IMG/VR virus record: IMGVR_UViG_3300047508_000198
Location: 1 to 64,000 of that record
Source of the DNA: a virus
Length of the DNA: 64,000 bases
Reading direction: 5' to 3' (one strand)
Shown: positions 1 to 64,000 of the stretch, one piece after another
Position numbering within the stretch: the stretch's first letter is position 1
Layout: each line of letters starts with the position of its first letter
Program-made: the position numbers and the translations under genes
Notes under the pieces: model-generated
The model's database searches: none
What the model saw: only the letters and a program-made list of their open reading frames with translations
What the model was told of the DNA's origin: nothing

Positions 1-2
1 TT

Positions 3-161
3 TCATATCGAGCTGACGAATGTGGACACGCCGCGGGCAGCGGTGGACAGAAATGTGCCGATATTGTGCACGACATGCGCCGCGGTGGTCGGCTCCTCGA
101 TGATGAACCAGACGATCAGGGCGATCCCGGTCCAGAACAGAAGCTGCTTGAACGTCGGCAT
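3..161 (-). CDS. Small single-pass membrane protein
   Basis: 52-residue ORF, not annotatable by homology. One hydrophobic segment near residues 6-22 (LLFWTGIALIVWFII) follows a short basic N-terminus, so a membrane protein is likely. The ATG overlaps the TGA of the next gene upstream (TGATG), implying translational coupling. Similar tiny membrane proteins are common in actinomycetes and their phages. A holin-like role is possible because lysis genes lie on this strand, but nothing specific supports it. Confidence 0.6.
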   Translation of the reverse strand: MPTFKQLLFWTGIALIVWFIIEEPTTAAHVVHNIGTFLSTAARGVSTFVSSI

Positions 162-406
162 CAGGGCGTCTCCGGAGCAGGCCGCGGGTCGGCAACCACC
201 TCATCGGTTATCGTGCGCTTGACCACCCGGTGACCCTGCGGCCGGTCTCCCTGGTCGGCCAGGGCATTCCAGCTGGCCTGGAAGCGGTCGAGCGAGGTGA
301 AGGCGGCATCCGGGATGTCCCACGGGGACAGGTCCTTCCAGCCGGAATCAGGGTTGGCCCCGGCGGGCAGGTACTGGGCCACATAGGTGACACGGGCTTT
401 AGCCAT
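161..406 (-). CDS. Hypothetical protein, 81 aa
   Basis: Proline-rich small soluble protein with no family I recognise. It overlaps the wHTH gene upstream by 8 nt and the membrane protein downstream by 1 nt, so it belongs to the same minus-strand operon as the regulators at 399-1725. Confidence 0.6.
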   Translation of the reverse strand: MAKARVTYVAQYLPAGANPDSGWKDLSPWDIPDAAFTSLDRFQASWNALADQGDRPQGHRVVKRTITDEVVADPRPAPETP

Positions 407-833
407 GAGGACCGAACCATTCTTCCCAGGAGTAGCCGGGGCCGGCGTCAGTCGGCTCGCTCTCGCCGTCGCCGCCAGGCGGCGGGGTCTCGTGCCTGCC
501 GCAGCCGCAGCCGGGCGAGCCCGGGTTGATCACGACGTAGACCCAGGCTTTGCGGTCATTGCGGGTCGGCCGGGTCCCGCCCGTGCGCCTGATGGACAGG
601 TCCCGGTAGTGCAGCTCGGTGAACCGGGCCGAGGCGGTCTGGTGGGACAGCCCCGTGGAAATCTCCACCTCGTCGCAGGTGGCGCCAGTCGCTCCCCGGC
701 TGTCGATGCAAGACCAGATCCGCTGGCGCTGAACCTCTCTCGTTGCGCCGGACAGGGAGGCAAAGGCCTCCTCGCTCTGCAGATCCCCGCGGTGGTAGTT
801 CCGCGTCGGGTCGAGATCATCGCTCATGGTCAT
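399..833 (-). CDS. Winged helix-turn-helix DNA-binding protein
   Basis: About 144 aa. Residues about 30-85 (RQRIWSCIDSRGATGATCDEVEISTGLSHQTASARFTELHYRDLSIRRTG, split here only by eye) have the helix-turn-helix-wing pattern of phage wHTH proteins that sense a DNA operator. The C-terminal tail is glycine/proline-rich with a CGCGRH cluster. Start is ATG at 833 or the in-frame ATG at 827; both overlap the stop of the gene upstream. It probably regulates early or late phage transcription, but its target is unknown. Confidence 0.65.
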   Translation of the reverse strand: MTMSDDLDPTRNYHRGDLQSEEAFASLSGATREVQRQRIWSCIDSRGATGATCDEVEISTGLSHQTASARFTELHYRDLSIRRTGGTRPTRNDRKAWVYVVINPGSPGCGCGRHETPPPGGDGESEPTDAGPGYSWEEWFGPHG

Positions 834-1128
834 CGGGATCCGGGAAGTCGAACAGGTCCGGCACGCCTGCCAGCTCCTCCTCGATGGAGGCGGCGAACGC
901 GGCATGGTGAGCCGGGGAGCACACGGTGGCATCGCCCCATTCCTCGGTCAGCCGGTAGGGCTCGCCGCAGTAGGCGCACTTGGCCCAGGCCTCGCCGCGG
1001 TCCCGGATGCCCTTATTGATCAGGGCGTACATCACGTGCGTAGGATGCGCGCCCGGGTCGGCCAGGATCTTATCCGGGTCGTAGGGCTCCAGGTCGCCGT
1101 ACGGGTCGAACGGCTCGTCAGCCGGCAA
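817..1128 (-). CDS. Putative zinc-binding protein, 103 aa
   Basis: Contains CAYCGEPY and a later CSPAHH, consistent with one zinc site, followed by an acidic C-terminus. I chose the TTG at 1128, which overlaps the stop of the DUF397 gene by 11 nt and has a GGGGAG ribosome site in front. The longer upstream reading is a shadow of the DUF397 gene. Function is unknown; it may be a small regulator in this cluster. Confidence 0.55.
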   Translation of the reverse strand: MPADEPFDPYGDLEPYDPDKILADPGAHPTHVMYALINKGIRDRGEAWAKCAYCGEPYRLTEEWGDATVCSPAHHAAFAASIEEELAGVPDLFDFPDPDDHER

Positions 1129-1306
1129 AGTGATCGAACTCCCCGTTGCGGGCGCCATCCAGGAAGCAGTCCCACTCGTTGCGAGTGAAGCGCAGCTCCT
1201 GCTCCGGGTGCTTGCTGTCCCGCATCGCGACGCCGCCGCCCTCCAGATGCGCGACCTCGACGCAATCGCCGTCGTCCCCGCTGAGGCTGCTCTTGATCCA
1301 CTCCAT
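1118..1306 (-). CDS. DUF397 domain regulatory-type protein
   Basis: About 62 aa matching the whole DUF397 pattern: EWIKSSLSG, GDCVEVA, GGGVAMRDSK, LRFTRNEWDCF, GEFD. In actinomycetes DUF397 proteins usually accompany an XRE-type regulator and act as small antagonists, so a phage copy suggests interference with a host developmental or conflict circuit. The start ATG at 1306 is embedded in the promoter element at 1305-1322, implying a leaderless mRNA. An upstream in-frame ATG at 1336 is the alternative. Confidence 0.85.
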   Translation of the reverse strand: MEWIKSSLSGDDGDCVEVAHLEGGGVAMRDSKHPEQELRFTRNEWDCFLDGARNGEFDHFAG

Positions 1307-1322
1307 ATCAAGGAATATAGCC
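1305..1322 (-). promoter_or_regulatory. Leaderless promoter element of the DUF397 gene
   Basis: Read on the minus strand: hexamer TATATT, then CCTTGAT, then ATG. The same hexamer-7 nt-ATG geometry recurs at 1724, 48094 and 57198, so transcription probably starts at or next to the A of the start codon. It stands out as an AT-rich patch in very GC-rich DNA. Confidence 0.6.
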
Positions 1323-1556
1323 TCGCTCCCGGGCAATGGCTACTGCCTCGCGCCGGGACGACACGCCGAGCTTGCGGTAGATCGCGTAGATGTGGGTCTT
1401 GGCCGTGTTCTGGCTGACGTGCAGCTGCTCGGCGATCTCGCGCGAGGTCATCCAGGTCGCCAGCAGCTTCATGACCTCCAGCTGGCGGGGCGACAGTTCC
1501 GGGATGTACCGGTCATGACGGATCATGCTCTTCAGGATGTTGCTCTCCCTGGTCAA
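1308..1556 (-). CDS. LuxR/NarL-type HTH regulator
   Basis: 82 aa or less. Residues about 20-80 form a GerE/LuxR DNA-binding domain: LSPRQLEVMKLLATWMTSREIAEQLHVSQNTAKTHI, then YRKLGVSSRREAVAIARERG. There is no receiver or ligand domain, so it is a stand-alone DNA-binding unit. Start is TTG at 1556 or ATG at 1526. It overlaps the gene upstream and stops next to the DUF397 start. It may redirect host or phage promoters. Confidence 0.85.
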   Translation of the reverse strand: MTRESNILKSMIRHDRYIPELSPRQLEVMKLLATWMTSREIAEQLHVSQNTAKTHIYAIYRKLGVSSRREAVAIARERGYIP

Positions 1557-1725
1557 GGCCGGCCCGGACGATCAGCCGGACCTGCTGCCTGGCCTCGACC
1601 AGGCTAGCCGCGTCGCCCTCGTGCGGGACATCGCCGAAGGTGAACCGGTACTGCCGCTGGTCGTGGCTGTAGCTGAAGAAGAACCGGCGGCCCCCGACCC
1701 GGACGTCGTACCGGCGGCTGGCCAT
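1513..1725 (-). CDS. Hypothetical protein, 70 aa
   Basis: Small mixed-charge protein beginning MASRRYDVRVGG, with an aromatic stretch (RRFFFSYS). No family recognised. It is the first gene of the regulatory operon running to position 3. Its ATG at 1725 sits exactly where the adjacent promoter element predicts a leaderless start. Confidence 0.6.
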   Translation of the reverse strand: MASRRYDVRVGGRRFFFSYSHDQRQYRFTFGDVPHEGDAASLVEARQQVRLIVRAGLDQGEQHPEEHDPS

Positions 1726-1742
1726 ATCAAGGAAGATAGCAC
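1724..1742 (-). promoter_or_regulatory. Leaderless promoter element
   Basis: On the minus strand: GTGCTATCTTCCTTGATATGG, with hexamer TATCTT, 7-nt spacer and ATG. Nearly identical to 3543-3562 and related to 1305-1322 and 7016-7033. Confidence 0.6.
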
Positions 1743-1824
1743 GATACGATGGTCCTGCCAGTTACCGCGCGGGTGTCCCGAAGCCCCGCGTGCCCTGCGA
1801 TCAGCAGATCAGGAGGACCGCCTC

Positions 1825-1854
1825 ATGTCCGGCCATGACGCCTGCCCCGCCTAG
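1825..1854 (+). CDS. Possible 9-codon leader peptide
   Basis: ATG to TAG encodes MSGHDACPA. An AGGAGGA ribosome site lies 7-8 nt upstream, and the next gene's own GGAGG follows the stop. It may couple or attenuate the 1874 gene. It is too short for statistical support; the good ribosome site is the only evidence. Confidence 0.3.
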   Translation: MSGHDACPA

Positions 1855-1873
1855 CGAGGTGAGGAGGTGAGTC

Positions 1874-2053
1874 ATGGACGGGGCCGGGCGGCCTCGCGAG
1901 ATCCCGCTCAAGCACAAGTACCGGGCCCGGAAGCCGAAGGGCAAGTTCCGGGCCGACTACATGGGCAACACCGGCATCAGCAGCGCACTGAAGCACGTGC
2001 GCCTGCCGGCGATCCACGGGATCAAGCGCAAGAAGTACCGCCGCAAGATGTGA
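1874..2053 (+). CDS. Small basic protein, 59 aa
   Basis: Lys/Arg-rich (LKHKYRARKPKGKFRADYMGNTG, then RLPAIHGIKRKKYRRKM), likely to bind nucleic acid or a ribosome-like surface. Strong GAGGAGGTGA ribosome site and ATG at 1874. It is an isolated plus-strand gene between minus-strand operons, followed by a good terminator hairpin. No family recognised. Confidence 0.6.
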   Translation: MDGAGRPREIPLKHKYRARKPKGKFRADYMGNTGISSALKHVRLPAIHGIKRKKYRRKM

Positions 2054-2063
2054 GCGCGGCAGG

Positions 2064-2097
2064 GCGCCCCGGAGCTTGGGATGGCATACCGGGGCGC
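2064..2097 (+). terminator. Hairpin terminator after the small basic gene
   Basis: Nine-bp perfect arms GCGCCCCGG and CCGGGGCGC with a 16-nt loop, followed by TCTGTT. It begins 10 nt after the stop of the 1874 gene and lies between convergent genes. Confidence 0.65.
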
Positions 2098-2119
2098 TCT
2101 GTTAATCCTGCCTCAGTGA

Positions 2120-2470
2120 TCAGCTGCTCGCTTCCTTCTCAGCCTTCCTGGCTTCCTTCTCCTCGGCCTTGCGGCGCTGGGTCAGCGTCTCGCGCCCGGC
2201 CGCCTTCGCGTCCTTGTCCGCCTGCTGGATCGCGTCGGCCTCGGCCTTCACCAGCTGGTCGTAGCTCTCCTTGACCTGCTCCCGGGCCAGCTTCTCGGCC
2301 TGGAGCCGCTCGGCCTCGGCCCGCGCCTGGTCGCGCTGCTGGTCCTCGAAGGCCACCCGGGCCCGGGTCGCCTCGGCGGCCCGCTCCTCGGAGGCATCGG
2401 CCTGGCGCTCGGCCTCCTCCTGCCTCAGCTCGGCGGTCGCGTCCTTACGCAGCTGGCCCATGTCGCTCAT
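2120..2470 (-). CDS. Charged coiled-coil protein, 116 aa
   Basis: Almost entirely Glu/Lys/Arg/Ala with heptad character (AELRQEEAERQADASEERAAEATRARVAF and onwards), so a long helical coiled coil is expected. ATG at 2470 has GAGGAG upstream. Role unknown; a structural spacer or scaffold-like helper is possible. Confidence 0.6.
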   Translation of the reverse strand: MSDMGQLRKDATAELRQEEAERQADASEERAAEATRARVAFEDQQRDQARAEAERLQAEKLAREQVKESYDQLVKAEADAIQQADKDAKAAGRETLTQRRKAEEKEARKAEKEASS

Positions 2471-2539
2471 CGTGTCTCCTCAGGTCGGTGTTTGCCTGCG
2501 GACTACCCGGGCTGCTGCGCTTCATCCCCCGGCAGCGCA

Positions 2540-2599
2540 GCACGGCGCCCCGGCTCCGCCGTCACAACAGGACTTGGCGTTCAGGCCGGGGCGCCGTGC
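2540..2599 (-). terminator. Long GC hairpin downstream of the secreted gene
   Basis: Perfect 14-bp arms (2540-2553 and 2586-2599; GCACGGCGCCCCGG and its complement) with a 32-nt loop. It lies just after the stop of the 2616-3485 gene on the minus strand, so it probably terminates that transcript. Confidence 0.6.
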
Positions 2600-2615
2600 G
2601 TGCGTAAACAGATGT

Positions 2616-3485
2616 TCACGGGCTGACGAAGCTGAAGCCTCCCACCCCGTTCCCGTTCCCGGCCGCCTTGGCGGTCCCGAAATTCAGGTTCTCCTGCGCG
2701 AACAGGTAGAGCGGCCGGCCGTGGTAAGTGACCTGGACGCCGAGCGGGGTACTGGTCAGCCCGACCTGCCCCGGGCGGGCGCCGCCGGTCACGCCCGGCC
2801 AGCTGGCGGTCAGCACGTACGGCCAGGCCCGCGCGCAGGCGCCCGTGCAGGGGCCGGAGGCGGTGTAGACCGGGAACTTGACCCAGCCCAGGAACGTGAA
2901 CATCAGCACGGCCAGGTGCCGGTGCCCGCCGATCCGGACGGTGGTCAAGGTGGCGACCCAGGGCAGCTGCCTGCCATCAGGCCGGACCAGGTTCCATACC
3001 CCGTGCGGCAGCGGGCTGGCCGGGTCGTCGAAGCCCTCACCGGTGACCTGGTTAGGCGCGTCGTCGAACATGTACAGCGGGCGCCCGGCGTAGGTGACCT
3101 GGGTGCCGACGCCCGTCCGGTGCACGGTGCCGAGCAGGTTCTGGTGCACGCCCCGCCCGGCGACGGGCGCCCCGGTGGTGGTGATGGCCGGCCAGACCGC
3201 GGTCTTGTCGTTGGACGGGCCGGTGCAGGACAGCGACATGCCGCCCAGGTGCAGGACCGTGGTCGTGCAGCCGAACGACGACGGCGAGTTGTCCGAGGTG
3301 ATGGTGTAGAGCGAGAAGCCCTTGTACTTGCCGTTGCCGACCACCAGGGCCGGGCCGAACGGGGTGCTGGCAAGGGAGATCTTGGTGCCGGTGCCGACAG
3401 AGGCCTGGGCCGCTCCCGTGCCCAGGGCGAGCAGGCCCGATACGGCCAGGGCCGCGCTCAGAGCCAATCCGATGAATCTGCGCAT
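2616..3485 (-). CDS. Secreted protein with PF03640-type repeats
   Basis: 289 aa with a clear signal peptide at residues 1-28 (FIGLALSAALAVSGLLALGTGAAQA). Two copies of the 'secreted repeat of unknown function' (Lipoprotein_15) pattern follow: TYAGRPLYMF and TYHGRPLYLFAQE, plus CTGACARAWPY. This family belongs to actinomycete envelopes, so this looks like host-derived cargo (a moron) that could alter the lysogen or infected-cell surface. It has its own promoter (3543-3562), AAGGAGG ribosome site and terminator, which fits independent expression. Confidence 0.75.
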   Translation of the reverse strand: MRRFIGLALSAALAVSGLLALGTGAAQASVGTGTKISLASTPFGPALVVGNGKYKGFSLYTITSDNSPSSFGCTTTVLHLGGMSLSCTGPSNDKTAVWPAITTTGAPVAGRGVHQNLLGTVHRTGVGTQVTYAGRPLYMFDDAPNQVTGEGFDDPASPLPHGVWNLVRPDGRQLPWVATLTTVRIGGHRHLAVLMFTFLGWVKFPVYTASGPCTGACARAWPYVLTASWPGVTGGARPGQVGLTSTPLGVQVTYHGRPLYLFAQENLNFGTAKAAGNGNGVGGFSFVSP

Positions 3486-3542
3486 GCGATAGTGCCCCTC
3501 CTTGTGCAGGTGTGCGTGACTCCGTGCGGTCGCGAGTCACCT

Positions 3543-3562
3543 ATATCAAGGAAGATAGCACG
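3543..3562 (-). promoter_or_regulatory. Promoter of the secreted-protein gene
   Basis: Minus strand CGTGCTATCTTCCTTGATAT, identical in its core to 1724-1742. Here no ATG follows directly. About 55 nt of leader with an AAGGAGG site precede the start at 3485. Confidence 0.55.
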
Positions 3563-3565
3563 AGG

Positions 3566-3757
3566 TCAGGCTGGGTCCCAGCGCTGGGCGAACCGGAGCA
3601 GGTCACGCTCGAACTTCTCGGCGGTAGCCCGGTCGGCGAACTCGAACCACCACTGCTCCCCGCAGCGGCCCTCCGGGTGATCCTTGTCCATCGGCGCGAT
3701 GCCGGACTGCTTCACCGTGTAGATGACGGGGGAGATGAACGGGTACTCGCTGCGCAT
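3566..3757 (-). CDS. Hypothetical protein, 63 aa
   Basis: Small soluble protein with an aromatic patch EQWWFEFADRATAEKFERDLLRFAQRW, suggesting a small alpha/beta fold. Its ATG abuts the stop of the 3758 gene without a gap. It lies downstream of the endolysin. No family recognised. Confidence 0.55.
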   Translation of the reverse strand: MRSEYPFISPVIYTVKQSGIAPMDKDHPEGRCGEQWWFEFADRATAEKFERDLLRFAQRWDPA

Positions 3758-4024
3758 CTAGCCCATCCAGGCGCGGCTGCGCTCGCTGGTCGGGACCTTC
3801 ACCTCGCCCGGGTGCTCGCGCTGCCACTGCACGATCTCCGCGATTCTCCCGGTCACCAGATCCTGATGGCGCTGCGGGGCGCCGCCCGTCTCGCACAGCG
3901 CCAGGTAGTAGCCCAGCATGGCCGGGACGAACGGGTCATGGCCGCGGAACACGATCACCGGCTCGTCCTCGGGGATGTCGCCGTGCTCGGTGGTCACCCG
4001 GCCGTACTTGCCGTCATAGCCCAT
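3758..4024 (-). CDS. Conserved-type phage protein, 88 aa
   Basis: Pattern YGRVTTEHGDIPEDEPVIVFRGHDPFVPAMLGYYLALCETGG resembles small proteins often found near actinophage lysis or structural genes. Function unknown. It follows the endolysin by 10 nt and is co-directional. Confidence 0.6.
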   Translation of the reverse strand: MGYDGKYGRVTTEHGDIPEDEPVIVFRGHDPFVPAMLGYYLALCETGGAPQRHQDLVTGRIAEIVQWQREHPGEVKVPTSERSRAWMG

Positions 4025-4034
4025 ACCAGGGAAC

Positions 4035-4844
4035 CTACTTCACGGCAGCTGCGGTGTGCAGGTTCTGCCAGGTGACCGGGCCGACCTGCCCGTCTACCTG
4101 CAGCCGGTGTCGGCCCTGGTACTCCCGCACCGCAGCGGCCGAGGCGGGCCCGTAGATCCCGTCGGCGGCCAGTGAGTTGACCCAGGCCTCGCCCATCGTG
4201 GTGCGCCGGTAGTTCAGCCGGGCCTGCACCGCCTTGACGTCGGCACCGCGGACGAACGGGGAGGTCAGCGTGATGATCCGGCCCGGCCAGGCGGGGCCGC
4301 CCGGCTTGGCGGCCGGAGCGGCCGGAGCGGCCCCGGTCCCGGTGTACGGCACGTCGTAAAAGCCGTAGACGTAGCCCTGGTCGTTGCGGCGGTCCTTCTC
4401 CACCACCATCCCGCCGTCAGACTGCGACCCGGAGGAGGTGGCGGCCGTGTTGCCTTCCAGGGCCCGGAAGCGCTTGGGGTCGGCCGGGTCCACCCAGCTG
4501 ACCCAGCCGACGTGATCGAAGCGGTCGGCGTTGCCGGGGAAGTCGTACACCACGATGTAACCGCGCTTGGCCTCCGGCTTGAACCGGCCCTGCTTCTTGG
4601 CGTGGGCCATGACATCGCCGCAGTAGGCGAAGCCCTTCGGGGTGCGGATGCCCTCCAGCGGGCTGACGTCGCCCTGGGCACGGAACGCGGTGTAGAACCC
4701 CCACGAGATGAAGATCGCGCACCAGGGCACGGCCTGCATGCCGTACCAGGCCCCGAACTCGGTGCGGTTGGACCCGGCCGGGGACTCCTTCACCCCGAGC
4801 TTGGACTTGAAGACCGCCTCGACCTGAGCGATAGACGTAGCCAT
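4035..4844 (-). CDS. Endolysin: CHAP amidase/peptidase with peptidoglycan-binding domain
   Basis: 269 aa. Residues about 10-165 form a CHAP-type cysteine peptidase/amidase. The Cys lies in VPWCAIFISWGFY, the His in FDHVGWVSW, and the fold ends with GFYDVPY. A Pro/Ala linker leads to a PG_binding_1 domain at about 190-265 (VKAVQARLNYR, ADGIYGPASAAAVREYQGRHRLQVDGQVGPVTW). It cleaves the host wall at lysis. It starts inside the stop of the capsid gene (TGATG), an unusual late-gene coupling of lysin to capsid. No signal peptide, so a separate holin is needed. Confidence 0.9.
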   Translation of the reverse strand: MATSIAQVEAVFKSKLGVKESPAGSNRTEFGAWYGMQAVPWCAIFISWGFYTAFRAQGDVSPLEGIRTPKGFAYCGDVMAHAKKQGRFKPEAKRGYIVVYDFPGNADRFDHVGWVSWVDPADPKRFRALEGNTAATSSGSQSDGGMVVEKDRRNDQGYVYGFYDVPYTGTGAAPAAPAAKPGGPAWPGRIITLTSPFVRGADVKAVQARLNYRRTTMGEAWVNSLAADGIYGPASAAAVREYQGRHRLQVDGQVGPVTWQNLHTAAAVK

Positions 4845-5863
4845 CAGGACTTGGTGATGGTCGCGATGCCCCTCGGGTTGAGGATCGACATGGCCACCAT
4901 CTCGTCGAAGACCCAGCCCTTCCAGAACGCCTCGACCATGTGGTTCTCCTCGACGTCCAGGCTGTAGAGCACCGGGAACACGCCGAGGAAGTTGGGCTCG
5001 GGGGTGAGGAAGATCTTGGCCTGCGGCACGATGATCGAGCGCTGGATCTGGAACTCGCCGAAGCTGGTGATGGTCTCGCCCGCGACGATCCGGTCCTTGA
5101 ACGCCCAGCCCGTCTGGTTGATGTCCCAGCGGTACATGTCGCGGAAGTCGAACGGGTTGATCATCAGCCGGGCGCTGGGCAGCTCGTGCAGGTCGGTCAT
5201 CGCGACCGCGCTGTAGAGCGAGCCCGGGGTGAGGTAGCCCGAGGCCTCGGTGATGTTGTGGTTCGGGGTGACCACGTGGTCCGGCCGGGTCGCGTAGTCC
5301 GTCACGGCCGCCTGCAGGATGACGAGCAGCCGCGCGTCCTCCTGCTTCAGGATGGCCTGCTTGGTCTCGTCCTGGGCCTGCTCGACCGCGTTGATCCGGA
5401 GGTAGAACAGGTCCTCCTTGCGGATCGCGGGGCGGGAGGCGATCCGGAAGAACCGCACCGGGATGCGCTTGCCCTCGAAGGGAGTCACGCGGACTTCGCC
5501 CTCAGTGCCGCTCAGGATGTAGGCCTGGCCGAGGTCGTCCCAGACGTCGTATTCAACGGGTGTGCCAGGAGTAACCGGGTCCTCGACCAGGACGTTGCGG
5601 GTGATGCCCTGATAGCGCAGCTTCAGCTGGATCGGGCCGACCATGCCCACGCCGAGGCGGCGGAAGCCGTGCAGCTCATCGGAGAGGATGAGCGCCATCT
5701 TGCGGACCTTGGCCTCGCGGGTGAGCGGCGCGGAGCGCGCCCGCCGGGCCTCAATCTGCGCTACGTAGTCGTCGCTCTTGCGCGAGGCGACGCGGGGCCG
5801 CAGGCCGCCGAGCGGCGCTGCCGGGGCCAGCTGGCCTGGGGCCACGGTGGCAAGCTCGGTCAT
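4844..5863 (-). CDS. Major capsid protein
   Basis: 339 aa. Sequence and context fit an HK97-fold major capsid subunit of the type seen in large actinophages: a helical, basic N-arm (residues 28-60), beta-rich E-loop-like region, YATRPDHVVTPN, and a conserved end VFDEMVAMSILNPRGIATI. It lies downstream of the protease and two small virion proteins and upstream of the endolysin. GGAAAGGA ribosome site before ATG 5863. The call rests on pattern and position, not a database search. Confidence 0.75.
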   Translation of the reverse strand: MTELATVAPGQLAPAAPLGGLRPRVASRKSDDYVAQIEARRARSAPLTREAKVRKMALILSDELHGFRRLGVGMVGPIQLKLRYQGITRNVLVEDPVTPGTPVEYDVWDDLGQAYILSGTEGEVRVTPFEGKRIPVRFFRIASRPAIRKEDLFYLRINAVEQAQDETKQAILKQEDARLLVILQAAVTDYATRPDHVVTPNHNITEASGYLTPGSLYSAVAMTDLHELPSARLMINPFDFRDMYRWDINQTGWAFKDRIVAGETITSFGEFQIQRSIIVPQAKIFLTPEPNFLGVFPVLYSLDVEENHMVEAFWKGWVFDEMVAMSILNPRGIATITKS

Positions 5864-5893
5864 GGGGTGGTCCTTTCCTGCGTACCCGTTGGG

Positions 5894-6547
5894 CTAGTTC
5901 CGGCTGATGCCGTACTGGGCTGCGTCATACGGAGACAGCCCGCCGATCGTGATCTTGGTGCTGGAGTTGACCTTCAGCAGCTTGGCCATCGGGGCCGAGA
6001 TCGAGGTGCTGGACTGCCACGGCACCAGCTGGCCCTGCAGCGTCCCGGCCTGGAGACCGGTGCCGACACCGGTCTGGGTGGCCACGCCGATCAGCGCCGA
6101 GCCGCCGCCGTCGGTCGGGTCGGTCCAGGTGGACGTGGGGTCGAAGGCGGGCGCGAGGATCTCGAACTCGGCGTCGGGGCCCATCACCCACACGGCAAAG
6201 GCGTTGATGCCCGCGTACAGCAGCTCGTCAATGCCGTCGCCGCCGACGTAGAGCGCGCCGAGCCCGTAGATGGACAGCGCCGCCGCGGTGTAGGTCGAGC
6301 CGTTGTTGGCCGCGCCCGCGGCACCGCCGGCACCGGTCATCACGGCGCCGTTCATCTGCACGCCGTTGGCCCCGGCCAGGGTCACCAGGTCACCGCCCGT
6401 GCGGATGAAGCCCATGCCCGGCCAGATCGGCACCGCCCGGGTCCAGTTCGGGTCCAGGAACACCGGCTTGGGAGTTGCCTGCGTCCACACGAAGAGGGGA
6501 CGGATGGTGCGCTTGATGTAATCGTTGCTGAGGTAAGTACGAATCAC
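5894..6547 (-). CDS. Probable head decoration or minor capsid protein
   Basis: 217 aa, rich in Gly/Ala/Thr and beta-prone, immediately upstream of the capsid gene. It starts at GTG 6547 with GAAGGAG in front and carries the late-gene leader box CCCGGAAGAGG at about 6576-6588. Early residues (IRTYLSNDYIKRTIRPLFVWTQATPKPVF) suggest an extended arm. It could cement the capsid, but no family is recognised. Confidence 0.5.
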   Translation of the reverse strand: MIRTYLSNDYIKRTIRPLFVWTQATPKPVFLDPNWTRAVPIWPGMGFIRTGGDLVTLAGANGVQMNGAVMTGAGGAAGAANNGSTYTAAALSIYGLGALYVGGDGIDELLYAGINAFAVWVMGPDAEFEILAPAFDPTSTWTDPTDGGGSALIGVATQTGVGTGLQAGTLQGQLVPWQSSTSISAPMAKLLKVNSSTKITIGGLSPYDAAQYGISRN

Positions 6548-6673
6548 GGTCCCAGCACTCCTTCGCCTCGTCCTGCCTCTTCCGGGGCCGACCCGCGCGG
6601 GGCAAGCCCTCTGACTCTTCTGGGGGGAGGCTTAAAGGTCAGGTTGAGGGTGAGACTCAGCCAGGAGCGAACG

Positions 6674-7015
6674 TCAGGGAGTCACGACGTCCGAGGCGAA
6701 CAGCGCGGCCTTCGCGGCCGGGCTGATCGTGGAGTACTGGGCGTCGGACAGCACCACCACGGCGCTGGGGCCGTAGCGCAGCCCGTTGGGCAGCACGACA
6801 TCCTTGACGGTGCTCTTCAGCGTGATGGTGCGGGACACGTTCCCTCCTCCTGCGGTGTGCACCCCGGGGGCGGTGAGCAGCGTCGAGATGGCACGCGGGG
6901 TCAGCTGGCCGTACTCGTCATCGGTCAGCGTGACCACGGCCCCGGCCTGGTACCGGCTGCCGTTCGGCAGGCAGACATCCCGCTTCCCGGCGGCGATCGT
7001 CACTGCGTACGTCAT
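6674..7015 (-). CDS. Small protein with an internal duplication
   Basis: 113 aa made of two similar halves. Residues about 5-45 (KRDVCLPNGSRYQAGAVVTLTDDEYGQLTPRA) match about 66-105 (VKDVVLPNGLRYGPSAVVVLSDAQYSTISPAA). Such short beta-rich duplicated proteins occur as head-fibre or decoration subunits. It lies just upstream of the capsid genes. An AAGGA ribosome site precedes ATG 7015, and the same bases form the promoter-like element on the other strand. Confidence 0.6.
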   Translation of the reverse strand: MTYAVTIAAGKRDVCLPNGSRYQAGAVVTLTDDEYGQLTPRAISTLLTAPGVHTAGGGNVSRTITLKSTVKDVVLPNGLRYGPSAVVVLSDAQYSTISPAAKAALFASDVVTP

Positions 7016-7033
7016 GTGCTATCTTCCTTAGTC
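7016..7033 (+). promoter_or_regulatory. Promoter firing into island 1
   Basis: Plus strand GTGCTATCTTCCTTAGTC shares GTGCTATCTTCCTT exactly with the elements at 1724 and 3543. Its direction is rightward, away from the minus-strand gene at 7015 and into the gene-free GGC island. Transcription would begin near 7034. On the opposite strand the same bases supply a ribosome site, so a double function is possible. Confidence 0.5.
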
Positions 7034-7036
7034 AGA

Positions 7037-7858
7037 GTCATGGCCCGGCACGGCATGGCTCGCCTTTGGTGGCTCGGCGGTCACGGCAGCGCCCAGCGCG
7101 GATTGCATAGCGTGGCTTGGCCCGGCGAGGCAGTCAGGGACAGGCAGGGTCAGGCGAGGACGGGCCTGGCGGAGCACAGCGAGGCAAGGCAGTCCAGGCC
7201 CGGCTTGGGACGGAAAGGCTAGGCGTGGCTCGGCAAGGCCTGGCGCAGCCCGGCCCGGCTCGGCAGTCATGGCGAGGAATTGGCACGGCACGGCTAGGCG
7301 TGGCGTGGCAAGGCGTGGCCAGGCAGTCAGTGCTCGGCTGCTCTGGGCGTAGCTCGGAATGGCGACGCACAGCGGGGCTGTCAGGGAAGGGCGCGGCTCG
7401 GCAAAGGGGGCATAGCTCGGCGGCACATGGCCGTCGCGGTATTGCGTGGACGGCGAGGCGGCGCTGGGCGAGGCAGTCGCAGCATGTCCTGGACCGCGGG
7501 GCGGTGCGGCGCGCGGCTTGGCGGCGCGGCGCACGGCCTGGCACGGCAGTCGTGTCAAGGCCGGGCGGGTCACGGCAAGCCATGGCGAGGCCGGCTCGGC
7601 GAGGCCCGGCAAGGCCTGCGAGGGCGAGGCGCGGCCTGGCACGGCCGTCGAGGATTGGCTGGGTGCAGCTCGTCTCAGCACGGCATGGCGCGGGATGGCT
7701 TGGCAGTCAGCGCTGGGCATCGGCACGGGCAGCGTGGTCAGGCTGTCATCACGCGGCGTGGCTTGGCGAGGCGGGTCGGGTCTTGGCGAGGACCGGCATG
7801 GCTCGGCAGTCGTCGCAAGGCAAGGCTGCTCATGGCATGGCCTGGCCGGGCAGGCACA
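7037..7858 (+). repeat. Non-coding GGC island 1
   Basis: About 0.82 kb with no credible gene. On the plus strand it is a run of degenerate 5-nt steps GGCNN (for example GGCAC-GGCTA-GGCGT-GGCGT-GGCAA). These are punctuated by GGCAGTC near 7132, 7185, 7262, 7323, 7472, 7546, 7704 and 7808. Long open frames exist on both strands only because stops are rare in this composition; their products are Arg/Ala/Gly/Ser word salad. The island is bounded by a promoter (7016) and a hairpin (7859). It has the same architecture as islands 2 and 3. Confidence 0.8.
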
Positions 7859-7892
7859 GGAGGCGGTCTCCATCGGGGGCACCGCCTCCTTT
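7859..7892. terminator. Hairpin at the right end of island 1
   Basis: Perfect 9-bp arms GGAGGCGGT (7859-7867) and ACCGCCTCC (7881-7889), then TTT on the plus strand. It could end both the rightward island transcript and the leftward protease transcript, whose stop is at 7904. Confidence 0.6.
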
Positions 7893-7903
7893 GCCGTCCG
7901 GGC

Positions 7904-10900
7904 CTAGTCGAACAGGTCCCCGTCGTCATCCGGGCCGCCCAGCCCGGCCGTCATCGCCATCACCGGGGCGGGCTCGCCGGAGAAGCTCGGGGCCGCCCGC
8001 GAGGCGGTCCTGGGCGCCATGGTCCGCGGGTACCGGGGCTGCGCCTGGCTGACCGCGGCGGCCTTGGTCACCTGGCCCAGCGTGCCGATCTCGCGCTCGA
8101 TGTCGTGCAGGCTCAGGGACGCGTCCCGCTCGATCATCGTGGCCAGCTCCAGCTCATCGCCGCGGACCAGGCCCGCGGTGACCCGCAGCTTGGCCAGCCG
8201 GATGGCGGCGAAGGTCCGGGCGCCGCGCTCGTCCTCGGGGGACTGCGGGCCGCTGAGCTGCTGCCGGGCCGCGATCGTCCACGGGAACGCCGTGCCGTCA
8301 TTGCCCGCGCCGCCGATGCCGGGGCCCTGCGCGGCCAGCGGGTTCGGGTTGACCCGCACGTCGGTCTCGATCCGGCGCTGCTCGATCGGCACGCCGCCGT
8401 CCTGGGACGGGTTGGTGCCCTGGACCGGCGCGGTGACGTCCTGCAGGTTGGTGGCCGGAGCGGTCGGGATCTCCACCCCGGGGGTGAGCGCCGTGGTGGT
8501 CGCCTCGGCCGGCACGGCGGTCATCGAGCCGGGCGTGGCGCCGGGACGGGCCGGGTCGTCCTCGGTGTGCCCGGGGCCGCGGGCCAGGCCGTTACCGCTG
8601 CCGGTGGGGGCGCCGCTGGCCAGGGCCTCCTCGGTCGTCTGGCTCGGCGGGGCCTGCGGCGGGTCGTCCACCGGCTGGGCCGGGTTGGCCAGGTCGGCCT
8701 GGCGCAGGATCTGGTCCAGCTCCTCGGTGACGCCCGCCAGCGAGGCGATGAAGCTGAGCCCGGCCGAGAGCTTCGCGTTCTCACGGCGCAGCTCGTCGAT
8801 AACGCGCTGCTGCGCGGTCACGGCCGCCGTCGCGGCAGTGCGCTGCTTGGTCATCTTCTTGCCTCCGGGGCGCTCGTCCTCGTCCTGATCCTTCCCGGGG
8901 GAGCCGCCGAAGCCGGGCTCTTCCTCCTCGGCCTCCTGCATCTCCTGGCCGCCCTCGGCGCCCTGCTCTTCGAGCTGCTCGCCCTCGGCCTGCTCCTCGG
9001 CGCCTTCCTCTTCCAGCTCCTCGCCTTCGAGCTGCGCCTCCTCGGGGTCCTCCTCGCCCGGCTCGGCCAGCTCCTCCTCGTCGCCCGTGGGCTCCAGCAT
9101 CCCCTGGCCGGGGGCGGTGGCATCGGGCTGCACGCCGGGCACCCCGTCGGGGGCGATCTGGTCCGGGTGGAACAGCTGCTCGTCGGCGTCCTCGCCGGAG
9201 CCAATCGGCTCCTGGGGGTTCATGCCGGGCTCGGCGCCGGGGATCAGCTGCTCCTCATCGGCCGGGCCCTCCGGGTACGGCGAGGTCTCCTTGCCCTCCT
9301 CCAGCTCCTGGCGCATCATCTTGGCGTGCTCGATGTCCGGGTCGCGGAAGATGTCCGGCGGCGCGACGAAGCCGCACACCGGGCAGCGCTGGCCCTTGAA
9401 GACGTCCTGGTCCCCGCACACCGGGCAGGCCTCCGGCCGCAGCGTGTCCACCGACGGCGGGACCCGCAGCGGCGGGTCCGCAGCGGTGTGCTGGAGCGAG
9501 GCGTGCATGGTCTGGCCTTCCATCTCGGGGTGGTACTTGCGGACGTGCTCTTCCCAGCGCTTCTGGTCGTTGATGCCCTTCTGGACCCGGCCGCCGCCGC
9601 CGAAGGCGTTCTTGACCGATGAGTCCTCGGCGTCGTTGACCCGGATCTGCCGCAGCCAGGTGGTCGCCTGCATGCGCTCGGGGGTGACCTTCTGGCCGGT
9701 CTCGGCGGAGACCTCATCCGCGGCGTCGAAGTACTTCTGCGCGATGTGGTTGTAGTAGTGCTGCTTGTCGATGGGGGCGCTGACGGCCTCCTTGTCGGTC
9801 AGCCGCTTGCCGGCCGCCACGCTCATCGCGTGCCGGTCGATGACGACCTGGCGGTTACCGGACTCGGTGTCCTCGTCGGTGTTGCCGCCGTGCTCGATCA
9901 GGTGGGCGAATGCCCGCGTCTTCGGCCCGTTCAGGACCTGGGAGTGGTGCTCGCCGGCCAGGATGCGCCGGGCCGGGTTGGTGTGCATGTCCATGATCGG
10001 GCCGTCGCCCGTGCTGTGGTTCAGGGCCCGGCCCTCGTGGAACGAGCGCGCAGCGTGGAACATGTTGGCCGGCCACTTGGTCCGCGGCGAATAGGCCGAC
10101 AGCAGCCCGGCACCCATCGCCGCGTCGCCGCCCGCGATGCCCTTGGCCACCAGGTGCGCGTCCGGGTACCAGTTCTTGCCCTGGGTCTTCTCGTCGTCGG
10201 TGGAGTCGTACCAGGCGGCCTTGATGTTGTCCTTGCTCACCGGGTTGGCCTGGAACCACGGGTGATCGGCCGCGTCCTTGTAGCGCGGGCCGGCCGCCTC
10301 GCGCCGGGTCAGCTCGCCGGGCAGCAGCGCGGTCTTCTGCTTGGCGAACTTCCCGGTCGCGATCAGCATGGAGTTCTGGCCCCGCGTCTCGGTGGTCATC
10401 GCGTGCCTCGCAGGTCCGCTGAACATCCGGGAGTGCGCCAGCCAGGCGGCCTCCTCGCCGTGCCGGTCGAAGGACCGGCCGGTAGCGGCGTGGCCGAAGG
10501 CGTCGTGCACGGCCCGGAACTTGTCGTTGGTCTCGTCGTCGAAGAACGTGTGCGGGCCGGTGGCGCGGGTGGACAGCACGGCCAGGTGCCGGTTCCTGGC
10601 CAGGTCCTGGGTCATCTCCAGGTGGTTGGCGTACGGGTCGTGGTCGACGGCCTCGACGTGCACGCCCATCGCGCCGGTCAGGTGGTCGTACTGGTGGTGC
10701 ACCTGACGGGCCATGTCGGCGAAGGCGGCGTGCGCGCCCGGGTCGTTCATCGGCAACGCGTGGTAGGCCTGCGCGAGGCGCCGGATCCGGCCGGGGTTCG
10801 TCTCGATGTGGCTGTACTGCTCGGCGTGCGGGTCCGGCAGGCCGATCTTGGCGGCGTAGGAGCGGGCCCCCTCCTGGGCGGCGCGCACCGGGCTGACGGC

Positions 10901-13900
10901 CGGGTCGCCCGGGTGATGCAGCCGGTCCTCGATGATGTCCAGCGCCGCGGTGCGCCCGTGACCCAGCCACCGGCCGCAGGCCACGTGGTGGCAGCCGGAC
11001 TGGCTGTACAGGTTGTCGGCGTCGGCCGCCTCCTGGCTCCAGCCGGCCGCCGCGGTGACCTCGATCCAGGGCGCGGTGCCGACGTGGACGCGGGCGCCCT
11101 GGCGGCGCTGCTTCCAGCGCTGGATCCGCTCGTTGCCGCCGTTGGTCCAGTGCTGGCTCTCCACGTGCTGGCGCATCCCCTGCGGGTCGTCGTGCCAGGC
11201 CTTCAGGTGCTTGCCCAGCTCGATGTCATCGAAGTGCTCCGGCACCCGGTCCTGGTCATCGCCGATGTGGATGGAGTCGTGCGAGAGGTCGCCGGTCGCC
11301 CGGTGGTAGACATCCATCCGCGGGCCGCCGTAGTGCTTGACGTACCAGCCCGAGCCCTTGCCGTTCGCCAGCGCGTGCTCGCGCTCGTAGTAGGGCGCGC
11401 CGCCCTCCTCGTCGGAGTCGAACTTGATGTGGCCCCGGCCGCCCGCGTACCGGCCCATCAGCTCCGAGCCCCGCCGGGTGTTCTCCTCGGACTGGCGGCT
11501 CTCCTCGGTGCCGCCCGGGTCCAGGACCTCCGCGCCGCCGCTCCAGATCTTGTCGGCCAGGGACCGGCCGAGGTCCTTGGACTGCTGGCGCCGGTCGATG
11601 TAGTCACGGGACCGCTCGGCCCGCAGCTGGGTCTCGTGCCCGCGCCAGCTCGGCCCCGGGGCGTGCCGCCCGGCGTTGTCGACGACATGGAAGTGGCCGG
11701 TCTCCGGGTGCTTGACCACCTCGTACGGGCCGTGCCACTCGTCCTCCGGGCTGTAGCCCTCCGGCTTGTGCACCCGGGCGTCCGGCCGGGCGACCCGCTC
11801 GGTGTCCTGCGGGTCGATGCGCGAGTGCGGGAAGGCAGGCGTGCGCTCCCTCGCCAGGTCAGTGAACCGCGGTTCCTCTTCGGTCCCGATCCGGTGCGCG
11901 TCCGGGCCCGCAGACTCCAGGTGATGCCACAGCTTGTAAGCCTGGTCCTCCCCGTAGGACCCGTCGTGCTCGGGGTTGCCGAAGTGGCCGTGCATCGGGT
12001 TGGCATCACGGCCGCTGGCGTCAACCACGTGGACCTGGCGGGTCTGCGGGTGCCGGATGACGTGGTAGGGCCCGTGGTAGCTCAGGCCGCGGTACCAGCT
12101 GTGCGGCTCCCGGGTCATCATGTTGTGCTCCAGCTCGGGCCCCACCGGGCTGCGGCCCGGCTGCGGCTCGGCCCAGACCTGGTGGCCCTCGGGGGCCTCG
12201 GCCCCGGTGATGGCCTGGCGGCGGACGCCGTGGCGCTCGCGCCAGCGCTCCTCCTCCGCGTCGTCTTCGTCCTTCAGGAACTGGTAGTGCGGGTGGTCCG
12301 GCCAGTGCTCGGTGTTGCCGCATTCCTCGGCGTGGCAGTACAGCGGGCGCACGTGCTCGCCCACCTGCATCGGGTGCGCCGAGCGCCAGGAGTTCTTCTC
12401 GGTGTCGGCGTACTCCAGGTCGGGCTCGACCGGGCCTGAGGGATGAACCCGGTAGACCCGCGACGGGTAGGCCTGATCCTCGTTCTCGCCAGGCCCCTGC
12501 CGCTGCTCGCGGCCCAGGTCGTGCGCCCGCCGGCTGGCCCCCGAGGAGTCCGCGCGCTCGCCCCAGCGGTGCGCCTCGGCCGGGTCGGTGGTGGCGTGCA
12601 CGTACGGGGCGGCGTGGATGTCGAAGTTGTTCGGGTCCTCCGCGGCCTGCTCGTGCGTCAGCATCTCGCCGGGGCGCAGGACCGAGCGGGTGCCATGGTA
12701 GAGCGGCTGACCCGTGCCGAAGTGGTGCTTACCGGAGTAGTCGGTGTCGGAGAAGCTGCGCCGCCGCGGGGCGCGCGGCGCCCGCGGGGCGAACGGGTTG
12801 CGGTGGCTGCACTGCTCGGAGATATGCGGCAGCTCCTTGCGGTCCTCGCCGAAGTAGCCCCACTCCATCAGCGAGTTGCCGGCGCTGCGGACGTGCTTGG
12901 CCGGGACCACCGTGCTCCAGATGTGCGCCCGGTCAGGGTGGTTGGGGCCCTTCCAGTTCCGCTCGCTGGTGTTGTTGACCGACCGGGCTTCCTGCTCGGC
13001 GTAGGACCGGTTCAGCGTCACCCAGTCACCGTGGTTGATCTCGCCCTTCTTGGCGTTGCGGCTCTCCGGGTTCTGCGCCGGGGCGGCCCGGTAGATGCGG
13101 ACCTTCTTCTCCGGGTTGCCGCGGGCCCGGCGGATGTCGTTCAGGTGCTTGTAGCCATGCTCCCCGCCGGAGTCGTCGTACTCGTGGATCCGCTCGTAGA
13201 TGTCCTTGGGCCAGTCCCCGCTGCCCATGTCGTGCAGCGGGTCGCCCTCCTCCATCGGCTGCATCTCCATCTGGTAGTCAGCCGGGTTGCCCGCCTCGTG
13301 CACGGACGCGAAGTGCTCCAGCAGGCCGAGCGGCGTAAAGGCGGGTTCACGCCGGGCCGCGGTCACCTGGTGCAGGTAGGGCTTGTCGAGCACGTGCGCC
13401 GTCGGGTCGGCCGGGTCCTCCACCAGGAAGCTGTTCTCGAAGAACGTCAGCCCGGCGCAGATCTCGTGGATGAGGCTCTCACGGACCTTGCCGTCGGCGC
13501 CGCGCTTGCGGAACTTCATGCCCTTCTTGCCGGGCATGTGCTGGCAGTACTCGGCCGGGCTGGTGGCCTTGTTGCCGCACGCCGAGCAGGTCGAGTACTC
13601 GCAGTCCACGCCCATCGAGGTGCGGTTGACCCGGCCCTCCAGGATGGCCTTCGCGAGCTTGGGGAAGCGCTGGGCGTCGATCTCGTGCAGCAGCTCGACC
13701 CAGGTGTCCGGGCTGCCGTCCGGGTTGCGGTCGTGGTGCATCGCCGCGGCGACGATGACGCCCCGGGCCCGGCGGTGGTTGGCGTTGTGGTGGTTGATGA
13801 AGGCCGGCTTGCCGAGGAAGGTCTTGTAGCCCTTCTCGATCTCCTCGGCCGGGAACGTGTCCCAGTTGTCGTTCGTCCGGCTGCTGATCGCCCTAGCCCG

Positions 13901-14035
13901 GACGTACAGGTACCCGGGCCGCGGGGTGTAGGCGAAGGAAACACGGTGCGCCGCTTTCCTCAACGCCCGCGCAGAGTTTCCCGCCGGTACGCGCCAGGCA
14001 TCGAGCACCTGCGCATTCGCGAACTTGCGAATCAC
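7904..14035 (-). CDS. Giant prohead protease / polyvalent protein with scaffold-like tail
   Basis: 2043 aa, several times longer than a normal prohead protease. Residues 30-215 look like the maturation protease, with candidate His82/83 (FINHHN) and Ser140 (VNRTSMGV) plus a CEYSTCSACG/YCQH zinc cluster. Residues 311-398 are an ART-like module (IYRAAP, WVTLNRSYA, EWGYFG). About 440-565 is a second, Arr-like ART (PLYHGTRSVLRPGE, YRVHPSGPVEPD). Two copies of GPYxVxxHPxT...HVVDxxGR follow. About 1130-1500 holds VHDAFGHAATGRSFDRHGEEAAW and GLLSAYSPRTKWPANM modules typical of polyvalent proteins. The end has a CPVCG/CPVCG ribbon, a long Glu-rich stretch and a coiled coil, resembling a scaffold. GTG start at 14035 with GGGAGGT. 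The precursor is probably cut during head assembly. Confidence 0.7.
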   Translation of the reverse strand: MIRKFANAQVLDAWRVPAGNSARALRKAAHRVSFAYTPRPGYLYVRARAISSRTNDNWDTFPAEEIEKGYKTFLGKPAFINHHNANHRRARGVIVAAAMHHDRNPDGSPDTWVELLHEIDAQRFPKLAKAILEGRVNRTSMGVDCEYSTCSACGNKATSPAEYCQHMPGKKGMKFRKRGADGKVRESLIHEICAGLTFFENSFLVEDPADPTAHVLDKPYLHQVTAARREPAFTPLGLLEHFASVHEAGNPADYQMEMQPMEEGDPLHDMGSGDWPKDIYERIHEYDDSGGEHGYKHLNDIRRARGNPEKKVRIYRAAPAQNPESRNAKKGEINHGDWVTLNRSYAEQEARSVNNTSERNWKGPNHPDRAHIWSTVVPAKHVRSAGNSLMEWGYFGEDRKELPHISEQCSHRNPFAPRAPRAPRRRSFSDTDYSGKHHFGTGQPLYHGTRSVLRPGEMLTHEQAAEDPNNFDIHAAPYVHATTDPAEAHRWGERADSSGASRRAHDLGREQRQGPGENEDQAYPSRVYRVHPSGPVEPDLEYADTEKNSWRSAHPMQVGEHVRPLYCHAEECGNTEHWPDHPHYQFLKDEDDAEEERWRERHGVRRQAITGAEAPEGHQVWAEPQPGRSPVGPELEHNMMTREPHSWYRGLSYHGPYHVIRHPQTRQVHVVDASGRDANPMHGHFGNPEHDGSYGEDQAYKLWHHLESAGPDAHRIGTEEEPRFTDLARERTPAFPHSRIDPQDTERVARPDARVHKPEGYSPEDEWHGPYEVVKHPETGHFHVVDNAGRHAPGPSWRGHETQLRAERSRDYIDRRQQSKDLGRSLADKIWSGGAEVLDPGGTEESRQSEENTRRGSELMGRYAGGRGHIKFDSDEEGGAPYYEREHALANGKGSGWYVKHYGGPRMDVYHRATGDLSHDSIHIGDDQDRVPEHFDDIELGKHLKAWHDDPQGMRQHVESQHWTNGGNERIQRWKQRRQGARVHVGTAPWIEVTAAAGWSQEAADADNLYSQSGCHHVACGRWLGHGRTAALDIIEDRLHHPGDPAVSPVRAAQEGARSYAAKIGLPDPHAEQYSHIETNPGRIRRLAQAYHALPMNDPGAHAAFADMARQVHHQYDHLTGAMGVHVEAVDHDPYANHLEMTQDLARNRHLAVLSTRATGPHTFFDDETNDKFRAVHDAFGHAATGRSFDRHGEEAAWLAHSRMFSGPARHAMTTETRGQNSMLIATGKFAKQKTALLPGELTRREAAGPRYKDAADHPWFQANPVSKDNIKAAWYDSTDDEKTQGKNWYPDAHLVAKGIAGGDAAMGAGLLSAYSPRTKWPANMFHAARSFHEGRALNHSTGDGPIMDMHTNPARRILAGEHHSQVLNGPKTRAFAHLIEHGGNTDEDTESGNRQVVIDRHAMSVAAGKRLTDKEAVSAPIDKQHYYNHIAQKYFDAADEVSAETGQKVTPERMQATTWLRQIRVNDAEDSSVKNAFGGGGRVQKGINDQKRWEEHVRKYHPEMEGQTMHASLQHTAADPPLRVPPSVDTLRPEACPVCGDQDVFKGQRCPVCGFVAPPDIFRDPDIEHAKMMRQELEEGKETSPYPEGPADEEQLIPGAEPGMNPQEPIGSGEDADEQLFHPDQIAPDGVPGVQPDATAPGQGMLEPTGDEEELAEPGEEDPEEAQLEGEELEEEGAEEQAEGEQLEEQGAEGGQEMQEAEEEEPGFGGSPGKDQDEDERPGGKKMTKQRTAATAAVTAQQRVIDELRRENAKLSAGLSFIASLAGVTEELDQILRQADLANPAQPVDDPPQAPPSQTTEEALASGAPTGSGNGLARGPGHTEDDPARPGATPGSMTAVPAEATTTALTPGVEIPTAPATNLQDVTAPVQGTNPSQDGGVPIEQRRIETDVRVNPNPLAAQGPGIGGAGNDGTAFPWTIAARQQLSGPQSPEDERGARTFAAIRLAKLRVTAGLVRGDELELATMIERDASLSLHDIEREIGTLGQVTKAAAVSQAQPRYPRTMAPRTASRAAPSFSGEPAPVMAMTAGLGGPDDDGDLFD
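13330..13354. repeat. 25-bp exact repeat, copy A
   Basis: Identical over 25 bp to 33729-33753, although the two lie in unrelated genes on opposite strands. The core has GGCGT...ACGCC dyad arms around AAAGGCGGGTTC. A 12-bp part, GGCGTAAAGGCG, also occurs in the palindrome at 52186-52203. Confidence 0.7.
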
Positions 14036-14231
14036 GGAGCACTACCTCCCGGCTGAACAGCGCCTGCCGCGCCTTCCCTCCTTCCCGGGGCGGTCCCGGG
14101 TCGGCAAAGGTCGCGCCGCGCCCGTCCGGGCCGCAACGATGGAAGTGCCGGATCTTGTGCCGCCAGGCACTATGGCCGGGCCAGGCGCAGCCGCACGGGA
14201 TGATCTCCGCGTCGCACCAGATACAATCCAT
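13893..14231 (-). CDS. Cysteine-rich zinc-finger ORF overlapping the protease start
   Basis: The N-terminal 40 residues, MDCIWCDAEIIPCGC then HFHRC, look like a genuine zinc ribbon. The frame continues about 140 nt into the protease gene, where the sequence is no longer protein-like. Either it truly overlaps, or an unseen frameshift or shorter product exists. The same layout occurs at 51069-51665 before another giant gene. Confidence 0.4.
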   Translation of the reverse strand: MDCIWCDAEIIPCGCAWPGHSAWRHKIRHFHRCGPDGRGATFADPGPPREGGKARQALFSREVVLRDSQVRECAGARCLARTGGKLCAGVEESGAPCFLRLHPAARVPVRPG

Positions 14232-14305
14232 CGCCTCTTACCCCTGAACCCGATCTCCGCTAGCCTGAGTCGGTTCGGCTCGACCCGACTATGGGGAGGA
14301 TTTTC

Positions 14306-14644
14306 ATGAAGGCCAGGATCTACGCGCTGATCGCCACGGTCGGCATCCTGCTCGGCTCGCTCGCACTCACCGCCGGGACGGCATCCGCCTCGGTGACCGA
14401 CCACAATCCGCAGCCCGTGCAGACCCGGTTCAGCGACGGCAACCCCCGCGCGGACCTGTTCGTCGTCCCCCGGCAGCGGGACCGGGACCGGCGCTTCTTC
14501 TGCACCCGCGAGGACCGGCGGCTGGAGTTCTGGCTGCTCCGCCAGCGGCACCTGGACCGCTTCCAGCGCGCCGAGCTGCGGTTCCTGGAGCGGATCTGCG
14601 ACGACGATTTCCTGTTCGTGTCGCCGTTCTCGTTCCCGCGGTAA
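14306..14644 (+). CDS. Small secreted basic protein
   Basis: 112 aa with a strong signal peptide (residues 1-29, ALIATVGILLGSLALTAGTASA). The mature part is Arg/Asp/Phe-rich (RQRDRDRRFFC, LRFLERICDDDFLFVSPF) with two Cys. GGGGAGGA ribosome site before ATG 14306. It is isolated on the plus strand between minus-strand genes, so it may be accessory cargo acting outside the cell. No family recognised. A GC hairpin (14666-14694) follows the stop. Confidence 0.7.
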   Translation: MKARIYALIATVGILLGSLALTAGTASASVTDHNPQPVQTRFSDGNPRADLFVVPRQRDRDRRFFCTREDRRLEFWLLRQRHLDRFQRAELRFLERICDDDFLFVSPFSFPR

Positions 14645-14678
14645 CCCGCATCCGGCTGGCCGAGGGCCCGGCAGCGCC

Positions 14679-14870
14679 TCAGGGCGCGGCCGGGCTCTCG
14701 CCACGTGCGAACGCCATGACCTCGCCCTCGCGGAAGCGGCTGTGCCCGCCTGGTGTCCGGATCCGGGTGAGCTTGCCGGCCTGGGCCCACCGGGTCACGG
14801 TCTTCGGGTCGACCCGGAACAACGCAGCGACTTCACCGGGGGTCATGAGGCGCTCACTATTGCTGTCCAT
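14679..14870 (-). CDS. bldC-like: BldC-like MerR-type DNA-binding protein
   Basis: About 63 aa. The core MTPGEVAALFRVDPKTVTRW, AQAGKLTRIRTPGGHSRFRE matches the Streptomyces developmental regulator BldC nearly throughout. BldC delays entry into development by binding direct repeats head to tail. A phage copy could hold the host in vegetative growth or control phage genes. ATG 14870 gives a short N-tail like BldC; the ATG at 14846 and a TTG at 14906 are alternatives. The AT-rich leader TTTGACACTCTATATTTC abuts the ATG. Confidence 0.85.
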   Translation of the reverse strand: MDSNSERLMTPGEVAALFRVDPKTVTRWAQAGKLTRIRTPGGHSRFREGEVMAFARGESPAAP

Positions 14871-14912
14871 GAAATATAGAGTGTCAAATACAGACAGAAC
14901 AGACAAGAGGGC

Positions 14913-15179
14913 TCAGCCGGGGATCTTCCACCCAACCGGCAGGATGTCCCGCAGGGTGTCGCGCACGATCTGCTGGTCATCGCCGGTCAGCATCAGGCCG
15001 TAGGCCTCGCAGACCTCCGCGGCCGACTGCTCCCGGCCGCCGCGCCAGGCCGCGCGAACGATCTCGGCCAGCATCGCCGGGAAGGCGGCGTCCAGCGGCG
15101 GCCCGTGCGACCAGGCGTCCCGCGCCGCCTGGCGCAGGACATCCATGGCCGCTTCCTCGAACTGCTGACGGCTCTTCAT
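14913..15179 (-). CDS. Hypothetical helical protein, 88 aa
   Basis: Mostly helical, with several Trp/Ala-rich segments (MLAEIVRAAWRGGREQSAAEVCEAYGLML). It overlaps the stop of the 15176 gene by 4 nt as the third gene of a small operon. No family recognised. Confidence 0.6.
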   Translation of the reverse strand: MKSRQQFEEAAMDVLRQAARDAWSHGPPLDAAFPAMLAEIVRAAWRGGREQSAAEVCEAYGLMLTGDDQQIVRDTLRDILPVGWKIPG

Positions 15180-15370
15180 GGGCCTTCCGGGCGGGTCTTG
15201 TCCTGGACCGTCCAGATGGCGTCCATCAGCGCCCAGAATACCGGGCAGGAGTCGCTCGCCAGGTCCAGGCCGCCGACGCCGGGAGGGCCGGCGATGTAGT
15301 TGCGCCAGTGCCGCCAGCCCTCCCGCACGACGGTGATCCGGTAGCCCCGGTAGCCGAGCTTGAACTTCAC
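15176..15370 (-). CDS. Hypothetical protein, 64 aa
   Basis: Begins GTG at 15370 overlapping the stop of the 15367 gene (GTGA). Basic and aromatic start (KFKLGYRGYRITVVREGWRHWRNYIAG). Function unknown. The larger upstream extension in this frame is a shadow. Confidence 0.55.
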   Translation of the reverse strand: MKFKLGYRGYRITVVREGWRHWRNYIAGPPGVGGLDLASDSCPVFWALMDAIWTVQDKTRPEGP

Positions 15371-16017
15371 GACGCCACGCCCTTGTGCGGGCCGGGGCCG
15401 ACGCGGTTGCGGATCGACTCCTCGTCGGTCAGCGCACGGCCGCACAGGGTGCACTTGCCGTAGATCTTCATCTCCGGGGTGATCTCCAGCTTGCGGCTGT
15501 ACTCGATGGCCTGCGCCTCGGTCATCCGCTCGTCCTCGCGCAGGTAGGCGACCATGCCGCTCGCGATGACCCACTCGCCCTTGTCCAGGTCGAGCCGCTT
15601 GGCGTACAGGTGGCCGGAGCCGTAGATGGCCCGGACGACCTTGTACATCCGGCCCTCGTGCAGGAAGAACCCGGCCTCGGCAGGACGGTCGGCCTCGGGC
15701 ACGCGCTGAACGCGGGCCGGGGCGGCCGGGCGGAGATCGCCGCTGGCGGGCATGCCACCAGCCTTGGCGGCCGGGCTGATCCCGGCAACCGCCGCGTTCT
15801 GGGACGCCCAGGCCCGCTGCTCGAACTCGTTTACCTGCGCGGCCACGGCCGGGTCGACCGGCTGGCGGGCCAGGTAGTCGCGCAGCGCCAGGGCGGACTT
15901 GGGGGTCATCGTCTCGGGGTGCGCCAGCTGGCGGGCGCTGACCCGGTGGATCCGGGTGCGGGCCAGGTAGGTGATCTCCCGGACCAGCGGGGTCATGTCG
16001 TCGGTGGTCATGGTCAT
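15367..16017 (-). CDS. DUF6011-like zinc protein
   Basis: 216 aa from ATG 16017. The N-terminal half is helical and Ala/Pro-rich. The C-terminal half (about 130-216) has RMYKVVRAIYGSGHLYAKRLD and a zinc-type end, CTLCGRALTDEESIRNRVGPGP. That recalls the DUF6011 signature CGRxLTDPxSxxxGxGPxC seen in many phage proteins, although the final Cys is missing. Role unknown. Confidence 0.6.
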   Translation of the reverse strand: MTMTTDDMTPLVREITYLARTRIHRVSARQLAHPETMTPKSALALRDYLARQPVDPAVAAQVNEFEQRAWASQNAAVAGISPAAKAGGMPASGDLRPAAPARVQRVPEADRPAEAGFFLHEGRMYKVVRAIYGSGHLYAKRLDLDKGEWVIASGMVAYLREDERMTEAQAIEYSRKLEITPEMKIYGKCTLCGRALTDEESIRNRVGPGPHKGVAS

Positions 16018-16062
16018 CAGTGCCTCTGGATCTTCTCGTCGGTGCCTGGTACCATCCCATCG

Positions 16063-16080
16063 TATCAAGGTTTATAGATA
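16063..16080 (+). promoter_or_regulatory. TATCAAGG-type promoter
   Basis: TATCAAGGTTTATAGATA, a one-arm variant of the TATCAA-N6-TTGATA dyad. It precedes the plus gene at 16101 by 20 nt. Confidence 0.6.
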
Positions 16081-16100
16081 ACTGCAAAGGGCGGCAGCGC

Positions 16101-16307
16101 ATGACCTGCGAGCTGACTGAGGCAGAACTGATCATCCGGGCACGGTGCGGGGAGTGCTGGGCCGAGCCCGGCTGGCCCTGCGACCGGACGGTGTTCACCG
16201 GAGGGTGGATCACCGTCGGTAGGAGCCGGTTCCACCAGCTGCGGGTGGAGCGGGCCGACCGCAAGCTAGGCGGGCTGCTCGCCGCCGTACTGGGCGAACT
16301 GACTTAG
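16101..16307 (+). CDS. Small zinc-finger protein, 68 aa
   Basis: Contains RCGECWAEPGWPCD followed by a His/Arg-rich helix (RSRFHQLRVERADRK). This fits a common actinomycete/phage zinc motif, CxxCxAxPGxPC...H. Probably regulatory or nucleic-acid binding. Its 3' end overlaps the convergent fibre gene by 42 nt. Confidence 0.65.
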   Translation: MTCELTEAELIIRARCGECWAEPGWPCDRTVFTGGWITVGRSRFHQLRVERADRKLGGLLAAVLGELT

Positions 16308-19300
16308 CTCCCGGGTCCAGTGCTCGCTGGCCATCAGCCAGGCATGCCAGGCCCGCTGGGCCTCGCCGTCCTCGGTCCACAGCTGCGTGAACGCAGCGCC
16401 GTACAAGCCCGACGGGCCCCCGGCGATCTTGCGCTCGATGTAGTAGTCCGATGCGGTCTGGGCCTCCGCCGCGGCGACCGCGTAAGCCGCCCAGAGGTCG
16501 TCCAGGTTAGGCCCGCTGGCCGCGCCTACCCGCATCGAGCCCGACGCGGACATCGCGATGGCGCCGAAATGCACCGGGCCCGTGGTGATCGAGACCGCGG
16601 TGAACGCCACCGTGCCGAGCAGCGCGGCCGGCCGGACGGTCGAACCCGCCCTCGCCACCGGGGGCGTGAAGCTCGCCGCGGTGAGCAGGGCCGCCGGGGT
16701 GACGCTAACGCTGGCGCCGCCCTGGACGGCCGGGGCCGGGAAGCTGGCGAAGGTGACCAGGGCGGCCGGGGTGATGCTGGCCCCGGCGGTGACCTGCACC
16801 GCCGGGAAGCTCGCCGCGGTGGCCAGCACCGACGGCGTGACCGCGGCATTGGACCCGGCCGTGACGGCCGGGGGCGCGAACGTGGCTGCGGTGGCCAGCA
16901 CTGCGGTCGTGAAGGACGAGCCGCAGTGCATGTTCATGGACGGGAAGATGGCCGCGGTGGCCAGCGCAGCCGGGGTCACCGACTGGCTGGCCACGATGGC
17001 CGGGGCGGCGAAGGTGGCCGCGGTCAGCAGGGCCGCGGGCGAGGGGGACTCGCCGGTATGCAGGCCAGGCGGGGCGAACGCCGCAGCCGTGGCCAGGACC
17101 GCGGGGGTGACGGCCTGGCTGGTGTGCAATGCCGGGGCCGCGAAGGCCGATGTCGCGGCCAGGACGGCCGGGGTCACCCGCGAGCCCGCGTTGGCCGTGA
17201 CGGCCGGGAATGAAGCCGAGGTAGCCAGGGCGGCCGGGGTAACTCCTGAGCCCGCACTGACCGTGACCGCGGCAAAGGAGGCCGAGGTGGCCAGCGTCGC
17301 GGGGATGGCGTTGGCGTTGCCGCCCGCGGTGACGCCAGGCGGCACGAACACGGCCGCGGTGGCCAGCACGGCCGGGGTGACGGTCGCATCGCACTGGAAC
17401 GACGGCGCCGCGAAGGCCGACGTCGTGGCCAGCACGCCAGGGGCAGCCGCGGACCCGGCAGCGATCGCGGGCGCACCGAAGCTGGCGGAGACGGCCAGCA
17501 CTGCCAGCCGGATCGAGTTGACGACCGGGGCGCCGAAGCCCGCCGAGACAGCCAGCAGCACAGGCCGGATCGAGTCTACGGCCGGAGCGGGGAAGGCGGC
17601 GGCCGTCGTCAGGGCCGCGGGGGTGACACCGGACCCGGCGCGGACGGTGACCGCGGGGAACGAGGCTGAGGCGGCCAGGACCGTCGTGGTCAGGCCCGAG
17701 CCCGCATTGACCGTGGCCGCCGCGAACGCCGCCGACGTCGCCAGGGCCGCGGGGACGACGCCTGAGCCGGCGCTGACAGCCGGGGCGGCAAAGCTGGCCG
17801 AGGCGGCCAGGACCGCCGGGGTGATCACCGAGTCCGTGCGGACGGCCGGAACGGCAAAGCTGGCCGAGGTCGCCAGCACAGCCGGGGTGACCGCGGCGTT
17901 CGCGCCCGACTGGATGGTAACGGCCGGGAACGAGGTGCTGGCCGCCAGCAGCGCGGGGGTGACAACCGACCCGGCGCTCAGCACCGGGGCGGCAAAGGCA
18001 GCCGAGGCAGCCAGGACCGCGGGGGTGACGACCGAGCCCGCCGCGATGGTGACGGCCGGGAAGCTGGCGGAGGTGGCGAGCGCCGCGGGCGTGACACCGG
18101 ATCCGGCGCCGACCGACGGGGCTGCGAAGCTGGCCGAGGTGGCCAGCAGCGCGGGCTGGATCGAGTTGACGGCCGGGGCGGCGAAGCTGGCCAGGGCAGC
18201 CAGCAGCGCGGGCCGGATCACGTCGATGGCGGGCGCGCTGAAGCTCGCCGACGTGGCCAGCAGCGCCGGGGTAACCCCCGACCCGGCATTGACTGCAGGT
18301 GCCGCGAACGCGGCGCTGACGGCCAGCAGAGCCGGGGTAACGCCCGAGCCCGCGCTGAGGGACGGGGCCGCGAAGCTGGCGCTGACCGCCAGGACGGGCG
18401 GGGTGACCCCCGACCCGGCGTTGACCGTGACCGCGGGGAAGCTGGCCGAGGTGGCTAGCACCGCCGGGGTGACGGTGGTGCTCGTACCGACGTTGACGGT
18501 GACGGCCGGGAAGGAGGCTGACGTAGCCAGGGCTGCCGGAGTGACTCCCGAGCCGGCATTGGCCTGCGGGGCCGGGAACGAGGACGTCGTGGCCAGGACT
18601 GCCGGGGTAACCCCCGAGCCCGCATTGACCTGCAGCCCCGGGAACGAGGCCGCCGGGCCGAGCACGGCCGGGGTGACCACCGACCCGGCCCTGACCGTGA
18701 CCGCGGGGAAGCTGGCGCTGACGGCCAGCACAGCCGGGGTAACTCCCGAGCCCGCGCTGACCGTGACCGCCGGGAAGGAGGCCGAGGTGGCCAGGACCGC
18801 GGGGGTGACCCGCGAGCCCGCATTGACCGTAACGGCCGGGAAGCTGGAGCTGACGGCCAGGACGGGCGGGATGACCCGGTTGCCGGAGATGAAGGTGGCG
18901 ACGACCGCGGCCCAGGCCTGGCTGGACTTGAGGTTGGCGATGAAGTCCGGGATGGCGGTGGCGGTGGCCAGCGAGTACGAGCCGCCCTCCATCAGGACGC
19001 TCAGGTGCAGGCCGACCTGGCCGCCGTTCGGGTTCGGGCCGGAGGTGGAGTTGTTCCCGGCGCCGCCGCCCATGCAGGCGAGCCAGAACTCATACGCCTG
19101 GGTGGTGATCGCGGTGGTGACCTCGGCCGTGACGCCGGTCCCGGTGGCGCCGTTCTTCTGGTCCGTGCACAGGACGGGATCGGGGTAGATCCCGGCGACC
19201 TCCAGCGCGATCATGCCGGTGCTGTTGCCGAGGGCGTTGTTCGTCGCGGCGTAGGCCACGGTGGTCTGCCCGCCCGCGGTACCCAGGTCGGCCCAGATCC

Positions 19301-20390
19301 CCGCGTAGTAGGCGTTGGCCCCGCCGGCCTGGGAAGCCTCCCGGACGGCGAAGAAGTTGTCGGCCGCGCCGTCCAGGGTCATGCCGGAGACGGCCGGCAG
19401 CGCGGTCGCGTTGTTGGCCAGCGAGAGGATGGCCAGGACCGAGTTGCCCGGCGTGACCGGATTGGCGAACGTTGCGCTGGTGGCGTTGAATCCCTGGGCG
19501 GTCTGGATGACCCGGAACGGGTAAGTCGGGATCTGGATCTGGCGGGCGGAGACGGTGTACAAGGTGGCCTGGGTGGTGCCGCCGGCCCCGGAGCCGCCCG
19601 AGATCGTCTCGGCGCCGGGCGTGGCCCCGGCGTTCTGCCCGGGGAGGTACTGCATGTTGGAGCCGTAGACGAACTGGCCGCTCGTGCCGACGTTGGACAC
19701 GACTGATGCCGCGGGCATGGTGAAGCCGGCCGAGGCGGTCTGGGTGAACGCCGTGTTGCCGGTCGCCGAGGCCACCGACCCGGTAAGGACCAGGGCGCAA
19801 TCGGTGAACGGCGAGGTGATCGTGTAGGCGTTCGGGGTATGCGTGGTGGCGGCCGTGGTGTCGGTCTTGATCGACCCCCAGCGGTCGGGGAAGATCATGT
19901 ATCCCGTATCCGGGGCCAGCGCCACGATCGAGTAGGTATTGCGGTTGCTGGCCCAGGTCCAGGTCGGCGCGGTCTCGGTGCCCTCCCAGATCCGGTACCA
20001 GACCGAGGTGGTCAGGCCGGTCGCGCCACCGTTGTTGCGGTTGGGGTCGAGCACGGTCCAGCGGGTGCCAGCCGTCTGGCTGATGGAGTCGCTGGCGGTG
20101 TTGCTGGTCATGATGATGATCAGCAGGTCACCGGCCTGCGGGGCGGTGCCGGCCGGGCCCGCGCCGGCGTTCGTCCAGCCGGTCAGGGCCGGGGAGATGG
20201 CCGTCGTAGCGGTCGTGCCGGACAGGACGCAGCGGGGCTGGATGCCGATCTGCGGCAGCACGCCGACCTGCTGCGATGGCCCTTCGGGCTGCTGGACGTC
20301 GGCGGACGGCGGGTACTGCACCGTGGCCGGGTAGAGCTGCTGCCCCCAGGGGAGCCCGCTGGGCGGGTACTGCACCGGGTACTCGGGCAT
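16266..20390 (-). CDS. Giant repeat fibre / adhesin
   Basis: 1374 aa. Residues about 40-300 and 300-500 are beta-sandwich-like virion domains (GDLLIIIMTSNTAS, SVWYRIWEGTETAPTWTW, PGNSVLAILSLANN, FWLACMGGGAGNN). Residues about 505-1275 are about 35 tandem 22-aa units with consensus VTPAVLATSASFPAVTVNAGSG. The last 80 residues are helical (NLDDLWAAYAVAAAEAQTASDYYIER). Probably a long surface fibre or appendage. No catalytic motif was seen. Confidence 0.65.
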   Translation of the reverse strand: MPEYPVQYPPSGLPWGQQLYPATVQYPPSADVQQPEGPSQQVGVLPQIGIQPRCVLSGTTATTAISPALTGWTNAGAGPAGTAPQAGDLLIIIMTSNTASDSISQTAGTRWTVLDPNRNNGGATGLTTSVWYRIWEGTETAPTWTWASNRNTYSIVALAPDTGYMIFPDRWGSIKTDTTAATTHTPNAYTITSPFTDCALVLTGSVASATGNTAFTQTASAGFTMPAASVVSNVGTSGQFVYGSNMQYLPGQNAGATPGAETISGGSGAGGTTQATLYTVSARQIQIPTYPFRVIQTAQGFNATSATFANPVTPGNSVLAILSLANNATALPAVSGMTLDGAADNFFAVREASQAGGANAYYAGIWADLGTAGGQTTVAYAATNNALGNSTGMIALEVAGIYPDPVLCTDQKNGATGTGVTAEVTTAITTQAYEFWLACMGGGAGNNSTSGPNPNGGQVGLHLSVLMEGGSYSLATATAIPDFIANLKSSQAWAAVVATFISGNRVIPPVLAVSSSFPAVTVNAGSRVTPAVLATSASFPAVTVSAGSGVTPAVLAVSASFPAVTVRAGSVVTPAVLGPAASFPGLQVNAGSGVTPAVLATTSSFPAPQANAGSGVTPAALATSASFPAVTVNVGTSTTVTPAVLATSASFPAVTVNAGSGVTPPVLAVSASFAAPSLSAGSGVTPALLAVSAAFAAPAVNAGSGVTPALLATSASFSAPAIDVIRPALLAALASFAAPAVNSIQPALLATSASFAAPSVGAGSGVTPAALATSASFPAVTIAAGSVVTPAVLAASAAFAAPVLSAGSVVTPALLAASTSFPAVTIQSGANAAVTPAVLATSASFAVPAVRTDSVITPAVLAASASFAAPAVSAGSGVVPAALATSAAFAAATVNAGSGLTTTVLAASASFPAVTVRAGSGVTPAALTTAAAFPAPAVDSIRPVLLAVSAGFGAPVVNSIRLAVLAVSASFGAPAIAAGSAAAPGVLATTSAFAAPSFQCDATVTPAVLATAAVFVPPGVTAGGNANAIPATLATSASFAAVTVSAGSGVTPAALATSASFPAVTANAGSRVTPAVLAATSAFAAPALHTSQAVTPAVLATAAAFAPPGLHTGESPSPAALLTAATFAAPAIVASQSVTPAALATAAIFPSMNMHCGSSFTTAVLATAATFAPPAVTAGSNAAVTPSVLATAASFPAVQVTAGASITPAALVTFASFPAPAVQGGASVSVTPAALLTAASFTPPVARAGSTVRPAALLGTVAFTAVSITTGPVHFGAIAMSASGSMRVGAASGPNLDDLWAAYAVAAAEAQTASDYYIERKIAGGPSGLYGAAFTQLWTEDGEAQRAWHAWLMASEHWTRELSQFAQYGGEQPA
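16560..18880 (-). repeat. Tandem 66-bp coding repeats in the fibre gene
   Basis: About 35 degenerate units of mostly 66 bp encode the 22-aa repeat. Units differ mainly in the last third; several have lost 3-4 residues (for example those ending in SIRPVLLA). Such arrays can expand or contract by recombination and vary fibre length. Confidence 0.85.
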
Positions 20391-20402
20391 GCCCGCCCCC
20401 GG

Positions 20403-20837
20403 TTACTCGTCGTAAACGAAATAGCCGGCGAACACCGAGGTTGCCGCGCCGATGTTATGCACGACCAGCTCAGCGGGGCCGGTCGGGATGACCAGGCCCT
20501 GCGGGAATGTCCAGACGATCCCGGCGCCGAGGGTGGCGGGGATGCCGAACCGGCGCAGGAACAGCGTGGGCGCGGTTGGCTTGGTGGACGCGGCGACCTG
20601 CCCGGTGCAGGTAGCAGCACTGGCGCTGGTGTCCTCGGCCTGCGGCACGACGGTGGTCGGGGTCAGGCTGATGGCGGCGGGCCGGCCCAGGCCGACCGAC
20701 GTCGCGGTGGCGGTGCCCGACTCCTGGTAGACGGCGATCTCCCAGACCCGCATGTCCTTGGCCGTCGTGGACCGCAGCCAGGCCAGCGCGGAGGCCGAAA
20801 CGCCGGTCGTAGTCCAGGCGTAGGAATAGCGGGCCAT
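20403..20837 (-). CDS. Minor structural protein, beta-rich
   Basis: 144 aa, Ser/Thr/Ala-rich and beta-prone (MARYSYAWTTTGVSASALAWLRS, then FPQGLVIPTGPAELVVHNIG). It sits directly upstream of the fibre gene in a run of structural-type genes. Probably a small tail or head surface subunit. Confidence 0.5.
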   Translation of the reverse strand: MARYSYAWTTTGVSASALAWLRSTTAKDMRVWEIAVYQESGTATATSVGLGRPAAISLTPTTVVPQAEDTSASAATCTGQVAASTKPTAPTLFLRRFGIPATLGAGIVWTFPQGLVIPTGPAELVVHNIGAATSVFAGYFVYDE

Positions 20838-20846
20838 AGGTGCCCC

Positions 20847-21365
20847 CTACTGCGTCAGCGTGATCTGGCTGAGCCCGGAGCCCGACGGGGTGACGCCGAA
20901 GACGCCTGCCACGGTGGAGTAGGCCGCGCCGAAGGCAATCGCCAGGACCATCGGCTTGACGATCGGCGCGGACAGCGGGTCGGCGTAGATGATCATGCCG
21001 CCGGCGTTGGTCAGCGTCGTGCCCGCCACCGAGAGCGGGTTCGTCCAGCTGTACTGGATGCCGTACGGCGAGGAGCCGAACAGCGTAACCGTGGGCGTGA
21101 CCGACGTCGAGCCGGTGGCCGCGGCTGACAGCAGCACGCCGGTCGTCACCCAGCCGGTGCCGGTGTTCTCGAACGTGTTAACCCAGGCCTGGGTCACGGT
21201 CTGGAACTGCACCGGGGATGCGCCGTCGGTGACGGACGCGTAGGTGAGCAGCGAGACCTTCCACGTGGCCAGCGAGTAGTTCAGGCCGCCGGTACCGGTC
21301 TGCGCGGTGGCCAGCAGCGCAGCCAGCATCGTGTTGGTGTACCAGCCGCTTTTGGTCATCGCCAT
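20847..21365 (-). CDS. Minor structural protein, 172 aa
   Basis: Beta-rich, Thr/Gly/Val-rich protein with LNYSLATWKVSLLTYASVTDGA and ITLTQ at the end, resembling phage minor head or tail proteins. I chose ATG 21365, which follows the stop of the 21367 gene by one base (TGACATG). ATG 21359 is also possible. Confidence 0.5.
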   Translation of the reverse strand: MAMTKSGWYTNTMLAALLATAQTGTGGLNYSLATWKVSLLTYASVTDGASPVQFQTVTQAWVNTFENTGTGWVTTGVLLSAAATGSTSVTPTVTLFGSSPYGIQYSWTNPLSVAGTTLTNAGGMIIYADPLSAPIVKPMVLAIAFGAAYSTVAGVFGVTPSGSGLSQITLTQ

Positions 21366-21366
21366 G

Positions 21367-21618
21367 TCAGAGTCCAACCTCTAGATGCGTGACGTGCGTC
21401 TCCGGGTGGATGTTGACGTCCTGGCGGTTCTCCGACTCGGTGATGACCGTGCCCAGCTCGTCGGTGGTCTCCTTGGCCTTGCGGCCGGCGTCGATCATGC
21501 CGGGGTCGTCGACCGGGCGCCTGACCGTGCGCACCTTGTCCTTGGTCTGGCCCTTCGACAGGAAGCCGACCGAGGCCATGCGCCTGCGGAACTCCTCCGG
21601 CGTCTCCAGCTCCGGCAT
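21367..21618 (-). CDS. Hypothetical protein, 83 aa
   Basis: Charged helical protein starting MPELETPEEFRRRMASVGFLSKGQTKDK. It is in the structural operon and has a GGAGGG ribosome site and a CCCCGGAAGAGG late-leader box upstream. Function unknown. Confidence 0.6.
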   Translation of the reverse strand: MPELETPEEFRRRMASVGFLSKGQTKDKVRTVRRPVDDPGMIDAGRKAKETTDELGTVITESENRQDVNIHPETHVTHLEVGL

Positions 21619-21626
21619 CGGCCCTC

Positions 21627-21938
21627 CTAGGTGCTCGCGTCACCTCTTCCGGGGCCAAGCCAGGCCGCCCACCGGGCGCGCAGGTCCTCCGCGATGGCCG
21701 GGGAGGCGGCCGAGGTCCGGGTGTCGGCCCAGGCGGTGCCGGAGCTGAACAGCACGACGTGCCCCAGCCCGGTGACGGCCTGGACATCGGAGATCGAGAC
21801 CTCGCGGTCAGCCGGGAAATCCAGCCGGACACCGCGGCCCTCGAACGGGTCGGCGGCGGCGATCTCCTCCGGCGTCAGGGCCCGGCCGGACAGGCCCCAG
21901 GCGGCAGCCGGGATCGCGGAGACGGGGACCTCAGGCAT
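21627..21938 (-). CDS. Hypothetical protein, 103 aa
   Basis: Starts at ATG 21938, overlapping the stop of the giant gene upstream by 8 nt. Contains LTPEEIAAADPFEGRGVRLDFPADREVSISDVQAVTGLGHVVLFSSGTAWAD, a compact alpha/beta pattern. In the structural operon; role unknown. Confidence 0.6.
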   Translation of the reverse strand: MPEVPVSAIPAAAWGLSGRALTPEEIAAADPFEGRGVRLDFPADREVSISDVQAVTGLGHVVLFSSGTAWADTRTSAASPAIAEDLRARWAAWLGPGRGDAST

Positions 21939-24900
21939 ACAGCACGTCGTCCTCGTGGTCATCCAGGCGGGGATCGTCGGTGTAGTGCGTGCCCTTCAGG
22001 TCGAGCAGGTCCAGGTTCCGGGCCCGGGTGCCGCGACCCTCGCGGATCAGCTCGTCGGCTTCCTCTTGCGGCAGCACGTCAGCGGTCTTGGCCAGGAAGT
22101 CACGAGCTGCCGCGGCGATGTCGCTGTTGCCGAGCTGGACGGCGCCGTCGCCCGCGTACTGCCGGGCCGCGGCCGAGTGCTGGAACTGCTGCACGATATC
22201 GGCGTTGGGCCCCTCTACCGGGTTCTCCTGGCCGGCGTTGGCGAAGGTCGTGTCGCCAAGGTCGTCCCCGGCGCCGCTCCACTGCTGCTGGCCCATGGTC
22301 TGGATGGAGGGGTCGTCCGGGCTGTAGGGATCGTCCATGCTGCCGGGCCCGGGATTCTGGGTCACCTGGCTGGGATGCTGGGCCCGGCCGGTATCGGTAG
22401 TACTACTGGTGTCGGTGTAGTCCGGTAGAGTCCGCGCCAGGTTGTAGGCCTTCGCGTCCTCATAGGTCGCCTGGTGCGGCTTACCCCACGCGGTCAGGCC
22501 ATCTTCTTCCAGCGCACCCTCGGGCTCGTCCTTCAGCTCGGCCAGGGCGCCGTCCAGCTGGGGCTCGGCGATCAGGGCCTGCTTGTGGACCGGATCACCA
22601 TGGTCCAGGCCGCACTCGTCGCAGCCGCGGTGGCCGTTGTCCTGGAAGGCATGCGCCGCAGCCTCAGCCGAGCGGCTCATCGAGGCGGTGAACGCGAGCC
22701 GGGCCGCGGCCAGGGCCTCCTCCATCCGGAGCCCCTGCGGATCGCGCGGCGTGATCGCTGTTGATGATCCTGCCGTGGCCGCGCGATCCGCGTAGCCGAA
22801 TGACTCCTGCCCTTCGGGGACGGTGGCCGGCCCGGTGCTGGTATTCATCGACGCGATATCCATGACCGGGCCAGCCGCTTGCCGCGCCGTGCCGTTCCTG
22901 CCAGAGGTGCTCGCGACGGGAGCAACCGGGGCCAGCACCCCTGTATCAATAATGCTAGCAGACCTCGGGTCCTCGTACGCAAACGTCTGGCCCTCCTCGG
23001 CCCAGTCGTCGACCGAGGGGTGGTCCGGGATCAGCGGATCGCTGTGCTTCACCGCATCGGACGTCAGCGGCATCTGGATCGCGGAGTTGTCCTGGATCTC
23101 GCCCCAGTTGTCCGGGTCCGGGCCCGCCAGCGGGCCGTAGGAGCCCGGGTCCCGGTCCTTCTCCGGCGGGCTGGTCGCGCCGTAGGGCTTGGGCGGCGGG
23201 TCGTCGATGACGTTCTGGGAGCCCCACGGGGCGTTCGCCTGGTCGGCGGTCAGGACCATGCCCGCGCACGACATCAGGACGGCGATCGCCGCCGGGTCCT
23301 CTCCCGCATCGAAAAGAACCCGGGCGGCAACCACAGCCGGCGGCCCGTACTGCGCCGCACCTACTGAACTCAGGATAGGACGCCGGGTCATCGGGGCCTC
23401 GTACTGCGTGGCCCACTGCTTGTCAGACGGGTGCCAGGGCGGCCAGGACTTGGTGACGACCTCCTCGGGCCAGCCGGCCACCTCGGGGAACATCGTCTTG
23501 CGCACCGCGCCGCGCTGGCGGGCCTCCAGGCTCAGCGCATAGGCGTGCGAGCACATCCGCCCGGCGAACCGGGACGGGTAGTCAGGGTCCTGGTGGAAGC
23601 TCGCCCACGGGCAGCCGCAGCTGTAGGCCATCACCGAGAACCCGCGGCCCGGGTAGTACTGGAGCCCGGTCTCGTATGTGGCGTGATCGCCTTTGACCTC
23701 GCCGACCGTCAGGCTACCGGCCAGCGCAGTGATCCGTACGCCGTTCTCGCGGACGATCCGCTCGGCCTTGGCCACGACGTCGCGCCAGGCGGCGGTGAAC
23801 TCGAACCGGAACGGAGCGCTGCCCGCGGCCTTCTCGAAGGCGTCCAGGGCGTCCTTATCCGGCCCGGCGTCCTTGCCGGGCTTGGCGGGCTTGACCGTAG
23901 TCACCGGCTGGATCGGGGCGAGGTTCTTGGTCCGCGGGCCGGGCGTGCCGCTCTGCGACAGCGGCGGCAGGCCGGTGACGACGGGCGGGTTCATGCCGGG
24001 CTCGGCGCCGGGATCCCCGGCCGAGGAATGGCCCGGCTCGAACGGGGCAGGATCCTCCTCGGCTGCCCCCGAGGGCTCCTGGCCAGGGTCCTCCAGGGGC
24101 GGCACCAGCTCGTCCTCGGTGCCCTCGATCGGCGGTTCCGGCTCCTCGCCTTCCTCGTGCTGGCTGGAGTGCATCGTGTCCCAGGGGCCCTCGACGTCAT
24201 CGACGTGCGCGGTCCAGGCGTGCAGGCCCTCGCGGCTGTCATCGTCCTCGGCCAGCTGCTCCTCGGCCAGCGCCCGGTGATGGCCGTCGGCGATCATCTT
24301 GGTGTCCTTGCCGGGCCGGTCGACCAGGATGGCAGCCTTGGGGTCCTTGCCCTTCTTCTCCTTCTTCAGGATCTTCTTGCGGGCCTTCTTGACCTTCTTC
24401 GGGTCGCTGCTGGCCGCCCAGCTGTCCCGGTTGGTGAAGTCGATCTGGTCGAGCGGAACGCGCCCGGGGCCCTCCCACTTCGCGTCGTGCACCCAGGACG
24501 TGGCCTCCGGCGGGAACTTCTTGCTCAGCAGCTTGTAGACCTCATCGGCTACCGGGTCGTGCACATCATGCAGGGCCAGCCTCGCCGTCATCTCGGTGAA
24601 GGCGCGCGGCCCGACCGCCTCGGCGAACTCGGTCTCCGGGTCGGGCTCCGGCACGTACTCCGGGAGCTTGTTGGTAAACGACTGGCTGTTCACGAAGTCG
24701 CCCTCGGTCGCGGTCGGGGCCGCCTGCCAGCTGTGCAGGTGCTCGCGCTGCTCGGGCGTCCAGGGCACCCGGGCATGTTTCACGGGAATCATTCCGGCCG
24801 TGTGCCGAATCGGCTTGCCGAAGTCGTGGTGCTCGAAGGGCTCGTTCGGGTACTCCGGCTCGTGCGGCTTCCAGCTGATCCCCTGCAGCCGCAGCGGTGA

Positions 24901-26787
24901 ACCCGGCTTTACCGGCCACTCGTCCTCGTCCTTGGAGTGGGCCCAGCCGATCCCGCGCCGGTCCAGCTCGTCACGATTGCGCAGGCGGTTGCGGTCACCA
25001 GGCCGCTTGACATGGAACATGACGTCGGTGTGGGTGGGCCGGTCCTCGTGCTCCTCGCCCTCGTCCTCCTCGCCGTAGCCGTGGTCCTCCATGTAGTCGT
25101 CGATGTTGTACTCGGGGTCCTCGTCGTCCTCGTGGCCGCCCTGATCGGCCGCGTTCCAGATCGCGCGGTGGGCGATCTGGGTGTGCGGGGTCCAGTGCAT
25201 GCCCAGGCCGCCCTGGCTGAAGTGATCCGACAGCGCCTCGGCCCGGTGCTCGCGCGGCACGCTCTCGTCGTGCACGTAGTCATGCAAGTCGGCCGGCAGC
25301 CGGACGTGGATGCCGCGGTGCAGGGTGTCCGGCCGGTAGGCCTGGTTGTACTCATGCCAGCGGTCGGACTTGTCATCGCGCAGGCTGGACAGGATCGCCC
25401 GCGGGTTATCGGACTGGTGCCGCGGCTGGAAGTCTTCCCAGTGCGGGTGCAGCGGGTGATCTTCGGGGATCTCCCCGCCCCGCCATAGGCCCGTCGGAGT
25501 CGGCCGGGGATTCTCGGCCGCGCCGCCCTGCTCCGGCCGGAAAGCCGGGAGCTTCTTGTGGACCGGGATCATCGGCTGGAAGCGGTCTTCGAGCGGCCAG
25601 TCATGATCGTGGTTCTGGCCGCCCTGCTCGTGCAGCGCCCGGTGGTCGTCCCAGATATTCCCGCCGGCCTCCTGGCTGCGCCTGAAGTTGTACTTGTGCC
25701 GGCTCATCATGTGGAAGACCATGTGCTTCTGGCCCTCCGGCGTGTTCCACGGGAACAGGCCCGCGGCCGTCGCCTCCAGCCCCTCCGGTGGCCCTTCCTC
25801 CTCCTCGCCCGGCTCCGGCCCGACCATCTCGACCGGGCCCGGCTCGGGCTGGCCCAGCTCGTCATCGACGAAGGCCTGCTGGGCCGGGGCGCCCCAGTAG
25901 ACACCGCCCACCGGGGGCTCGCCGTTGTAGTCCTGCTCGCGCGGGTCGACGCCATCGGCGTAGCTGGCGGCCTGGTGCCGCTGGGTGAACGGCAGCGGCT
26001 CGCCGCGGTACGGGACCTCGCGGACCACCCTGAAGGGAGACTGAGACATCCGGGTGGCGTGCTCGTTCATCTCGTCGTCGGACTCGAAGTCCTCGGGGAA
26101 TGCCTCATCGCCCCAGGTGATGTTGCCGGTCGGCTTGACCTCGTAGACGTGATGGGCGCCGCCGTGCTCGTGCACCGCGTTGTCGGCGTGCTGCCAGGCC
26201 TGCTCGGTATGCGGGGTAGCGTGCACGCGGGTGGCGGCCTCCTCCTCCATCCCGTCGTAGGCGCCCGGGTAGTGGGTCGGGTGGCCGGGCTCGATGTAGT
26301 CGCCTGTCCCGAACGCGTGGTTGGTGCCGTGGTACAGGCGCGGCCTCGGGCCCGGGTGGTACGCCGGGTTGTGCTCGGTGCTGTACGTGTCCTCATACGG
26401 CTCGACCAGCTGGCCGATCACCGTGATCTGGCGGCCGGGGTCCGGGCGGTCGCGCAGGATGTCGCCCATCTCGGGGTAGTCCAGGCTGGCCTCGTGCTCG
26501 TCGAGGTCGGCGGTGTGCACGCCCGCGGGCAGGTAGGCCGGGGCCTGGTGGCCGCCGCCGTAGTCCTCGCCGACCGGGCGCAGCTGGCTGCCCAGGAAGG
26601 TGCCGCCGCCCTGGCCGTCATCGAGCACGACCTGGTAGGCGTTGTTGCCCGGGGCGAAGGACTCGGTGATCACCAGGATCCGGCCGATGAAGCCGTCCAG
26701 GGTGCGGACCCGCTGGCCGACGTGGAACCCCTGATCGAGGGCGGCCTCGGACAGGCGGGACGAGTGCCGGGTGATCCTGCGCTCCAC
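21931..26787 (-). CDS. Giant polyvalent protein with ART, ParB-like and SWIM modules
   Basis: About 1618 aa from GTG 26787 (GGAGAGGAGG ribosome site). Residues about 20-75 are an SH3/KOW-like barrel (HVGQRVRTLDGFIGRIL). About 148-280 is an Arr-like ART (RLYHGTNHAFGTGDYIEPGH, HHVYEVKPTGNITWG). About 490-650 is a second ART type (LHRGIHVRLPADLHDYVHDE, GGLGMHWTP, VKPGSPLRLQGISWK). About 740-880 is ParB/sulfiredoxin-like (VPLDQIDF, MIADGHHRALAEEQ). About 1000-1090 is a SWIM zinc finger (CGCPWASFH...GRMCSHAY). The rest is low-complexity. It was probably packaged in the head and injected. An internal promoter-like element lies at 22941. Confidence 0.65.
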   Translation of the reverse strand: MERRITRHSSRLSEAALDQGFHVGQRVRTLDGFIGRILVITESFAPGNNAYQVVLDDGQGGGTFLGSQLRPVGEDYGGGHQAPAYLPAGVHTADLDEHEASLDYPEMGDILRDRPDPGRQITVIGQLVEPYEDTYSTEHNPAYHPGPRPRLYHGTNHAFGTGDYIEPGHPTHYPGAYDGMEEEAATRVHATPHTEQAWQHADNAVHEHGGAHHVYEVKPTGNITWGDEAFPEDFESDDEMNEHATRMSQSPFRVVREVPYRGEPLPFTQRHQAASYADGVDPREQDYNGEPPVGGVYWGAPAQQAFVDDELGQPEPGPVEMVGPEPGEEEEGPPEGLEATAAGLFPWNTPEGQKHMVFHMMSRHKYNFRRSQEAGGNIWDDHRALHEQGGQNHDHDWPLEDRFQPMIPVHKKLPAFRPEQGGAAENPRPTPTGLWRGGEIPEDHPLHPHWEDFQPRHQSDNPRAILSSLRDDKSDRWHEYNQAYRPDTLHRGIHVRLPADLHDYVHDESVPREHRAEALSDHFSQGGLGMHWTPHTQIAHRAIWNAADQGGHEDDEDPEYNIDDYMEDHGYGEEDEGEEHEDRPTHTDVMFHVKRPGDRNRLRNRDELDRRGIGWAHSKDEDEWPVKPGSPLRLQGISWKPHEPEYPNEPFEHHDFGKPIRHTAGMIPVKHARVPWTPEQREHLHSWQAAPTATEGDFVNSQSFTNKLPEYVPEPDPETEFAEAVGPRAFTEMTARLALHDVHDPVADEVYKLLSKKFPPEATSWVHDAKWEGPGRVPLDQIDFTNRDSWAASSDPKKVKKARKKILKKEKKGKDPKAAILVDRPGKDTKMIADGHHRALAEEQLAEDDDSREGLHAWTAHVDDVEGPWDTMHSSQHEEGEEPEPPIEGTEDELVPPLEDPGQEPSGAAEEDPAPFEPGHSSAGDPGAEPGMNPPVVTGLPPLSQSGTPGPRTKNLAPIQPVTTVKPAKPGKDAGPDKDALDAFEKAAGSAPFRFEFTAAWRDVVAKAERIVRENGVRITALAGSLTVGEVKGDHATYETGLQYYPGRGFSVMAYSCGCPWASFHQDPDYPSRFAGRMCSHAYALSLEARQRGAVRKTMFPEVAGWPEEVVTKSWPPWHPSDKQWATQYEAPMTRRPILSSVGAAQYGPPAVVAARVLFDAGEDPAAIAVLMSCAGMVLTADQANAPWGSQNVIDDPPPKPYGATSPPEKDRDPGSYGPLAGPDPDNWGEIQDNSAIQMPLTSDAVKHSDPLIPDHPSVDDWAEEGQTFAYEDPRSASIIDTGVLAPVAPVASTSGRNGTARQAAGPVMDIASMNTSTGPATVPEGQESFGYADRAATAGSSTAITPRDPQGLRMEEALAAARLAFTASMSRSAEAAAHAFQDNGHRGCDECGLDHGDPVHKQALIAEPQLDGALAELKDEPEGALEEDGLTAWGKPHQATYEDAKAYNLARTLPDYTDTSSTTDTGRAQHPSQVTQNPGPGSMDDPYSPDDPSIQTMGQQQWSGAGDDLGDTTFANAGQENPVEGPNADIVQQFQHSAAARQYAGDGAVQLGNSDIAAAARDFLAKTADVLPQEEADELIREGRGTRARNLDLLDLKGTHYTDDPRLDDHEDDVLYA
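22941..22960 (-). promoter_or_regulatory. Internal promoter-like element in the giant gene
   Basis: Minus strand TGCTAGCATTATTGATACAG: hexamer TAGCAT, then TATTGAT, as in the stronger element at 57198. No ATG follows directly; a GTG lies 5 nt on. An AT-rich island in GC-rich coding DNA. Confidence 0.35.
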
Positions 26788-26826
26788 GGGACCTCCTCTC
26801 CCTTCTTCCCGGGAGGACCAGGCAAA

Positions 26827-26845
26827 CTCTAGATTTTTAGAGCAC
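26827..26845 (-). promoter_or_regulatory. Candidate promoter of the 21931-26787 giant gene
   Basis: Minus strand GGATGTGCTCTAAAAATCTAGAG shares GGATGTGCT and the AT core with the element at 28958. CTCTA/TAGAG arms form a small dyad. It lies about 40 nt before the GTG, upstream of the CCCGGGAAGAAGG box. Confidence 0.45.
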
Positions 26846-26960
26846 ATCCGGGCTACGGTGAATCTTGCAGCGAGTCGTGCCGTGCATTATGACAGTGCGT
26901 AGCGGCAGGCCCGGTGTGGTTACCGTCCGTGACAGAGCGTATCAGATAGGGGAACATCTG

Positions 26961-27092
26961 ATGTTCGGTGAGGAGGGCTGGGCCAACGGCAACAGCTTCA
27001 GCCTCGAAAAGCGGCCTCACGCCAAGGTCGTCCCGTGCTGGAGGTTCGGTATCTCGGTCGAGGCCATGATGGCCGGAGCAGTGAGGGTCTGA
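26961..27092 (+). CDS. Microprotein 1 of a three-gene tandem cassette
   Basis: 43 aa. Starts MFGEEGWANGNSFSLE and ends with PCWRFGISVEAMMAGAVRV. AGGGGAAC ribosome site before ATG 26961, with a TATCAGATA AT-rich patch upstream. The second half matches microprotein 3 and the first half matches microprotein 2, so the cassette arose by duplication and shuffling. No known family recognised. RiPP-like precursor, toxin/antitoxin peptide or host-targeted inhibitor are guesses only. Confidence 0.55.
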   Translation: MFGEEGWANGNSFSLEKRPHAKVVPCWRFGISVEAMMAGAVRV

Positions 27093-27229
27093 TGGCCGAC
27101 GACGACGGCTGGTCCAACGGCAACAGCTTCAACCTCGAAGCACATCCCGGCGCCACGCGCAGCAACTGCATGGAGCCGTTCTACCCATGGGGCTGCACGA
27201 GGCAGAACCAGGACAGGGGCAGCATGTGA
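27092..27229 (+). CDS. Microprotein 2 of a tandem cassette
   Basis: 45 aa, MADDDGWSNGNSFNLEAHPG then SNCMEPFYPWGCTRQNQDRG. The DGW(S/A)NGNSF(N/S)LE segment matches microprotein 1. The C-terminal half is different, with two Cys. ATG overlaps the stop of microprotein 1 (TGATG). Confidence 0.55.
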   Translation: MADDDGWSNGNSFNLEAHPGATRSNCMEPFYPWGCTRQNQDRGSM

Positions 27230-27366
27230 TGTTCGGCAACACAGTCCAGCTCGACCGCCCGAACGACTACGGGATCGCGATCAGGGACCTGCCCGGCAAG
27301 GTCACGCCGTGCTGGAAATTCGGCGTCTCGGTCGAGGCCATGATGGCCGGGGCGCTCCCGGTCTGA
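27229..27366 (+). CDS. Microprotein 3 of a tandem cassette
   Basis: 45 aa, MFGNTVQLDRPNDYGIAIRD then TPCWKFGVSVEAMMAGALPV. The C-terminal PCWxFGxSVEAMMAGAxxV matches microprotein 1 almost exactly. ATG overlaps the previous stop (TGATG), so all three are translationally coupled. Confidence 0.55.
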   Translation: MFGNTVQLDRPNDYGIAIRDLPGKVTPCWKFGVSVEAMMAGALPV

Positions 27367-27371
27367 CCCGC

Positions 27372-27409
27372 GGCACGGCGCGGTCGCCGGGTGACGGCCG
27401 CGCCATGCC
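27372..27409. terminator. Hairpin between microproteins and island 2
   Basis: Arms GGCACGGCGCGG (27372-27383) and CCGCGCCATGCC (27398-27409), one mismatch, 14-nt loop. It could end the rightward microprotein transcript and the leftward transcript of island 2. Confidence 0.5.
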
Positions 27410-28957
27410 GGGCCCTGCCTTGCCGATCCGAGCTGCGCCCTGACACTCCTAGCCCTGCGTGGACTGCCGAGCTGCGCCGTGCCCTGCCTTAAACGGCCCA
27501 GCCGCGCCATAACTGCCGAGCCGAGCCGAGCACGGACTAGCCAAGATAACCGAGCCGCGACGGCCGGGCCATGCCAAGCTGTGCCCAGTCAAGCCACGCG
27601 ATGACTGCCGAGCCATAACGCGCCCAGTCGAACCACGCCATGCGATGACTGCCTTGCTGTCCCGAGCTGATCCTTGACCAGCCGAGCGACGACGGCCTGG
27701 CCATCCCTGCCGAGCCTGGCCGGGCCTGGCCCTGAAGATCCGTGCCAAGCCGCGACGGCCACGCCCAGCCTCGCCAAGATCAGCCGCGCCCCGACTGCCA
27801 AGCACAGCCGCGCCGAACTGCGCTGTCCAAGTGAAGCACTGCCCTGCCTATCCGGCCATGCCGCGCGATGCCTTGCCTTGCTACCCGCGCTATCCGCGCC
27901 GCGCCTATCCAGCCAGGACCGGCGGCGCCATGCTACGCGATGCCTCACGACAGCACGCGATACCGCGCCAGCCATGCCATGCCGCGCCTCGCTATGCCGC
28001 CCGTGCGCTCCCAGGCCTAGCCATGACGGCCTGGCCATATCTGGCCATGCCACGCCTTGACCAGCCACGCACTGAACAGCCGTGCGCTAACTGCCTCGCC
28101 GCGCCGCGCCAAGACCGACCAGGCCTTGCCAAGCCGGGCCTTAACGGCCTCGCCATGCCCTGCCGTGCCTCGCCAAGCGATGCCTAGGCTGCCGTGCCGA
28201 GACGAGCCTGTCCCTGACGAGCCCGGCCTCACCTTGGCGGCCAAGCCAAGCCATGCCCAGCCTCGCCAAGCCTCGCGAGCCTGACCCCGCCCTATGCTGC
28301 CCTGGCGAACCCAGCCTGGACTGCCACGCCGTACCCAGCCGAGTCGCGCAGAGCCTTGCACCTCCTGCCACACCTGGCCGAGCGGCCCTCGCTGTCCCAG
28401 CCGGGCAACGCCTCGCCATGCGCCGACAGCCTTGCCGAGCCGAGCCGCACTCAGCGCAGCCCTGCCAACCCGATCCTGGCCCTGACGGCCGAGCCCAGCT
28501 GTGCCAAGCCGTGACTCGCCTCGCCAAACCCGGGGGCGCCATGCCATGACGGCCCTGCCGAGTTGCGCAATGCCGAGCGATCTGTGCCGCCCAAGCCAAC
28601 CATGCCTTCCGGCCTTGCCCAGCGCTCCATGCCGTACCCTCCATGACGGCCTTGCTGCGCACAGCCAGTCCATGCCAAGCCCCGCATCGCCTCGCCATGA
28701 CTGCGTTGCCCCGCCCGACCTGGACTGGACAGGCCTCGACTGCCTCGCCCGGCCTCGCCTAGCCTGGCCTTGACCCGCCATGCCTTGCGTCAACGGCCTT
28801 ACCCCGCCGGGACGGGCTCCGCTCCGCCTGGATCAGCCCCGCCTTGCCTCGACTGCCTCGCCTGGCCCGGCCTCGCCAAGCCGTCCTTGCCGGGCCTTGA
28901 CTGCCACGCCTTGCCATGCCGATCCGGAACGCGCCCAGCCTACGAAGCCGAGCCTTG
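27410..28957 (-). repeat. Non-coding GGC island 2
   Basis: About 1.55 kb without a credible gene. On the minus strand it is degenerate GGCNN 5-nt steps with GGCAGTC punctuation (GACTGCC on the plus strand). It has a promoter-like element at its GGC-sense 5' end (28958-28980) and a hairpin at its 3' end (27372-27409), mirroring island 1. Long frames on both strands give biased Ala/Arg/Gly/Ser/Trp strings without protein character. Confidence 0.8.
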
Positions 28958-28980
28958 GCTATCTAAGTTTATAGCACATC
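28958..28980 (-). promoter_or_regulatory. Promoter firing into island 2
   Basis: Minus strand GATGTGCTATAAACTTAGAT then AG: hexamer TATAAA, 7-nt spacer CTTAGAT. This is the same geometry as TATCTT-CCTTGAT-ATG elsewhere. It overlaps the last codons and stop of the portal gene and points leftward into the gene-free island. Confidence 0.5.
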
Positions 28981-31140
28981 CTCGTCCGGCAGCTCGTCGC
29001 CCTCCTTGACGCCGAGCTTGCCGCGGACGCCCACCGTCCTCGGCGCCTTGTACTGAGGCGGGGCATCATGCGTCTCCCACTCGCGCACCTCCTGCAGCTG
29101 GCCGTCAGACCGGTAGACCGGGGTCTGGTGCTCCTCGTCCCCGTGCACCGGGTACGACCGCGCCTTCGCTGCCTCGCGGGTGCGGGCGGTGCGGCGGAAC
29201 AAGCTGGCCTCAGACGGCATGCCCTCGCGCTCCTCGTCGGACTCCTCCGGCCGGTCGGACTCCTCGCCGGGGCCGGGCTCCTCCTCGCCGCCCTCCTCCT
29301 CGCCCTCGGGCGGGGCCATCGGGTCCTCGCCCTCCATCTCGGCGTCCTCGGGCCCGGGGGCCAGCGCCAGCAGCGGCGGGCCGGGCTCGGTGCCCAGGCG
29401 GGGGATGGGCAGGCCGCCCATGGAAGCGCCTGCGGGCATGCCCTCGACCTGGGCGTAGGCACCGAAGTCGTCCTGCAGGTCCTGGGGGATCGGGTAGCCG
29501 CCGTCCTTCAGCGCGATGTAGGCCCGCTTGCGGGTGTCCTGCTCGGCGACGATCTGGTCCACCGCCTCGTCCTGGGACCGGGCGACCTCCTCGTCCAGGT
29601 CGATCTCCAGGTTCCGGGTCCGGGTGCGCTGGGAGATCGGGATGCCGGCGGCGCGCAGCGCCTCGATGAACTGGCGGGTCGCGTCCTCGTCCTTCAGGTT
29701 CAGCACCTGGAACTTGCGGTCGGGGACCAGCAGCTTGGGCTGCTCGACGAGATGCTTCTCGCCGGTCTCCTCGTCGGTCTCCAGCACCTCCTCCATGATC
29801 ACGTAGCGCTTGCCACCGTGCTCGCGGTAGGCGTAGTGCTCCTGGGCCTCGGCCACCACCAGGGCCCGCTGCCGGAAGTGCCGCGCCTGGAACTTCTGGT
29901 ACTTGGTCATCAGCATGGTGACCAGTTCCTTGTTCAGCGCGTCGGCCGCGTAGGTCTGGCCGGACTGGGCACCCATCAGGAACGTCCGGGACAGGCCGAA
30001 CACCTGCAGGATCGAGTCCTCGATCCGCTCGAAGTCGGGGGTCAGGTCGGGCATCTGCTCGCGGCCCAGCACCGGCAGCATCTCGACGGCGAAGTTGTAG
30101 ATCAGCGCGCGGAAGTCGCCGGCCAGGGCCGCGTCCAGGGCCAGCTCGAAGTTCTCCAGGTCGTCATCGGTGGGGATCCACGGCTGGGAGGTGCCCAGGT
30201 CGGTCGCCGAGGCGCCGAGCTTGCACAGGATCAGCGGCGTGTAGAGCCGGTCGGCGATCGAGTCCAGCGCGGTGTTGAGCATCTCCTTCTGCAGCATCGA
30301 GCGCATCGCCCGGGTCAGCAGCGGCACGCCGCGCACGTTGAACGTGTCGCCCCTGAACTTCAGCTGCTTCAGCAAGATGTTGCTCACCGGCATGAAGGTG
30401 TTCTCGGCCGTGTAGGCGGTCAGCTCGGGGTACTCCTGGACCAGCCGGTTGTACTCCCAGGCGGGCTGGCGGGTCTGCAGGATCTGCCGGATCGTCCAGG
30501 GCAGCCGGATGAAGAACCGCGGCTCCTTCAGGAACGGGCTGCGCTCGACCTTGACGTCATCGGGGTTGAGCAGCTCCTCGTCGTCCCAGATGCCGAGGTC
30601 CTCGTTGAACGTGGCGAAGCACCAGGCCTCGCCCGAGGTCCAGTACTCCCGGCCGATGTCGACGGTGAACTCCTCGTAGTCCAGGTGCTCCTCGCCGAAG
30701 AACAGGTCGCCGTAGAAGTCCTCCAGCCGGGAGTCCATGCACTCCAGGTGGTCGCCCATGGTCGGGAACTTGGAGAAGATGTCGACACACGAGCCGATGA
30801 TCGGGTCGGTCTGGTACAGCAGCCGGCAGAACGCCCGGACCTTGGCCAGCTCCTCGTTCTGGCTGAAGTCGTAGGGCAGGTTGTTCTGCCGCCAGTAGAA
30901 CAGCGGGTCGCGCGGGCGGCCGGTAGCGAACTGGATATCGCCGAACCCGCCGCCCGCTCCGCCCGCGCCCCCGGCACCGTACGCGGCAGTGCGCCGGTTG
31001 ACCGAGCGGTTCTTGCGGGCCTCGGCCACCTCGGCCGTCATGGACCCGTCCGCGGCCCCGTAGGCCAGCATCCGGCTCATCCCCTCGGAGACCCGGCGGT
31101 CGCGGTCGAGGGCGGCGGTGGCGCTGAACCTGACCTTCAC
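28969..31140 (-). CDS. Portal protein
   Basis: 723 aa. Residues 60-560 match the overall layout of large-phage portal proteins: RDPLFYWRQNNLPYDF, YQTDPIIGSCVDIFSKFP, YWTSGEAWCFATFNED, NPDDVKVERSPFL, then FGLSRTFLMGAQSGQTYAADALNKELVTMLM. The C-terminal 180 residues are acidic and Pro/Gly-rich. It forms the dodecameric DNA gate of the head. GTG start overlaps the stop of the zinc-ribbon gene upstream (GTGA). The large-terminase gene is outside the window. Confidence 0.8.
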   Translation of the reverse strand: MKVRFSATAALDRDRRVSEGMSRMLAYGAADGSMTAEVAEARKNRSVNRRTAAYGAGGAGGAGGGFGDIQFATGRPRDPLFYWRQNNLPYDFSQNEELAKVRAFCRLLYQTDPIIGSCVDIFSKFPTMGDHLECMDSRLEDFYGDLFFGEEHLDYEEFTVDIGREYWTSGEAWCFATFNEDLGIWDDEELLNPDDVKVERSPFLKEPRFFIRLPWTIRQILQTRQPAWEYNRLVQEYPELTAYTAENTFMPVSNILLKQLKFRGDTFNVRGVPLLTRAMRSMLQKEMLNTALDSIADRLYTPLILCKLGASATDLGTSQPWIPTDDDLENFELALDAALAGDFRALIYNFAVEMLPVLGREQMPDLTPDFERIEDSILQVFGLSRTFLMGAQSGQTYAADALNKELVTMLMTKYQKFQARHFRQRALVVAEAQEHYAYREHGGKRYVIMEEVLETDEETGEKHLVEQPKLLVPDRKFQVLNLKDEDATRQFIEALRAAGIPISQRTRTRNLEIDLDEEVARSQDEAVDQIVAEQDTRKRAYIALKDGGYPIPQDLQDDFGAYAQVEGMPAGASMGGLPIPRLGTEPGPPLLALAPGPEDAEMEGEDPMAPPEGEEEGGEEEPGPGEESDRPEESDEEREGMPSEASLFRRTARTREAAKARSYPVHGDEEHQTPVYRSDGQLQEVREWETHDAPPQYKAPRTVGVRGKLGVKEGDELPDEDVL

Positions 31141-31913
31141 CCAGCCTCATCCCACAGCGTGCAGCCCGGCCCGTTGTGGTCCGCCTTGCAGTCCCGGGAA
31201 TGGAACTTGGGCCGGTCGGCCGCGTAGTCGTGGTAGCCGTCGTACCAGGCGTCCGGCTCGTGGCGGAAGTCGGCGCGGTCCAGGGCCGAGTTGGCGCCGC
31301 CACCCTGCGAGGCCTTCCAGCCACGGTTGTAGTGGCCGGTGTACTCCGGATCGCCCGCGGCCTCGTGGCGGATCCGGGCTAGCACCGCCGGGTGGCGGCC
31401 GGAGACCATGATCGCCAGGTGCCGGACGTAGGCGTCCTCCGGCAGCTCATCGCCCGCGATGGTGCGGTAGAGGCGGGCTGACTTCTTCTTTGCGAATGGC
31501 GGGGCTTCGCCTTCCCCTTCTTCCTCGCCTTCCTCCTCTTCCCCGGGAGGCGCGCCCTCTTCTTCTTCCCCTGCCTCTTCGTCGCCGAATGGCGGCCCAC
31601 CCTCGTCCTCCTCGCCCGGCGGCATGCCCTCGTCCTCCATGCCAGGTGGCAGTCCGCCTTCTTCCATCCCGGGTGGTGGCATAGCGCCCATGTCGGGGCC
31701 GACATCGGTGGGCGCGCCCATGCCCGGAGCCTGGGGCATACCCGGGAACGCGGGCTGGACCCGGACGATGAAGGACTGGCCGCAGAAGGCGCAGTCGATG
31801 CCGCCGTCACTGCGCCCGGTGATCTGCCCGCTGCCGCAGAACGGGCAGTGCGAGCACAGGACCGGATCGCCCGGGTCGTGCGCGACCTTGATGAACCGGG
31901 AATCGAGCTGCAT
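31137..31913 (-). CDS. Zinc-ribbon, acidic low-complexity virion-type protein
   Basis: 258 aa from ATG 31913, with GGGAAGGAGG in front. Residues 15-50 form a zinc ribbon (CSHCPFCGSGQITGR, DCAFCGQSF). Residues 60-150 are Pro/Gly/Met then Glu-rich. The end resembles phage head-region proteins (DAWYDGYHDYAADRPKFHSRDC). It is coupled to the portal gene. Perhaps a portal or packaging accessory factor. Confidence 0.55.
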   Translation of the reverse strand: MQLDSRFIKVAHDPGDPVLCSHCPFCGSGQITGRSDGGIDCAFCGQSFIVRVQPAFPGMPQAPGMGAPTDVGPDMGAMPPPGMEEGGLPPGMEDEGMPPGEEDEGGPPFGDEEAGEEEEGAPPGEEEEGEEEGEGEAPPFAKKKSARLYRTIAGDELPEDAYVRHLAIMVSGRHPAVLARIRHEAAGDPEYTGHYNRGWKASQGGGANSALDRADFRHEPDAWYDGYHDYAADRPKFHSRDCKADHNGPGCTLWDEAG

Positions 31914-31953
31914 GCGGCTGCGCCTCCTTCCCTCCTTCCCGGGTCGGTTGGCA

Positions 31954-31974
31954 GATACCAAGGTTCATTGATAT
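31954..31974 (+). promoter_or_regulatory. TATCAA/TTGATA-type promoter
   Basis: GATACCAAGGTTCATTGATAT, a degenerate copy of the dyad, 10 nt before the ATG at 31985, so the mRNA is nearly leaderless. Confidence 0.55.
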
Positions 31975-31984
31975 TGTCTCCCTC

Positions 31985-32230
31985 ATGATGATGCTCCGCA
32001 GGGCCCGCCGGGCCGTGTACCGGATCTGGTGGCGGCACCTGCCGTGGTCCCTGCCGGTGAGCCGGGCGATGGCCCCGATGCTCCTCGCGTTCGTCCCGAT
32101 CCTGATCCGGGAGAGCGCGCTGGCCGGGTTCATCGCAGCCATGGGGTCGATCGCCTGCTCATTCTGGTCGATATGGTCCGGTTTCGCCCGCAACCACGCC
32201 AAGACGGGCTGGTTCCCCTGGAAGCCGTAG
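31985..32230 (+). CDS. Small membrane protein, 81 aa
   Basis: Basic N-terminus (LRRARRAVYRIWWRHLPW) then one or two hydrophobic segments (APMLLAFVPILIRESALAGFIAAMGSIACSFWSIW). Begins with three consecutive ATG codons. First gene of the plus-strand cluster; function unknown. Confidence 0.6.
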   Translation: MMMLRRARRAVYRIWWRHLPWSLPVSRAMAPMLLAFVPILIRESALAGFIAAMGSIACSFWSIWSGFARNHAKTGWFPWKP

Positions 32231-32247
32231 CCCAGCCGATTTTGCGT

Positions 32248-32265
32248 TATCAAGGTTTATTGATA
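32248..32265 (+). promoter_or_regulatory. Perfect TATCAA-N6-TTGATA promoter/operator
   Basis: TATCAAGGTTTATTGATA, with upstream CCGATTTTGCGT matching the flank of other copies. The gene starts at 32302 with a CAGGAGCACC ribosome site. Confidence 0.7.
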
Positions 32266-32301
32266 TAGTGATCCTGTACGCACCGACGAGCAGGAGCACC
32301 G

Positions 32302-32679
32302 ATGGACACCAGGACCGAACCCCTCACCCACGCCGAGCTGGCCGCGGCCTATGCCGAGTTCTACCGCGAGATGTGGATGCGCAGCGCAATGGTCTACGGG
32401 GCGCTGGACGTGCGCTATACCCACGCGGCCTTCCTCGTCTACGACGAGGCCCGCGCCGAGGCCGAGCTGGAGGAGACCTACGAGATCGCCGACGTGATCG
32501 AGCAGGTCGTCTTCGCGAGCAAGCCCGTCGGCCACTGGTGGACGATCAGCGCGGTCGCGCGCAAGGGCCACCTCGACCCGCGCAAGACCGCCCGGGTGCT
32601 GACCTGGATGGTCGAGAACAAGTTCGCCATCGACAACGGCCGCGGCGGCTGCTGGATCAACTTCGGGCGGCGGTCATGA
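32302..32679 (+). CDS. Possible winged-helix DNA-binding protein
   Basis: 125 aa. The last 50 residues (WTISAVARKGHLDPRKTARVLTWMVENKFAIDNGRGGCWINFG) have a helix-turn-helix plus wing pattern. The N-terminal half is helical. Placed behind a dyad promoter as leader of a plus-strand operon, it may be an early regulator. Confidence 0.55.
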   Translation: MDTRTEPLTHAELAAAYAEFYREMWMRSAMVYGALDVRYTHAAFLVYDEARAEAELEETYEIADVIEQVVFASKPVGHWWTISAVARKGHLDPRKTARVLTWMVENKFAIDNGRGGCWINFGRRS

Positions 32680-33020
32680 CCGAGCAAGTGCGGTTCGTCC
32701 CCGACGGCGGGAAGCCCCGCAGGCGGAAGCCCGCCCCGAAGCCCGCCACCGTCCTGGGCCGGGATATCCAGCCGGGTCAGGTCGTCAAGGTCCACGGCCG
32801 CTGGCTGCGCATCGTGAGCTGGGCCGACGACGGGTTCCCGATGCGGTTCGCCATCGTCGCCCCGCACCAGATCGACCCGCGGCTGACCACCAGCGTCACC
32901 GGCCGGTGGCGGCTGATCCACGCCGAAGACGACTACCCGACCCGCGACGAGCCCGCTCCCGTCTGGGAGCACGTGACCAGGCAGATCGAGCGCGAGCGAG
33001 CTGAAGGACTGAGGGACTGA
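32676..33020 (+). CDS. Hypothetical protein with a small barrel-like segment
   Basis: 114 aa with a basic Pro-rich start, then GRDIQPGQVVKVHGRWLRIVSWADD, an SH3/KOW-like beta pattern. ATG overlaps the preceding stop (ATGA). Function unknown. Confidence 0.55.
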   Translation: MTEQVRFVPDGGKPRRRKPAPKPATVLGRDIQPGQVVKVHGRWLRIVSWADDGFPMRFAIVAPHQIDPRLTTSVTGRWRLIHAEDDYPTRDEPAPVWEHVTRQIERERAEGLRD

Positions 33021-33021
33021 G

Positions 33022-33225
33022 ATGAAGCAGCTGTTCCAGATCACCGTGGCCGATGAGCAGGGTGTCGTGATCGACACCGGCTGGGTCTTCATGGAGGTCC
33101 CGCTGGTGCCCGCAGGCGCCACCCAGGACCTGCCCCTCGCCGGGGCGGCGCTGTTCGACGCCGTGATCACCCACGGCATCGACCAGGGCATCGAGGCCGA
33201 CCCCGAGGAGGCGAGACGCGCATGA
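33022..33225 (+). CDS. Hypothetical protein, 67 aa
   Basis: Small alpha/beta protein (MKQLFQITVADEQGVVIDTGWVFMEVPLVPAG). It follows the 32676 gene by one base and overlaps the next by 4 nt. No family recognised. Confidence 0.55.
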   Translation: MKQLFQITVADEQGVVIDTGWVFMEVPLVPAGATQDLPLAGAALFDAVITHGIDQGIEADPEEARRA

Positions 33226-33437
33226 GCGACGCCGGGCTGAACGACAAGGTGAGCTTCCGCGCCATGCGGGACCCGCTGAACGGCGACGAAACCCTGATCA
33301 CGGTCGAGGGCATCGTGGTCCGGGAGCGCTGGGGCCACCGGGCCGACCACTTCACCATCCGCACCCTGGAGCACCCGCCCCGGACCTTCGTGCGGCTGGC
33401 CAGTGCCATCGAGGTCATCGCGAAGGCACCGCTATGA
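33222..33437 (+). CDS. Hypothetical protein, 71 aa
   Basis: Beta-rich small protein (DKVSFRAMRDPLNGDETLITVEGIVVRERWGHRADHFTIRTLE). Overlaps both neighbours by 4 nt. Function unknown. Confidence 0.55.
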   Translation: MSDAGLNDKVSFRAMRDPLNGDETLITVEGIVVRERWGHRADHFTIRTLEHPPRTFVRLASAIEVIAKAPL

Positions 33438-33706
33438 GCGGCTCAGCGACAAAGGCCGAGCGCGGCAAGACGCAGATCGAGGTCACCACCGAGACGCGAC
33501 GCGACCTGCGGCTGCTGGCCGCGCTGACCGACCAGGGCATGGCCGAGGCTGCCGCCGACGCCATCAGCGCGGCCCTGGAGAGGGCCCAGGGCGGCCCCGT
33601 GGCCGAGTCCATCCTCCTGGTCCTGGCGGCCGTGATCCTGCGCAAGCACTCGTACGGCCGGTTCGCCGACCAGGTGGACGCCATCGCGGAAGGAATCAAG
33701 TCATGA
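33434..33706 (+). CDS. Possible ribbon-helix-helix-like protein
   Basis: 90 aa. GKTQIEVTTETRRDLRLLAALTDQGMAEAAADAISAAL gives a strand followed by two helices, as in ribbon-helix-helix regulators. The second half is helical. The assignment is by pattern only. Confidence 0.45.
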   Translation: MSGSATKAERGKTQIEVTTETRRDLRLLAALTDQGMAEAAADAISAALERAQGGPVAESILLVLAAVILRKHSYGRFADQVDAIAEGIKS

Positions 33707-34212
33707 GCAGCACCGCGGCCAAGAACCGGCGGCGTAAAGGCGGGTTCACGCCGCCGCGCGAGTGGATCCCGATGACCCGGGGCGAGCTGATCGTCGACCC
33801 GCAGATGCAGGAGATCGCCGCGCAGAACCCCGACGTCGCCGAAGTGCTGGATGACGTCAACGAGATCTGGATCAACAACCAGTACGTGGTCACCGTCCGG
33901 CGCTTCTCCGAGGGCAAGCCGGACGTCATGTCGCTGTCCATCCGGCGGATCGACCGCAAGCCCATCGACAACTGGCGGCACAAGCAGCGGATCAAGAACG
34001 AGATCGCCGGCGAGGACGTCGATGCCTTCGAGCTGTACCCGATGAAGAAGCGCACCGTCGACACGGCCAACCAGTACTGGATCTGGTGCATGCGGCCCGG
34101 CGTCGAGCTGCCCATGGGCTTCACCGAGCGGGCGGTCAACGGGGATAATGACCCGCGATTCCCCATGTCGCGGCAGCAGCCATTCGCCAGGGGTGAGAGG
34201 GAGGCCATCTGA
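33703..34212 (+). CDS. Conserved phage protein (DUF7694-like)
   Basis: 169 aa. PDVMSLSIRRIDRKPIDNWRHKQRIKNEIAGEDVDAFELYPMKKRTVDTANQYWIWCM matches a pattern widespread in actinophages and other phages (W-S-IRRxD...DWRxxQxIKNxxxG...ELFP...DxANxYxLW). Its molecular role is not known. The 25-bp repeat (33729-33753) lies near its 5' end. Confidence 0.7.
   Translation: MSSTAAKNRRRKGGFTPPREWIPMTRGELIVDPQMQEIAAQNPDVAEVLDDVNEIWINNQYVVTVRRFSEGKPDVMSLSIRRIDRKPIDNWRHKQRIKNEIAGEDVDAFELYPMKKRTVDTANQYWIWCMRPGVELPMGFTERAVNGDNDPRFPMSRQQPFARGEREAI
33729..33753. repeat. 25-bp exact repeat, copy B
   Basis: Identical to 13330-13354. See copy A. Confidence 0.7.
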
Positions 34213-34700
34213 TGAACGACACCGCGGCACTGGTGTACATGATCTTGTGGCTGGCCGCCGTCGTCACGCTGGGCTTCGGCTGCCTCCTGCTGATGGTCAG
34301 CCTGGTCCTGTTCGATAAGCCCGCCGGGCAGCTGAGCACCCGGGAGGTCCTCGTGCCGCTGTGGTGCCTGCTGGCCGGGCCCCGGCAGCAGGACCGGCTG
34401 CGGGCCATCCTGGCGCGGCGGGCCGCGGGGCAGGCGCTGGCCAGCGGCACCCTCCGCGACGTCGCCCGGCACCGGGTCAGCGCGCCGCCGCGGCGTGACC
34501 GGGCTGAGACGTGCCGGGACTGCGGCGCCACCCGGGTCCGCTTCATCCCGCCGTACCACCCGGGGATGGGCCCCGGCTTCTGGGGATTCATGCCGATGGA
34601 GGTCGTCACCGAACGAGACGCCGACTGTCGCTGCCCCCGGCACGCGCACCGCTTCCCCGATTTGCCGTTATCAATAAACCTTGATATCCTGGGGTCATGA
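34212..34700 (+). CDS. Membrane-anchored cysteine-containing protein
   Basis: 162 aa. One strong transmembrane helix (residues 6-31, LVYMILWLAAVVTLGFGCLLLMVSLVLF), a basic middle, then a CRDCGATR...CRCPRHAH zinc-like cluster. Its last codons (LSINLDILGS) are read from the next gene's promoter dyad, so promoter and coding DNA overlap. Confidence 0.6.
   Translation: MNDTAALVYMILWLAAVVTLGFGCLLLMVSLVLFDKPAGQLSTREVLVPLWCLLAGPRQQDRLRAILARRAAGQALASGTLRDVARHRVSAPPRRDRAETCRDCGATRVRFIPPYHPGMGPGFWGFMPMEVVTERDADCRCPRHAHRFPDLPLSINLDILGS
34669..34686 (+). promoter_or_regulatory. Perfect dyad promoter/operator, inverted core
   Basis: TATCAATAAACCTTGATA: same arms as the other copies but the 6-bp core is reversed, so the dyad works in either orientation. 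CCTGGGGTC then ATG (34697) follow, as at 51713. Confidence 0.7.
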
Positions 34701-35632
34701 GCACGAGCACCCAGGAGCAGACAGTGAGCACCGAGACGATCAACCCCGTCGACTTCGACAACCAGCTGATGGCCCTGCACGAGAAGGCCGGCCAGGTCCA
34801 GGCCCGGCTGACCGGCAACCGCGACTTCCAGCACATCGCGGTCGGCGACCGCAAGAGCTACGTCGGCAAGGCGCACCTGTGGCGCCGCACCGCGGCCGAG
34901 GTCCTGGAGAGCCTGCAGATCATGGCCAAGCACGGCCAGGACCTGCCCGCGAGCATCAGCCGCGGCGGCCAGCTGACCGCCCGCAAGCTGCTCGACCAGG
35001 AGAACGACCTGATGGTCGAGCTGTCCGGAATCATGCTGGCCATCTCGAAGATGGATGCGACCTACGCCCTGCCGGAGAACCGCTGGAACCGCTACTTCCG
35101 CTGCATGAACAGCGACGGCCACATCCACAGCTCGCTCCGCGGCTGCCAGACCGTGAACTACTCCACCGCGATGAGCTGGAACACCCACCTGTCCGGCCAG
35201 CCGGTCGAGGCGGCCATCGCCGACATCGGCCCGACGCTGTGCAGCGTCTGCTACCCGGGCGCGCCGGTCGAGTGGCGGCAGAGGAAGTCCGACGTCGAGC
35301 GCGCCGCCCGCGAGGCCGCCAAGGCCGCCCGCGAGGAGGCCAAGTTCGTCAAGCGGCTGCGCGATGACGAGCTGTTCCGCTGCGACCACAGCTTCGTCGA
35401 GACCGTGGCCGCGTGCCTGGAGGTGCTGCGCAAGGAAGTCGAGTTCCGCGACTACTACGGCCGCGGCGAGCACCCCTTCCACCGCGAGTACTGGGAGGCC
35501 GCCCACCTGGCCAAGGCCGTCCTGATCGCCCGCGAGGAGCGCCAGCCCGGCACCGGCCGCACCGCCGAGCAGATCGACAAGACCATCGACAGCGCCATCA
35601 AGAAGAACCGCAAGGAAGGAGCACGGATATGA
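34697..35632 (+). CDS. Conserved-type phage protein with Cys/His core, 311 aa
   Basis: Residues about 100-180 (NRYFRCMNSDGHIHSSLRGCQTVNYSTAMSWNTHLSG then CSVCYPGAP) carry Cys/His residues suggesting metal binding and match a type seen in actinophages. A long charged helix follows (DVERAAREAAKAAREEAKFVKRL). Near-leaderless start behind the dyad. Function unknown. Confidence 0.6.
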   Translation: MSTSTQEQTVSTETINPVDFDNQLMALHEKAGQVQARLTGNRDFQHIAVGDRKSYVGKAHLWRRTAAEVLESLQIMAKHGQDLPASISRGGQLTARKLLDQENDLMVELSGIMLAISKMDATYALPENRWNRYFRCMNSDGHIHSSLRGCQTVNYSTAMSWNTHLSGQPVEAAIADIGPTLCSVCYPGAPVEWRQRKSDVERAAREAAKAAREEAKFVKRLRDDELFRCDHSFVETVAACLEVLRKEVEFRDYYGRGEHPFHREYWEAAHLAKAVLIAREERQPGTGRTAEQIDKTIDSAIKKNRKEGARI

Positions 35633-35934
35633 CAGCGACCCTCGTCGGGCCGAAGGCCACGACCCCCGGGGCGGAGGCCCTGGTGGACCTGACCAGGGGG
35701 CAGGGGTCGAGGGGCGAGCGTCTTCCGGTGATGCCGCGGGGAAACAGGCCCGTAGCGCTGCCCTCCCTCCCGGAGGGCCACCGGCTGTTCGCCGGCTACG
35801 ACCAGGGCCTGGGGGAGCAGCTGGTCCTGATCGAGACCCTGGAGGACGCCCAGGAGCTGTGGGACCGGCAGGACTACATGCTGGAATCGCCCATCTGGTA
35901 CTCCGCCCCGGTCCTATTCGCCCAGGACAACTGA
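35629..35934 (+). CDS. Hypothetical protein, 101 aa
   Basis: Gly/Pro-rich first half, then a compact segment (GHRLFAGYDQGLGEQLVLIETLEDAQELWDRQDYMLESPIWYSAP). Overlaps both neighbours by 1-4 nt in the operon. No family recognised. Confidence 0.55.
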   Translation: MTATLVGPKATTPGAEALVDLTRGQGSRGERLPVMPRGNRPVALPSLPEGHRLFAGYDQGLGEQLVLIETLEDAQELWDRQDYMLESPIWYSAPVLFAQDN

Positions 35935-36098
35935 TGCCGTTCAGGCTGCCCCGGGAGTGCCCGACCTGCGGCCTCTCGATGGCCGTGCAAGGCGACGGGA
36001 CGCTGTACCCGCACAGCCGCTATGTCACGGGCGGCGGCCCGCTACCGGACCAGGACCACACGATGGTGCCCTGCGAGGGCGAGACAGAAGGAGAGTGA
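35934..36098 (+). CDS. Small zinc-ribbon-like protein, 54 aa
   Basis: MPFRLPRECPTCGLSMAVQG with a later His/Cys pair suggests a half zinc ribbon. ATG overlaps the previous stop (TGATG). Function unknown. Confidence 0.5.
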   Translation: MPFRLPRECPTCGLSMAVQGDGTLYPHSRYVTGGGPLPDQDHTMVPCEGETEGE

Positions 36099-36102
36099 CC
36101 AG

Positions 36103-36420
36103 ATGAGGACGATTACCATCCAGGCCGACGGCGGGCCCGGCGGCAACGACGAGGTGATGAAGGCCGCGCTGCTGTTCATCGTGACCAGCATCCCGGTCGG
36201 CGGGAAGGGGTTCAAGTTCGACGGCGACCTGGACGACGGGACCATCGTCAACCACCGCCACCAGGGCGACTGGGTGGTCAGCTTCCGGCCCATCGCGAGA
36301 GACCGCACCCGCCGCCATCACTACACCAACCCGTACCTGGTGGTCGAGGCGATCATCACGCGCCGGCACGTCGTCCGGAGCACGGACCAGGACGAGGCCG
36401 CCGAGCCGCTGGCCGGCTGA
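36103..36420 (+). CDS. Hypothetical alpha/beta protein, 105 aa
   Basis: MRTITIQADGGPGGNDEVMKAALLFIVTSIPVGGKGFKFDG suggests a small alpha/beta fold. GAAGGAGAG ribosome site. Last gene of this operon, followed by a strong hairpin. No family recognised. Confidence 0.55.
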   Translation: MRTITIQADGGPGGNDEVMKAALLFIVTSIPVGGKGFKFDGDLDDGTIVNHRHQGDWVVSFRPIARDRTRRHHYTNPYLVVEAIITRRHVVRSTDQDEAAEPLAG

Positions 36421-36429
36421 GCGGAGACC

Positions 36430-36460
36430 GCAGCGGCGGCCCGGATCGGGCCGCCGCTGC
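36430..36460 (+). terminator. Strong GC hairpin ending the operon
   Basis: Perfect 14-bp arms GCAGCGGCGGCCCG and CGGGCCGCCGCTGC with a 3-nt loop, 10 nt after the stop at 36420. No long T-run, as is common in actinomycetes. Confidence 0.75.
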
Positions 36461-36504
36461 TGCGTATCTGGACTAAGGTACATTGAGCATCCCCGATTTG
36501 GCAT

Positions 36505-36522
36505 TATCAAGGTTTATTGATA
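36505..36522 (+). promoter_or_regulatory. Perfect dyad promoter/operator
   Basis: TATCAAGGTTTATTGATA with flanks CCCCGATTTGGCAT and TCCTGGGG conserved with 34669, 39254 and 51713. Reads into the 36557 operon. Confidence 0.7.
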
Positions 36523-36556
36523 TCCTGGGGGAAGACACCGACGAGAGGAAGCACCG

Positions 36557-37171
36557 ATGGACCCCCAGGGCCTTACCCCGCAGACCACGTTCCAGGGCAC
36601 CTGCCCCGAGTGCGGACGGCCAGCCAGCTACCACCCGCTGCCCGGCGGCTACGCGCCCCGGTCGGCGTTCCTGAACGTCACCTGCCGCGACTGCGGCAGC
36701 ACGGTCAGGCTGACCGCCACCGCGTGCACCGTCTGCCATGTGCAGGCCCTGCTGAAGGGCTCCGAGTTCTTCGCGGCCCGCGGCCTGGACTGGCCGATGA
36801 CCGCGGTCCTGACCCCGGCTGGCGGCGCCGTCCGGGTGCACAAGGCCTGCGCGAGCGAAGCTGAGTCAGCCGTCCGGCACGCCGACGACCTGGACATCGA
36901 CGTGGCCGGCATCGGCCGCTGGACCACCAACGACCAGGTGATCCCGGACGACAGCGCCGCGATGCTCATCGCGCTCGGCCTGGCCCAGGGCCTGGACCTC
37001 GGCGCCACCGCCGCCGCCCGTGACACCGAGACCCGCAAGTTCCTCGCGGCCTACCGCGAGCGCATGGCCGGTCACGTGCCAGATGACGAGGAGCTGGCCG
37101 AGATGCGCGCCGCCTTCGGCCCCGGCGCCACCGTCGTGAACGCCATCACCGGACAGGAGACCCAGCTATGA
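36557..37171 (+). CDS. Zinc-ribbon protein, 204 aa
   Basis: N-terminal ribbons CPECGRPASYH and CRDCGSTVRLTATACTVC bind one or two zincs. The rest is helical with NAITGQETQL at the end. GAGGAAGCACC precedes ATG 36557. First gene of the second plus-strand operon. Confidence 0.6.
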   Translation: MDPQGLTPQTTFQGTCPECGRPASYHPLPGGYAPRSAFLNVTCRDCGSTVRLTATACTVCHVQALLKGSEFFAARGLDWPMTAVLTPAGGAVRVHKACASEAESAVRHADDLDIDVAGIGRWTTNDQVIPDDSAAMLIALGLAQGLDLGATAAARDTETRKFLAAYRERMAGHVPDDEELAEMRAAFGPGATVVNAITGQETQL

Positions 37172-37545
37172 ACGACCCACACGACAACCGCGAGGCCGAC
37201 GACGCGATCCTGCGGCGGCTGCAGGCCACCGAGGCCGAGCACGTCCGGCTGACCGCCGACGGCGAGCCCGACGGGTGCTTCTTCATCCCGGCCAAGCCGT
37301 GGAAGGACACCGGCAAGTGGGTGCCCAGCTGGGTCCGGCGTAACCAGCCCGGCCACACCCCGTTCGCGGGCAACGGCCCCTGCGCCGAGCCCTGGTACTG
37401 GGGCAGAAGCTACCAAGAGGCCCAGGAGACCGCCACCCGGGAGAACGCCAAGCTGGGCATCAGCCCGGTGCAGGCTGCCGCGATCATCCTGTCCAGCGTC
37501 CGGGCCTCCCGGCACGTCGGTACCGAAGCGGACTTCACCTCATGA
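37168..37545 (+). CDS. Hypothetical protein, 125 aa
   Basis: Contains GCFFIPAKPWKDTGKWVPSWVRR and AEPWYWGRSYQEAQETATRENAKLGIS. ATG overlaps the preceding stop (ATGA), as does the next gene. No family recognised. Confidence 0.55.
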   Translation: MNDPHDNREADDAILRRLQATEAEHVRLTADGEPDGCFFIPAKPWKDTGKWVPSWVRRNQPGHTPFAGNGPCAEPWYWGRSYQEAQETATRENAKLGISPVQAAAIILSSVRASRHVGTEADFTS

Positions 37546-38198
37546 CCGGCGAGCACCGGCCCGACAGCCCGCTGTGCCGGTACTGCTGGCGGCACATCTT
37601 CATCGAGGGCCTGGGCCGGCACTCCGGCCAGTGGATCCTGGTCATGAAGGAGTACGACCACACCGAGTGCTGCGACGCCCGCGGCGACGGGGCCGTGCTG
37701 TCCACCCTGCCGCACGTGCCTTGCGAGGTGCAGGCCGTCACCATCGAGCGGCTGATCGAGCTGGCCGCCCGGGAGATCAGCGTGCCGGGCAGCTTCCGGG
37801 ACACCGACATGGCCCATGACGCCGCGCTGGTCTGGCTGATCACCGCGGCGGCCGGACTGAGCCGCGAGGACGAGGACTACGTGTTCGCGGCGATCATGCG
37901 GGCCGCCTACGACACCCGCGGCCGGGACTTCCAGAAGGCCGCCTACCGGTACCGGGCGCTGGATCCCTGGGACCAGTACTGGCAGGCGCGCAAGCGCCAG
38001 CTGGCGCTGGACCGGGACCTCCCGCCGGTCATTACCCGGCAGGAGTCCGACGCGCGCATGACGGCCTGGGTGGCCGCCGGGCGCCTCGGCCACGAGTTCA
38101 CCCGGCCGGGCGAGACGCTGTGCCGCATCTGCGGCAGCCGCATAGACGGCATCCAGCACAATGAGGAAAGGTGGCCCCGCGATGGCCAGCCCCGTTAG
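37542..38198 (+). CDS. Protein with terminal zinc motifs, 218 aa
   Basis: CRYCWRHIFIEG near the N-terminus and CRICGSRIDGIQH at the C-terminus may pair as a split zinc site. The middle is helical (FRDTDMAHDAALVWLITAAAGLSREDEDYVFAAIMRAAYD). Function unknown. Confidence 0.55.
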   Translation: MTGEHRPDSPLCRYCWRHIFIEGLGRHSGQWILVMKEYDHTECCDARGDGAVLSTLPHVPCEVQAVTIERLIELAAREISVPGSFRDTDMAHDAALVWLITAAAGLSREDEDYVFAAIMRAAYDTRGRDFQKAAYRYRALDPWDQYWQARKRQLALDRDLPPVITRQESDARMTAWVAAGRLGHEFTRPGETLCRICGSRIDGIQHNEERWPRDGQPR

Positions 38199-38409
38199 CC
38201 GCACCCCGCTGACCGGGCAGCCGCTGGAGCAGCCCGACCCGCCGCCGCTGCGGGTAAACGCGGTTTTCGACAAGGACCAGCCCTGCACCGAGCACCATGC
38301 CCCGTTCACCGGGGACATCCCCTGCACGGGCGTGCTGCGGTGCACGCTGTGCCTGACCGAGTGGGACCCGGACACCGGGCGCCTGCTGCCGCCCAGGAGG
38401 GCCGTGTGA
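38182..38409 (+). CDS. Hypothetical protein, 75 aa
   Basis: Pro-rich start, then CTEHHAPFTGDIPCTGVLRCTLC, a possible zinc site. ATG 38182 follows GGAAAGG; it overlaps the previous gene by 17 nt. ATG 38161 is an alternative. Confidence 0.5.
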   Translation: MASPVSRTPLTGQPLEQPDPPPLRVNAVFDKDQPCTEHHAPFTGDIPCTGVLRCTLCLTEWDPDTGRLLPPRRAV

Positions 38410-38696
38410 TGCCGACCGGACCCGAGCACTACGCCCTGTCCGAGGGGCACCTGGCGCAGGCCCGCGAGCACCACGACGTCCGCCCGGAGGAATCAGCCTG
38501 GCACCAGCGCCAAGCCGCGGTGCACGCCGAGCTGGCCCTGGTCGCCTGGCACGCCGCGGGCATCTTCGACCGCTCCGGCTGGATGAAGGCCACCATCACC
38601 GTGCCCGCGGATCCCGGGCCAGAGGGACCGCCGAGGGTCCACGACATCCACGGCGGGCCCGGGGAAGACTGCTGGTGCGGCTATGTCGGCCACTGA
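38409..38696 (+). CDS. Hypothetical protein, 95 aa
   Basis: HYALSEGHLAQAREHHDVRPEESAWHQRQAAVHAELALVAWHAA resembles small helical phage proteins with a His/Ala-rich repeat. The end has CWCGYVGH. Overlaps the previous stop (TGATG). Confidence 0.55.
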   Translation: MPTGPEHYALSEGHLAQAREHHDVRPEESAWHQRQAAVHAELALVAWHAAGIFDRSGWMKATITVPADPGPEGPPRVHDIHGGPGEDCWCGYVGH

Positions 38697-38705
38697 AGGA
38701 CGGCC

Positions 38706-38969
38706 ATGAGGCCGGCCCAGCCGCCCTTCCTCGGCGGCGACAAGGCCGAGGTGGTCGAGCACGACCCGGCCACCCGGCGGCCGGTAGCGGGCGGCAAGGT
38801 CATCCCGGTGACCGTCGTCGACCTGACCGACGGCGACTTCACCTGGCTGTTCATCCGGGTCCGGATGCCGGACGGCGGGCACGCCGTGTTCTGGCGGAAC
38901 TCGCGCTTCCTGCGCTGGCCGCAGATCGAATGCCGGTGGCGGCTGGAGGCGGTCAGCGATGCCAGCTGA
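38706..38969 (+). CDS. Hypothetical beta-rich protein, 87 aa
   Basis: GGKVIPVTVVDLTDGDFTWLFIRVRMPDGGHAVFWRNSRFLRW suggests a small beta barrel. Overlaps the next gene by 11 nt. No family recognised. Confidence 0.5.
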   Translation: MRPAQPPFLGGDKAEVVEHDPATRRPVAGGKVIPVTVVDLTDGDFTWLFIRVRMPDGGHAVFWRNSRFLRWPQIECRWRLEAVSDAS

Positions 38970-40041
38970 GCCGGACCTGAGCGCCATCCGGGAGGCGCTG
39001 GCCATGGCCGGCTACCACAACGGCCGGGTCCAGTCCTCCGCCATGCAGGCCACGATCTTGCTGAGCGCCTACGAGGGGACGATCGCCGACGACGAGGTGC
39101 CGCTGTGCCCGCCCGGCGACCCGGCCTGGTTCCAGCAGGCCGTCACCGTCCTTGAACAGGCTGACCAGGAATGCGCCCGGCTCAAGGTGCAGCTCCTCAC
39201 CGCCCAGCTCCGGATCCTCCAGCTGATGCTCGCGGGCAAGCCCGATTTGGAGTTATCAAGGTTTATTGATATTCTGGTGCCAGACACCGAGACACACCAG
39301 GAGACACCGATGACCACAGGACCCGCCCCCAAGCTGCTCGACCGGGTACGCAAGCTGCTCGCCAAGGCCGAGGCCGAGGGCGTCACCCCGCCGGAGGCCG
39401 AGGCCCTGACCGCCAAGGCGGCCGAGCTGATGGCCCGCTACGGCATCGACCGGGCCCGCCTCGGCGCACACTCGCAGCAGGACCGGCCCGGCAACCGGAT
39501 CATCGACATCGACAACCCGTGGGCCCAGGTCCGCGCCCACCTGCTGGCCGGCCTGGCCGGGGCGATGAACTGCCAGTGCGTGCTGCTGAGCACGAGCAAG
39601 CCCGGCGCCCGGATCCACGTCTTCGGCTACGCCTCCGACCTGGAGCGCGCCGACATCATGTACACCTCGCTGCTGCTCCAGATGGCCAGCGCGCTGCGCA
39701 AGACGGCCGTCCCGATTGGCGTCCGCAGCGTCCGGGCCTGGCGCCGGAGCTTCCTGCTCGGCTTCGTCACCGCGGTCATCCTCCGGGTCAAGTCAGCCGA
39801 GGAACGCGCCCGCGGCGTGGCCAAGACCGAGGACTACGGCAAGGACGGGCCGAGCACCGCGCTGGTGCTGGCCGACCGCGCCGTGGTCATCCGCACCCAG
39901 CTGCAGCAGGCCTACCCGACCACCCGGCGAACCCGGATCACCTACTCCGGCCGCGGCTACAGCTCCGGCTACGCCCAGGGCCAGCGGGCCGACATCGGCC
40001 AGTCCGGGCTGAAGTCCACGCGGGCCCTGGGCCGGGGCTGA
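38959..40041 (+). CDS. Extended ORF fusing a helical module to the DUF2786 gene
   Basis: No stop separates the region beginning at 38959 (MPAEPDLSAIREALAMAGYHNG, then a helical SAYEG...LLTAQLRILQLML segment) from the DUF2786 gene at 39310. A 360-aa fusion is therefore possible. The dyad promoter inside the frame (39254-39271) is translated as LSRFIDIL. Two in-frame products are likely. Confidence 0.45.
   Translation: MPAEPDLSAIREALAMAGYHNGRVQSSAMQATILLSAYEGTIADDEVPLCPPGDPAWFQQAVTVLEQADQECARLKVQLLTAQLRILQLMLAGKPDLELSRFIDILVPDTETHQETPMTTGPAPKLLDRVRKLLAKAEAEGVTPPEAEALTAKAAELMARYGIDRARLGAHSQQDRPGNRIIDIDNPWAQVRAHLLAGLAGAMNCQCVLLSTSKPGARIHVFGYASDLERADIMYTSLLLQMASALRKTAVPIGVRSVRAWRRSFLLGFVTAVILRVKSAEERARGVAKTEDYGKDGPSTALVLADRAVVIRTQLQQAYPTTRRTRITYSGRGYSSGYAQGQRADIGQSGLKSTRALGRG
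39254..39271 (+). promoter_or_regulatory. Perfect dyad promoter/operator inside an open frame
   Basis: TATCAAGGTTTATTGATA preceded by CCCGATTTGGAGT, as at 36505. It lies 38 nt before ATG 39310, which has a CAGGAGACACC ribosome site. Confidence 0.7.
39310..40041 (+). CDS. DUF2786 family protein
   Basis: 243 aa. LLDRVRKLLAKAEAEGVTPPEAEALTAKAAELMARYGIDRARL is the classic DUF2786 N-terminus. The rest (DIDNPWAQVRAHLLAGLAGAMNCQCVLL, GYASDLERADIMYTSLLLQM) fits the extended family, which is common in actinophages. The molecular function is not known. Promoter and ribosome site support this start over the longer fusion. Confidence 0.8.
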   Translation: MTTGPAPKLLDRVRKLLAKAEAEGVTPPEAEALTAKAAELMARYGIDRARLGAHSQQDRPGNRIIDIDNPWAQVRAHLLAGLAGAMNCQCVLLSTSKPGARIHVFGYASDLERADIMYTSLLLQMASALRKTAVPIGVRSVRAWRRSFLLGFVTAVILRVKSAEERARGVAKTEDYGKDGPSTALVLADRAVVIRTQLQQAYPTTRRTRITYSGRGYSSGYAQGQRADIGQSGLKSTRALGRG

Positions 40042-40042
40042 G

Positions 40043-40339
40043 ATGGCCGTCCAGGAGCTAAACGCGGCCCAGCTACGCGAGCGCATCGTGCGGGAGAACC
40101 CGCACGAGCATGACATCGTGCTGGAGATCATCAACAAGTGGCTGGGCCGCGGTGACGGCATCGCCGTCTACGTGAACGATCACCCCGGCGCCACGCTGCA
40201 CGGCGAGAGCATGTACGTCTCGTACGGGTCCGACCAGGCCATCCTGACGGCCAGCGAGGCGCCCGAGCGGCTCGTCCCCGATTCCCGCTACGAGCTAGTC
40301 GCCACCTACCGCGGCGAGCCCCTGAAGGAGGAGCCATGA
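40043..40339 (+). CDS. Hypothetical protein, 98 aa
   Basis: Helical start (LNAAQLRERIVRENPHEHDIVLEIINKWLGRG) then a beta segment (GIAVYVNDHPGATLHGESMYVSYGS). Next to the DUF2786 gene. No family recognised. Confidence 0.55.
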   Translation: MAVQELNAAQLRERIVRENPHEHDIVLEIINKWLGRGDGIAVYVNDHPGATLHGESMYVSYGSDQAILTASEAPERLVPDSRYELVATYRGEPLKEEP

Positions 40340-40518
40340 AGCCGCCCGCCCGGCGCTGGGATCCGGTCCTGGCGATGAGCGGCGCGCCGGACGCGGCCGT
40401 CGTGCAGGGACCGTGCCCGGATCACGGCCACGTCCTCGTGCAGTACTGCGAGGTCTTCACCCAGGACCTGCAGCCCGGCCTCGTGGGCGTCTTCCAGCTG
40501 ATCGTCAGCATGAACTGA
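40336..40518 (+). CDS. Hypothetical protein, 60 aa
   Basis: Small protein with CPDHGHVLVQYCEVF. Overlaps the preceding gene by 4 nt. Function unknown. Confidence 0.5.
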   Translation: MKPPARRWDPVLAMSGAPDAAVVQGPCPDHGHVLVQYCEVFTQDLQPGLVGVFQLIVSMN

Positions 40519-40526
40519 GGGATGAC

Positions 40527-41204
40527 ATGACCACGTACCTGACCCTGGAGCAGGCCCGCGAGGCCGCCGCCGACGCGTGGGCCCTCGGCGAGCTGATCGG
40601 CGTGCCGTACGGGCGCTGGTCGGGCAAGTGCCACGAGGTCTCGTTCCAGCTGCTGTCCACCGGGCGATTCGGCCCTGGGCGCGTCGCCCGGGGCTGGTCC
40701 CCGGCCGTCATCGGGCAGCACAGCTGGATCGTGCTCGGGCCCGACGTCTACGCCTCCGACGCGGTAATCGTCGACCCCACCATCACGCCGTACCTGCGCA
40801 AGCACGGCATGGCCGGGACCAACCGACCAGGCGGCCTGCCGGACATCCAGGTGGAATACGCCCACGACCTGAGCCACCGGGCGCACGGCCACGGCTCGAT
40901 CTGGGAGGGCCAGAACAAGCCGTGCCCGGGAGGCGGCCCGATCATCGAGCTGACGCCCGGCTTCGAGCTGTCAGAAGCCGCGAAGTTCTTCCTGAGCGAG
41001 GACATCCTCGGCCCGCTAGACCGGCGCGGCTGGGGCCAGCTCGCCAACGGGCCCATGCAAGAGTGGCCGGCCGCGGAGATCATCAGGGCGATGTACGACA
41101 CGCCTGAGCTGAAGATGCTGGTGCCGGTCGACATCATCGGCATGCTGACCGATCACAATCCCGGCAAGTGCTACCTGACCGAAGACCTGGAGCTGAGACC
41201 ATGA
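40527..41204 (+). CDS. Possible Cys-His-Asp (transglutaminase/papain-like) fold protein
   Basis: 225 aa from ATG 40527. WSGKCHEVSFQLL, then QHSWIVLGPDVYASDAVIVDPT give a Cys, His, Asp order with the spacing seen in transglutaminase-like and papain-fold enzymes. The C-terminal half is helical. The triad is my inference; a non-enzymatic phage protein is the alternative. Confidence 0.45.
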   Translation: MTTYLTLEQAREAAADAWALGELIGVPYGRWSGKCHEVSFQLLSTGRFGPGRVARGWSPAVIGQHSWIVLGPDVYASDAVIVDPTITPYLRKHGMAGTNRPGGLPDIQVEYAHDLSHRAHGHGSIWEGQNKPCPGGGPIIELTPGFELSEAAKFFLSEDILGPLDRRGWGQLANGPMQEWPAAEIIRAMYDTPELKMLVPVDIIGMLTDHNPGKCYLTEDLELRP

Positions 41205-41782
41205 AAGCCGAGCGGCGGATGAAGCCGGAGTGGGGGATCACGCTCGATGGCGTGTGGATCCCCTACTCCATGCTGGAGGAGCTGGCCGACCAGGGCGAGT
41301 GGGATTCCCAGCTCGGGCCCGGCTCCGCCTACATCCGGCCGAACCGGGACCAGCAGCGGGTCCTGGTCGCGCACCAGCTGGCCGTCAAGGAGACCCGCGG
41401 CGGGCTGCACCGCGGCCCCGGGCTGCAGGCCCTCATCAGCGCCGTGGAGTTCCCCTCCTTCGCCCAGATGTCCACCGGAGCCTACGTGGCCCGGCCTCCC
41501 GCCCCGGAGATCGTCCAGGCCCGCCAGTGGCTCACCGGGACTGACCCGGAGGAGCTGGCGGAGTGGTGTGAGGGCTGGACCTACACCGGCACCCAGCACG
41601 GGCACACCAGCCCGCCCTGGGCCGAGCACACCTGCCTGAACCTGGAGGTCCGCGAGAACAGCCCGAAGGGCCACGCCGACCCGGGCGACTGGATCGTCCG
41701 GTACGAGGACGGCACCTACACGATCATCCCGCCGGGGGAGTTCACCGCGAGCTTCGACCCGTACCCGGGTAACGGTTCGTGA
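41201..41782 (+). CDS. Conserved-type phage protein, 193 aa
   Basis: The last 70 residues (EGWTYTGTQHG then PGDWIVRYEDGTYTIIPPGEFTASFDPY) match a small module common at the end of phage proteins (GDWIVxxxDGxxxVxxPxxFxxxFxP). The N-terminal part is unassigned. ATG overlaps the previous stop. Confidence 0.6.
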   Translation: MKAERRMKPEWGITLDGVWIPYSMLEELADQGEWDSQLGPGSAYIRPNRDQQRVLVAHQLAVKETRGGLHRGPGLQALISAVEFPSFAQMSTGAYVARPPAPEIVQARQWLTGTDPEELAEWCEGWTYTGTQHGHTSPPWAEHTCLNLEVRENSPKGHADPGDWIVRYEDGTYTIIPPGEFTASFDPYPGNGS

Positions 41783-42103
41783 GTAAACGTGAGTTCACCA
41801 CCTGCACCCCGGACACGCACGGGGCCACCGGCAACCGGGTCTGGGACGTCGACTTCCGGAGCTGGCGCTGCCGGGGCTGCGGGCACCGCTGCGCCACCAA
41901 CGGCCGGAAGCCGAAGCAGACCCGGTACATGTGGCCGTGGAAGTGGCCGCGCGAGCTGGCCCGGCGCGCGTGGGCCCGGACGGTCACCGACCCGCCGCCG
42001 GAGCCTCGCCTCCGCCGCCCGCGGTCATTACCTCAGCTGGGGCTGGATCGTCCTGCCGGTCGCCTGCGGGATCCTCGGCGCGGTGCTCTGGACCCTGCTG
42101 TGA
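41779..42103 (+). pseudogene. Small zinc/membrane protein split by a frameshift
   Basis: From GTG 41779 the frame encodes a zinc-type start (CTPDTHG...WRCRGCGHRC) and a basic region (RYMWPWKWPRELARRAW). Near 42013-42022 it loses protein character, while the +1 frame takes over with RGHYLSWGWIVLPVACGILGAVLWTLL and a stop at 42103. That gives a perfect basic-then-transmembrane tail. A one-base indel in the CCGCCCGCGG run, natural or from assembly, or programmed frameshifting, would join them. Confidence 0.45.
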
Positions 42104-42283
42104 TCAGGCGATCGGGCCGCCCGGTCCCCGGCCGTACACCCCGCCCAGCGCCACCGAAATGCCGATGAAAACGATGATGGACGCCAGGGCGTGGATCACG
42201 GTGATGTGACCGAACCACACCACCACGCCCCAGATGACGATGATGATGCCGACCAGGATGGACACGACCCAGACGTTCCTCAT
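42104..42283 (-). CDS. Small two-helix membrane protein, 59 aa
   Basis: Two hydrophobic segments (VWVVSILVGIIIVIWGVVVWF and HALASIIVFIGISVALGGVY) joined by GHITVI. Strong GGAGG ribosome site before ATG 42283. Its TGA abuts the convergent stop at 42103. A holin-like topology is possible but unproven. Confidence 0.65.
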   Translation of the reverse strand: MRNVWVVSILVGIIIVIWGVVVWFGHITVIHALASIIVFIGISVALGGVYGRGPGGPIA

Positions 42284-42293
42284 GACATGCCTC

Positions 42294-43403
42294 CTACAGC
42301 ACGGCCAGCTCTGCTGCCTCGCCGAGCATCCCGGCCCCGGCAGCAGCCCCGCCGCCGGCGCCGGGAATCTTGTTGATCAGGGCCTTGCCCAGGCCGTACT
42401 CGCCCAGGCCCATGCCGTGGCCGCCGTCCCCGCCGCTGTCGCCGGGACTGGCGTTAGTGCCCGCGCTGGGCGCCCAGGGCTCGTCGCTTATCACGCTGCT
42501 GGCCATGTCGGCCTGGCGCAGGTAGGAGCCGACCACGCGGCGCGCCACCCGGCGGCACTCCGACGGCGCCAGGTACGGGTTGGAGGCCTGCACCGTGGCA
42601 GCGACCGCCTCGACCTGACGGCGCACCGGGTCCTTGCGCGCGGCCGTGACGGCCTGGTCGGGCGTCGTGTCGTACCCGGCCGTGCCGGTGCCGCCCTGCA
42701 GCCCGGTGCCCGCTGACGTCGCCTGGGTGCCCGACTGCAGGCCGCCGGGCTTCATGCCGTCCGGGGTCGAGGTCGCGCCGCCCACGCCCGCGGGCAGGCC
42801 CGCGCTCATCGGCGCACCGGAAGGCGGCGAGCCCGAGGTCACGTCCGCGGTCGCGCGCATGCACAGGCAGGCGCCCGGCTTGTCCTTGCAGCTCTTGCAC
42901 CGGCCGCTCTTCTTGGTGAGCCTGCTGCCGCACCGGCACAGGCCCGCGGTGGCGCCCATCTCCGGCGCCGGGATCTCGGGAGCCTGCGGGGTGACCACCT
43001 GGGGCGCCGGGCCGCCAGGAGCGCCCTGGGGGATCTCGGCGTAGCCGTGGCTGTAGTCCGGGCCCTCGTCGTGCTCGTAGCCCTCAGCGGGCCCTGAGCC
43101 GAAGCTCTGGCCGGCCTGCAGCACCGGGGCCACCGGGTCGACACCCTCGGGCAGCGCCTCCTTCAGCAGGGCGTAGCGGCGCCGGGCGGTCTCTTCCAGC
43201 TCCTCGGCGGGCAGGCCGCACGCGGCGGCTACCCGCTCGATCCGCTCGGCCGCAAAGGCCAGCCGGTGCTCCAGCTCGCGAGCCGAGCGGGACTGGAACA
43301 GGAACGCGTAGACCGGCAGCATCTCGGCGTCGGCCCGGTCCAGGCTTGCCTCGCGCGCCTCCAGGTCGTGATCGGCGCTCGCCTCGTGCCACAAATCCGA
43401 CAT
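42294..43403 (-). CDS. Cysteine-rich virion-type protein, 369 aa
   Basis: Helical N-terminal 110 residues (DADAEMLPVYAFLFQSRSARELEHRLAFAAERIERV pattern), a Pro-rich linker, then a treble-Cys segment (LCRCGSRLTKKSGRCKSCKDKPGACLC). After that come Gly-rich and helical parts (NPYLAPSECRRVARRVVGSYL). ATG 43403 directly follows the leader hairpin. Probably a minor head protein; unassigned. Confidence 0.5.
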   Translation of the reverse strand: MSDLWHEASADHDLEAREASLDRADAEMLPVYAFLFQSRSARELEHRLAFAAERIERVAAACGLPAEELEETARRRYALLKEALPEGVDPVAPVLQAGQSFGSGPAEGYEHDEGPDYSHGYAEIPQGAPGGPAPQVVTPQAPEIPAPEMGATAGLCRCGSRLTKKSGRCKSCKDKPGACLCMRATADVTSGSPPSGAPMSAGLPAGVGGATSTPDGMKPGGLQSGTQATSAGTGLQGGTGTAGYDTTPDQAVTAARKDPVRRQVEAVAATVQASNPYLAPSECRRVARRVVGSYLRQADMASSVISDEPWAPSAGTNASPGDSGGDGGHGMGLGEYGLGKALINKIPGAGGGAAAGAGMLGEAAELAVL

Positions 43404-43447
43404 GCTCTGCCTCCCTGGGCGTCCTACTTCTTCCCAGGGGGCAGAGC
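43404..43447. promoter_or_regulatory. Long leader hairpin at the island 3 / 43403 gene border
   Basis: GCTCTGCC-TCCCTGGG pairs with CCCAGGG-GGCAGAGC (15 bp plus one bulge). It lies immediately before the ATG at 43403 and contains the CCCTGGGAAGAAG late-leader box. It could terminate the leftward island transcript or control translation. Confidence 0.5.
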
Positions 43448-45505
43448 CATGCCTGCCGCGCCATGCACTGCCGATCTATGCCGAGAGCCGCCATACGATG
43501 CCGAGACGGCCACGCCATGCCGAGCCTTGCCGGTCCTTGCGAGGCCGCGCCGTGCGATGACTGCCACGCCTCACCCAGCCCCGCTTCGCCTCTCCAGGCA
43601 AGGGATGCCATGCGGCGACTGCCGGGCCTGGCCGGGCCGTGCCATACCGAGCGATGACTGCCGGGCCTGGCCTAGCCATGCTGCGCCCTGCCTGGACTGG
43701 ACAGGCCACGCCGAGACTGCCATGCAACGCCGGGCCCAGCTGCGACTAGCCGGGCCTAGACAGGACTGCCAGGCCAAGCCCACCGTTGCCACGCCACGCG
43801 TGTCCGGCCTGGCCATGCCGAGCCGTACCCTGACACGCCTAGCCAACCGAGCCCTGCCGTGCCTCGACTGCCCAGCCCGGCCTTGCCCAGACGTCAATGC
43901 CAAACCTAGCCAGGCGGGCCGTAGCCTGCCGAGCAAAGCTGTGCTGCGCCTACGCTAGCCGAGCCGAGCCCTGCCTAGACCGCCCGGCCAGGCCACGCCG
44001 TGCCCAGCACTGGCTAGCCGTGCCCGGACAAGCCGCGACCGTCCATGCCCCGACTGCCTCGCCGAGTCATGCCTCACCCGGCCGCGCCCTGCGCTGACTG
44101 CCCCGCAACGCCTATCCCAGCCATCCCGCGCCGCGACGGCCTCGCTGAGACGAGCCTCGCTATGCCGCGCCCTGCGCTAACTGCCTCACCTCGATTTGAC
44201 GCGCCTGGCCCCGCCGAGCCACGCCGTCCCTTGACTGCCAGGCCACGCCGTACCCTGACTAGCCCAGACGGGCCTCGCCTTGCCTCGACTGCCGTGCCAC
44301 GCCCCGCCTAGCAAAGCACACGATGCCCCGCGATGCGCCGACTGCCCTGCCTTCCGTGCCGGGCCGAGCATCCCGGGCCCAGCCATTCCGAGCCCCGCGT
44401 TGCGACGACTGCCCGGCTAAGCCAGGCCTTGCAACGCCGGTCCTTGCCAGGCCTCTCCCGGCCTGGCCCAGACTGCCTTGCCGAGCCAGGCCCCGCCGAG
44501 CTGCGCCTACCCTGGCCTAGCCAATCCAGCCATGCCGAGCCGAGCCGCGCCAAGCCAAGATTGGCCTAGCCCTGACTGCCGGGCCAAGCCACGCGACGAC
44601 ATACTGCGCCCTGACCTGACTGCCTGGCTGAGCCGTACCGAGCCAGGCCGGACCATGCCTCGACTGCCGAGCCACGCCATGACCTGGCTGCCGATCCTCG
44701 CCTGGACGCGCTGCGCCGTAGGTAGCCCGGCCTGTCCATGGCAGCCGAACCGGGCTGTGCCGCGCCTAGCCACTCGGTGCCCCGCGCCGCCTCGACTGCC
44801 GCGCCTAGCCACGCCTTGCCTAATCACCCATGCCGCGCCGCGCCACGACGGCCGGACCATACTGCGCCGTCCATGCTGGGCAACACCGGGCTGTGCCGCA
44901 CGATGCCCTGACTGCCTGGCCGAGCCGTGAAGCCCCTGCTTCGCCTTGACGGCCGAGACCGGCCGAGCCATGCACTGACTACAACGCCGCGCCTTGACTG
45001 CTGTGCCAAGCCTTGCCCTGCCCGGACAAGCCACCCGATGCCTTGACTGCCTCACCACACCTTGCCTCGCCCAGCCTTCCCAGACCGCGCCTTGACTGCC
45101 GTGCCGGGCGACGCTATCCAAGCCATGCCCTGCTCAGCCAACCCAGGCCGAGCCTTGACGGCCTCGCCCCGCTGTACGAACAGCACCATGCGCCGACGGC
45201 CACGCCGAGCCGGGCTGCTCCGGGCCAAGCAACGACCAGCCCTGAGCTGCCAAGACTGCCCTGCCTAGCCGCGCAAAGCCACTCCTTGCCCCGCCTCGCC
45301 GCGAGACACCACGCGACGCCGAGACTGCCGCGCTAAGCCAAACCACGCCCGTCCCAGCGGTCGATGCTTCGCCATGCCTTGACGGCCCTGCACTGCCGCA
45401 CCCCGACCAGCCCAGACTGGCCTCGCCCAGGCTGGCCGGGCCTGGACTGCCTGGCCGCGCCAGGCCGCGCCGTGACGCAACCAGCCACGTCACGGCCCGG
45501 CCTGA
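43448..45505 (-). repeat. Non-coding GGC island 3
   Basis: About 2.06 kb without a credible gene. It has the same make-up as islands 1 and 2, with GGC on the minus strand. GACTGCC marks on the plus strand recur near 44233, 44287, 44340, 44407, 44471, 44574, 44618 and 44662, that is every 44-67 nt, with one gap of twice that. No AT-rich promoter was found at its 5' (right) end; it may be read through from the 45510 gene. Confidence 0.8.
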
Positions 45506-45509
45506 CGGC

Positions 45510-45986
45510 TTAGGCCTCGTCGCCAACGGCGAGAGGGCCGTCATCTTCCTCGACATCCATGGTCCGGCGGACCATGGCGATGAACTCGCTGAACATGCGG
45601 TAGCGGCGCTGCATGTTCCGCCAGTCCACTTCCATCTGGCGCCGCACCTGGGCGGTCAGCACCTCATCCCGCTGGATCTCGTCCAGCGGCACGTACGAGC
45701 GCCCCGGCACGCCAGCGGCGTGCACCGAGTGGAACACCCGGATGGACTGCACCTCACTGCGCTTGTCGATGTACTGCTCGCGCACCACGCGAACCAGCTG
45801 CCGGGCCTGCTGCAGCCGGTACTTGCGCGCGGCGACATCGTTGTTCCACTCGAACCGGCTGTGCAGCGGGTGACCCTCGGCGGCGGCGGCCGAGACAATG
45901 GCCGCCGCCGTCAGGATGCCGCCGTTCTCCTCGCGGATCTGCAGCAGCTCGGTTTCGAGCTGGCTAGGAGCCTGATCCGGCGCCAT
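45510..45986 (-). CDS. Conserved phage protein, 158 aa
   Basis: LETELLQIREENGGILTAAAIVSAAAAEGHPLHSRFEWNNDVAARKYRLQQARQLVRVV matches a pattern common in actinophages and other phages (GILTPxxVVxxAxxxxHPLHxxFEWdd..A...R..QAR.LI). It is usually near replication or recombination genes; function not established. Overlaps the 45964 gene. Confidence 0.7.
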   Translation of the reverse strand: MAPDQAPSQLETELLQIREENGGILTAAAIVSAAAAEGHPLHSRFEWNNDVAARKYRLQQARQLVRVVREQYIDKRSEVQSIRVFHSVHAAGVPGRSYVPLDEIQRDEVLTAQVRRQMEVDWRNMQRRYRMFSEFIAMVRRTMDVEEDDGPLAVGDEA

Positions 45987-46956
45987 CGCCGGCCTCAGCA
46001 GCCATCGCAGCGCGGTCCTCCGCGGTCAGGCCGCGGTCGGGACCGGGCTCCTTGTCCTTGACCGGCTTGGCCTCGGGCTCGGGCTCGGGCTCCTCGGCCA
46101 GGACCTCCGGCGGGGCGTCCAGCTCGGCGAAGTCGTCCATCGTCAGATGGTCTTCCTCGCCGTAGACGTCGTAGTCCACCGAGTCCAGCAGGTACATCGG
46201 GTCCAGCTCGCGGACCACGGTGACGGCGTTGCGGCCGTCGGCGATCCGGAACGTGCCGAATTCCCCGTTCCGCTCGGGCCGCCACTCGCCGACGCCGACA
46301 TTGCCGCCGCCCGCCTCGATCAGCGAGACCACCGAGTCCCGCTCCAGCAGGTTGGAGGTGTAGCCCACCATCAAGGTGGCGCTCCACCGGTAGAAGCAGC
46401 CGCGGTACCGCAGGTCCGCGGGGTGGTTGACGCCGGCCAGGCGCACGTAGTCCTCGCGCATCCGGGGGCGGCCGTCGAGCACGACCATCCGGCCGGCCTC
46501 GCTCGGCACGCTGACGCCGTAGAACGTCAGGAACTGGCGAAGCTCGGTCATCTTCACCTGCTTGCCCCAGAACCGCCCGGCCCCGATAGTCGCCATCTTG
46601 AAGGCCATGGCGGGCAGGCCGAACAGCACCTCCTCGGTCGCCGGGTCGACGCCCGCACGGTAGAGGCTGGCCAGGTACTCGCGGTGCGGGTCACGCTTCT
46701 CCGGCTGGCGCTTCTTGCCCTGCTGGGCGGCCAGCATCTGGGCCTTGGCCTTCTCGGAGAACCGGCTGACGATCAGCGGCGCGGTGCCGATGATCCGGAT
46801 GGCGAGCAGCTCCTGCCGGATCGGCTTGATGGTCAGCGCCGCGGCCGGAGCCGGGGCAGATGCCGTCGTGCGCCGCTTGACGGCTGGCTTGGCGTCGGCT
46901 CCGTTCGTACCGGTGGCGGTAGCCGCCGGGTCATCCTTAACCTGTGTTCCAGGCAT
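45964..46956 (-). CDS. Conserved phage protein with a Gly-rich GxGEWRPER loop
   Basis: 330 aa. IRIIGTAPLIVSRFSEKAKAQM, LPAMAFKMATIGAG, RYRGCFYRWSATLMVGY, VVSLIEAGGGNVGVGEWRPERNGEFGTFRI. The layout recalls a widespread phage family, and the glycine-rich loop faintly resembles RAMP/Cas5-type proteins, which I offer only as a lead. The acidic C-tail is low complexity. A TTGACA/TATAGT promoter lies upstream. Confidence 0.6.
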   Translation of the reverse strand: MPGTQVKDDPAATATGTNGADAKPAVKRRTTASAPAPAAALTIKPIRQELLAIRIIGTAPLIVSRFSEKAKAQMLAAQQGKKRQPEKRDPHREYLASLYRAGVDPATEEVLFGLPAMAFKMATIGAGRFWGKQVKMTELRQFLTFYGVSVPSEAGRMVVLDGRPRMREDYVRLAGVNHPADLRYRGCFYRWSATLMVGYTSNLLERDSVVSLIEAGGGNVGVGEWRPERNGEFGTFRIADGRNAVTVVRELDPMYLLDSVDYDVYGEEDHLTMDDFAELDAPPEVLAEEPEPEPEAKPVKDKEPGPDRGLTAEDRAAMAAEAGDGAGSGS

Positions 46957-47036
46957 GGTTCAGTCCCTCCTCGGGGGAGTGAATCGTGTCGCGGCCCCCG
47001 CCTCCTTACCAGGTCGGGGGCCGCCTTGGCCTTGAC

Positions 47037-47063
47037 ACTATACTTACGAGCACGCACTGTCAA
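47037..47063 (-). promoter_or_regulatory. Sigma70-like promoter of the 46956 gene
   Basis: Minus strand TTGACA (47058-47063), 15-nt spacer, TATAGT (47037-47042). The spacer is slightly short. It overlaps the plus-strand element at 47058, giving a divergent promoter pair. Confidence 0.55.
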
Positions 47064-47077
47064 AGAACCTTGATATT
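47058..47077 (+). promoter_or_regulatory. CCTTGATAT-type promoter of a short RNA or peptide
   Basis: TGTCAAAGAACCTTGATATT resembles the right half of 34669. TTCTGCTACG then ATG (47087) follow at 10 nt. Confidence 0.5.
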
Positions 47078-47222
47078 TCTGCTACGATGGCTGACGTCCC
47101 CGCCCGGACACCCGCCCCTAAGGCCACGGGGCGGTTCGCCAGGTGACGCGCGTAAGCGGCAAGCGTGGTCCGTAGCCGAAACCGGAGCCGTATAGGTAGT
47201 TGGGCCAGCCTCAGTCTGGCCC
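47078..47222 (+). ncRNA. Candidate structured small RNA (or 19-codon leader ORF)
   Basis: Between the promoter at 47058 and the hairpin at 47202, the sequence has a closing stem GCTACG/CGTAGC (47081-47086 and 47171-47176). It has an internal hairpin CCGCCCC/GGGGCGG (47112-47134) and ends with the terminator GGGCCAG-CCTCAGT-CTGGCCC. A 19-codon ORF (47087-47146, MADVPARTPAPKATGRFAR) is an alternative reading. Confidence 0.4.
47202..47222 (+). terminator. Terminator hairpin
   Basis: Perfect 7-bp arms GGGCCAG/CTGGCCC, 7-nt loop, between the candidate RNA and the 47268 gene. Confidence 0.55.
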
Positions 47223-47267
47223 GTCCGGGCGGGGCCCAGTCTCTAGGAACATTGATACTCTAGGCCC

Positions 47268-47558
47268 ATGTGCTGCTGGACTCACGAAGACCTGAGCTAC
47301 CCGGGCGCGCTCGCCTCCACGGACGTGGACGACCGCTGCCGGTGCGAATGCCTCCCGCCGTGCCGGCGCCGTGCCACGGCCGAGGACGTGCGCTGCGACG
47401 TATGCGGCGGGCGCGCCTCCTCCGACCCGGCCCAGGGAGGAGGGCGAACGGCCCAGGTGGAGCCGCAATCGTTCGAGCGCTCGGTCACCGAGCGCGAGTA
47501 CCCGCTCTCCATCACCCTGCCCGGCGCGCTGCCAGCGACGCCTGGACAACCCTTCTGA
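47268..47558 (+). CDS. Cysteine-rich small protein, 96 aa
   Basis: MCCWTHEDLSYPG, then CRCECLPPCRRRATAEDVRCDVCGG: eight or more Cys in the first 65 residues suggest zinc binding. Preceded by ACATTGATAC then 9 nt to ATG, the near-leaderless layout of this phage. The last 47 nt overlap the convergent giant gene, so the true end may be earlier in function. Confidence 0.5.
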   Translation: MCCWTHEDLSYPGALASTDVDDRCRCECLPPCRRRATAEDVRCDVCGGRASSDPAQGGGRTAQVEPQSFERSVTEREYPLSITLPGALPATPGQPF

Positions 47559-50500
47559 ACGCCACCGCCTGCGGCTTGTGCATCGGGTCGCCCTGGTAGG
47601 CGTCGGTGTTGCTGTAGCCGCTGCTGTCCGCGGTGTTCGGCGCGACCGGGGCCAGGTCGGCGTTGCCCGGCTGACGGCCGCTGAAGGTCTGGGTGAACGG
47701 GCCGCCCGGCTGCGGCGGCTCCTGCGGCTGGCCGAGCACGTCATCAGGCGCCACCGGGCCCGTGCCCTTCGGCTCGGTGCCCTGGTACGGAGGCGGGCCG
47801 CCGGAGCGGGCCGGGTCCTCCCCGCCGCCCATCACCGGCGGCGTGCCGGGACCGTTCAGCGGCGTGCTGCCCATCGGGTCCGGGCTCGCGCCGGGACCGT
47901 CGGTGATCAGGTCGACCGAGGTGGCCGCGGTCTTGCCCTGGCGCTGCGCGTGGTCCTCCAGCCCGTTCCACGTCGCGGATCCCGCCTGAGCCGTCTGCCA
48001 GTAATGCGACCCGGCCGCCTCGGCGTTCGCATAGCCCCTGGCCCTCAGGTGGTCGATCGCATCCTGCCCGGTTTCCGGCCAGCGCTTGTGTCCCATAGCT
48101 ATAAAGATAGGGTAGGTGCCGGTCGCCGACGGCTGCCAGCGGCCCCGCTCGGCCAGCAGGAGCTTGCGGGTGAACCCGGCGTGCGCGTCGAGCCGCTGAG
48201 CCAGCACCGGGTGCCGGGCCGCCTGGTCCTGGTGCGCCACCACCCACCGGGCCTGGATGCCGCCCGGCCGGTCGGCGATCGCCGCGTACAGGCCGGCCTC
48301 GAAGGCCGGGGAGCCCTGACCGACCAGGCGGCGGCCGGGCTGCCAGCGGGCCGCGAACCGGTAGCCCTTGGCGAAGCCGGGGTCGTCGACCGCGGAGCGG
48401 GTGACGAAGCTGGCCGAGACGGTGAACGCGGCCTTGCCGAACTCCTTGCGCTTGCGCTCCAGGTAGGCGTGGCGGCGTACGCCCTCGTGGCCGAAGTAGG
48501 CGTCGTGGACGCCCTGCCCGTGGGTGCGCCGTACGTAGTCACGGAACCGGCTGTAGTCCTCGTCGGTCGGCTCGCGCTCGCCGGCGTCCGGGTCCCGCCG
48601 CCACAGGTCGTGCATGACATGCTGCGGGATCGCCGACCGCACCGACGGGTCCACGTAGTCGTAGGAGTCGTGCTCGTAGGGCCGCTGGTAGTCCCCCTGG
48701 CGCTGCAGCGAGGCGTGGCTCACCTGGAAGGCGCGCTGCGCGTCGGCCGCGTTCCCCGCCTGGCCTGCGTCCCCGCCCATGCTGCGCGGAACATCCATCT
48801 GGCCAGGGTCAGGAGGACGGCCACTGTAGCCCACCGAGTAGCCCTGGACGTACGGGCTGACCCGCGAGCTGTTGTCGCTGAACGTCGGGTGCTCCCCGGC
48901 TGCCGCGTCATCCTGGCCGTCCTTGACGCCCTGGCCGTAGTCACCGCTGCCCTCGTTCGAGGACCACGGGTCCGGGCTGGTCTGCGCCGAGTTGAACGGC
49001 GCGGTTCCGTCGTCGGTGGTCTCGTGCGGCTTGGTCAAGATGTCGGCCTGGCGCCGCAGCGAGCCCATGTACTGGCCGCCGCCGGGCTCGTTGGAGAAGG
49101 CGCGCTCCCCGGGGATGCGGCTGGTGACGTCCAGGTCGTGCTGCGCCTTCACGGTGGAGTACACGCCGAGGTAATGCGCGTGCAGGTCCGGGCGGCCGGT
49201 CATCTCGCCGTAGGCCTTCTTGTCGACCGGCTCGCGGCCGTTGGTGGCGTCGATCACGCCGCGGGTCTCGTTGTGGCCGCGCAGGTACTGCCCGTGCCCC
49301 TTGCGGCCGAAGACGTAGCTGTCCTTGTGCGGCGGCTTCTTGCCCTCCATGGCGTCCATCCGGCCGAACATCCGCAGCGCCGTGTTGGAAGGCGTCATCG
49401 AGCTGCGGGCCGCAGTCGCGCCCTTGGGCCGGGCGCCGTCCGGGCCGGTCTCCCACTCGCCCTGGAACTCCGGGTTGAGCGGGAACGCGACCTCCTGGTT
49501 CAGCTCGTCGGCCTGCGGCGTGGGGACGTCGTGGGAGTCCACCGTCTGCTGGATCTGGGGCAGCTGCGAGGCAGCCTCGTGCTGACGGTCAGAGGCGGCG
49601 CCCTGGTCGGGCATCTCCTGGCGCTGCTGCTCGCTGTACACGTCCCACTGGTGCCGGGGCTGCTCCTCCTCCGCGTGGGCGGTGCGGTGCTGGCCTTCCA
49701 CCTGGTGCTTGATCTTCCCGCAGTAGGCCTCGGGGTCGTTCTTGTCGGAGTTGGCCGCGACGCACGCGGCGAAGTCCTCGTACCCGGCGAACGGGGCGCC
49801 CTTCGTCAGCTGCCCCTGGCGGGGCTCAGGAAAATTTGGCGGCCTGCCGGCCCCGGCCCCGGTCTTGTCCCAGGGCTTGCCCTTGCCCTTCTTCTTGCCC
49901 TTGCCCTTCTTCTTCTTCTGGCCGAAGGCGTCCTGCTCCTCATCGTCCTCGGCAAACGGGTTCTTGCCGCCCGCCAGGACCGGGCGCACCCGGGCCAGGT
50001 ACCCGTGCAGCCAGGCGATCTCGTCCTCGCTGCGAGCCTCGGCCCGGAACGCCGCGGCGATCGTCCGGTGATGGGCGGCCACCTTCTTCAGGTCCCCGGT
50101 GCGCAGCACGGCGGTGCCCTCGTCCGCGCCCTGGACCTCGAAGTACGCCTGGCGGCGGAAGTCCTCGGCGTTCATCAGGTAGCCGACCGCGACCGAGGCG
50201 GTGTGCTCATGGCCGTTGCCGCAGGACTGCTCGGGCCAGTGCAGCGAGCCGCACCGCTCGTGGTAGGGCGCGTCAAACGTGTCGACATCCTGGTCCGAGC
50301 CGATGTGCCAGCGGAACCCGTCCTGGTCCGGGCCGGTGTAGGCGGAGACGCGCAGCGCAGCCTGGCGCTCGGCCGTCGGGCGCGGCGGGGCGCCCTCGTC
50401 CATGTCCTGGTCCTGGCCCGGGGCAGGCGTAGAGGACGGCTGGCTGGGGGCCGCGCCCGGCGGGGTAGTGGGGATCTGGCCGGGCGGGCCGAGCGGGATC

Positions 50501-51207
50501 TGGGCGTAGGAGTCGGCGGTGTCCATCGACGTGGTGTGCTCGTCCGGCCGCTCCGGGCCCGAGCCGAAGCCGGAGCCCGAGCCGTCCATCTGCTGCAGCT
50601 GCTGGATGCCCGGGGCCTGCTCCGAGCTGATCTGCGAGCTGTGGTCCGGCGACTCGACCCCGCCGTTGTACTCGTTCTGCGGCGGCGCGAAGTTGTCGAA
50701 CACCTCCTCGGGCAGCGGGGTCGGCGCGGGGTTGTCCTGGGGGTCGCGCTCCTGCTGGATCTGCGGCAGGCCGGAGGCGCCCTGGCGGGTCAGGTAGCCG
50801 ACGTAGGTCATGAACTCGCGCCGGGCCGCCAGCGCGTGAATGCCGTACGGGCTGGCCGCGGTGTAGGCGTGGCCGAGAGCCTGCTCCTGGAACTCATCGG
50901 GGTCGGCCATCAGGTCCCGCGGGATGCCGCGGTACCACTTGGCGGCCTCGGCGATCATCGCGGTGCGGTAGTCCGAGGCGATCTCCTCATCGCCCAGCCA
51001 GTCGGTGGCCGCGGTGTGCCGCTCGAAGGCGGGCAGCGGCTCCAGCGTCTGGCGTACCGCCGTCGCGCTCAGGTCGGTCTCGCGCGACTGCGCCGCCGAT
51101 GCCGTCCGGCGCCGGTCGTGCGCGTCGAGCGCAGCCACGGTGATCGCCAGCTGGCCGCCAGTCCGGGCACCCTGGATCGCCCGCAGCAGGTCGTCACGCT
51201 CGGCCAT
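47512..51207 (-). CDS. Giant low-complexity virion-type protein, 1231 aa
   Basis: Mostly Gln/Asp/Pro/Gly-rich and probably disordered. The N-terminal 130 residues are helical (MAERDDLLRAIQGARTGGQLAITVAALDAHDRRR). About 430-445 is a basic run (QKKKKGKGKKKGKGK), likely DNA-contacting. PFAGYEDFAACVAANSDKNDPEAYCGKIKHQVEG is a module found in many phage virion proteins. A helical domain near 900-1030 precedes TYPIFIAMGHKRW, where an internal promoter and ATG (48096) occur. Probably an internal head protein or DNA-associated injected protein. Confidence 0.55.
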   Translation of the reverse strand: MAERDDLLRAIQGARTGGQLAITVAALDAHDRRRTASAAQSRETDLSATAVRQTLEPLPAFERHTAATDWLGDEEIASDYRTAMIAEAAKWYRGIPRDLMADPDEFQEQALGHAYTAASPYGIHALAARREFMTYVGYLTRQGASGLPQIQQERDPQDNPAPTPLPEEVFDNFAPPQNEYNGGVESPDHSSQISSEQAPGIQQLQQMDGSGSGFGSGPERPDEHTTSMDTADSYAQIPLGPPGQIPTTPPGAAPSQPSSTPAPGQDQDMDEGAPPRPTAERQAALRVSAYTGPDQDGFRWHIGSDQDVDTFDAPYHERCGSLHWPEQSCGNGHEHTASVAVGYLMNAEDFRRQAYFEVQGADEGTAVLRTGDLKKVAAHHRTIAAAFRAEARSEDEIAWLHGYLARVRPVLAGGKNPFAEDDEEQDAFGQKKKKGKGKKKGKGKPWDKTGAGAGRPPNFPEPRQGQLTKGAPFAGYEDFAACVAANSDKNDPEAYCGKIKHQVEGQHRTAHAEEEQPRHQWDVYSEQQRQEMPDQGAASDRQHEAASQLPQIQQTVDSHDVPTPQADELNQEVAFPLNPEFQGEWETGPDGARPKGATAARSSMTPSNTALRMFGRMDAMEGKKPPHKDSYVFGRKGHGQYLRGHNETRGVIDATNGREPVDKKAYGEMTGRPDLHAHYLGVYSTVKAQHDLDVTSRIPGERAFSNEPGGGQYMGSLRRQADILTKPHETTDDGTAPFNSAQTSPDPWSSNEGSGDYGQGVKDGQDDAAAGEHPTFSDNSSRVSPYVQGYSVGYSGRPPDPGQMDVPRSMGGDAGQAGNAADAQRAFQVSHASLQRQGDYQRPYEHDSYDYVDPSVRSAIPQHVMHDLWRRDPDAGEREPTDEDYSRFRDYVRRTHGQGVHDAYFGHEGVRRHAYLERKRKEFGKAAFTVSASFVTRSAVDDPGFAKGYRFAARWQPGRRLVGQGSPAFEAGLYAAIADRPGGIQARWVVAHQDQAARHPVLAQRLDAHAGFTRKLLLAERGRWQPSATGTYPIFIAMGHKRWPETGQDAIDHLRARGYANAEAAGSHYWQTAQAGSATWNGLEDHAQRQGKTAATSVDLITDGPGASPDPMGSTPLNGPGTPPVMGGGEDPARSGGPPPYQGTEPKGTGPVAPDDVLGQPQEPPQPGGPFTQTFSGRQPGNADLAPVAPNTADSSGYSNTDAYQGDPMHKPQAVAFRRVVQASLAARRAG
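48094..48110 (-). promoter_or_regulatory. Internal leaderless promoter in a giant gene
   Basis: Minus strand TATCTT-TATAGCT-ATG: same hexamer and 7-nt spacing as 1724-1742. It would express the last 194 residues (MGHKRWPETGQDAIDHLRARG onwards) as a separate protein from 48096 to 47512. Confidence 0.5.
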
Positions 51208-51665
51208 AAGATCGTCTCCCGGGAAGGCAGCGAAGTCTCTGCTTCTTCCCGGGCCGCCCCGATCAGCGCCCTGAGATGCTCATGGCTAACCGGGGGCGTC
51301 CGGCCGACATCCAAAGCATCCAGGAACATTCCGCTGATCTGCGGGACATCCAGGCCCGCCTCGACCCGGGCCGCTGACCAGCCGGGGATCCGGGCGTACC
51401 AGCGCACCCCGTGCACGCCCCTGTCCGGCCGGCGGACGGGCTCGGCGCTGGCGAGCAGGCACAGCCCGCGCAGGGCCTTCTTGGAGATGGCTACCCGGCC
51501 GCCTGCGTCCAGGGCCGCCTGCGCGGCCTGCACCGGGTCCTCGGGGCCGCTGGCCGCCTTGCGGGCACAACCCGGGTGCTTGCCGTACAAAATCGGGTCG
51601 CCGACCGCGATCTCCAGCTCACACACTGGGCAGGTCAGTCCCGATTCCCAGTTCTGTCCGAGCAC
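51069..51665 (-). CDS. Zinc-ribbon protein overlapping the giant gene start
   Basis: 198 aa from GTG 51665 (GAGGAGG). TCPVCELEIAVGDPILYGKHPGCARK is a zinc ribbon. The middle (ALRGLCLLASAEPVRR, HGVRWYARIPGWSAARVEAGLDVPQISGMFLDALD) is protein-like. The last 45 residues run 139 nt into the 51207 gene and look non-native. Same arrangement as 13893-14231. Confidence 0.5.
   Translation of the reverse strand: MLGQNWESGLTCPVCELEIAVGDPILYGKHPGCARKAASGPEDPVQAAQAALDAGGRVAISKKALRGLCLLASAEPVRRPDRGVHGVRWYARIPGWSAARVEAGLDVPQISGMFLDALDVGRTPPVSHEHLRALIGAAREEAETSLPSRETILWPSVTTCCGRSRVPGLAASWRSPWLRSTRTTGAGRHRRRSRARPT
51218..51253 (-). promoter_or_regulatory. Leader hairpin of the 51207 gene
   Basis: CCCGGGAAG (51218-51226) pairs perfectly with CTTCCCGGG (51245-51253). 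It lies 11 nt before the ATG and contains the late-leader box. It could mask or expose the start. Confidence 0.45.
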
Positions 51666-51712
51666 GGGCCCTCCTCACAGCTTCCGGGGGCAGGCTGGAA
51701 TCGGTTTGGAAA

Positions 51713-51730
51713 TATCAAGGTTTATTGATA
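51713..51730 (+). promoter_or_regulatory. Perfect dyad promoter/operator
   Basis: TATCAAGGTTTATTGATA, then TTCTGGGGTC and ATG 51741, closely matching 34669. Upstream flank AATCGGTTTGGAAA. Confidence 0.7.
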
Positions 51731-51740
51731 TTCTGGGGTC

Positions 51741-52190
51741 ATGATGACCAAGGTAGAGAAGATCCGCAAGGCAGCCCCCGGCCTCCCCGAGGCCGACGTC
51801 ACCCGGTACGCCCGGATGACCGTGGCCGAAGTGGACAGCCTCTGCCGCATCCTGCGCCGGACCCGGCGCGACGCGCTGCAGGCCGAGGCCGCCAAGCGCC
51901 GTCAGCGTAGGCTCGACAACCGGAGGCACGGCAACTATGACGAGTTCCAGCTGACGGAGCGCAACTTGCGGGTGGTCGGCAAGCAGGGCGAGCGGGCCGG
52001 CGACGGCAACCTGGATGCGCTGGCCGCGCTCGGCGCGACCGCCCGGTTCGTTGATGAGCAGATCGCCCAGGCGGTGGCCAAGTGCCGCGCCCGGGGCTAC
52101 ACCGACCCGGAGATCGCCGAGATGCTGGGCGTCACCCGGCAGGCCCTGGGCCAGCGCTACGGCCGCAAGAAGAACATCGGCCTGGCGTAA
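51741..52190 (+). CDS. Helix-turn-helix protein, 149 aa
   Basis: Residues 110-145 (CRARGYTDPEIAEMLGVTRQALGQRYGRKKN) form an HTH. The N-terminal part is helical and basic (RRTRRDALQAEAAKRRQRRLDNRR). Near-leaderless start after a dyad operator, so autoregulation is plausible. An isolated plus-strand gene; a candidate repressor of the dyad regulon. Confidence 0.65.
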   Translation: MMTKVEKIRKAAPGLPEADVTRYARMTVAEVDSLCRILRRTRRDALQAEAAKRRQRRLDNRRHGNYDEFQLTERNLRVVGKQGERAGDGNLDALAALGATARFVDEQIAQAVAKCRARGYTDPEIAEMLGVTRQALGQRYGRKKNIGLA

Positions 52191-52203
52191 AGGCGCCTTT
52201 ACG
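52186..52203. terminator. 18-bp perfect palindrome at the HTH gene stop
   Basis: CGTAAAGGCGCCTTTACG spans the TAA stop. It may be a terminator or a protein-binding site. It contains GGCGTAAAGGCG (with one upstream base) shared with the 25-bp repeats. Confidence 0.45.
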
Positions 52204-52344
52204 CGGGCCGCGCTAGGATTATAGAGTCCGGCCCGGCAGGCATCAGTCCCGGAGTTGACCCGAGTGCAAGGCACATCAGCTTCCCAGGGATCAGCGCGAA
52301 CTGTGCCGCCCATGGCGCAAAGGGGCCTGGCGGGCCGGGCCGGG

Positions 52345-52755
52345 TCACGTCTTCATGTCCGGCAGCCGCCGGGAGCGATCGGTCGGCGGCTGCCGGTCGG
52401 GCATGATGTCACGCCGCTTGCGCACCTCCTCGGCCATGTGCGCCAGGCCCGAGGACATCCGCTGCTGCGGGGTCTGCAGCGACCCGGGCTCGGGCACCTC
52501 GATCCCGTGGTGGGTCAGCACGGTGACGGCCAGCTCCCGGCGGCGGGCCAGCAGCACGCTGGCCATGAAGTCGGTGAACACCTGGCAGGCCGAGTCATCA
52601 GCCGAGCCGGCCATCAGCTGCACCGCCTGCTCGATCGCCTCGATGTCCATCATGATCGTCTGGGCCCTGGCCGGCCAGGAGGCCACCGGGTGCCACTCGA
52701 TCTCCGGCTCCTCCGGCTCGGCCGGCTCCGCCGCGGCCTGCGGGTCCTCAGCCAT
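52345..52755 (-). CDS. Hypothetical helical protein, 136 aa
   Basis: Acidic start, then helices (TIMMDIEAIEQAVQLMAGSADDSACQVFTDFMASVLLARRRELAVTVL). Last gene of a nine-gene minus-strand run of tightly overlapping genes. Function unknown. Confidence 0.6.
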   Translation of the reverse strand: MAEDPQAAAEPAEPEEPEIEWHPVASWPARAQTIMMDIEAIEQAVQLMAGSADDSACQVFTDFMASVLLARRRELAVTVLTHHGIEVPEPGSLQTPQQRMSSGLAHMAEEVRKRRDIMPDRQPPTDRSRRLPDMKT

Positions 52756-52963
52756 GGGTGCGGGCCTCCTCCCAGGCCAGGAACGCCAGCCAGCCGGGGC
52801 CGTCCAGCCACTCGCCGAACAGCCCGGCGTGGTCGTCGTCGGTGAACTTCAGCAGGATCTCATGCTCGCCGAGGGACCGGGTGATCTTCTCCGTGCGCGG
52901 CAGGTCCGGGAACGGGATCCGCGGCGGCTCAGCCCGGGGCAGGTCCTGAAACGGGATCGCCAC
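52748..52963 (-). CDS. Hypothetical protein, 71 aa
   Basis: Starts with a short duplicated motif (IPFQDLPRAE...IPFPDLPRTE), then ITRSLGEHEILLKFTDDDHAGLFGEWLDGPGW. Overlaps its neighbours. No family recognised. Confidence 0.55.
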   Translation of the reverse strand: MAIPFQDLPRAEPPRIPFPDLPRTEKITRSLGEHEILLKFTDDDHAGLFGEWLDGPGWLAFLAWEEARTHG

Positions 52964-53522
52964 CGAACGCCTCCTTCCAGTGCGGCAGGACGGCCAGGTC
53001 GGCCCTCATCTTTTCCAGGACGCGCGGGTCGCGCAGGCCCGCGCTCGGGTGGTAGGTCGGCAGCATCATCCGGCCGTCCCGGCGCTCCAGCTGGCCGTGG
53101 CACTCGCTGACCGGCGGGCCGTCCGGGACCAGGGCCCGGCGGGCCACCGCGCCCAGGGTGATCACCAGGGCCGGGTCGATGCCGGTGATCTCAGCCTGCA
53201 GCCGCGGGCGCGAGACGTGGATCTCGAACTGCTCCGGCGTGCGGTTGGCCGGCGGCCGGTAGGCCAGCACGTTAGTCACGTAGCACATCCACCGCGGCAG
53301 GCCCCGCTCCGCCAGCAGCTGGTCCAGCAGCTGGCCGGACGGGCCCACGAACGGCTTGAGCTGGACGACCTCCTGCGCCCCCGGGGCCTCGCCGACCAGG
53401 AGCACCGGGGCGTTGAGCGGGCCGTCGCCACGGACCAGCGGGGACTGGGCCCGCAGCGGCGCCAGCACGGCGATCTGCTCGTAGTCCTCATAGGCCTGGA
53501 TGATCAGTGCCGGGTCAATCAT
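52929..53522 (-). CDS. Uracil-DNA glycosylase superfamily protein (family 4/5-like)
   Basis: 197 aa. Shows the UDG superfamily motifs: LLVGEAPGAQE (motif 1), KPFVGPSGQLLDQLL, YVTNVLAYRPPANRTP, and LPTYHPSAGLRD with the catalytic-loop His. The four iron-sulfur cysteines of family 4 are not visible (only two Cys). It probably excises uracil or a modified base from phage or host DNA. Its presence would matter if the phage uses unusual bases, for which I see no direct evidence. Confidence 0.85.
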   Translation of the reverse strand: MIDPALIIQAYEDYEQIAVLAPLRAQSPLVRGDGPLNAPVLLVGEAPGAQEVVQLKPFVGPSGQLLDQLLAERGLPRWMCYVTNVLAYRPPANRTPEQFEIHVSRPRLQAEITGIDPALVITLGAVARRALVPDGPPVSECHGQLERRDGRMMLPTYHPSAGLRDPRVLEKMRADLAVLPHWKEAFGGDPVSGPAPG

Positions 53523-53758
53523 CCATGCCTCGCATGTCTCCCGGCCGGGTTGGCCCGGCCGTCGGTCCAGGCCCGCTGCATGACGTCATGCGCGCCCGCC
53601 CGGAAGGCATCCTGCAGGCGCGGCGTCAGCTTCTCCCAGGGCGGCATGACGGCGCCGTCCTGCTCCCAGCCGAGTGCGCCGGCGTAGGCCTCGTAGCAGA
53701 TCTGGCCGGCTTCCCGTGGCGGTTCGCTCCACGCCATCAGCTCATCGGTCAGGCTCAT
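53519..53758 (-). CDS. Hypothetical protein, 79 aa
   Basis: GQICYEAYAGALGWEQDGAVMPPWEKLTPRLQDAFRAGAHDVMQ resembles small actinophage proteins with a WExLxPxxQxAW-like motif. Overlaps neighbours by 4 nt. Confidence 0.6.
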   Translation of the reverse strand: MSLTDELMAWSEPPREAGQICYEAYAGALGWEQDGAVMPPWEKLTPRLQDAFRAGAHDVMQRAWTDGRANPAGRHARHG

Positions 53759-54426
53759 CGGCGATCAGCATACGGCTCCCTTTCCGGCCGGGGGCTGAGC
53801 AGGGCGCTCTGGTCAGCCAGCTGGCTGGTGTTGATCCCGAACCGCTCCAGCGTGTCCAGGATGATCTCGATGGCCACCCGCGGGTGCGGGCCGTCGCTGT
53901 TGGTCCGGGTCGCCGCCATCAGCCTGGGGAAGGCCTCGTCGAACAAGCTGGAGGACAGCTCGACGCGGCTGGCGTAGACCCACCGCGGCGGGCCAGGCGG
54001 GCCCTCGTGCAGGTCCGGGACCTCGCCGACCCGCCGGAAGATCTCCACCCGCACCGGGTAGCCGAACTCATCCGGCGGCAGCGGCATGTCAGCCAGCGGG
54101 TAGGTGTCGTACCGGGTGAAGTTGACCACGCCGACCCGCCGGGTCATCTTCACCGGCCAGCGGCGGGTGAACCAGGCCGGGGCGTGCTCGTCCTTCAGGT
54201 GCTGCCACCAGCTGGCCGGGTACTCGATGTAAAACTCCTGGTTCTCGCTGAGCACCTGCGCGCCCAGCAGGCTCGCGCTCAGCTCCATGAGCATGCCCCA
54301 GGCGTCCTTCCTGACCGCCTCCAGCTGCATCGAGCTGGTGGTGAAGCTGCCCAGCCGCTCCGGCGCCTGCCGCTGGATCTTGGTCCTCAGCTGGTGCAGG
54401 TAGACATGGTGCGGCTCCGGCATCAT
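53755..54426 (-). CDS. Hypothetical protein, 223 aa
   Basis: Contains EFYIEYPASWWQHLKDEHAPAWFTRRWPV and FTRYDTYPLADMPLPPDEFGYPVRVEIF, a pattern I associate with uncharacterised phage proteins. No enzyme motif seen. Operon member. Confidence 0.55.
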   Translation of the reverse strand: MMPEPHHVYLHQLRTKIQRQAPERLGSFTTSSMQLEAVRKDAWGMLMELSASLLGAQVLSENQEFYIEYPASWWQHLKDEHAPAWFTRRWPVKMTRRVGVVNFTRYDTYPLADMPLPPDEFGYPVRVEIFRRVGEVPDLHEGPPGPPRWVYASRVELSSSLFDEAFPRLMAATRTNSDGPHPRVAIEIILDTLERFGINTSQLADQSALLSPRPEREPYADRR

Positions 54427-54638
54427 GGCGTGATCCCCTTGAACGGGTCATCCATGGTGCTCAGTGACTCCCAGCCGGGATTGGCGGCCTCCCAGGTGTC
54501 CCGGGCGGTCACGCTGCGCGGCACCGACAGGGACGCACACGGGCCCGGGTGGTACTCGCGGACCTCGCACGGGTGGTCGATCCAGTCCCCGGGCACCGGG
54601 ATCCGGCAGCTGCGCTCGGGGTAGGCGGCCTTCTTCAA
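54423..54638 (-). CDS. Hypothetical protein, 71 aa
   Basis: TTG start at 54638. CRIPVPGDWIDHPCEVREYHPGPCASLSV suggests a small Cys/His site. Overlaps both neighbours by 4 nt. Confidence 0.5.
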   Translation of the reverse strand: MKKAAYPERSCRIPVPGDWIDHPCEVREYHPGPCASLSVPRSVTARDTWEAANPGWESLSTMDDPFKGITP

Positions 54639-54862
54639 TCATCACCTGCTAGCGCGTCGAGGGTGATCTCGCGTTCTAGCATTTCATAGTCGGGGACTGG
54701 ACTGTAGGCCGTGCGGCACCGCGGGCAGAGCTTGTAGCTGAGGTTGTCTTCCAGCAGGACCTGGCAGCGCGAGCAGTGCGTCATCAGCTCGAAGCCCTCG
54801 CGCGACCGGCGGCACGCCTCCGGAGTCCACCAGGACGGCCACCAGGCCGGGCGCTCAGTCAC
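54635..54862 (-). CDS. Zinc-ribbon protein, 75 aa
   Basis: CSRCQVLLEDNLSYKLCPRC is a two-knuckle zinc ribbon. GTG 54862 overlaps the stop of the 54859 gene (GTGA). The C-terminus is acidic. Confidence 0.6.
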   Translation of the reverse strand: MTERPAWWPSWWTPEACRRSREGFELMTHCSRCQVLLEDNLSYKLCPRCRTAYSPVPDYEMLEREITLDALAGDD

Positions 54863-55110
54863 CACCAGCCCAGGCCCTGGCGGCACTTACCGCACCTGTG
54901 GTACCACTCATCCTTCTTCTTGTCGTACTTGACCTTGGTCGGGTTGTGCGGCGGGCACGGCTGGCCGTAGTTCGTGCCGGGCCGGGGGACCGCGCCGCCG
55001 GGGCCCTTGTCCCCGCGCTTGTGCCGGTCCCCCTTCTTCCTGACCGGCTTGCCGCCCCGCTCGCAGCCGGGCCAGTGCCCGCGGCCCTTACCGCACTTGT
55101 CGCAGGCCAC
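54859..55110 (-). CDS. Basic zinc-finger protein, 83 aa
   Basis: CDKCGKGRGHWPGCERGGKPVRKKGDRHKR at the start and CGKCRQGLGWW at the end. Highly basic middle; likely nucleic-acid binding. GTG start at 55110. Confidence 0.6.
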   Translation of the reverse strand: MACDKCGKGRGHWPGCERGGKPVRKKGDRHKRGDKGPGGAVPRPGTNYGQPCPPHNPTKVKYDKKKDEWYHRCGKCRQGLGWW

Positions 55111-55113
55111 CGG

Positions 55114-55431
55114 TCATCCGGCAGGCTCCTGGTCAGTCGGGACGTCCGGGACGGGCTCGATTTCAGCGTCGTGCCACACGCACAGGCAGCCGGTGCCCAT
55201 GCTTTCACCCTGGCACTTGACGTGCTCGGCACGGCGCTGATCGTAGCTCATCGTCGTGGCGCGGAACTCCAGGTGGCCCCGGCAGCGGGTGCTCAGGTGC
55301 GCATCGGCCGCCTGCTGGCGGGCCAGGTCCAGGGCCTTGTCCAGGATCATGGACCGCAGCTGCTGGCGCTCGGCCAGCGGCATGCCGGGCCGCATCCTCG
55401 GGCGGTCCTGCCCCGTCGTCTCGTCCGGCAT
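55114..55431 (-). CDS. Hypothetical protein, 105 aa
   Basis: Helical middle (LAERQQLRSMILDKALDLARQQAADAH) then CRGHLEF...CLCVWHD. Function unknown. Confidence 0.55.
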   Translation of the reverse strand: MPDETTGQDRPRMRPGMPLAERQQLRSMILDKALDLARQQAADAHLSTRCRGHLEFRATTMSYDQRRAEHVKCQGESMGTGCLCVWHDAEIEPVPDVPTDQEPAG

Positions 55432-55443
55432 GCCGCTGTCCTC

Positions 55444-55752
55444 TCAGAACTGGTCGGGCGAGGTGATCGCGTCGGTGATCACGACGGTCGGCGGCACGGA
55501 CATGTCGCCGCCCACCGAGGCGATGAACGTCTGCAGCTCGGGCCGGCTGAAGAACGACTGGAAGCCGTCCTCGTCCGTCCACTCGTCCACGACCATGATC
55601 ATGCCGTCGCCGACGCCGAACCGGTGATGCAGCGCGCCGGCCATCCGGGCGTCTGCGGCGAATCGCTCGTAGTCATCGGCCCGGTCGGTCAGGGACTTCT
55701 GGAATACCTCGGTGTCGCCCTCGATCGCGACGGTGATGAGCTTGCTACCCAT
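55444..55752 (-). CDS. ABM-like dimeric alpha/beta-barrel protein
   Basis: 102 aa. KLITVAIEGDTEVFQKSLTDRADDYERFAADARMAGALHHRFGVGDGMIMVVDEWTDEDGFQSFFSRPELQTFIASVGG has the full antibiotic-monooxygenase-like pattern (strand, helix, H..F......EW.......F). In hosts such proteins act as small-molecule monooxygenases or heme-binding proteins. Its phage role is unknown. It has its own promoter at 55779 and AAGGAAGAGG site. Confidence 0.7.
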   Translation of the reverse strand: MGSKLITVAIEGDTEVFQKSLTDRADDYERFAADARMAGALHHRFGVGDGMIMVVDEWTDEDGFQSFFSRPELQTFIASVGGDMSVPPTVVITDAITSPDQF

Positions 55753-55778
55753 GCGGGAGCCTCTTCCTTGAGGGGGTG

Positions 55779-55797
55779 TATCAAGGAACCATAGCAG
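55779..55797 (-). promoter_or_regulatory. Promoter overlapping the stop of the giant gene
   Basis: Minus strand GCTATGGTTCCTTGATAC shares CCTTGATA with the others. The TGA of the 55781 gene lies inside it. Drives the ABM-like gene and operon below. Confidence 0.5.
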
Positions 55798-58700
55798 GCT
55801 TCGCCTCGCGCTCGATGCCAAGTTCGCTGTAATCGGCCGCGCCGCGGCCGGAGTGCTTGATCGTGACGTGGTGGCCGAGCGGGTGGTATTCCCAGCTGGG
55901 GCTGGTGCGCTCCGGCTTCTGCGGGACCAGGTAGCCGGGGTTGCCGCTGTGGTCGACGTACGCGCCCTCCAGCTTGACGTGAGCACCCGGCCGGAAACGC
56001 ACCTCGGCCTCCCAGTCCATGGACCGGTGGATGCCCCGCCACATCGGGTGCGACCGCGGGAACGCCTGCTTCTCGTGGTCCTCGACGACGCCCTGCCAGA
56101 CGACCCGGCGCTTGCCGGGCTCGCCGGTCGGGTGGGTGATCAGCGCATCAGGGTTGGCCGTCCAGTGCATGCCGACCGACCCGGCATCCTTCGGGTGCTC
56201 GGTCTCATCGCGCATCTCGCCGCGCCAGACCCGGGTGCCGGGCGGCGGGTTCTTCGCCAGGTCGAACATCTCGCGGCGGTGCACGCCCAGGTCCTCGGTG
56301 TCGAAGGCGCGCTGCTGCTCCGGGGGCAGGCTGCCCGGGGTGATGACCGCGGTCCTGGCCGTGCGGAAGTCCTTCACCAGCACCGGGACCGGCTTGTCGT
56401 ACCCGGCCTCGTTCAGCGCGAAGGTCCGGTGATGGCCGTTCCACAGCCAGGACTGGTCATCATCGTGGACCAGGGTGATCGGATGGCTGGGCGGGTAGCT
56501 ATGCGTGTCGCCGCTCATCCCGCCGTGCAGGGACGGCTTGTAGCCCTGCTGGCGGATCTTCTCAGCCAGGTCGCTGATGTGCCGGCGCCCGGCGGGGTCC
56601 TGCATGCGCCAGGCCTCCCGCTGCGCGTACGGCAGCAGGTCGCGCGGGTGGATGCGCTCTACGCGCTGGGTGTAGAGGGCCGCCGCGGTCTTGTCCACCC
56701 GCGAGCGGCGCACCGTGTCCCAGGTCTTGGCGAAGCCCGGGTGCAGCGCGCCGGTCTCCTTCAGGCCGTCCACCTCGTGCTTGTCGAACCAGGCGTGGCC
56801 CTCGGCCTCGAAGCTGGTGCTGCCGCCGCCCTTCGGCTCGAACCGCTTGCCGAGGTCGGCCACGTGGGTGTCCGCGAACCAGCCGCCGTGATCGTCGCGC
56901 ACGGTGTGATGGTGCTTCATCCGGGGCAGCGGGCCCATCTCCTCGGCCGCCTCGCGCCGGGCCGCAGCGTAGGAGTCTTCCCCCTCGTGCTGCAGCGCGC
57001 CGCCGGGCAGCGCCCAGGTGCCGCCGTGGTCGGTGAAGCCGGAGGAGGTCCGCTTCTGCAGCAGGTACCGGTGGTGGCCGTCGGGGGCCCGGTGCCGCAG
57101 CAGCAGGAATGAGGCCCCGTGCGGGCCCCAGTGCTCATGGCCCTGGTCGCATTCGACGTAGCCGGTGTCAGGAGTAAAATCGTCACCGGCATTGGCCATA
57201 TCAATAATCATAGCCTTCTTCGGATACCCCTTGCCGGGCACCTCTTCCAAAACCCTGACCGGGGCTTTCGTGCGGAATGCTCCCGGGCCGCCATCTTCAG
57301 AGTCATCCTCCACCGGCCCGCTGGGCCGGACCCGGTACACGCGCGGCGTGTCGTCGGAGTATTCGTCATCCGGACTAGGGGCCGCATGAGCATAACCCGC
57401 GGCACGCTCCTGGCTCGTGGTGAGGTACACATGCTCCATGACAGAGCCGCTGACTCCCCCGCGGTGGCCGGGAGTCAGGTCCTGGCCGGGATGGAAGAAT
57501 TTCCTCGTCCCGTGAAAAAACTCCTGCGGCCCGGCCGAGGCCTGGCGCGGATACCCCTTGCCGGTACCCGGCTGGTTCCACCAGGGGTTCGGGTCCTCCG
57601 GCGAGGCACCGCGCTCGTGGAGGCTGACAACCCGCAGCGGGTGCTCAGACCGGTGGCCCATGCCGTCCGGGTCCGGCTCGACCGGGCCGGTCGGCTCCAC
57701 CTGGTAGATGCTGTACGTCTTGGCCTTGTTGCGGACGGCGGCCAGCCCGCCGAACGTCCGCGCCACTGAGTCAGTAGCCGATAGATATACATGCTTCTTG
57801 CTCGACACGTCATGGCCCTTGTGGCCGGGCTCGATCAGGGCGCCGGGGCTGAGCCGGGCGGCGGTGCCGTGGTAGTAAGGCCCGTCGTAGGCCGGGGCCG
57901 CGGCGGTCTTGCCCGGGTGGTGCATGTAGTCCTCGGGCAGGAACTCCGACGGCGCGATGTCGGCCGGGATGTGGTTGCCGTGCCGCTCCTTCACCTCGGG
58001 GCCCTTAGATGCGCCGGGCAGCTTGTACTTGCGCCGGTTCGGGATCCAGCTGTGCCGGTGGCCGATCACCGGCACCGCCTCGTGCCCGGCCTCAGCTGCC
58101 CAGGCCAGGCGGCTGTTGCCCTCGGGCACGTAGGCGTAGTTGGACTTCGGGTCCCAGTTGACGTGGATCGGCTGGCGGATGCCCTCGTCTCTCACGGACT
58201 GGACATTGGCCGCCCACTCCTCGGGCGTGTGCCGCGGCGCCATCACCTCGCCCTCGGGGCTGCGCGAGGTACCGGGCCCGTGGTGCCACTCGCGGTGCTT
58301 CATCAGCTTGTCGGTGCGCACCCACTCCACCCGGGCCTGCTCGAACCGCTTGCTCACCTCGGACAGGTCCCCGCCGGGCAGGATGGCCTGCTTGCGCACG
58401 CCGGGGTAGGCGCCGCCGTGCTCGGCGTGGAAGCGGCCCACCCGGTCGTACATCGGCTTATCCTCGTTCAGCTCCGAGGAGTAGCCACGCTTACCGTGCT
58501 GCCAATTCTCGTCCTCGCCCCAGAACCGGGGCTCGACCGGGTGATGCTCGACCTCGTGCGGCTCGGGCGCGGTCTTCGGCGGGGCGATGTGCTCGACGTG
58601 GGTGGTCTCGATCTGGCTGGGCCGGGTGGCGATCGCCGAGATGTGCCGGACGTCCTGCCTGGTGTGCTCGGCGAACTCCTTGTCCCACTCGCCGTCGTAG

Positions 58701-61054
58701 CTGCCCTGGCCGGGCCCCTCGACCTCGTTGCCGTAGGTGATGCCGTGATGGCCCTTGCGGATCAGGTCATCGGTGAAGTCGTGCAGGATCCGGGGCAGCT
58801 TCGGATGCCACTGCAGCACCTGCTGGGCGTGCCCGGCCACCCGGTGGAAGTACCGGGCGTGCGACGGGTCCTCCTCGCCCCAGTTGCGCTCGGCCAGCTC
58901 GTCATCGGACAGGCCGTGCGGGTTGGGGTGGCCGCCGGGCAGGTGCTCCTCGTGCCAGTTGCGGCGGGTGCCCTTGCTGTCGGAGTACTGCCACTGCATG
59001 CTGGCGTTGAGCTTGTCGTCGTGCCAGTCCGGGTGGTGCTTGTCGGCCCACTGGGCGATCGCCAGGTTGAGATGGTCCTCGGTCGGGAAGTGCGCCGGGT
59101 TCCGCATGTGCAGCCGGGCATGCACCAGGGCCGAACCGACGCCGGGGCTGCCGCCGCCGATCTTCGACGGGTAGATGCCCTTGGCGAACCCGTGCGCCAC
59201 CCGGTGCAGCGGGCTGAAGTGCGTGCCGAGCAGCTTGTTCGGCTGCGGCCAGCCGCGGCCGGACTCGCCGCCGCGCTGGTCCTCCAGCGGGCGGCCGGCC
59301 CGCAGGTCCTCCGGCTGGCCCTTGGTGCCGTGGAACCAGGCGTGGCTGAACTCCGGCCGGCCGCCGAACTGGCTAGTGCCGTGGTAGGGATTCGGGAAGG
59401 CCTCGGGCACGGCCGGATCGCCGACCGCGGCCAGGTGCCGGGAGGGGCGGCCGAAGTCGTGCCGGTGCCAGTGCTCCTGGCCGCCGTGCTTCCAGCTGAT
59501 GCCGGTCAGGTGCACCGGGGCCCCGTACTTCAGCGGCACCTCGTGCTCGCTGCGCTCGTGGTCGAAGCCGTACATGTGCCGGGCTTCGAGGTGGTCCGGA
59601 TCGGTCTCGATGTGGTCCTCGTCCGGGCTGGCGGCGTGCAGCACCACGTGGGTCACCGACGGCTTAGGACCCATCCCGACCGGGCCCTCATACGTATCGT
59701 CCGAGCCCCAGTGCCGGGCCGCGGTCTCGTTCGGGGTCCAGTGCACGCCGAGGTGGCCCTCATGGTCGGCGCCGTACTCCGCCTCCTCCTGGGTGCCGCC
59801 GTGGAAGCCCTCGCGGTGCAGGTAGCCGCGCAGGGCATGAGCGCGCTCGGCGGACGGCCGGGACTCGTCATGCACCGCGTCATGGACCTCGCGCGGCAGC
59901 TGCTTGACCAGGCCGCGGTGGATGCCGCCCGCAAATGGCAGGTGGTAATACCAGTCGGTGTAGGTGTCGCGGTGCTGCTCGGCCACCATCGGGTCATCGT
60001 GCTCGCCGTGCACCGGGCACTCGCGCATGGTCTGGCATTCCTCGTGCGCGCTGTTGTGCCCGGCAACATCCTCGTCGTCGAGCGGCTCACCGCAGTGGAA
60101 GCACGGCGGGTTGACGGCCGCGGCGAAGTGCTCCAGCAGGCTGACCTTGCGAACCACGCGCAGCGGGTGGCGCGAGCGGTAATCGCCCCCGCCGCCGCCC
60201 GGGTCGGGCTCGTGCGGCCCAGTCGGTTCCACCTCATAGACGGCTGGCGGCAACCGCGGGTCACCGCGGCTGCGGGCCCAGCGCGCGGCCTGGCCCGCCC
60301 CTGCGGAGAAAAACGTCCGGCCGATGGTGTCGTCCTGCTGGGTCGGCGTGATGCCGTGCTCGCGCAGGTACGGGGCGAGGGAAGACTCATGGCCGGGCTC
60401 GATCACAGCGCCCGGCTCCAGGTCCGCCCGGGTCCCGTGATACCAGGCGGCGAAGTGCTCCAGCAGCCCGGCGGTCTTCGGCTCGTCGAGACGCTCCAGG
60501 TGCTTCGCCGAGGGAACCACGGCGGAGATGGACCCCTCGTCCTCGCTGACGTTGCGGTAGAAGTAGCCGCTCTTGGCCCGGCCGCGCTTGATCTGGCCGG
60601 CCATCAGGCCGTTGGCCTTGAAGTCCTCGTGCGGGATGGCCGGGTGATTGGTCATGGGCCCGGTGATCCGCACCGGGAAGATGTGCGGCCGGGCATCGAG
60701 CGGGATCTTCGGGCTGTGGCCGGAGGCATCCGGTGAGTAGCTGGCCGTGCCGTTCGGGTAGGCCGGCTCGTGGTGCTCGACAACCCGCTTCCAGGTCCTA
60801 TCCGCGGGATTGAACTCGTGCCGGACCTGATCGCGGCTGATCAGCGTCTTGCCGTACTCCCGGGTACCGTCCCATTCGCCCTCGTGCGGCTTGCCGATCC
60901 GGGCCTCCAGCGCCTGCTTAGCCGCCTCGCGGGTCCCGACGTGGATGCCGTACCTCGCGCCGGTCTGCCAGGTCCGTACGTCCGGGGTGCCGTGGTAGAA
61001 GGTCCACCCGGGATCCGGCTGGTACGTCCCGAAGTGCGCCATCAGGTCAGGCAT
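55781..61054 (-). CDS. Giant polyvalent protein: multiple ARTs, two ParB-like, Nudix
   Basis: 1757 aa. ART-like units near residues 17-60 (FYHGTPDVRTW), 205-330 (WYHGTRADLEPGAVIEPGH), 390-540 (GGIHRGLVKQL, LGVHWTPN, VHLTGISWK), 565-860 (AWFHGTKGQ, LLGTHFSP, GHHGITYGNE), 1085-1180 (YYHGTAARLSPGALIEPGH), 1205-1280 (FFHGTRKFFHPGQDL) and 1600-1720 (RVWRGEM, VGMHWTANP, EAEVRF). ParB-like modules lie near 930-1040 (EGNSRLAWAAEAG) and 1460-1560 (NGHHRTFALNEAG). The Nudix box is at about 1351-1374 (GGALQHEGEDSYAAARREAAEEMG, shown as its key residues G, E, REAAEE, G). Probably virion-packaged, modifying host proteins and nucleotides after entry. ATG 61054 overlaps the gene upstream. Confidence 0.7.
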   Translation of the reverse strand: MPDLMAHFGTYQPDPGWTFYHGTPDVRTWQTGARYGIHVGTREAAKQALEARIGKPHEGEWDGTREYGKTLISRDQVRHEFNPADRTWKRVVEHHEPAYPNGTASYSPDASGHSPKIPLDARPHIFPVRITGPMTNHPAIPHEDFKANGLMAGQIKRGRAKSGYFYRNVSEDEGSISAVVPSAKHLERLDEPKTAGLLEHFAAWYHGTRADLEPGAVIEPGHESSLAPYLREHGITPTQQDDTIGRTFFSAGAGQAARWARSRGDPRLPPAVYEVEPTGPHEPDPGGGGGDYRSRHPLRVVRKVSLLEHFAAAVNPPCFHCGEPLDDEDVAGHNSAHEECQTMRECPVHGEHDDPMVAEQHRDTYTDWYYHLPFAGGIHRGLVKQLPREVHDAVHDESRPSAERAHALRGYLHREGFHGGTQEEAEYGADHEGHLGVHWTPNETAARHWGSDDTYEGPVGMGPKPSVTHVVLHAASPDEDHIETDPDHLEARHMYGFDHERSEHEVPLKYGAPVHLTGISWKHGGQEHWHRHDFGRPSRHLAAVGDPAVPEAFPNPYHGTSQFGGRPEFSHAWFHGTKGQPEDLRAGRPLEDQRGGESGRGWPQPNKLLGTHFSPLHRVAHGFAKGIYPSKIGGGSPGVGSALVHARLHMRNPAHFPTEDHLNLAIAQWADKHHPDWHDDKLNASMQWQYSDSKGTRRNWHEEHLPGGHPNPHGLSDDELAERNWGEEDPSHARYFHRVAGHAQQVLQWHPKLPRILHDFTDDLIRKGHHGITYGNEVEGPGQGSYDGEWDKEFAEHTRQDVRHISAIATRPSQIETTHVEHIAPPKTAPEPHEVEHHPVEPRFWGEDENWQHGKRGYSSELNEDKPMYDRVGRFHAEHGGAYPGVRKQAILPGGDLSEVSKRFEQARVEWVRTDKLMKHREWHHGPGTSRSPEGEVMAPRHTPEEWAANVQSVRDEGIRQPIHVNWDPKSNYAYVPEGNSRLAWAAEAGHEAVPVIGHRHSWIPNRRKYKLPGASKGPEVKERHGNHIPADIAPSEFLPEDYMHHPGKTAAAPAYDGPYYHGTAARLSPGALIEPGHKGHDVSSKKHVYLSATDSVARTFGGLAAVRNKAKTYSIYQVEPTGPVEPDPDGMGHRSEHPLRVVSLHERGASPEDPNPWWNQPGTGKGYPRQASAGPQEFFHGTRKFFHPGQDLTPGHRGGVSGSVMEHVYLTTSQERAAGYAHAAPSPDDEYSDDTPRVYRVRPSGPVEDDSEDGGPGAFRTKAPVRVLEEVPGKGYPKKAMIIDMANAGDDFTPDTGYVECDQGHEHWGPHGASFLLLRHRAPDGHHRYLLQKRTSSGFTDHGGTWALPGGALQHEGEDSYAAARREAAEEMGPLPRMKHHHTVRDDHGGWFADTHVADLGKRFEPKGGGSTSFEAEGHAWFDKHEVDGLKETGALHPGFAKTWDTVRRSRVDKTAAALYTQRVERIHPRDLLPYAQREAWRMQDPAGRRHISDLAEKIRQQGYKPSLHGGMSGDTHSYPPSHPITLVHDDDQSWLWNGHHRTFALNEAGYDKPVPVLVKDFRTARTAVITPGSLPPEQQRAFDTEDLGVHRREMFDLAKNPPPGTRVWRGEMRDETEHPKDAGSVGMHWTANPDALITHPTGEPGKRRVVWQGVVEDHEKQAFPRSHPMWRGIHRSMDWEAEVRFRPGAHVKLEGAYVDHSGNPGYLVPQKPERTSPSWEYHPLGHHVTIKHSGRGAADYSELGIEREAKPAMVP
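57198..57215 (-). promoter_or_regulatory. Internal leaderless promoter before the Nudix module
   Basis: Minus strand GGCTATGATTATTGATATGG: near-ideal hexamer TATGAT, 7-nt spacer TATTGAT, ATG at 57199. The downstream product (57199 to 55781, 472 aa) would be exactly Nudix + ParB-like + ART. Confidence 0.55.
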
Positions 61055-64000
61055 GGGCGGGCTCCAGGTCAGCGGTCGTCATGCCGTGGCCGAGCGCGAC
61101 TGGAGCATGGTCCGCTGGACCGTACTTCAGCTGCTTCAGCTTGCTCACCAGGTCGCCGCTGGCCTGGTCGAGGGCCTTCTCCAGCACGTTGGCGGTGCCC
61201 TGCCAGCCCAGCCCGGTCTCGCTGAAGTCCTGCACCCGGCCGCCGTGGATGTAGTCCCAGATCCGGCCCGCCTCCTGGGTGCGGAACGGCTCGGGCAGCC
61301 GCAGGATGGCGCGGACCTGGCTGATCAGCCCGCGGGCCTCCTGGAAGACCGCGCTGCCCTGCGGGAACTGCTCGGGGGACCAGTCCGGCATGTCCGGCGG
61401 CTTCACCGCCCAGTCGTCGCGGGTCAGGTCGTAGGCGGCGTAGGGCTTGATCACCCGGATGTCCAGCGCGTTGTGGTTGACGTAGCCGGTCAGGTCATAC
61501 GTGCCGTCCGGGTCGAACGGCGGGTGCCAGCCGGGCGCGTTGAAGCGCTGCTGCAGGATCGTGTTCAGGTGCCGGTCGATCTCGGTGTCAGTCAGGTCGG
61601 CCAGCTGCATGCTCTCCCGGCGGGCGTAGGAGTAGGCCACGCCGATCAGCACGTCAAGGTCCCCGTTGCCGACCAGCTCCGGGCTCGTCCACTTGGAGGC
61701 CTGAGAGCCCGCCAGGTAGACCCGGGTCACCACGTCCCAGGCCGGGCCCAGGACGGGCTCCAGGACGCCCTGGAGCCGCCCCAGCAGCGCCTGGCGGACC
61801 TCGGGCTTCAGCTGCTCGTCCTTGGTGAACAGCCGGTGATCCAGGCCGTAGGTCGGGCCGAAGATCCGCTCGGTCGGGACGAAGACCGCGGTATGCCGGC
61901 TCTCCCTGCGCTCGCGGCAGGCGTCCTTGTCGGTGCACTCCATCGCGAGCCCCATGACCGGGGCGTACGGGCTGGCCTTCGTGAACTTCTCTTTACTGTC
62001 CCGGACGCCGCACTTCCAGCACTCTTCCTGGTCCGGCTGCAGCGGCTTGCGGCGGGCCCCAGCGCGCCCGAGCGGCAACGGCTCCTGGCCGTGGCCGGGC
62101 ATCCGGGCCTGCTGGTGCTCAGCCTCCCCTGGGCTCAGGTGGTCCTCATACGCGCCGTGGTGCTGGGTGACCTGGATCCGGTGCGGGTCGAAGACGATCG
62201 CCGACTTATTGGCCTCCGTGCCGTGCTTGCTGACCTCATACTCGTTGCCGTAGATGACGCCATCGTGGCCCTGGTCCTGCAGCCGCCTGCGGAACCGGTC
62301 GGCGATACCCCACCGGTCGGGGTGCCGGTTCAGCCAGGTGGTCCGGGCCGGGTGCGGGTTGGCGCCGTAGCCGAACGAACCCTCGATCTTGTCCTTCCAG
62401 ATCTTGTGGTTACCGAACTGCTGGTGGATCCGGTGCGCCTCGGGCCACATCTCCTCGACCTCGGCCCGGTCGTCCTCGTCGTCGCTGCCTAGAGGGATGT
62501 GGTTGCTGGGGTGATTGCCGGCCGCGTACTCGTGCTCGTAGGCCTCGTGGTCCATGTCGTGCTCAGAGTCGTAGACCTTCGGGTTGTGCATCCCGAGCCG
62601 GGCGTGGATGATGCCGCGGGACTCGCCGCGGTGCTCGTCCCCGTGCCGCTCGTTGCGGCCGGAGGTATGCTCGCCGAGCGCGAAGTCCTTGGCGATGTCG
62701 TGGTCGGCAGTGAAGTGCGTGCCGAGCAGCCCGTTCCAGCTGCCGTTCGGCTCGGAGTCCGGGTGCTCGAAGTAGCTCTCGTCCGTCGTCATCGGGTCCT
62801 GGAAGCCGTGCTGGCTCAGCTCCTCGGGGTAGGCCCGGGTGCCGTGGAACCACTCGTCGCCCCCGGTGTGCGGGTTGCGCATGCCGGGCATCGGCAGCAC
62901 GGCCTCGTGCTGTCCGGGGCGCGGCACCTTCCGGACCACCTCCCACGGGTCGGATGAGGCCCACTCAATGCCCCGGGCGTCGCGGCGGTGCCCGTACCAG
63001 CCGGTCGGCTTGACCTCATACACGTGCTGGCCGTAGCCGCGGGCGCCCTTGTAGGCATCATCCGGCTCGGCCTGCTCGGTCGCGTAAACGTGCGTCATCC
63101 GGCTCACGAAGTTGCCGGGGTGGCCGGGCTCGATGTGCTCACCGGGCCCGAACTCCTTGCGGCTGCCGTGGTACAGCGGCGCCGGGACATCCTGCGGGTG
63201 GCGCAGGTGGGTCAGGCCGGTGCCCGCCGTCCACAGGTCCTCGTGCTGACCAGCGGGGCCATGCGCCGTCACCCGGCCCTTGATGTTGGTGTCGTAGGAC
63301 CAGCCGGCCTGGCGGGCACCTTCACGCTCATTCCAGTGGTCCTGGTTGGTCCAATGACCGGGATCATCGGGACCCCTGCCGAGGTGGTCCGGGTCGTCGG
63401 GGTCCATGAACCCCTCGTGCTGGCGGGTCGGCACGTGGGTGATGCCCGCGCGCTCGGCCGCGAGCAGCCGGGTGTGGCCGTTGCGGACCTGGGGCGGGTC
63501 CTGCTCGTAGTCGACCGGGATGGGCCGCTTGACGCCGTTGCGCGCAACGTCCGCAACGAACGCGCGCACCGAGGGGTGGTCCCAGACGATGTTGTCCCGG
63601 GCCTCGGCCCAGGTATCGAAGTCGTACGGCTTGTAGTGCGCGAGCATGTGCGCCACGGACTCGGTGCGCTCGGCCGCGGGGACCGGACCTGAAGTTTTCT
63701 CCCAGGCGCTCGTACGAAACTTAAAATGACTATAAGGTCCAAAGTTGCCTGCTGAGCCCTCGTGCTGCTGGTGGGGCTCCAGGTGTTCAGTGTGATGGAC
63801 GTCGAGGGCGTCGCCCGTGCCGGTGCGCCACTCGCTCATGCTGCTCACCGGATAGCCCTGCGCGCCCGGCTTCGGCCGGACGTGCAGCATGGCGAAGTGC
63901 TTCGGGTCCTTGGCGGCGAAGGCCTTGGTGTCGGTGGCGAAGAACATCGGGTCCTCGGGCCCGCCCGCGATCTGCCGGTGCACCGCGAAGTGCTTGTAGA
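61047..64000 (-). CDS. Giant polyvalent protein (partial): ParB-like, two ARTs, nucleotidyltransferase
   Basis: At least 983 aa, with the 5' end outside the window (the frame is open at 64000). By visible residues: ParB-like at 120-180 (VKRPIPVDYEQDPPQVRNGHTRLLAAERAG), Arr-like ART at 270-345 (PLYHGSRKEFGPGEHIEPGH, VYEVKPTG). ART-PolyVal-type at 375-640 (EWFHGTRAYPEELS, LLGTHFTA, GHDGVIYGNEYE, AIVFDPHRI). Zinc finger at 690-720 (CWKCG...CTDKDAC). Pol-beta nucleotidyltransferase at 740-900 with GS (LAGSQASKW), DLDVLIG and ALDIRVI acidic triad. The last Asp strand supports an active enzyme. Probably injected; nucleotidyl and ADP-ribosyl transfer to host targets is inferred. Confidence 0.7.
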   Translation of the reverse strand, partial: YKHFAVHRQIAGGPEDPMFFATDTKAFAAKDPKHFAMLHVRPKPGAQGYPVSSMSEWRTGTGDALDVHHTEHLEPHQQHEGSAGNFGPYSHFKFRTSAWEKTSGPVPAAERTESVAHMLAHYKPYDFDTWAEARDNIVWDHPSVRAFVADVARNGVKRPIPVDYEQDPPQVRNGHTRLLAAERAGITHVPTRQHEGFMDPDDPDHLGRGPDDPGHWTNQDHWNEREGARQAGWSYDTNIKGRVTAHGPAGQHEDLWTAGTGLTHLRHPQDVPAPLYHGSRKEFGPGEHIEPGHPGNFVSRMTHVYATEQAEPDDAYKGARGYGQHVYEVKPTGWYGHRRDARGIEWASSDPWEVVRKVPRPGQHEAVLPMPGMRNPHTGGDEWFHGTRAYPEELSQHGFQDPMTTDESYFEHPDSEPNGSWNGLLGTHFTADHDIAKDFALGEHTSGRNERHGDEHRGESRGIIHARLGMHNPKVYDSEHDMDHEAYEHEYAAGNHPSNHIPLGSDDEDDRAEVEEMWPEAHRIHQQFGNHKIWKDKIEGSFGYGANPHPARTTWLNRHPDRWGIADRFRRRLQDQGHDGVIYGNEYEVSKHGTEANKSAIVFDPHRIQVTQHHGAYEDHLSPGEAEHQQARMPGHGQEPLPLGRAGARRKPLQPDQEECWKCGVRDSKEKFTKASPYAPVMGLAMECTDKDACRERRESRHTAVFVPTERIFGPTYGLDHRLFTKDEQLKPEVRQALLGRLQGVLEPVLGPAWDVVTRVYLAGSQASKWTSPELVGNGDLDVLIGVAYSYARRESMQLADLTDTEIDRHLNTILQQRFNAPGWHPPFDPDGTYDLTGYVNHNALDIRVIKPYAAYDLTRDDWAVKPPDMPDWSPEQFPQGSAVFQEARGLISQVRAILRLPEPFRTQEAGRIWDYIHGGRVQDFSETGLGWQGTANVLEKALDQASGDLVSKLKQLKYGPADHAPVALGHGMTTADLEPAHA

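What the first reader, a model, noticed from the sequence alone, without database searches (positions are those of the whole stretch)
7016..7892. Island 1 has a promoter and a terminator: a possible 0.83-kb non-coding RNA
A promoter sharing GTGCTATCTTCCTT with two gene promoters (1724, 3543) points rightward from 7016, against the flanking minus-strand genes. A perfect 9-bp hairpin followed by TTT closes the island at 7859-7892. The unit is thus an independent transcript reading GGC-sense. Being antisense to the late transcript through this gap, it might also regulate capsid expression.
Basis: partly seen in the sequence, partly recalled or inferred. Interest (0 to 1): 0.78.

Follow-up and report, generated by a model that had tools for sequence, protein, structure and literature searches.

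The report
Phage guide-RNA array with own promoter
The 0.83-kb "island" is most likely a bank of guide RNAs of the recently described phage system VIPR, set apart from its protein genes and turned around, with its own probable promoter and terminator, so that this phage can aim one small CRISPR-like protein at many rival or host DNA targets.

Summary
In detail: GTGCTATCTTCCTT at 7016 recurs at two minus-strand promoter-like sites, and a perfect 9-bp hairpin plus TTT, the only one in the window, closes the island at 7859-7892. A non-coding RNA is likely, but its nature was missed. Island 1 is one of three arrays of NNGGC pentamers (NN random, GGC kept). Searching by array alone led to 44 other phage contig stretches whose arrays mostly lie beside the same two genes, PHROG 4652 and 15946. 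PHROG 4652 is Vipr, the RAMP protein of VIPR (PMC13142463, 2026). Here vipr is at 45964-46956, the accessory gene at 45510-45986, and island 3 is the linked array. Islands 1 and 2 are distal arrays kept at the same loci in relatives. Elsewhere GGC sense follows the upstream gene (48 of 51); island 1 is inverted and so needs its own promoter, and an ortholog keeps a -10 there. Decoded by the 1-nt-skip rule, one conserved guide reads as a DEAH-box motif (near-matches in two HsdR genes), but no full target was found. Antisense control of capsid genes is unsupported. Known kind; the distal, inverted, self-promoted array is a new variant.

The parts
7016..7033 (+). promoter-like site, extended -10 TGCTATCTT (TATCTT at 7020-7025), expected start near 7032-7034
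   Evidence: 14-mer shared with 1729 and 3548; family motif GCTATNTTCCTTGATAT 3 exact copies vs 0.02 expected; ortholog L011 has CATGCTAGAATCCTTGATAT at the same place. Inferred, not measured.
7016..7029 (-). Shine-Dalgarno and spacer of the divergent gene 6674-7015 (AAGGAAG-ATAGCAC-ATG), overlapping the promoter
   Evidence: sequence; ortholog keeps AAGGA 7 nt before ATG
7034..7860 (+). island 1: distal VIPR vrRNA array of NNGGC pentamers, punctuated by GGC-N-GTC
   Evidence: orthologous array in L011/L012
7192..7265 (+). guide unit, 14 NN: CA CC TT AC AA TA GT TC AA CT GC CC CC TC; one NN differs in L011
7647..7705 (+). guide unit, 11 NN: GA TT TG GC TC TC AC AT GC AT TT; antisense decode is a DEAH-box motif; one NN differs in L011
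7859..7892 (+). 9-bp hairpin plus TTT, probable (possibly two-way) terminator
   Evidence: hairpin identical in L011 but the U run is UUC there
6674..7015 (-). 113-aa gene flanking island 1, opposite strand (PHROG 16771, weak match)
7904..14035 (-). 2043-aa gene flanking island 1 (DUF7178 domain)
4844..5863 (-). major head protein; the late operon that island 1 faces
   Evidence: PHROG 2522, E 2e-97
27397..28954 (-). island 2: distal vrRNA array after the portal gene (28969-31140); starts GTGCTATAAACTTAG
   Evidence: same place in relatives L026/G008
43509..45471 (-). island 3: vrRNA array linked to vipr and the accessory gene
45510..45986 (-). accessory gene of the locus (PHROG 15946), candidate vap
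   Evidence: AlphaFold model without a PDB match
45964..46956 (-). vipr gene (PHROG 4652, Cas7/Csm3-like RAMP)

Best explanation
Island 1 is a distal guide-RNA (vrRNA) array of a VIPR system. A promoter at 7016 drives rightward transcription of a GGC-sense RNA ending at the hairpin at 7859-7892. The RNA is divided into roughly ten guide units punctuated by GTC. Vipr, made from 45964-46956, polymerises on the pentamers, one subunit per NNGGC, and the NN pairs read DNA as NNxNNx..., skipping every third base. The complex sits on matching genes of rival phages or the host and represses them. Shown here: the array, its grammar, its conservation, the Vipr family and fold, and the association with the two genes. 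Taken from the 2026 preprint: RNA binding, the 1-nt skip and repression. Inferred: the start and end of the transcript, one subunit per pentamer, processing into units, use of distal arrays in trans, and the targets.
For: Pentamer columns in the window's islands: NN entropy 1.98 and 1.99 bits, G/G/Y 0.93/0.77/0.85; 30 GGC(NNGGC)4 matches vs 0.01 expected. In F1 mycobacteriophages NN varies 9.4% and the core 0.26%; W vs L011 26% vs 11%, P=4e-5. Arrays alone led to the same two gene families, PHROG 4652 and 15946. Conversely, of 60 loci found by Vipr protein 57 have PHROG 15946 and 43 have a sense array within 1.5 kb. The PHROG 4652 profile hits the solved SUSP1 Vipr (PDB 36pp, E 1e-10); SUSP1 Vipr is itself PHROG 4652 (E 1e-96). 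The modelled fold of the window's Vipr matches Csm3/Cas7 (prob 1.00). VIPR definition. Promoter.
Against: The window's cores are degenerate (about 85% per base) and only 39 of 82 GTC-to-GTC units in its three islands have the exact 5n+4 length. No complete guide-target match was found in 1.7 Mb of phage DNA, IMG/VR (exact patterns for three guides) or 396 actinobacterial genomes (one guide). The promoter lacks a good -35 and overlaps a ribosome-binding site. The U run is short and not conserved. No conserved 3' tail like that of SUSP1 was seen. No RNA data exist.
Confidence: 0.9

Rival explanations
1. Island 1 is a vrRNA array but has no promoter of its own. The 14-mer is only the ribosome-binding site of gene 6674-7015, and the hairpin only ends the late minus-strand transcript. 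The array is then silent, or expressed by read-through.
For: AAGGAAG is spaced 7 nt from ATG in the window and AAGGA 7 nt in L011; the hairpin lies just past the 7904 stop; the scanner finds no sigma-70 promoter or intrinsic terminator.
Against: The same motif directly precedes ATG in the other reading sense at 1305 and 1724; L011 keeps TAnnnT and the whole CCTTGATAT; island 2 starts with a related GCTATAAACTT, kept in G008.
Confidence: 0.25
2. A long antisense RNA that regulates the capsid operon.
For: It faces the late minus-strand genes, the major head protein gene among them.
Against: Arrays of this kind lie co-directional with their neighbours in most phages; NN positions are hypervariable while GGC is kept, which no antisense constraint explains; guides from the window have no above-noise match in the window.
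Confidence: 0.04
3. A DNA-level or neutral degenerate pentanucleotide repeat without guide function.
For: Arrays reshuffle quickly between near-identical phages, as repeats do.
Against: Strong core-versus-NN contrast, fixed strand, fixed neighbours vipr and PHROG 15946, and a published RNA-guided function for the same grammar.
Confidence: 0.04

Closest known systems
VIPR (Viral Interference Programmable Repeat) of phage SUSP1, type II, PMC13142463
   Same: Vipr in the same PHROG (4652); GGY/NN pentamer RNAs beside vipr; a small accessory gene next to vipr; phage-borne
   Different: window cores are GGC rather than mostly GGT; units run head to tail with a GGC-N-GTC 4-nt step and no SUSP1-like tail; the accessory gene is PHROG 15946, not PHROG 5926; two more arrays lie about 17 and 38 kb from vipr, one of them inverted with its own promoter-like site
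Class 1 CRISPR-Cas backbone (Csm3/Cas7)
   Same: fold of the RNA-binding subunit (Foldseek prob 1.00)
   Different: no CRISPR repeats; NN pentamers instead of contiguous spacers
TIGR-Tas (PMC12045711)
   Same: phage-borne tandem guide-RNA arrays (abstract only)
   Different: protein found through a Cas9-derived guide-RNA domain rather than a RAMP
Cluster F1 mycobacteriophage pentamer region (Donkeykong, Quico)
   Same: (NNGGC)n blocks next to PHROG 4652 and 15946 homologs, with 4-nt steps between blocks
   Different: punctuated by GGC-N-GGC; single short array, partly annotated as a gene

Membership tests
VIPR | Vipr, a RAMP homolog | tested here: met
   PHROG 4652 shared with SUSP1 Vipr; profile hit to PDB 36pp; Csm3-like model
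VIPR | vrRNA of alternating GGY/NN with hypervariable NN | tested here: met
   column entropies and substitution contrast, pattern counts
VIPR | array in the intergenic space beside vipr | tested here: met
   island 3 directly follows vipr and the accessory gene; island 1 itself does not
VIPR | accessory vap gene | tested here: inconclusive
   PHROG 15946 is next to vipr in nearly all loci but could not be matched to vap1-6; it is not SUSP1's accessory family
VIPR | about 9-16 repeats per vrRNA | tested here: met
   in-frame units of up to 15 NN in the window, the longer ones 7-14
VIPR | structured 3' tail on each vrRNA (described for the SUSP1 clade) | tested here: inconclusive
   no repeated tail between units, only GTC; the preprint says array architecture varies between types
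VIPR | DNA recognition by the 1-nt skip rule | tested here: inconclusive
   skip-1 excess over controls is modest; several near-matches fall in codon phase; no full match
VIPR | vrRNA expressed and bound by Vipr | not testable with these tools
   needs RNA sequencing and pull-down
CRISPR-Cas | direct repeats separated by unique contiguous spacers | tested here: not met
   repeat search shows only degenerate pentamer families

The most novel reading that the evidence does not exclude
A VIPR system can carry unlinked, independently transcribed guide arrays embedded in its late genes, one of them inverted with its own promoter and terminator. These distal guides are aimed at conserved motif-II codons of helicase-type enzymes, including host type I restriction (HsdR), making VIPR also a counter-defence that silences host immunity.
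Probability: 0.18. Interest if true: 0.82.

Novelty: new variant of a known kind. Interest (0 to 1): 0.62.

Why it matters
VIPR was reported only in 2026. This phage shows that one Vipr may be served by several arrays far from its gene (about 4.3 kb of guides here), which would widen its target list and let guides be expressed at another time. It also assigns PHROG 4652 and the pentamer islands of cluster F1 mycobacteriophages, Gordonia phage UmaThurman and cyanophage Cy-LDV1 to VIPR, which makes the system testable in M. smegmatis. The arrays differ strongly between near-identical phages, so they may record recent conflicts.

Tried and rejected
Protein-coding reading: the codon-usage gene caller leaves all three islands empty, and a 5-nt period has no codon frame. 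tRNA or Rfam RNAs: none in the window. Bacterial and plasmid hits (L057-L059, pCPRO01) are chance or a simple CGGCA repeat. Literature searches by repeat terms found nothing; the PDB profile hit led to the preprint. Target hunts: 425 and then 554 guides against 1.15 and 1.73 Mb with skips 0-3, shuffled and reversed controls; the first gave no excess, the second a modest skip-1 excess partly due to loci fetched by pattern. IMG/VR exact patterns: none for the first part of the 7192 guide; one hit for its second half, in a tail-fibre-like ORF of a 29% GC phage, about what chance gives; 9 contigs for the DEAH-type core, all UvrD-like VDEAQ sites whose flanking NN do not fit. The enrichment of hydrophobic-DE-[A/F] motifs among the window's guides (5 vs 0.28) was defined after seeing them and is only suggestive.

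Full report
Observation. The window is 64,000 of 84,944 bases of an IMG/VR virus record, about 70% GC. The shared 14-mer is exact at 7016 (+), 1729 and 3548 (reading on the minus strand). The fuller motif GCTATNTTCCTTGATAT is exact at 1305, 1724 and 3543, all minus, with 0.02 expected; twice it ends in an ATG that can open a gene, as in leaderless promoters. The 7016 copy keeps TGC-TATCTT-CCTT but lost GATAT. In the ortholog L011 (80% identity in the neighbouring 2043-aa protein) the same place reads CATGCTAGAATCCTTGATAT, so a TAnnnT -10 and the whole downstream half are kept although the bases changed. The same bases, on the other strand, give a Shine-Dalgarno for the 113-aa gene in both phages; both uses may be real. 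The hairpin at 7859-7892 is the only perfect 9-bp stem followed by TTT in the window, folds far better than shuffles on both strands, and is identical in L011 apart from TTT to TTC.

What the island is. It consists of NNGGC pentamers, 54 GGC-to-GGC steps of exactly 5 in 0.83 kb. Two more islands exist, 27.4-29.0 kb and 43.5-45.5 kb, GGC on the minus strand. Blocks are punctuated by GGC-N-GTC, a 4-nt step, so that many units measure 5n+4. The islands are the large gaps left by a codon-usage gene caller. NN is nearly random (1.98 and 1.99 bits), GGY is not.

Spread. A pattern for five GGC pentamers, NGTC and two more found 44 contig stretches in IMG/VR and no convincing array in 84,980 bacterial and archaeal genomes. 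Named relatives are cluster F1 mycobacteriophages, Gordonia phage UmaThurman and cyanophage Cy-LDV1. Where the gene 5' of the island could be told, it is co-directional with GGC in 48 of 51 cases; the exceptions are window island 1, its ortholog, and one island of L015. Pairs of phages with nearly identical flanks have strongly reshuffled arrays in the same frame.

The partners. The genes next to the arrays fall into two families found without being looked for: PHROG 4652 and PHROG 15946, unknown in Pfam and PADLOC. In most contigs the order is PHROG 4652, (array), PHROG 15946, array. Starting from the PHROG 4652 protein alone, 57 of 60 loci carry PHROG 15946 and 43 carry a sense array within 1.5 kb. 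A profile of PHROG 4652 members hits one PDB chain convincingly, 36pp, "SUSP1 Vipr protein", E 1.2e-10. SUSP1's Vipr gene is PHROG 4652 (E 1.4e-96), and its locus carries GGT/NN repeats. The AlphaFold model of the window's protein (45964-46956) matches Csm3/Cas7 chains with probability 1.00; TM-scores are modest because of long tails.

Known system. PMC13142463 describes VIPR: a phage RAMP, Vipr, with vrRNAs of 9-16 YNNGG repeats whose NN pairs read double-stranded DNA with a 1-nt skip, repressing competing phages. The window's locus fits: vipr 45964-46956, accessory gene 45510-45986, linked array island 3. The accessory family differs from SUSP1's.

What is particular here. Islands 1 and 2 lie about 38 and 17 kb from vipr, among structural genes (major head protein 4844-5863, portal 28969-31140). 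They are not accidents: island 1 is kept at the same place and in the same inverted orientation in L011 and L012, and island 2 after the portal in L026 and G008, where a GCTATAAACTT start is also kept. G008 carries a Vipr 68% identical to the window's. Because island 1 is inverted relative to both neighbours, read-through from them would give the wrong strand; a promoter at 7016 solves this. The preprint's main text describes arrays flanking vipr; its supplement could not be read here, so distal arrays may already be noted there.

Targets. Units were decoded by the 1-nt skip. The unit at 7647-7705, conserved with one NN change in L011, reads antisense as [NK][IM]A[IM]V[DE][DE]A[HQ][NK]S. Three of 396 Actinomycetota genomes match it with two mismatches (none with the reversed pattern); two are HsdR, NIIAMVDEAHRSQ. 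Other units decode to LDEAHHL-like and VDEFQ-like motifs, and one IMG/VR match of the former is a DinG-like helicase, named by eye. These readings are suggestive only: no unit has a complete match, the motif test was post hoc, and random expectation for the exact patterns is of order one. In the 1.7-Mb set one array (L135) matches the vipr gene of other phages at 16 of 16 bases in codon phase, about 0.5 expected by chance, in line with the preprint's report of guides against other VIPR systems.

Verdict.

Noticed in passing
window 1305-1321, 1724-1740, 3543-3559 (minus): three exact copies of GCTATNTTCCTTGATAT, two of them ending in the ATG of a gene: a leaderless-type phage promoter family
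   Followed up: partly
window 43404-43450 (minus strand): a long hairpin (GGCTCTGCC...GGCAGAGC) ends island 3 and runs into the ATG of the next gene (42294-43403)
   Followed up: no
window island 3 (minus), units at offsets 892, 1331 and 1414: three 44-nt guide units share the first three NN (AG AG GC) and then diverge, as if tracking variants of one target
   Followed up: no
L012:7310-7795: L012 departs from L011 just before the end of the major head protein gene and continues with an ORF that looks like a homing endonuclease (FEGEGCI motif); recognised by eye only
   Followed up: no
L002 (Donkeykong), locus coordinates 2895-3281: gp48 of this F1 mycobacteriophage (and the like genes of others) is annotated on top of the pentamer array and is probably not a gene
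   Followed up: partly
L015 (G005), four islands, two on each strand: a contig whose major head protein is 99% identical to the window's carries four pentamer islands, but no vipr was found in the stretch first fetched
   Followed up: partly
L173-L179: a group of Vipr-bearing phages with vipr and PHROG 15946 but hardly any GGY/NN array within 1.5 kb
   Followed up: no

What the first reader, a model, noticed from the sequence alone, without database searches (positions are those of the whole stretch)
55781..57215. Internal promoter and ATG exactly before the Nudix module of a giant ORF
Inside an uninterrupted 1757-codon frame there is TATGAT-TATTGAT-ATG, the same geometry as stand-alone promoters. 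The ATG opens a 472-aa product consisting of Nudix, ParB-like and ART modules. ART and Nudix in one product could make and then clear ADP-ribose or NAD-derived signals. This suggests one frame gives both an injected giant and a cytoplasmic short enzyme.
Basis: partly seen in the sequence, partly recalled or inferred. Interest (0 to 1): 0.72.

Follow-up and report, generated by a model that had tools for sequence, protein, structure and literature searches.

The report
Hidden start inside giant phage protein
A soil phage carries, inside the gene for one giant many-enzyme protein, a copy of the same control signal it uses before ordinary genes, placed exactly where an enzyme module begins, so one gene may give both a giant protein probably packed into the virus head and a separate shorter enzyme.

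Summary
GCTATGATTATTGATATGG at 57214-57196(-) lies inside an open 1757-codon ORF, exactly where the Nudix module begins. It belongs to a phage-wide, oriented DNA element, GCTAnnnTnnTTGATA. A matrix built without it ranks it 5th in 85 kb (27.6 bits; chance maximum 17.9). Two small genes start at the same ATG spacing. The only two ATT isoleucine codons of the ORF are here. A diverged relative (49% identical Nudix module) keeps the element and ATG at the same junction. So an internal leaderless promoter is plausible, but neither RNA nor protein was tested, and five more distant relatives carry the Nudix inside a giant ORF without it. The giant is a "polyvalent protein", a known class. Its rifampin-type ADP-ribosyltransferase domains lie upstream of the internal ATG; the short product would be Nudix, a ParB-like domain and a weakly supported ART-fold domain. 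The junction also carries a [KR]xA peptide. Its strong form, [KR]TA[AGS], is concentrated in the giants and, in isolate Tonenili, in head genes (15 against 1.1 expected; none in tail genes), which suggests a head-protease site. Proteolysis is therefore a second, compatible route to a free Nudix enzyme.

The parts
55781..61054 (-). Giant ORF g71, 1757 aa, polyvalent protein with Arr-ms ART modules, ParB-like domains, Nudix and a C-terminal ART-fold domain
57196..57214 (-). Internal element GCTATGATTATTGATATGG (TAnnnT hexamer 57207-57212, TTGATA 57199-57204)
55781..57199 (-). Predicted short in-frame product, 472 aa, starting MANAGDD
   Evidence: expression not tested
56762..57079 (-). Nudix domain (PF00293, E 2.2e-10); nearest solved structure RenU 6uuf, E 1.5e-9
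56354..56686 (-). ParB-like domain (WNGHHR motif; weak ParBc_2 match)
55784..56353 (-). C-terminal domain with predicted ART fold (invariant WRGE, GMHW, ExE)
57239..57520 (-). Arr-ms ART module just upstream of the internal ATG, absent from the short product; extra module relative to L004
57212..57220 (-). KKA peptide at the Nudix junction (GYPKKA|MIID); close relatives have RQA or RRA here
60467..60478 (-). Putative head-protease site KTAG
58382..58393 (-). Putative head-protease site KQAI
57899..57910 (-). Putative head-protease site KTAA before an ART module
57536..57547 (-). Putative head-protease site RQAS before an ART module
56681..56692 (-). Putative head-protease site KTAA between the Nudix and ParB-like domains
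56345..56356 (-). Putative head-protease site RTAV between the ParB-like and ART-fold domains
61028..61045 (-). LMAHFG at the giant's N-terminus, capsid-targeting-like peptide; internal copies LLEHFA at 60449-60466 and 60122-60139
55779..55795 (-). Element GCTATGGTTCCTTGATA overlapping the ORF's stop, upstream of gene 55444-55752; conserved in L004 and G001
1303..1321 (-). Stand-alone element with the same geometry, ATG 1306 (DUF397 gene)
1722..1740 (-). Stand-alone element with the same geometry, ATG 1725
3541..3559 (-). Stand-alone element upstream of the secreted-protein gene 2616-3485
22944..22959 (-). Second intragenic element, inside giant ORF 21931-26787, conserved at G001:505, no ATG at the spacing
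13400..13870 (-). Head maturation protease domain (phrog_18299) at the N-terminus of giant ORF 7904-14035
30982..30993 (-). RTAA at portal residue 50, where portal homology begins

Best explanation
[quoted passage not shown] At the border before its Nudix module lies a genuine copy of this phage group's own regulatory element. It most likely acts as an internal promoter: the TAnnnT hexamer directs a transcript that starts at or next to the ATG 7 nt downstream, and this leaderless mRNA is translated into a 472-aa Nudix / ParB-like / ART-fold protein. That protein lacks the giant's N-terminal targeting-like peptide, so it would stay in the infected cell. Shown here: the element, its membership of the family, its position, its ATG spacing, its biased codons and its conservation in one relative. 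Inferred: transcription, translation, retention in the cell and enzyme activity. The same junction carries a [KR]xA peptide, so proteolysis during head maturation may release a similar Nudix unit from the packaged giant.
For: Held-out matrix rank 5 of 85 kb, 27.6 bits against simulated maximum 17.9; L004's copy scores 29.6 with the next site in that contig at 7.1. Zero expected, 3 exact copies in the window. Of 14 related sites outside giant ORF interiors, 12 lie within 130 nt upstream of a same-strand gene start, where 4-11% of positions do. Identical geometry at the real start of the DUF397 gene. TAnnnT about 12 bp before the start marks leaderless genes in Actinobacteria (PMC3160421). Both ATT codons among the 45 Ile codons of the ORF are here; the lowest third-position GC in the ORF is here. 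Element and ATG are kept at the same junction in L004/L005, whose Nudix module is about 49% identical. The targeting-like peptide LMAHFG/LLEHFA occurs in this phage's giants, 4 against 0.06 expected, but not in the short product.
Against: No RNA or protein data. No sigma-70-type hexamer pair at the site. Element and ATG absent at the Nudix border of G001, G002, G006, G007 and G008. Intragenic elements at 22949 and G001:505 have no ATG at the spacing, so the element can sit in a giant without making a start. L004 is one lineage; L005 is nearly identical to it.
Confidence: 0.5

Rival explanations
1. The element is a binding site of a phage regulator (operator or stoperator-like) that happens to lie in the ORF; it modulates or blocks transcription through the late genes and starts nothing.
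For: TTGATA is shared with palindromic sites TATCAAGGTTTATTGATA that overlap likely promoters of plus-strand genes, including the HTH gene 51741-52190. All intragenic copies in giants are oriented with transcription, as cluster A stoperators are (PMC9283540, listed; orientation from general knowledge). Two intragenic copies lack an ATG.
Against: 12 of 14 copies outside giant interiors sit just upstream of gene starts; three copies in the window overlap an ATG at fixed spacing, plus L004; no repressor was identified or tested.
Confidence: 0.25
2. A relic: the Nudix-ParB-ART block was once a separate gene with its own promoter and was fused in frame to the giant; the element is no longer used.
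For: Modules are shuffled between relatives; the window has one extra ART module inserted exactly between GKGYPRQA and IIDMA relative to L004; the element's AT-rich codons look out of place.
Against: Element and ATG remain intact in two diverged lineages although the hexamer itself differs (TATGAT, TAAGAT), which a relic would not be expected to keep; no stand-alone version of the block was found in 7 relatives.
Confidence: 0.15
3. Only proteolysis frees the Nudix unit: the head protease cuts the packaged giant at [KR]xA sites, including KKA|M before the Nudix and KTA|A after it, and there is no internal product.
For: [KRH][TQ]A[AGSVI] is enriched in large proteins of six phages (26 against 6.0, 22 against 4.1, 14 against 2.4, 19 against 5.1, 26 against 7.5, 13 against 6.2) and sits near module edges (50 of 119 within 5 aa, 21.1 expected, sd 4.0). 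In Tonenili [KR]TA[AGS] occurs 15 times in the head block, 1.1 expected, and never in the tail block. At the Nudix border close relatives keep RQA or RRA rather than the ATG. A head protease domain is encoded.
Against: The window's own border peptide, KKA, is a weak form of the motif. It does not explain the DNA element, its codon bias or its ATG spacing. No cleavage was observed.
Confidence: 0.1

Closest known systems
Polyvalent proteins of phages (Iyer et al. 2017, PMC5512222)
   Same: Many disparate domains in one chain, ARTs the commonest protein-modifying domain, ParB-like domains, encoded beside virion genes; predicted to be injected
   Different: Here several Arr-ms ARTs and a Nudix are joined by recurring [KR](T/Q)A peptides, and a regulatory element with an in-frame ATG lies inside the ORF; no internal start was mentioned in the passages read
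NAD+/ADP-ribose network proteins in myovirus heads (PMC9503650)
   Same: ART and Nudix domains fused to head proteins or the head peptidase and thought to be packaged
   Different: Nudix in viruses is said to be typically stand-alone outside RNA-virus polyproteins; here it is one module of a 1757-aa chain
Leaderless TANNNT promoters of Actinobacteria (PMC3160421)
   Same: TAnnnT hexamer with its first T 13 nt before the ATG
   Different: Followed by a fixed TTGATA, and located inside an open ORF
Stoperators of cluster A mycobacteriophages (PMC9283540)
   Same: Many dispersed, oriented, asymmetric sites in one phage genome
   Different: Most copies here precede gene starts; no repressor or elongation block shown
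T4 Alt and internal proteins with capsid targeting sequence and gp21 cleavage (PMC9026906)
   Same: Injected ART, short N-terminal targeting peptide, short protease motif in head proteins
   Different: Motif here is [KR]TA, not L/I-x-E; one chain carries many modules and several sites; not shown experimentally

Membership tests
Polyvalent proteins | Several domains of disparate activity in one chain | tested here: met
   Arr-ms x3, Nudix, weak ParB_N by Pfam; ART fold by model
Polyvalent proteins | Encoded among virion morphogenesis genes | tested here: met
   Next to giant 61047-65843 and terminase large subunit 66221-68356; portal, head protein and protease in the same record
Polyvalent proteins | Packaged and injected | not testable with these tools
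   Needs virion proteomics
Leaderless actinobacterial promoter | TANNNT about 12 bp upstream of the start codon | tested here: met
   TATGAT with first T 13 nt before the ATG
Leaderless actinobacterial promoter | Transcript starting at the ATG | not testable with these tools
   Phage known only from a metagenome
Stoperators | Dispersed asymmetric sites oriented with transcription | tested here: met
   Class B sites on the minus strand within minus-strand genes; 47252 points the other way
Stoperators | Bound by an immunity repressor that stops elongation | not testable with these tools
   HTH genes present (51741-52190, 1308-1556) but binding unknown
Prohead protease cleavage site | Short motif confined to head proteins | tested here: met
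   Tonenili head block 15 against 1.1 expected, tail block 0, rest 2 against 1.7
Prohead protease cleavage site | Cleavage at the motif | not testable with these tools
   No mass spectra or N-terminal sequences for this phage group found in the papers searched
Nudix hydrolase | Nudix box Gx5Ex7REUXEEXGU | tested here: met
   REAAEEMG present; one extra residue in the first spacer in the window, exact in L006
ADP-ribosyltransferase (C-terminal domain of the short product) | ART fold with R, S/T and ExE | tested here: inconclusive
   The 25 best VIA-align rows are all ARTs, Z up to 5.8; no significant Foldseek or Pfam hit; pattern conserved in 5 sequences

The most novel reading that the evidence does not exclude
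One reading frame serves two deliveries. The full-length giant is targeted to the head by LLxHFA peptides, cut into separate enzymes at [KR]TA sites and injected; an internal leaderless promoter of the phage's own regulon makes an untargeted Nudix-ParB-ART isoform that works in the producing cell.
Probability: 0.27. Interest if true: 0.78.

Novelty: new variant of a known kind. Interest (0 to 1): 0.55.

Why it matters
Polyvalent proteins are thought to act as injected units. A real internal start would show that a phage can use the same modules twice, once carried in with the DNA and once made in the cell. The [KR]TA motif, found here both in metagenomic giants and in the head genes of the laboratory mycobacteriophage Tonenili, makes the open question of how multi-enzyme cargo is processed testable by mass spectrometry of an isolate that grows on Mycobacterium smegmatis.

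Tried and rejected
Chance explanation for the site: rejected. Conserved peptide explanation (xIID) for the element: not favoured, because the same DNA element is read in another frame as LSSLI at G001:938 and ATT codons are otherwise unused in the ORF. AlphaFold model of the whole 472-aa product: pLDDT 36, not used. Foldseek against solved structures for the C-terminal domain: no hit at E below 0.001; sequence profile against PDB: none. Isolated phages with a relative of the giant: none at E 1e-5. Prophage or host search with the portal in bacterial genomes: none, so the host is unknown. Contig 3300008255_000082 and four other contigs matching short element patterns are unrelated by base composition. 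More distant giants G006-G008 carry the Nudix but their genomes show little or no TTGATA enrichment.

Full report
WHAT IS THERE. The window is bases 1-64000 of an 84,944-bp IMG/VR virus record, 70% GC. Its portal matches Gordonia, Rhodococcus and Mycobacterium myoviruses (Skog, Finch, Tonenili) at 35-38% identity, and it encodes a major head protein, a terminase and a head maturation protease domain. ORF 55781-61054(-) is open for 1757 codons. Pfam finds three Arr-ms stretches (rifampin ADP-ribosyltransferase), a Nudix domain and a weak ParB_N. No isolated phage in the collection searched has a relative; seven loci in IMG/VR do.

THE SITE. On the minus strand the sequence reads AAG GCT ATG ATT ATT GAT ATG GCC, that is GC-TATGAT-TATTGAT-ATG at 57214-57197. 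A first look at the starts of called genes showed the same string before two small genes, GCTATATTCCTTGATATGG (ATG 1306) and GCTATCTTCCTTGATATGG (ATG 1725). The first is a DUF397 gene whose profile match begins at residue 2, so that ATG is very likely a true start. TTGATA is over-represented on both strands. Two forms occur: palindromes TATCAAGGTTTATTGATA upstream of plus-strand genes, with a plausible TTTGCA-17-TATnnT promoter around them and starts mostly 38-43 nt downstream in relatives, and the asymmetric form CTAnnnTnnTTGATA in minus-strand genes. Six exact TANNNTNNTTGATA sites occur, all on the minus strand, none expected. A matrix from twelve other sites in three phages, this site and L004's held out, ranks 57204 fifth in the record. 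Twelve of the fourteen asymmetric sites that do not lie in the interior of a giant ORF are within 130 nt upstream of a same-strand start. The element is therefore most simply a promoter element. My gene calls come from a simple codon-position scorer, not a standard gene finder.

CONSTRAINT ON DNA. In the 1757-codon ORF, 43 of 45 isoleucines are ATC; both ATT codons are at this site, and the 20-codon windows with the lowest third-position GC in the whole ORF cover it. L004, whose Nudix module is 49% identical, has GCT AAG ATC ATT GAT ATG GCC at the same junction: the hexamer changes from TATGAT to TAAGAT but the TAnnnT-7-ATG arrangement stays. A second intragenic site at 22949, in the giant 21931-26787, is conserved at G001:505 but has no ATG at that spacing. 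At the end of the giant, CTGCTATGGTTCCTTGATAC overlaps the stop codon in the window, L004 and G001 and precedes the next gene by about 30 nt.

RELATIVES WITHOUT IT. The Nudix module lies inside a giant ORF in every close relative found (1075-1988 aa open frames) and in G008. G001, G002, G006, G007 and G008 lack both element and ATG at the border. What the nearer ones share there is a peptide, RQA|SSGGDD in G001 and RRA|SSSGDR in G002; the window has KKA|MIID and L004 RQA|KIID.

A SECOND LAYER: LIKELY PROTEOLYSIS. [KR][TQ]A followed by a small residue recurs in the giants and the portal of this phage, 18 against 3.0 expected, and not in its other proteins. It recurs in the large proteins of five other metagenomic phages, one of them only weakly, and lies near the edges of shared segments, 50 of 119 within 5 residues against 21 expected. 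The strongest form is [KRH]TA[AG]. Isolate Tonenili gives a separate test: [KR]TA[AGS] occurs 15 times in the head block, 1.07 expected, maximum 5 in 300 shuffles, 0 times in the tail block and 2 elsewhere in the 105 kb examined. I drew the block limits after seeing some of these proteins, so the exact figure is not blind; the zero in the tail block was not foreseen. The portal site lies at residue 50, where homology to other portals begins, and is matched in G008. T4 and SPN3US process head proteins at short motifs and remove targeting or propeptide segments (PMC9026906, PMC5694885), so a head-protease site is the natural reading. A second repeated peptide, L[LM]xHF[AG], 4 against 0.055 expected, sits at the giant's N-terminus and after such sites, like a capsid targeting sequence. 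It is absent from the 472-aa product.

DOMAINS OF THE SHORT PRODUCT. Nudix is sound. The ParB-like domain is weak by profile but keeps a WNGHHR motif and is found in four related records. The C-terminal domain has no family match; with five sequences it folds at pLDDT 78, and the 25 best structural rows are all ARTs, though Z is at most 5.8 and Foldseek gives nothing significant. The nearest predicted viral structures include proteins of Gordonia phage Pupper and Mycobacterium phage Myrna and 'ParB-like nuclease' proteins of Bigswole and Stubby. The well-supported Arr-ms domain lies before the internal ATG, and no Arr-ms match is found in the short product.

VERDICT. I put an internal leaderless promoter that yields a short enzyme at about one half, a regulator site at one quarter, a fusion relic at 0.15 and proteolysis alone at 0.1. 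Proteolysis may also occur alongside the first. The host is unknown and nothing here was measured in cells.

Noticed in passing
31956-31973, 32248-32265, 34669-34686, 36505-36522, 39254-39271, 51713-51730: Palindromic sites TATCAA-N6-TTGATA before plus-strand genes (31968 with one change), with the core inverted at 34681 while the flanks keep their orientation; shared with G001 and G002.
   Followed up: partly
51741-52190: HTH gene with the palindromic site 11-16 nt before its start in the window and in G001, and likewise upstream in G002; candidate autoregulated controller of the element family.
   Followed up: partly
L079 and L082 (Mycobacterium phage Tonenili): [KR]TA[AGS] is concentrated in head-block proteins and absent from tail proteins, suggesting the specificity of the head protease of Bixzunavirus-like phages.
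   Followed up: partly
61028-61045, 60449-60466, 60122-60139, 13307-13324: Repeated peptide L[LM]xHF[AG] at giant N-termini and after protease-like sites, a candidate capsid targeting sequence.
   Followed up: partly
7904-14035: Head maturation protease domain fused at the N-terminus of a 2043-aa chain with a weak Arr-ms match, phrog_2579, phrog_3170, DUF7178 and an acidic scaffold-like region.
   Followed up: partly
57239-57547 compared with L004:4160-4240: One whole ART module is inserted exactly between the linker GKGYPRQA and IIDMA relative to L004, with the linker duplicated (GKGYPKKA).
   Followed up: partly
16266-20390: 1374-aa protein made of many imperfect repeats of the type VTPAVLATSASFPAVTV.
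   Followed up: no
1118-1556: A DUF397 gene and a LuxR/GerE-type HTH gene at the end of the phage record, with class B elements at 1311 and 1730.
   Followed up: no
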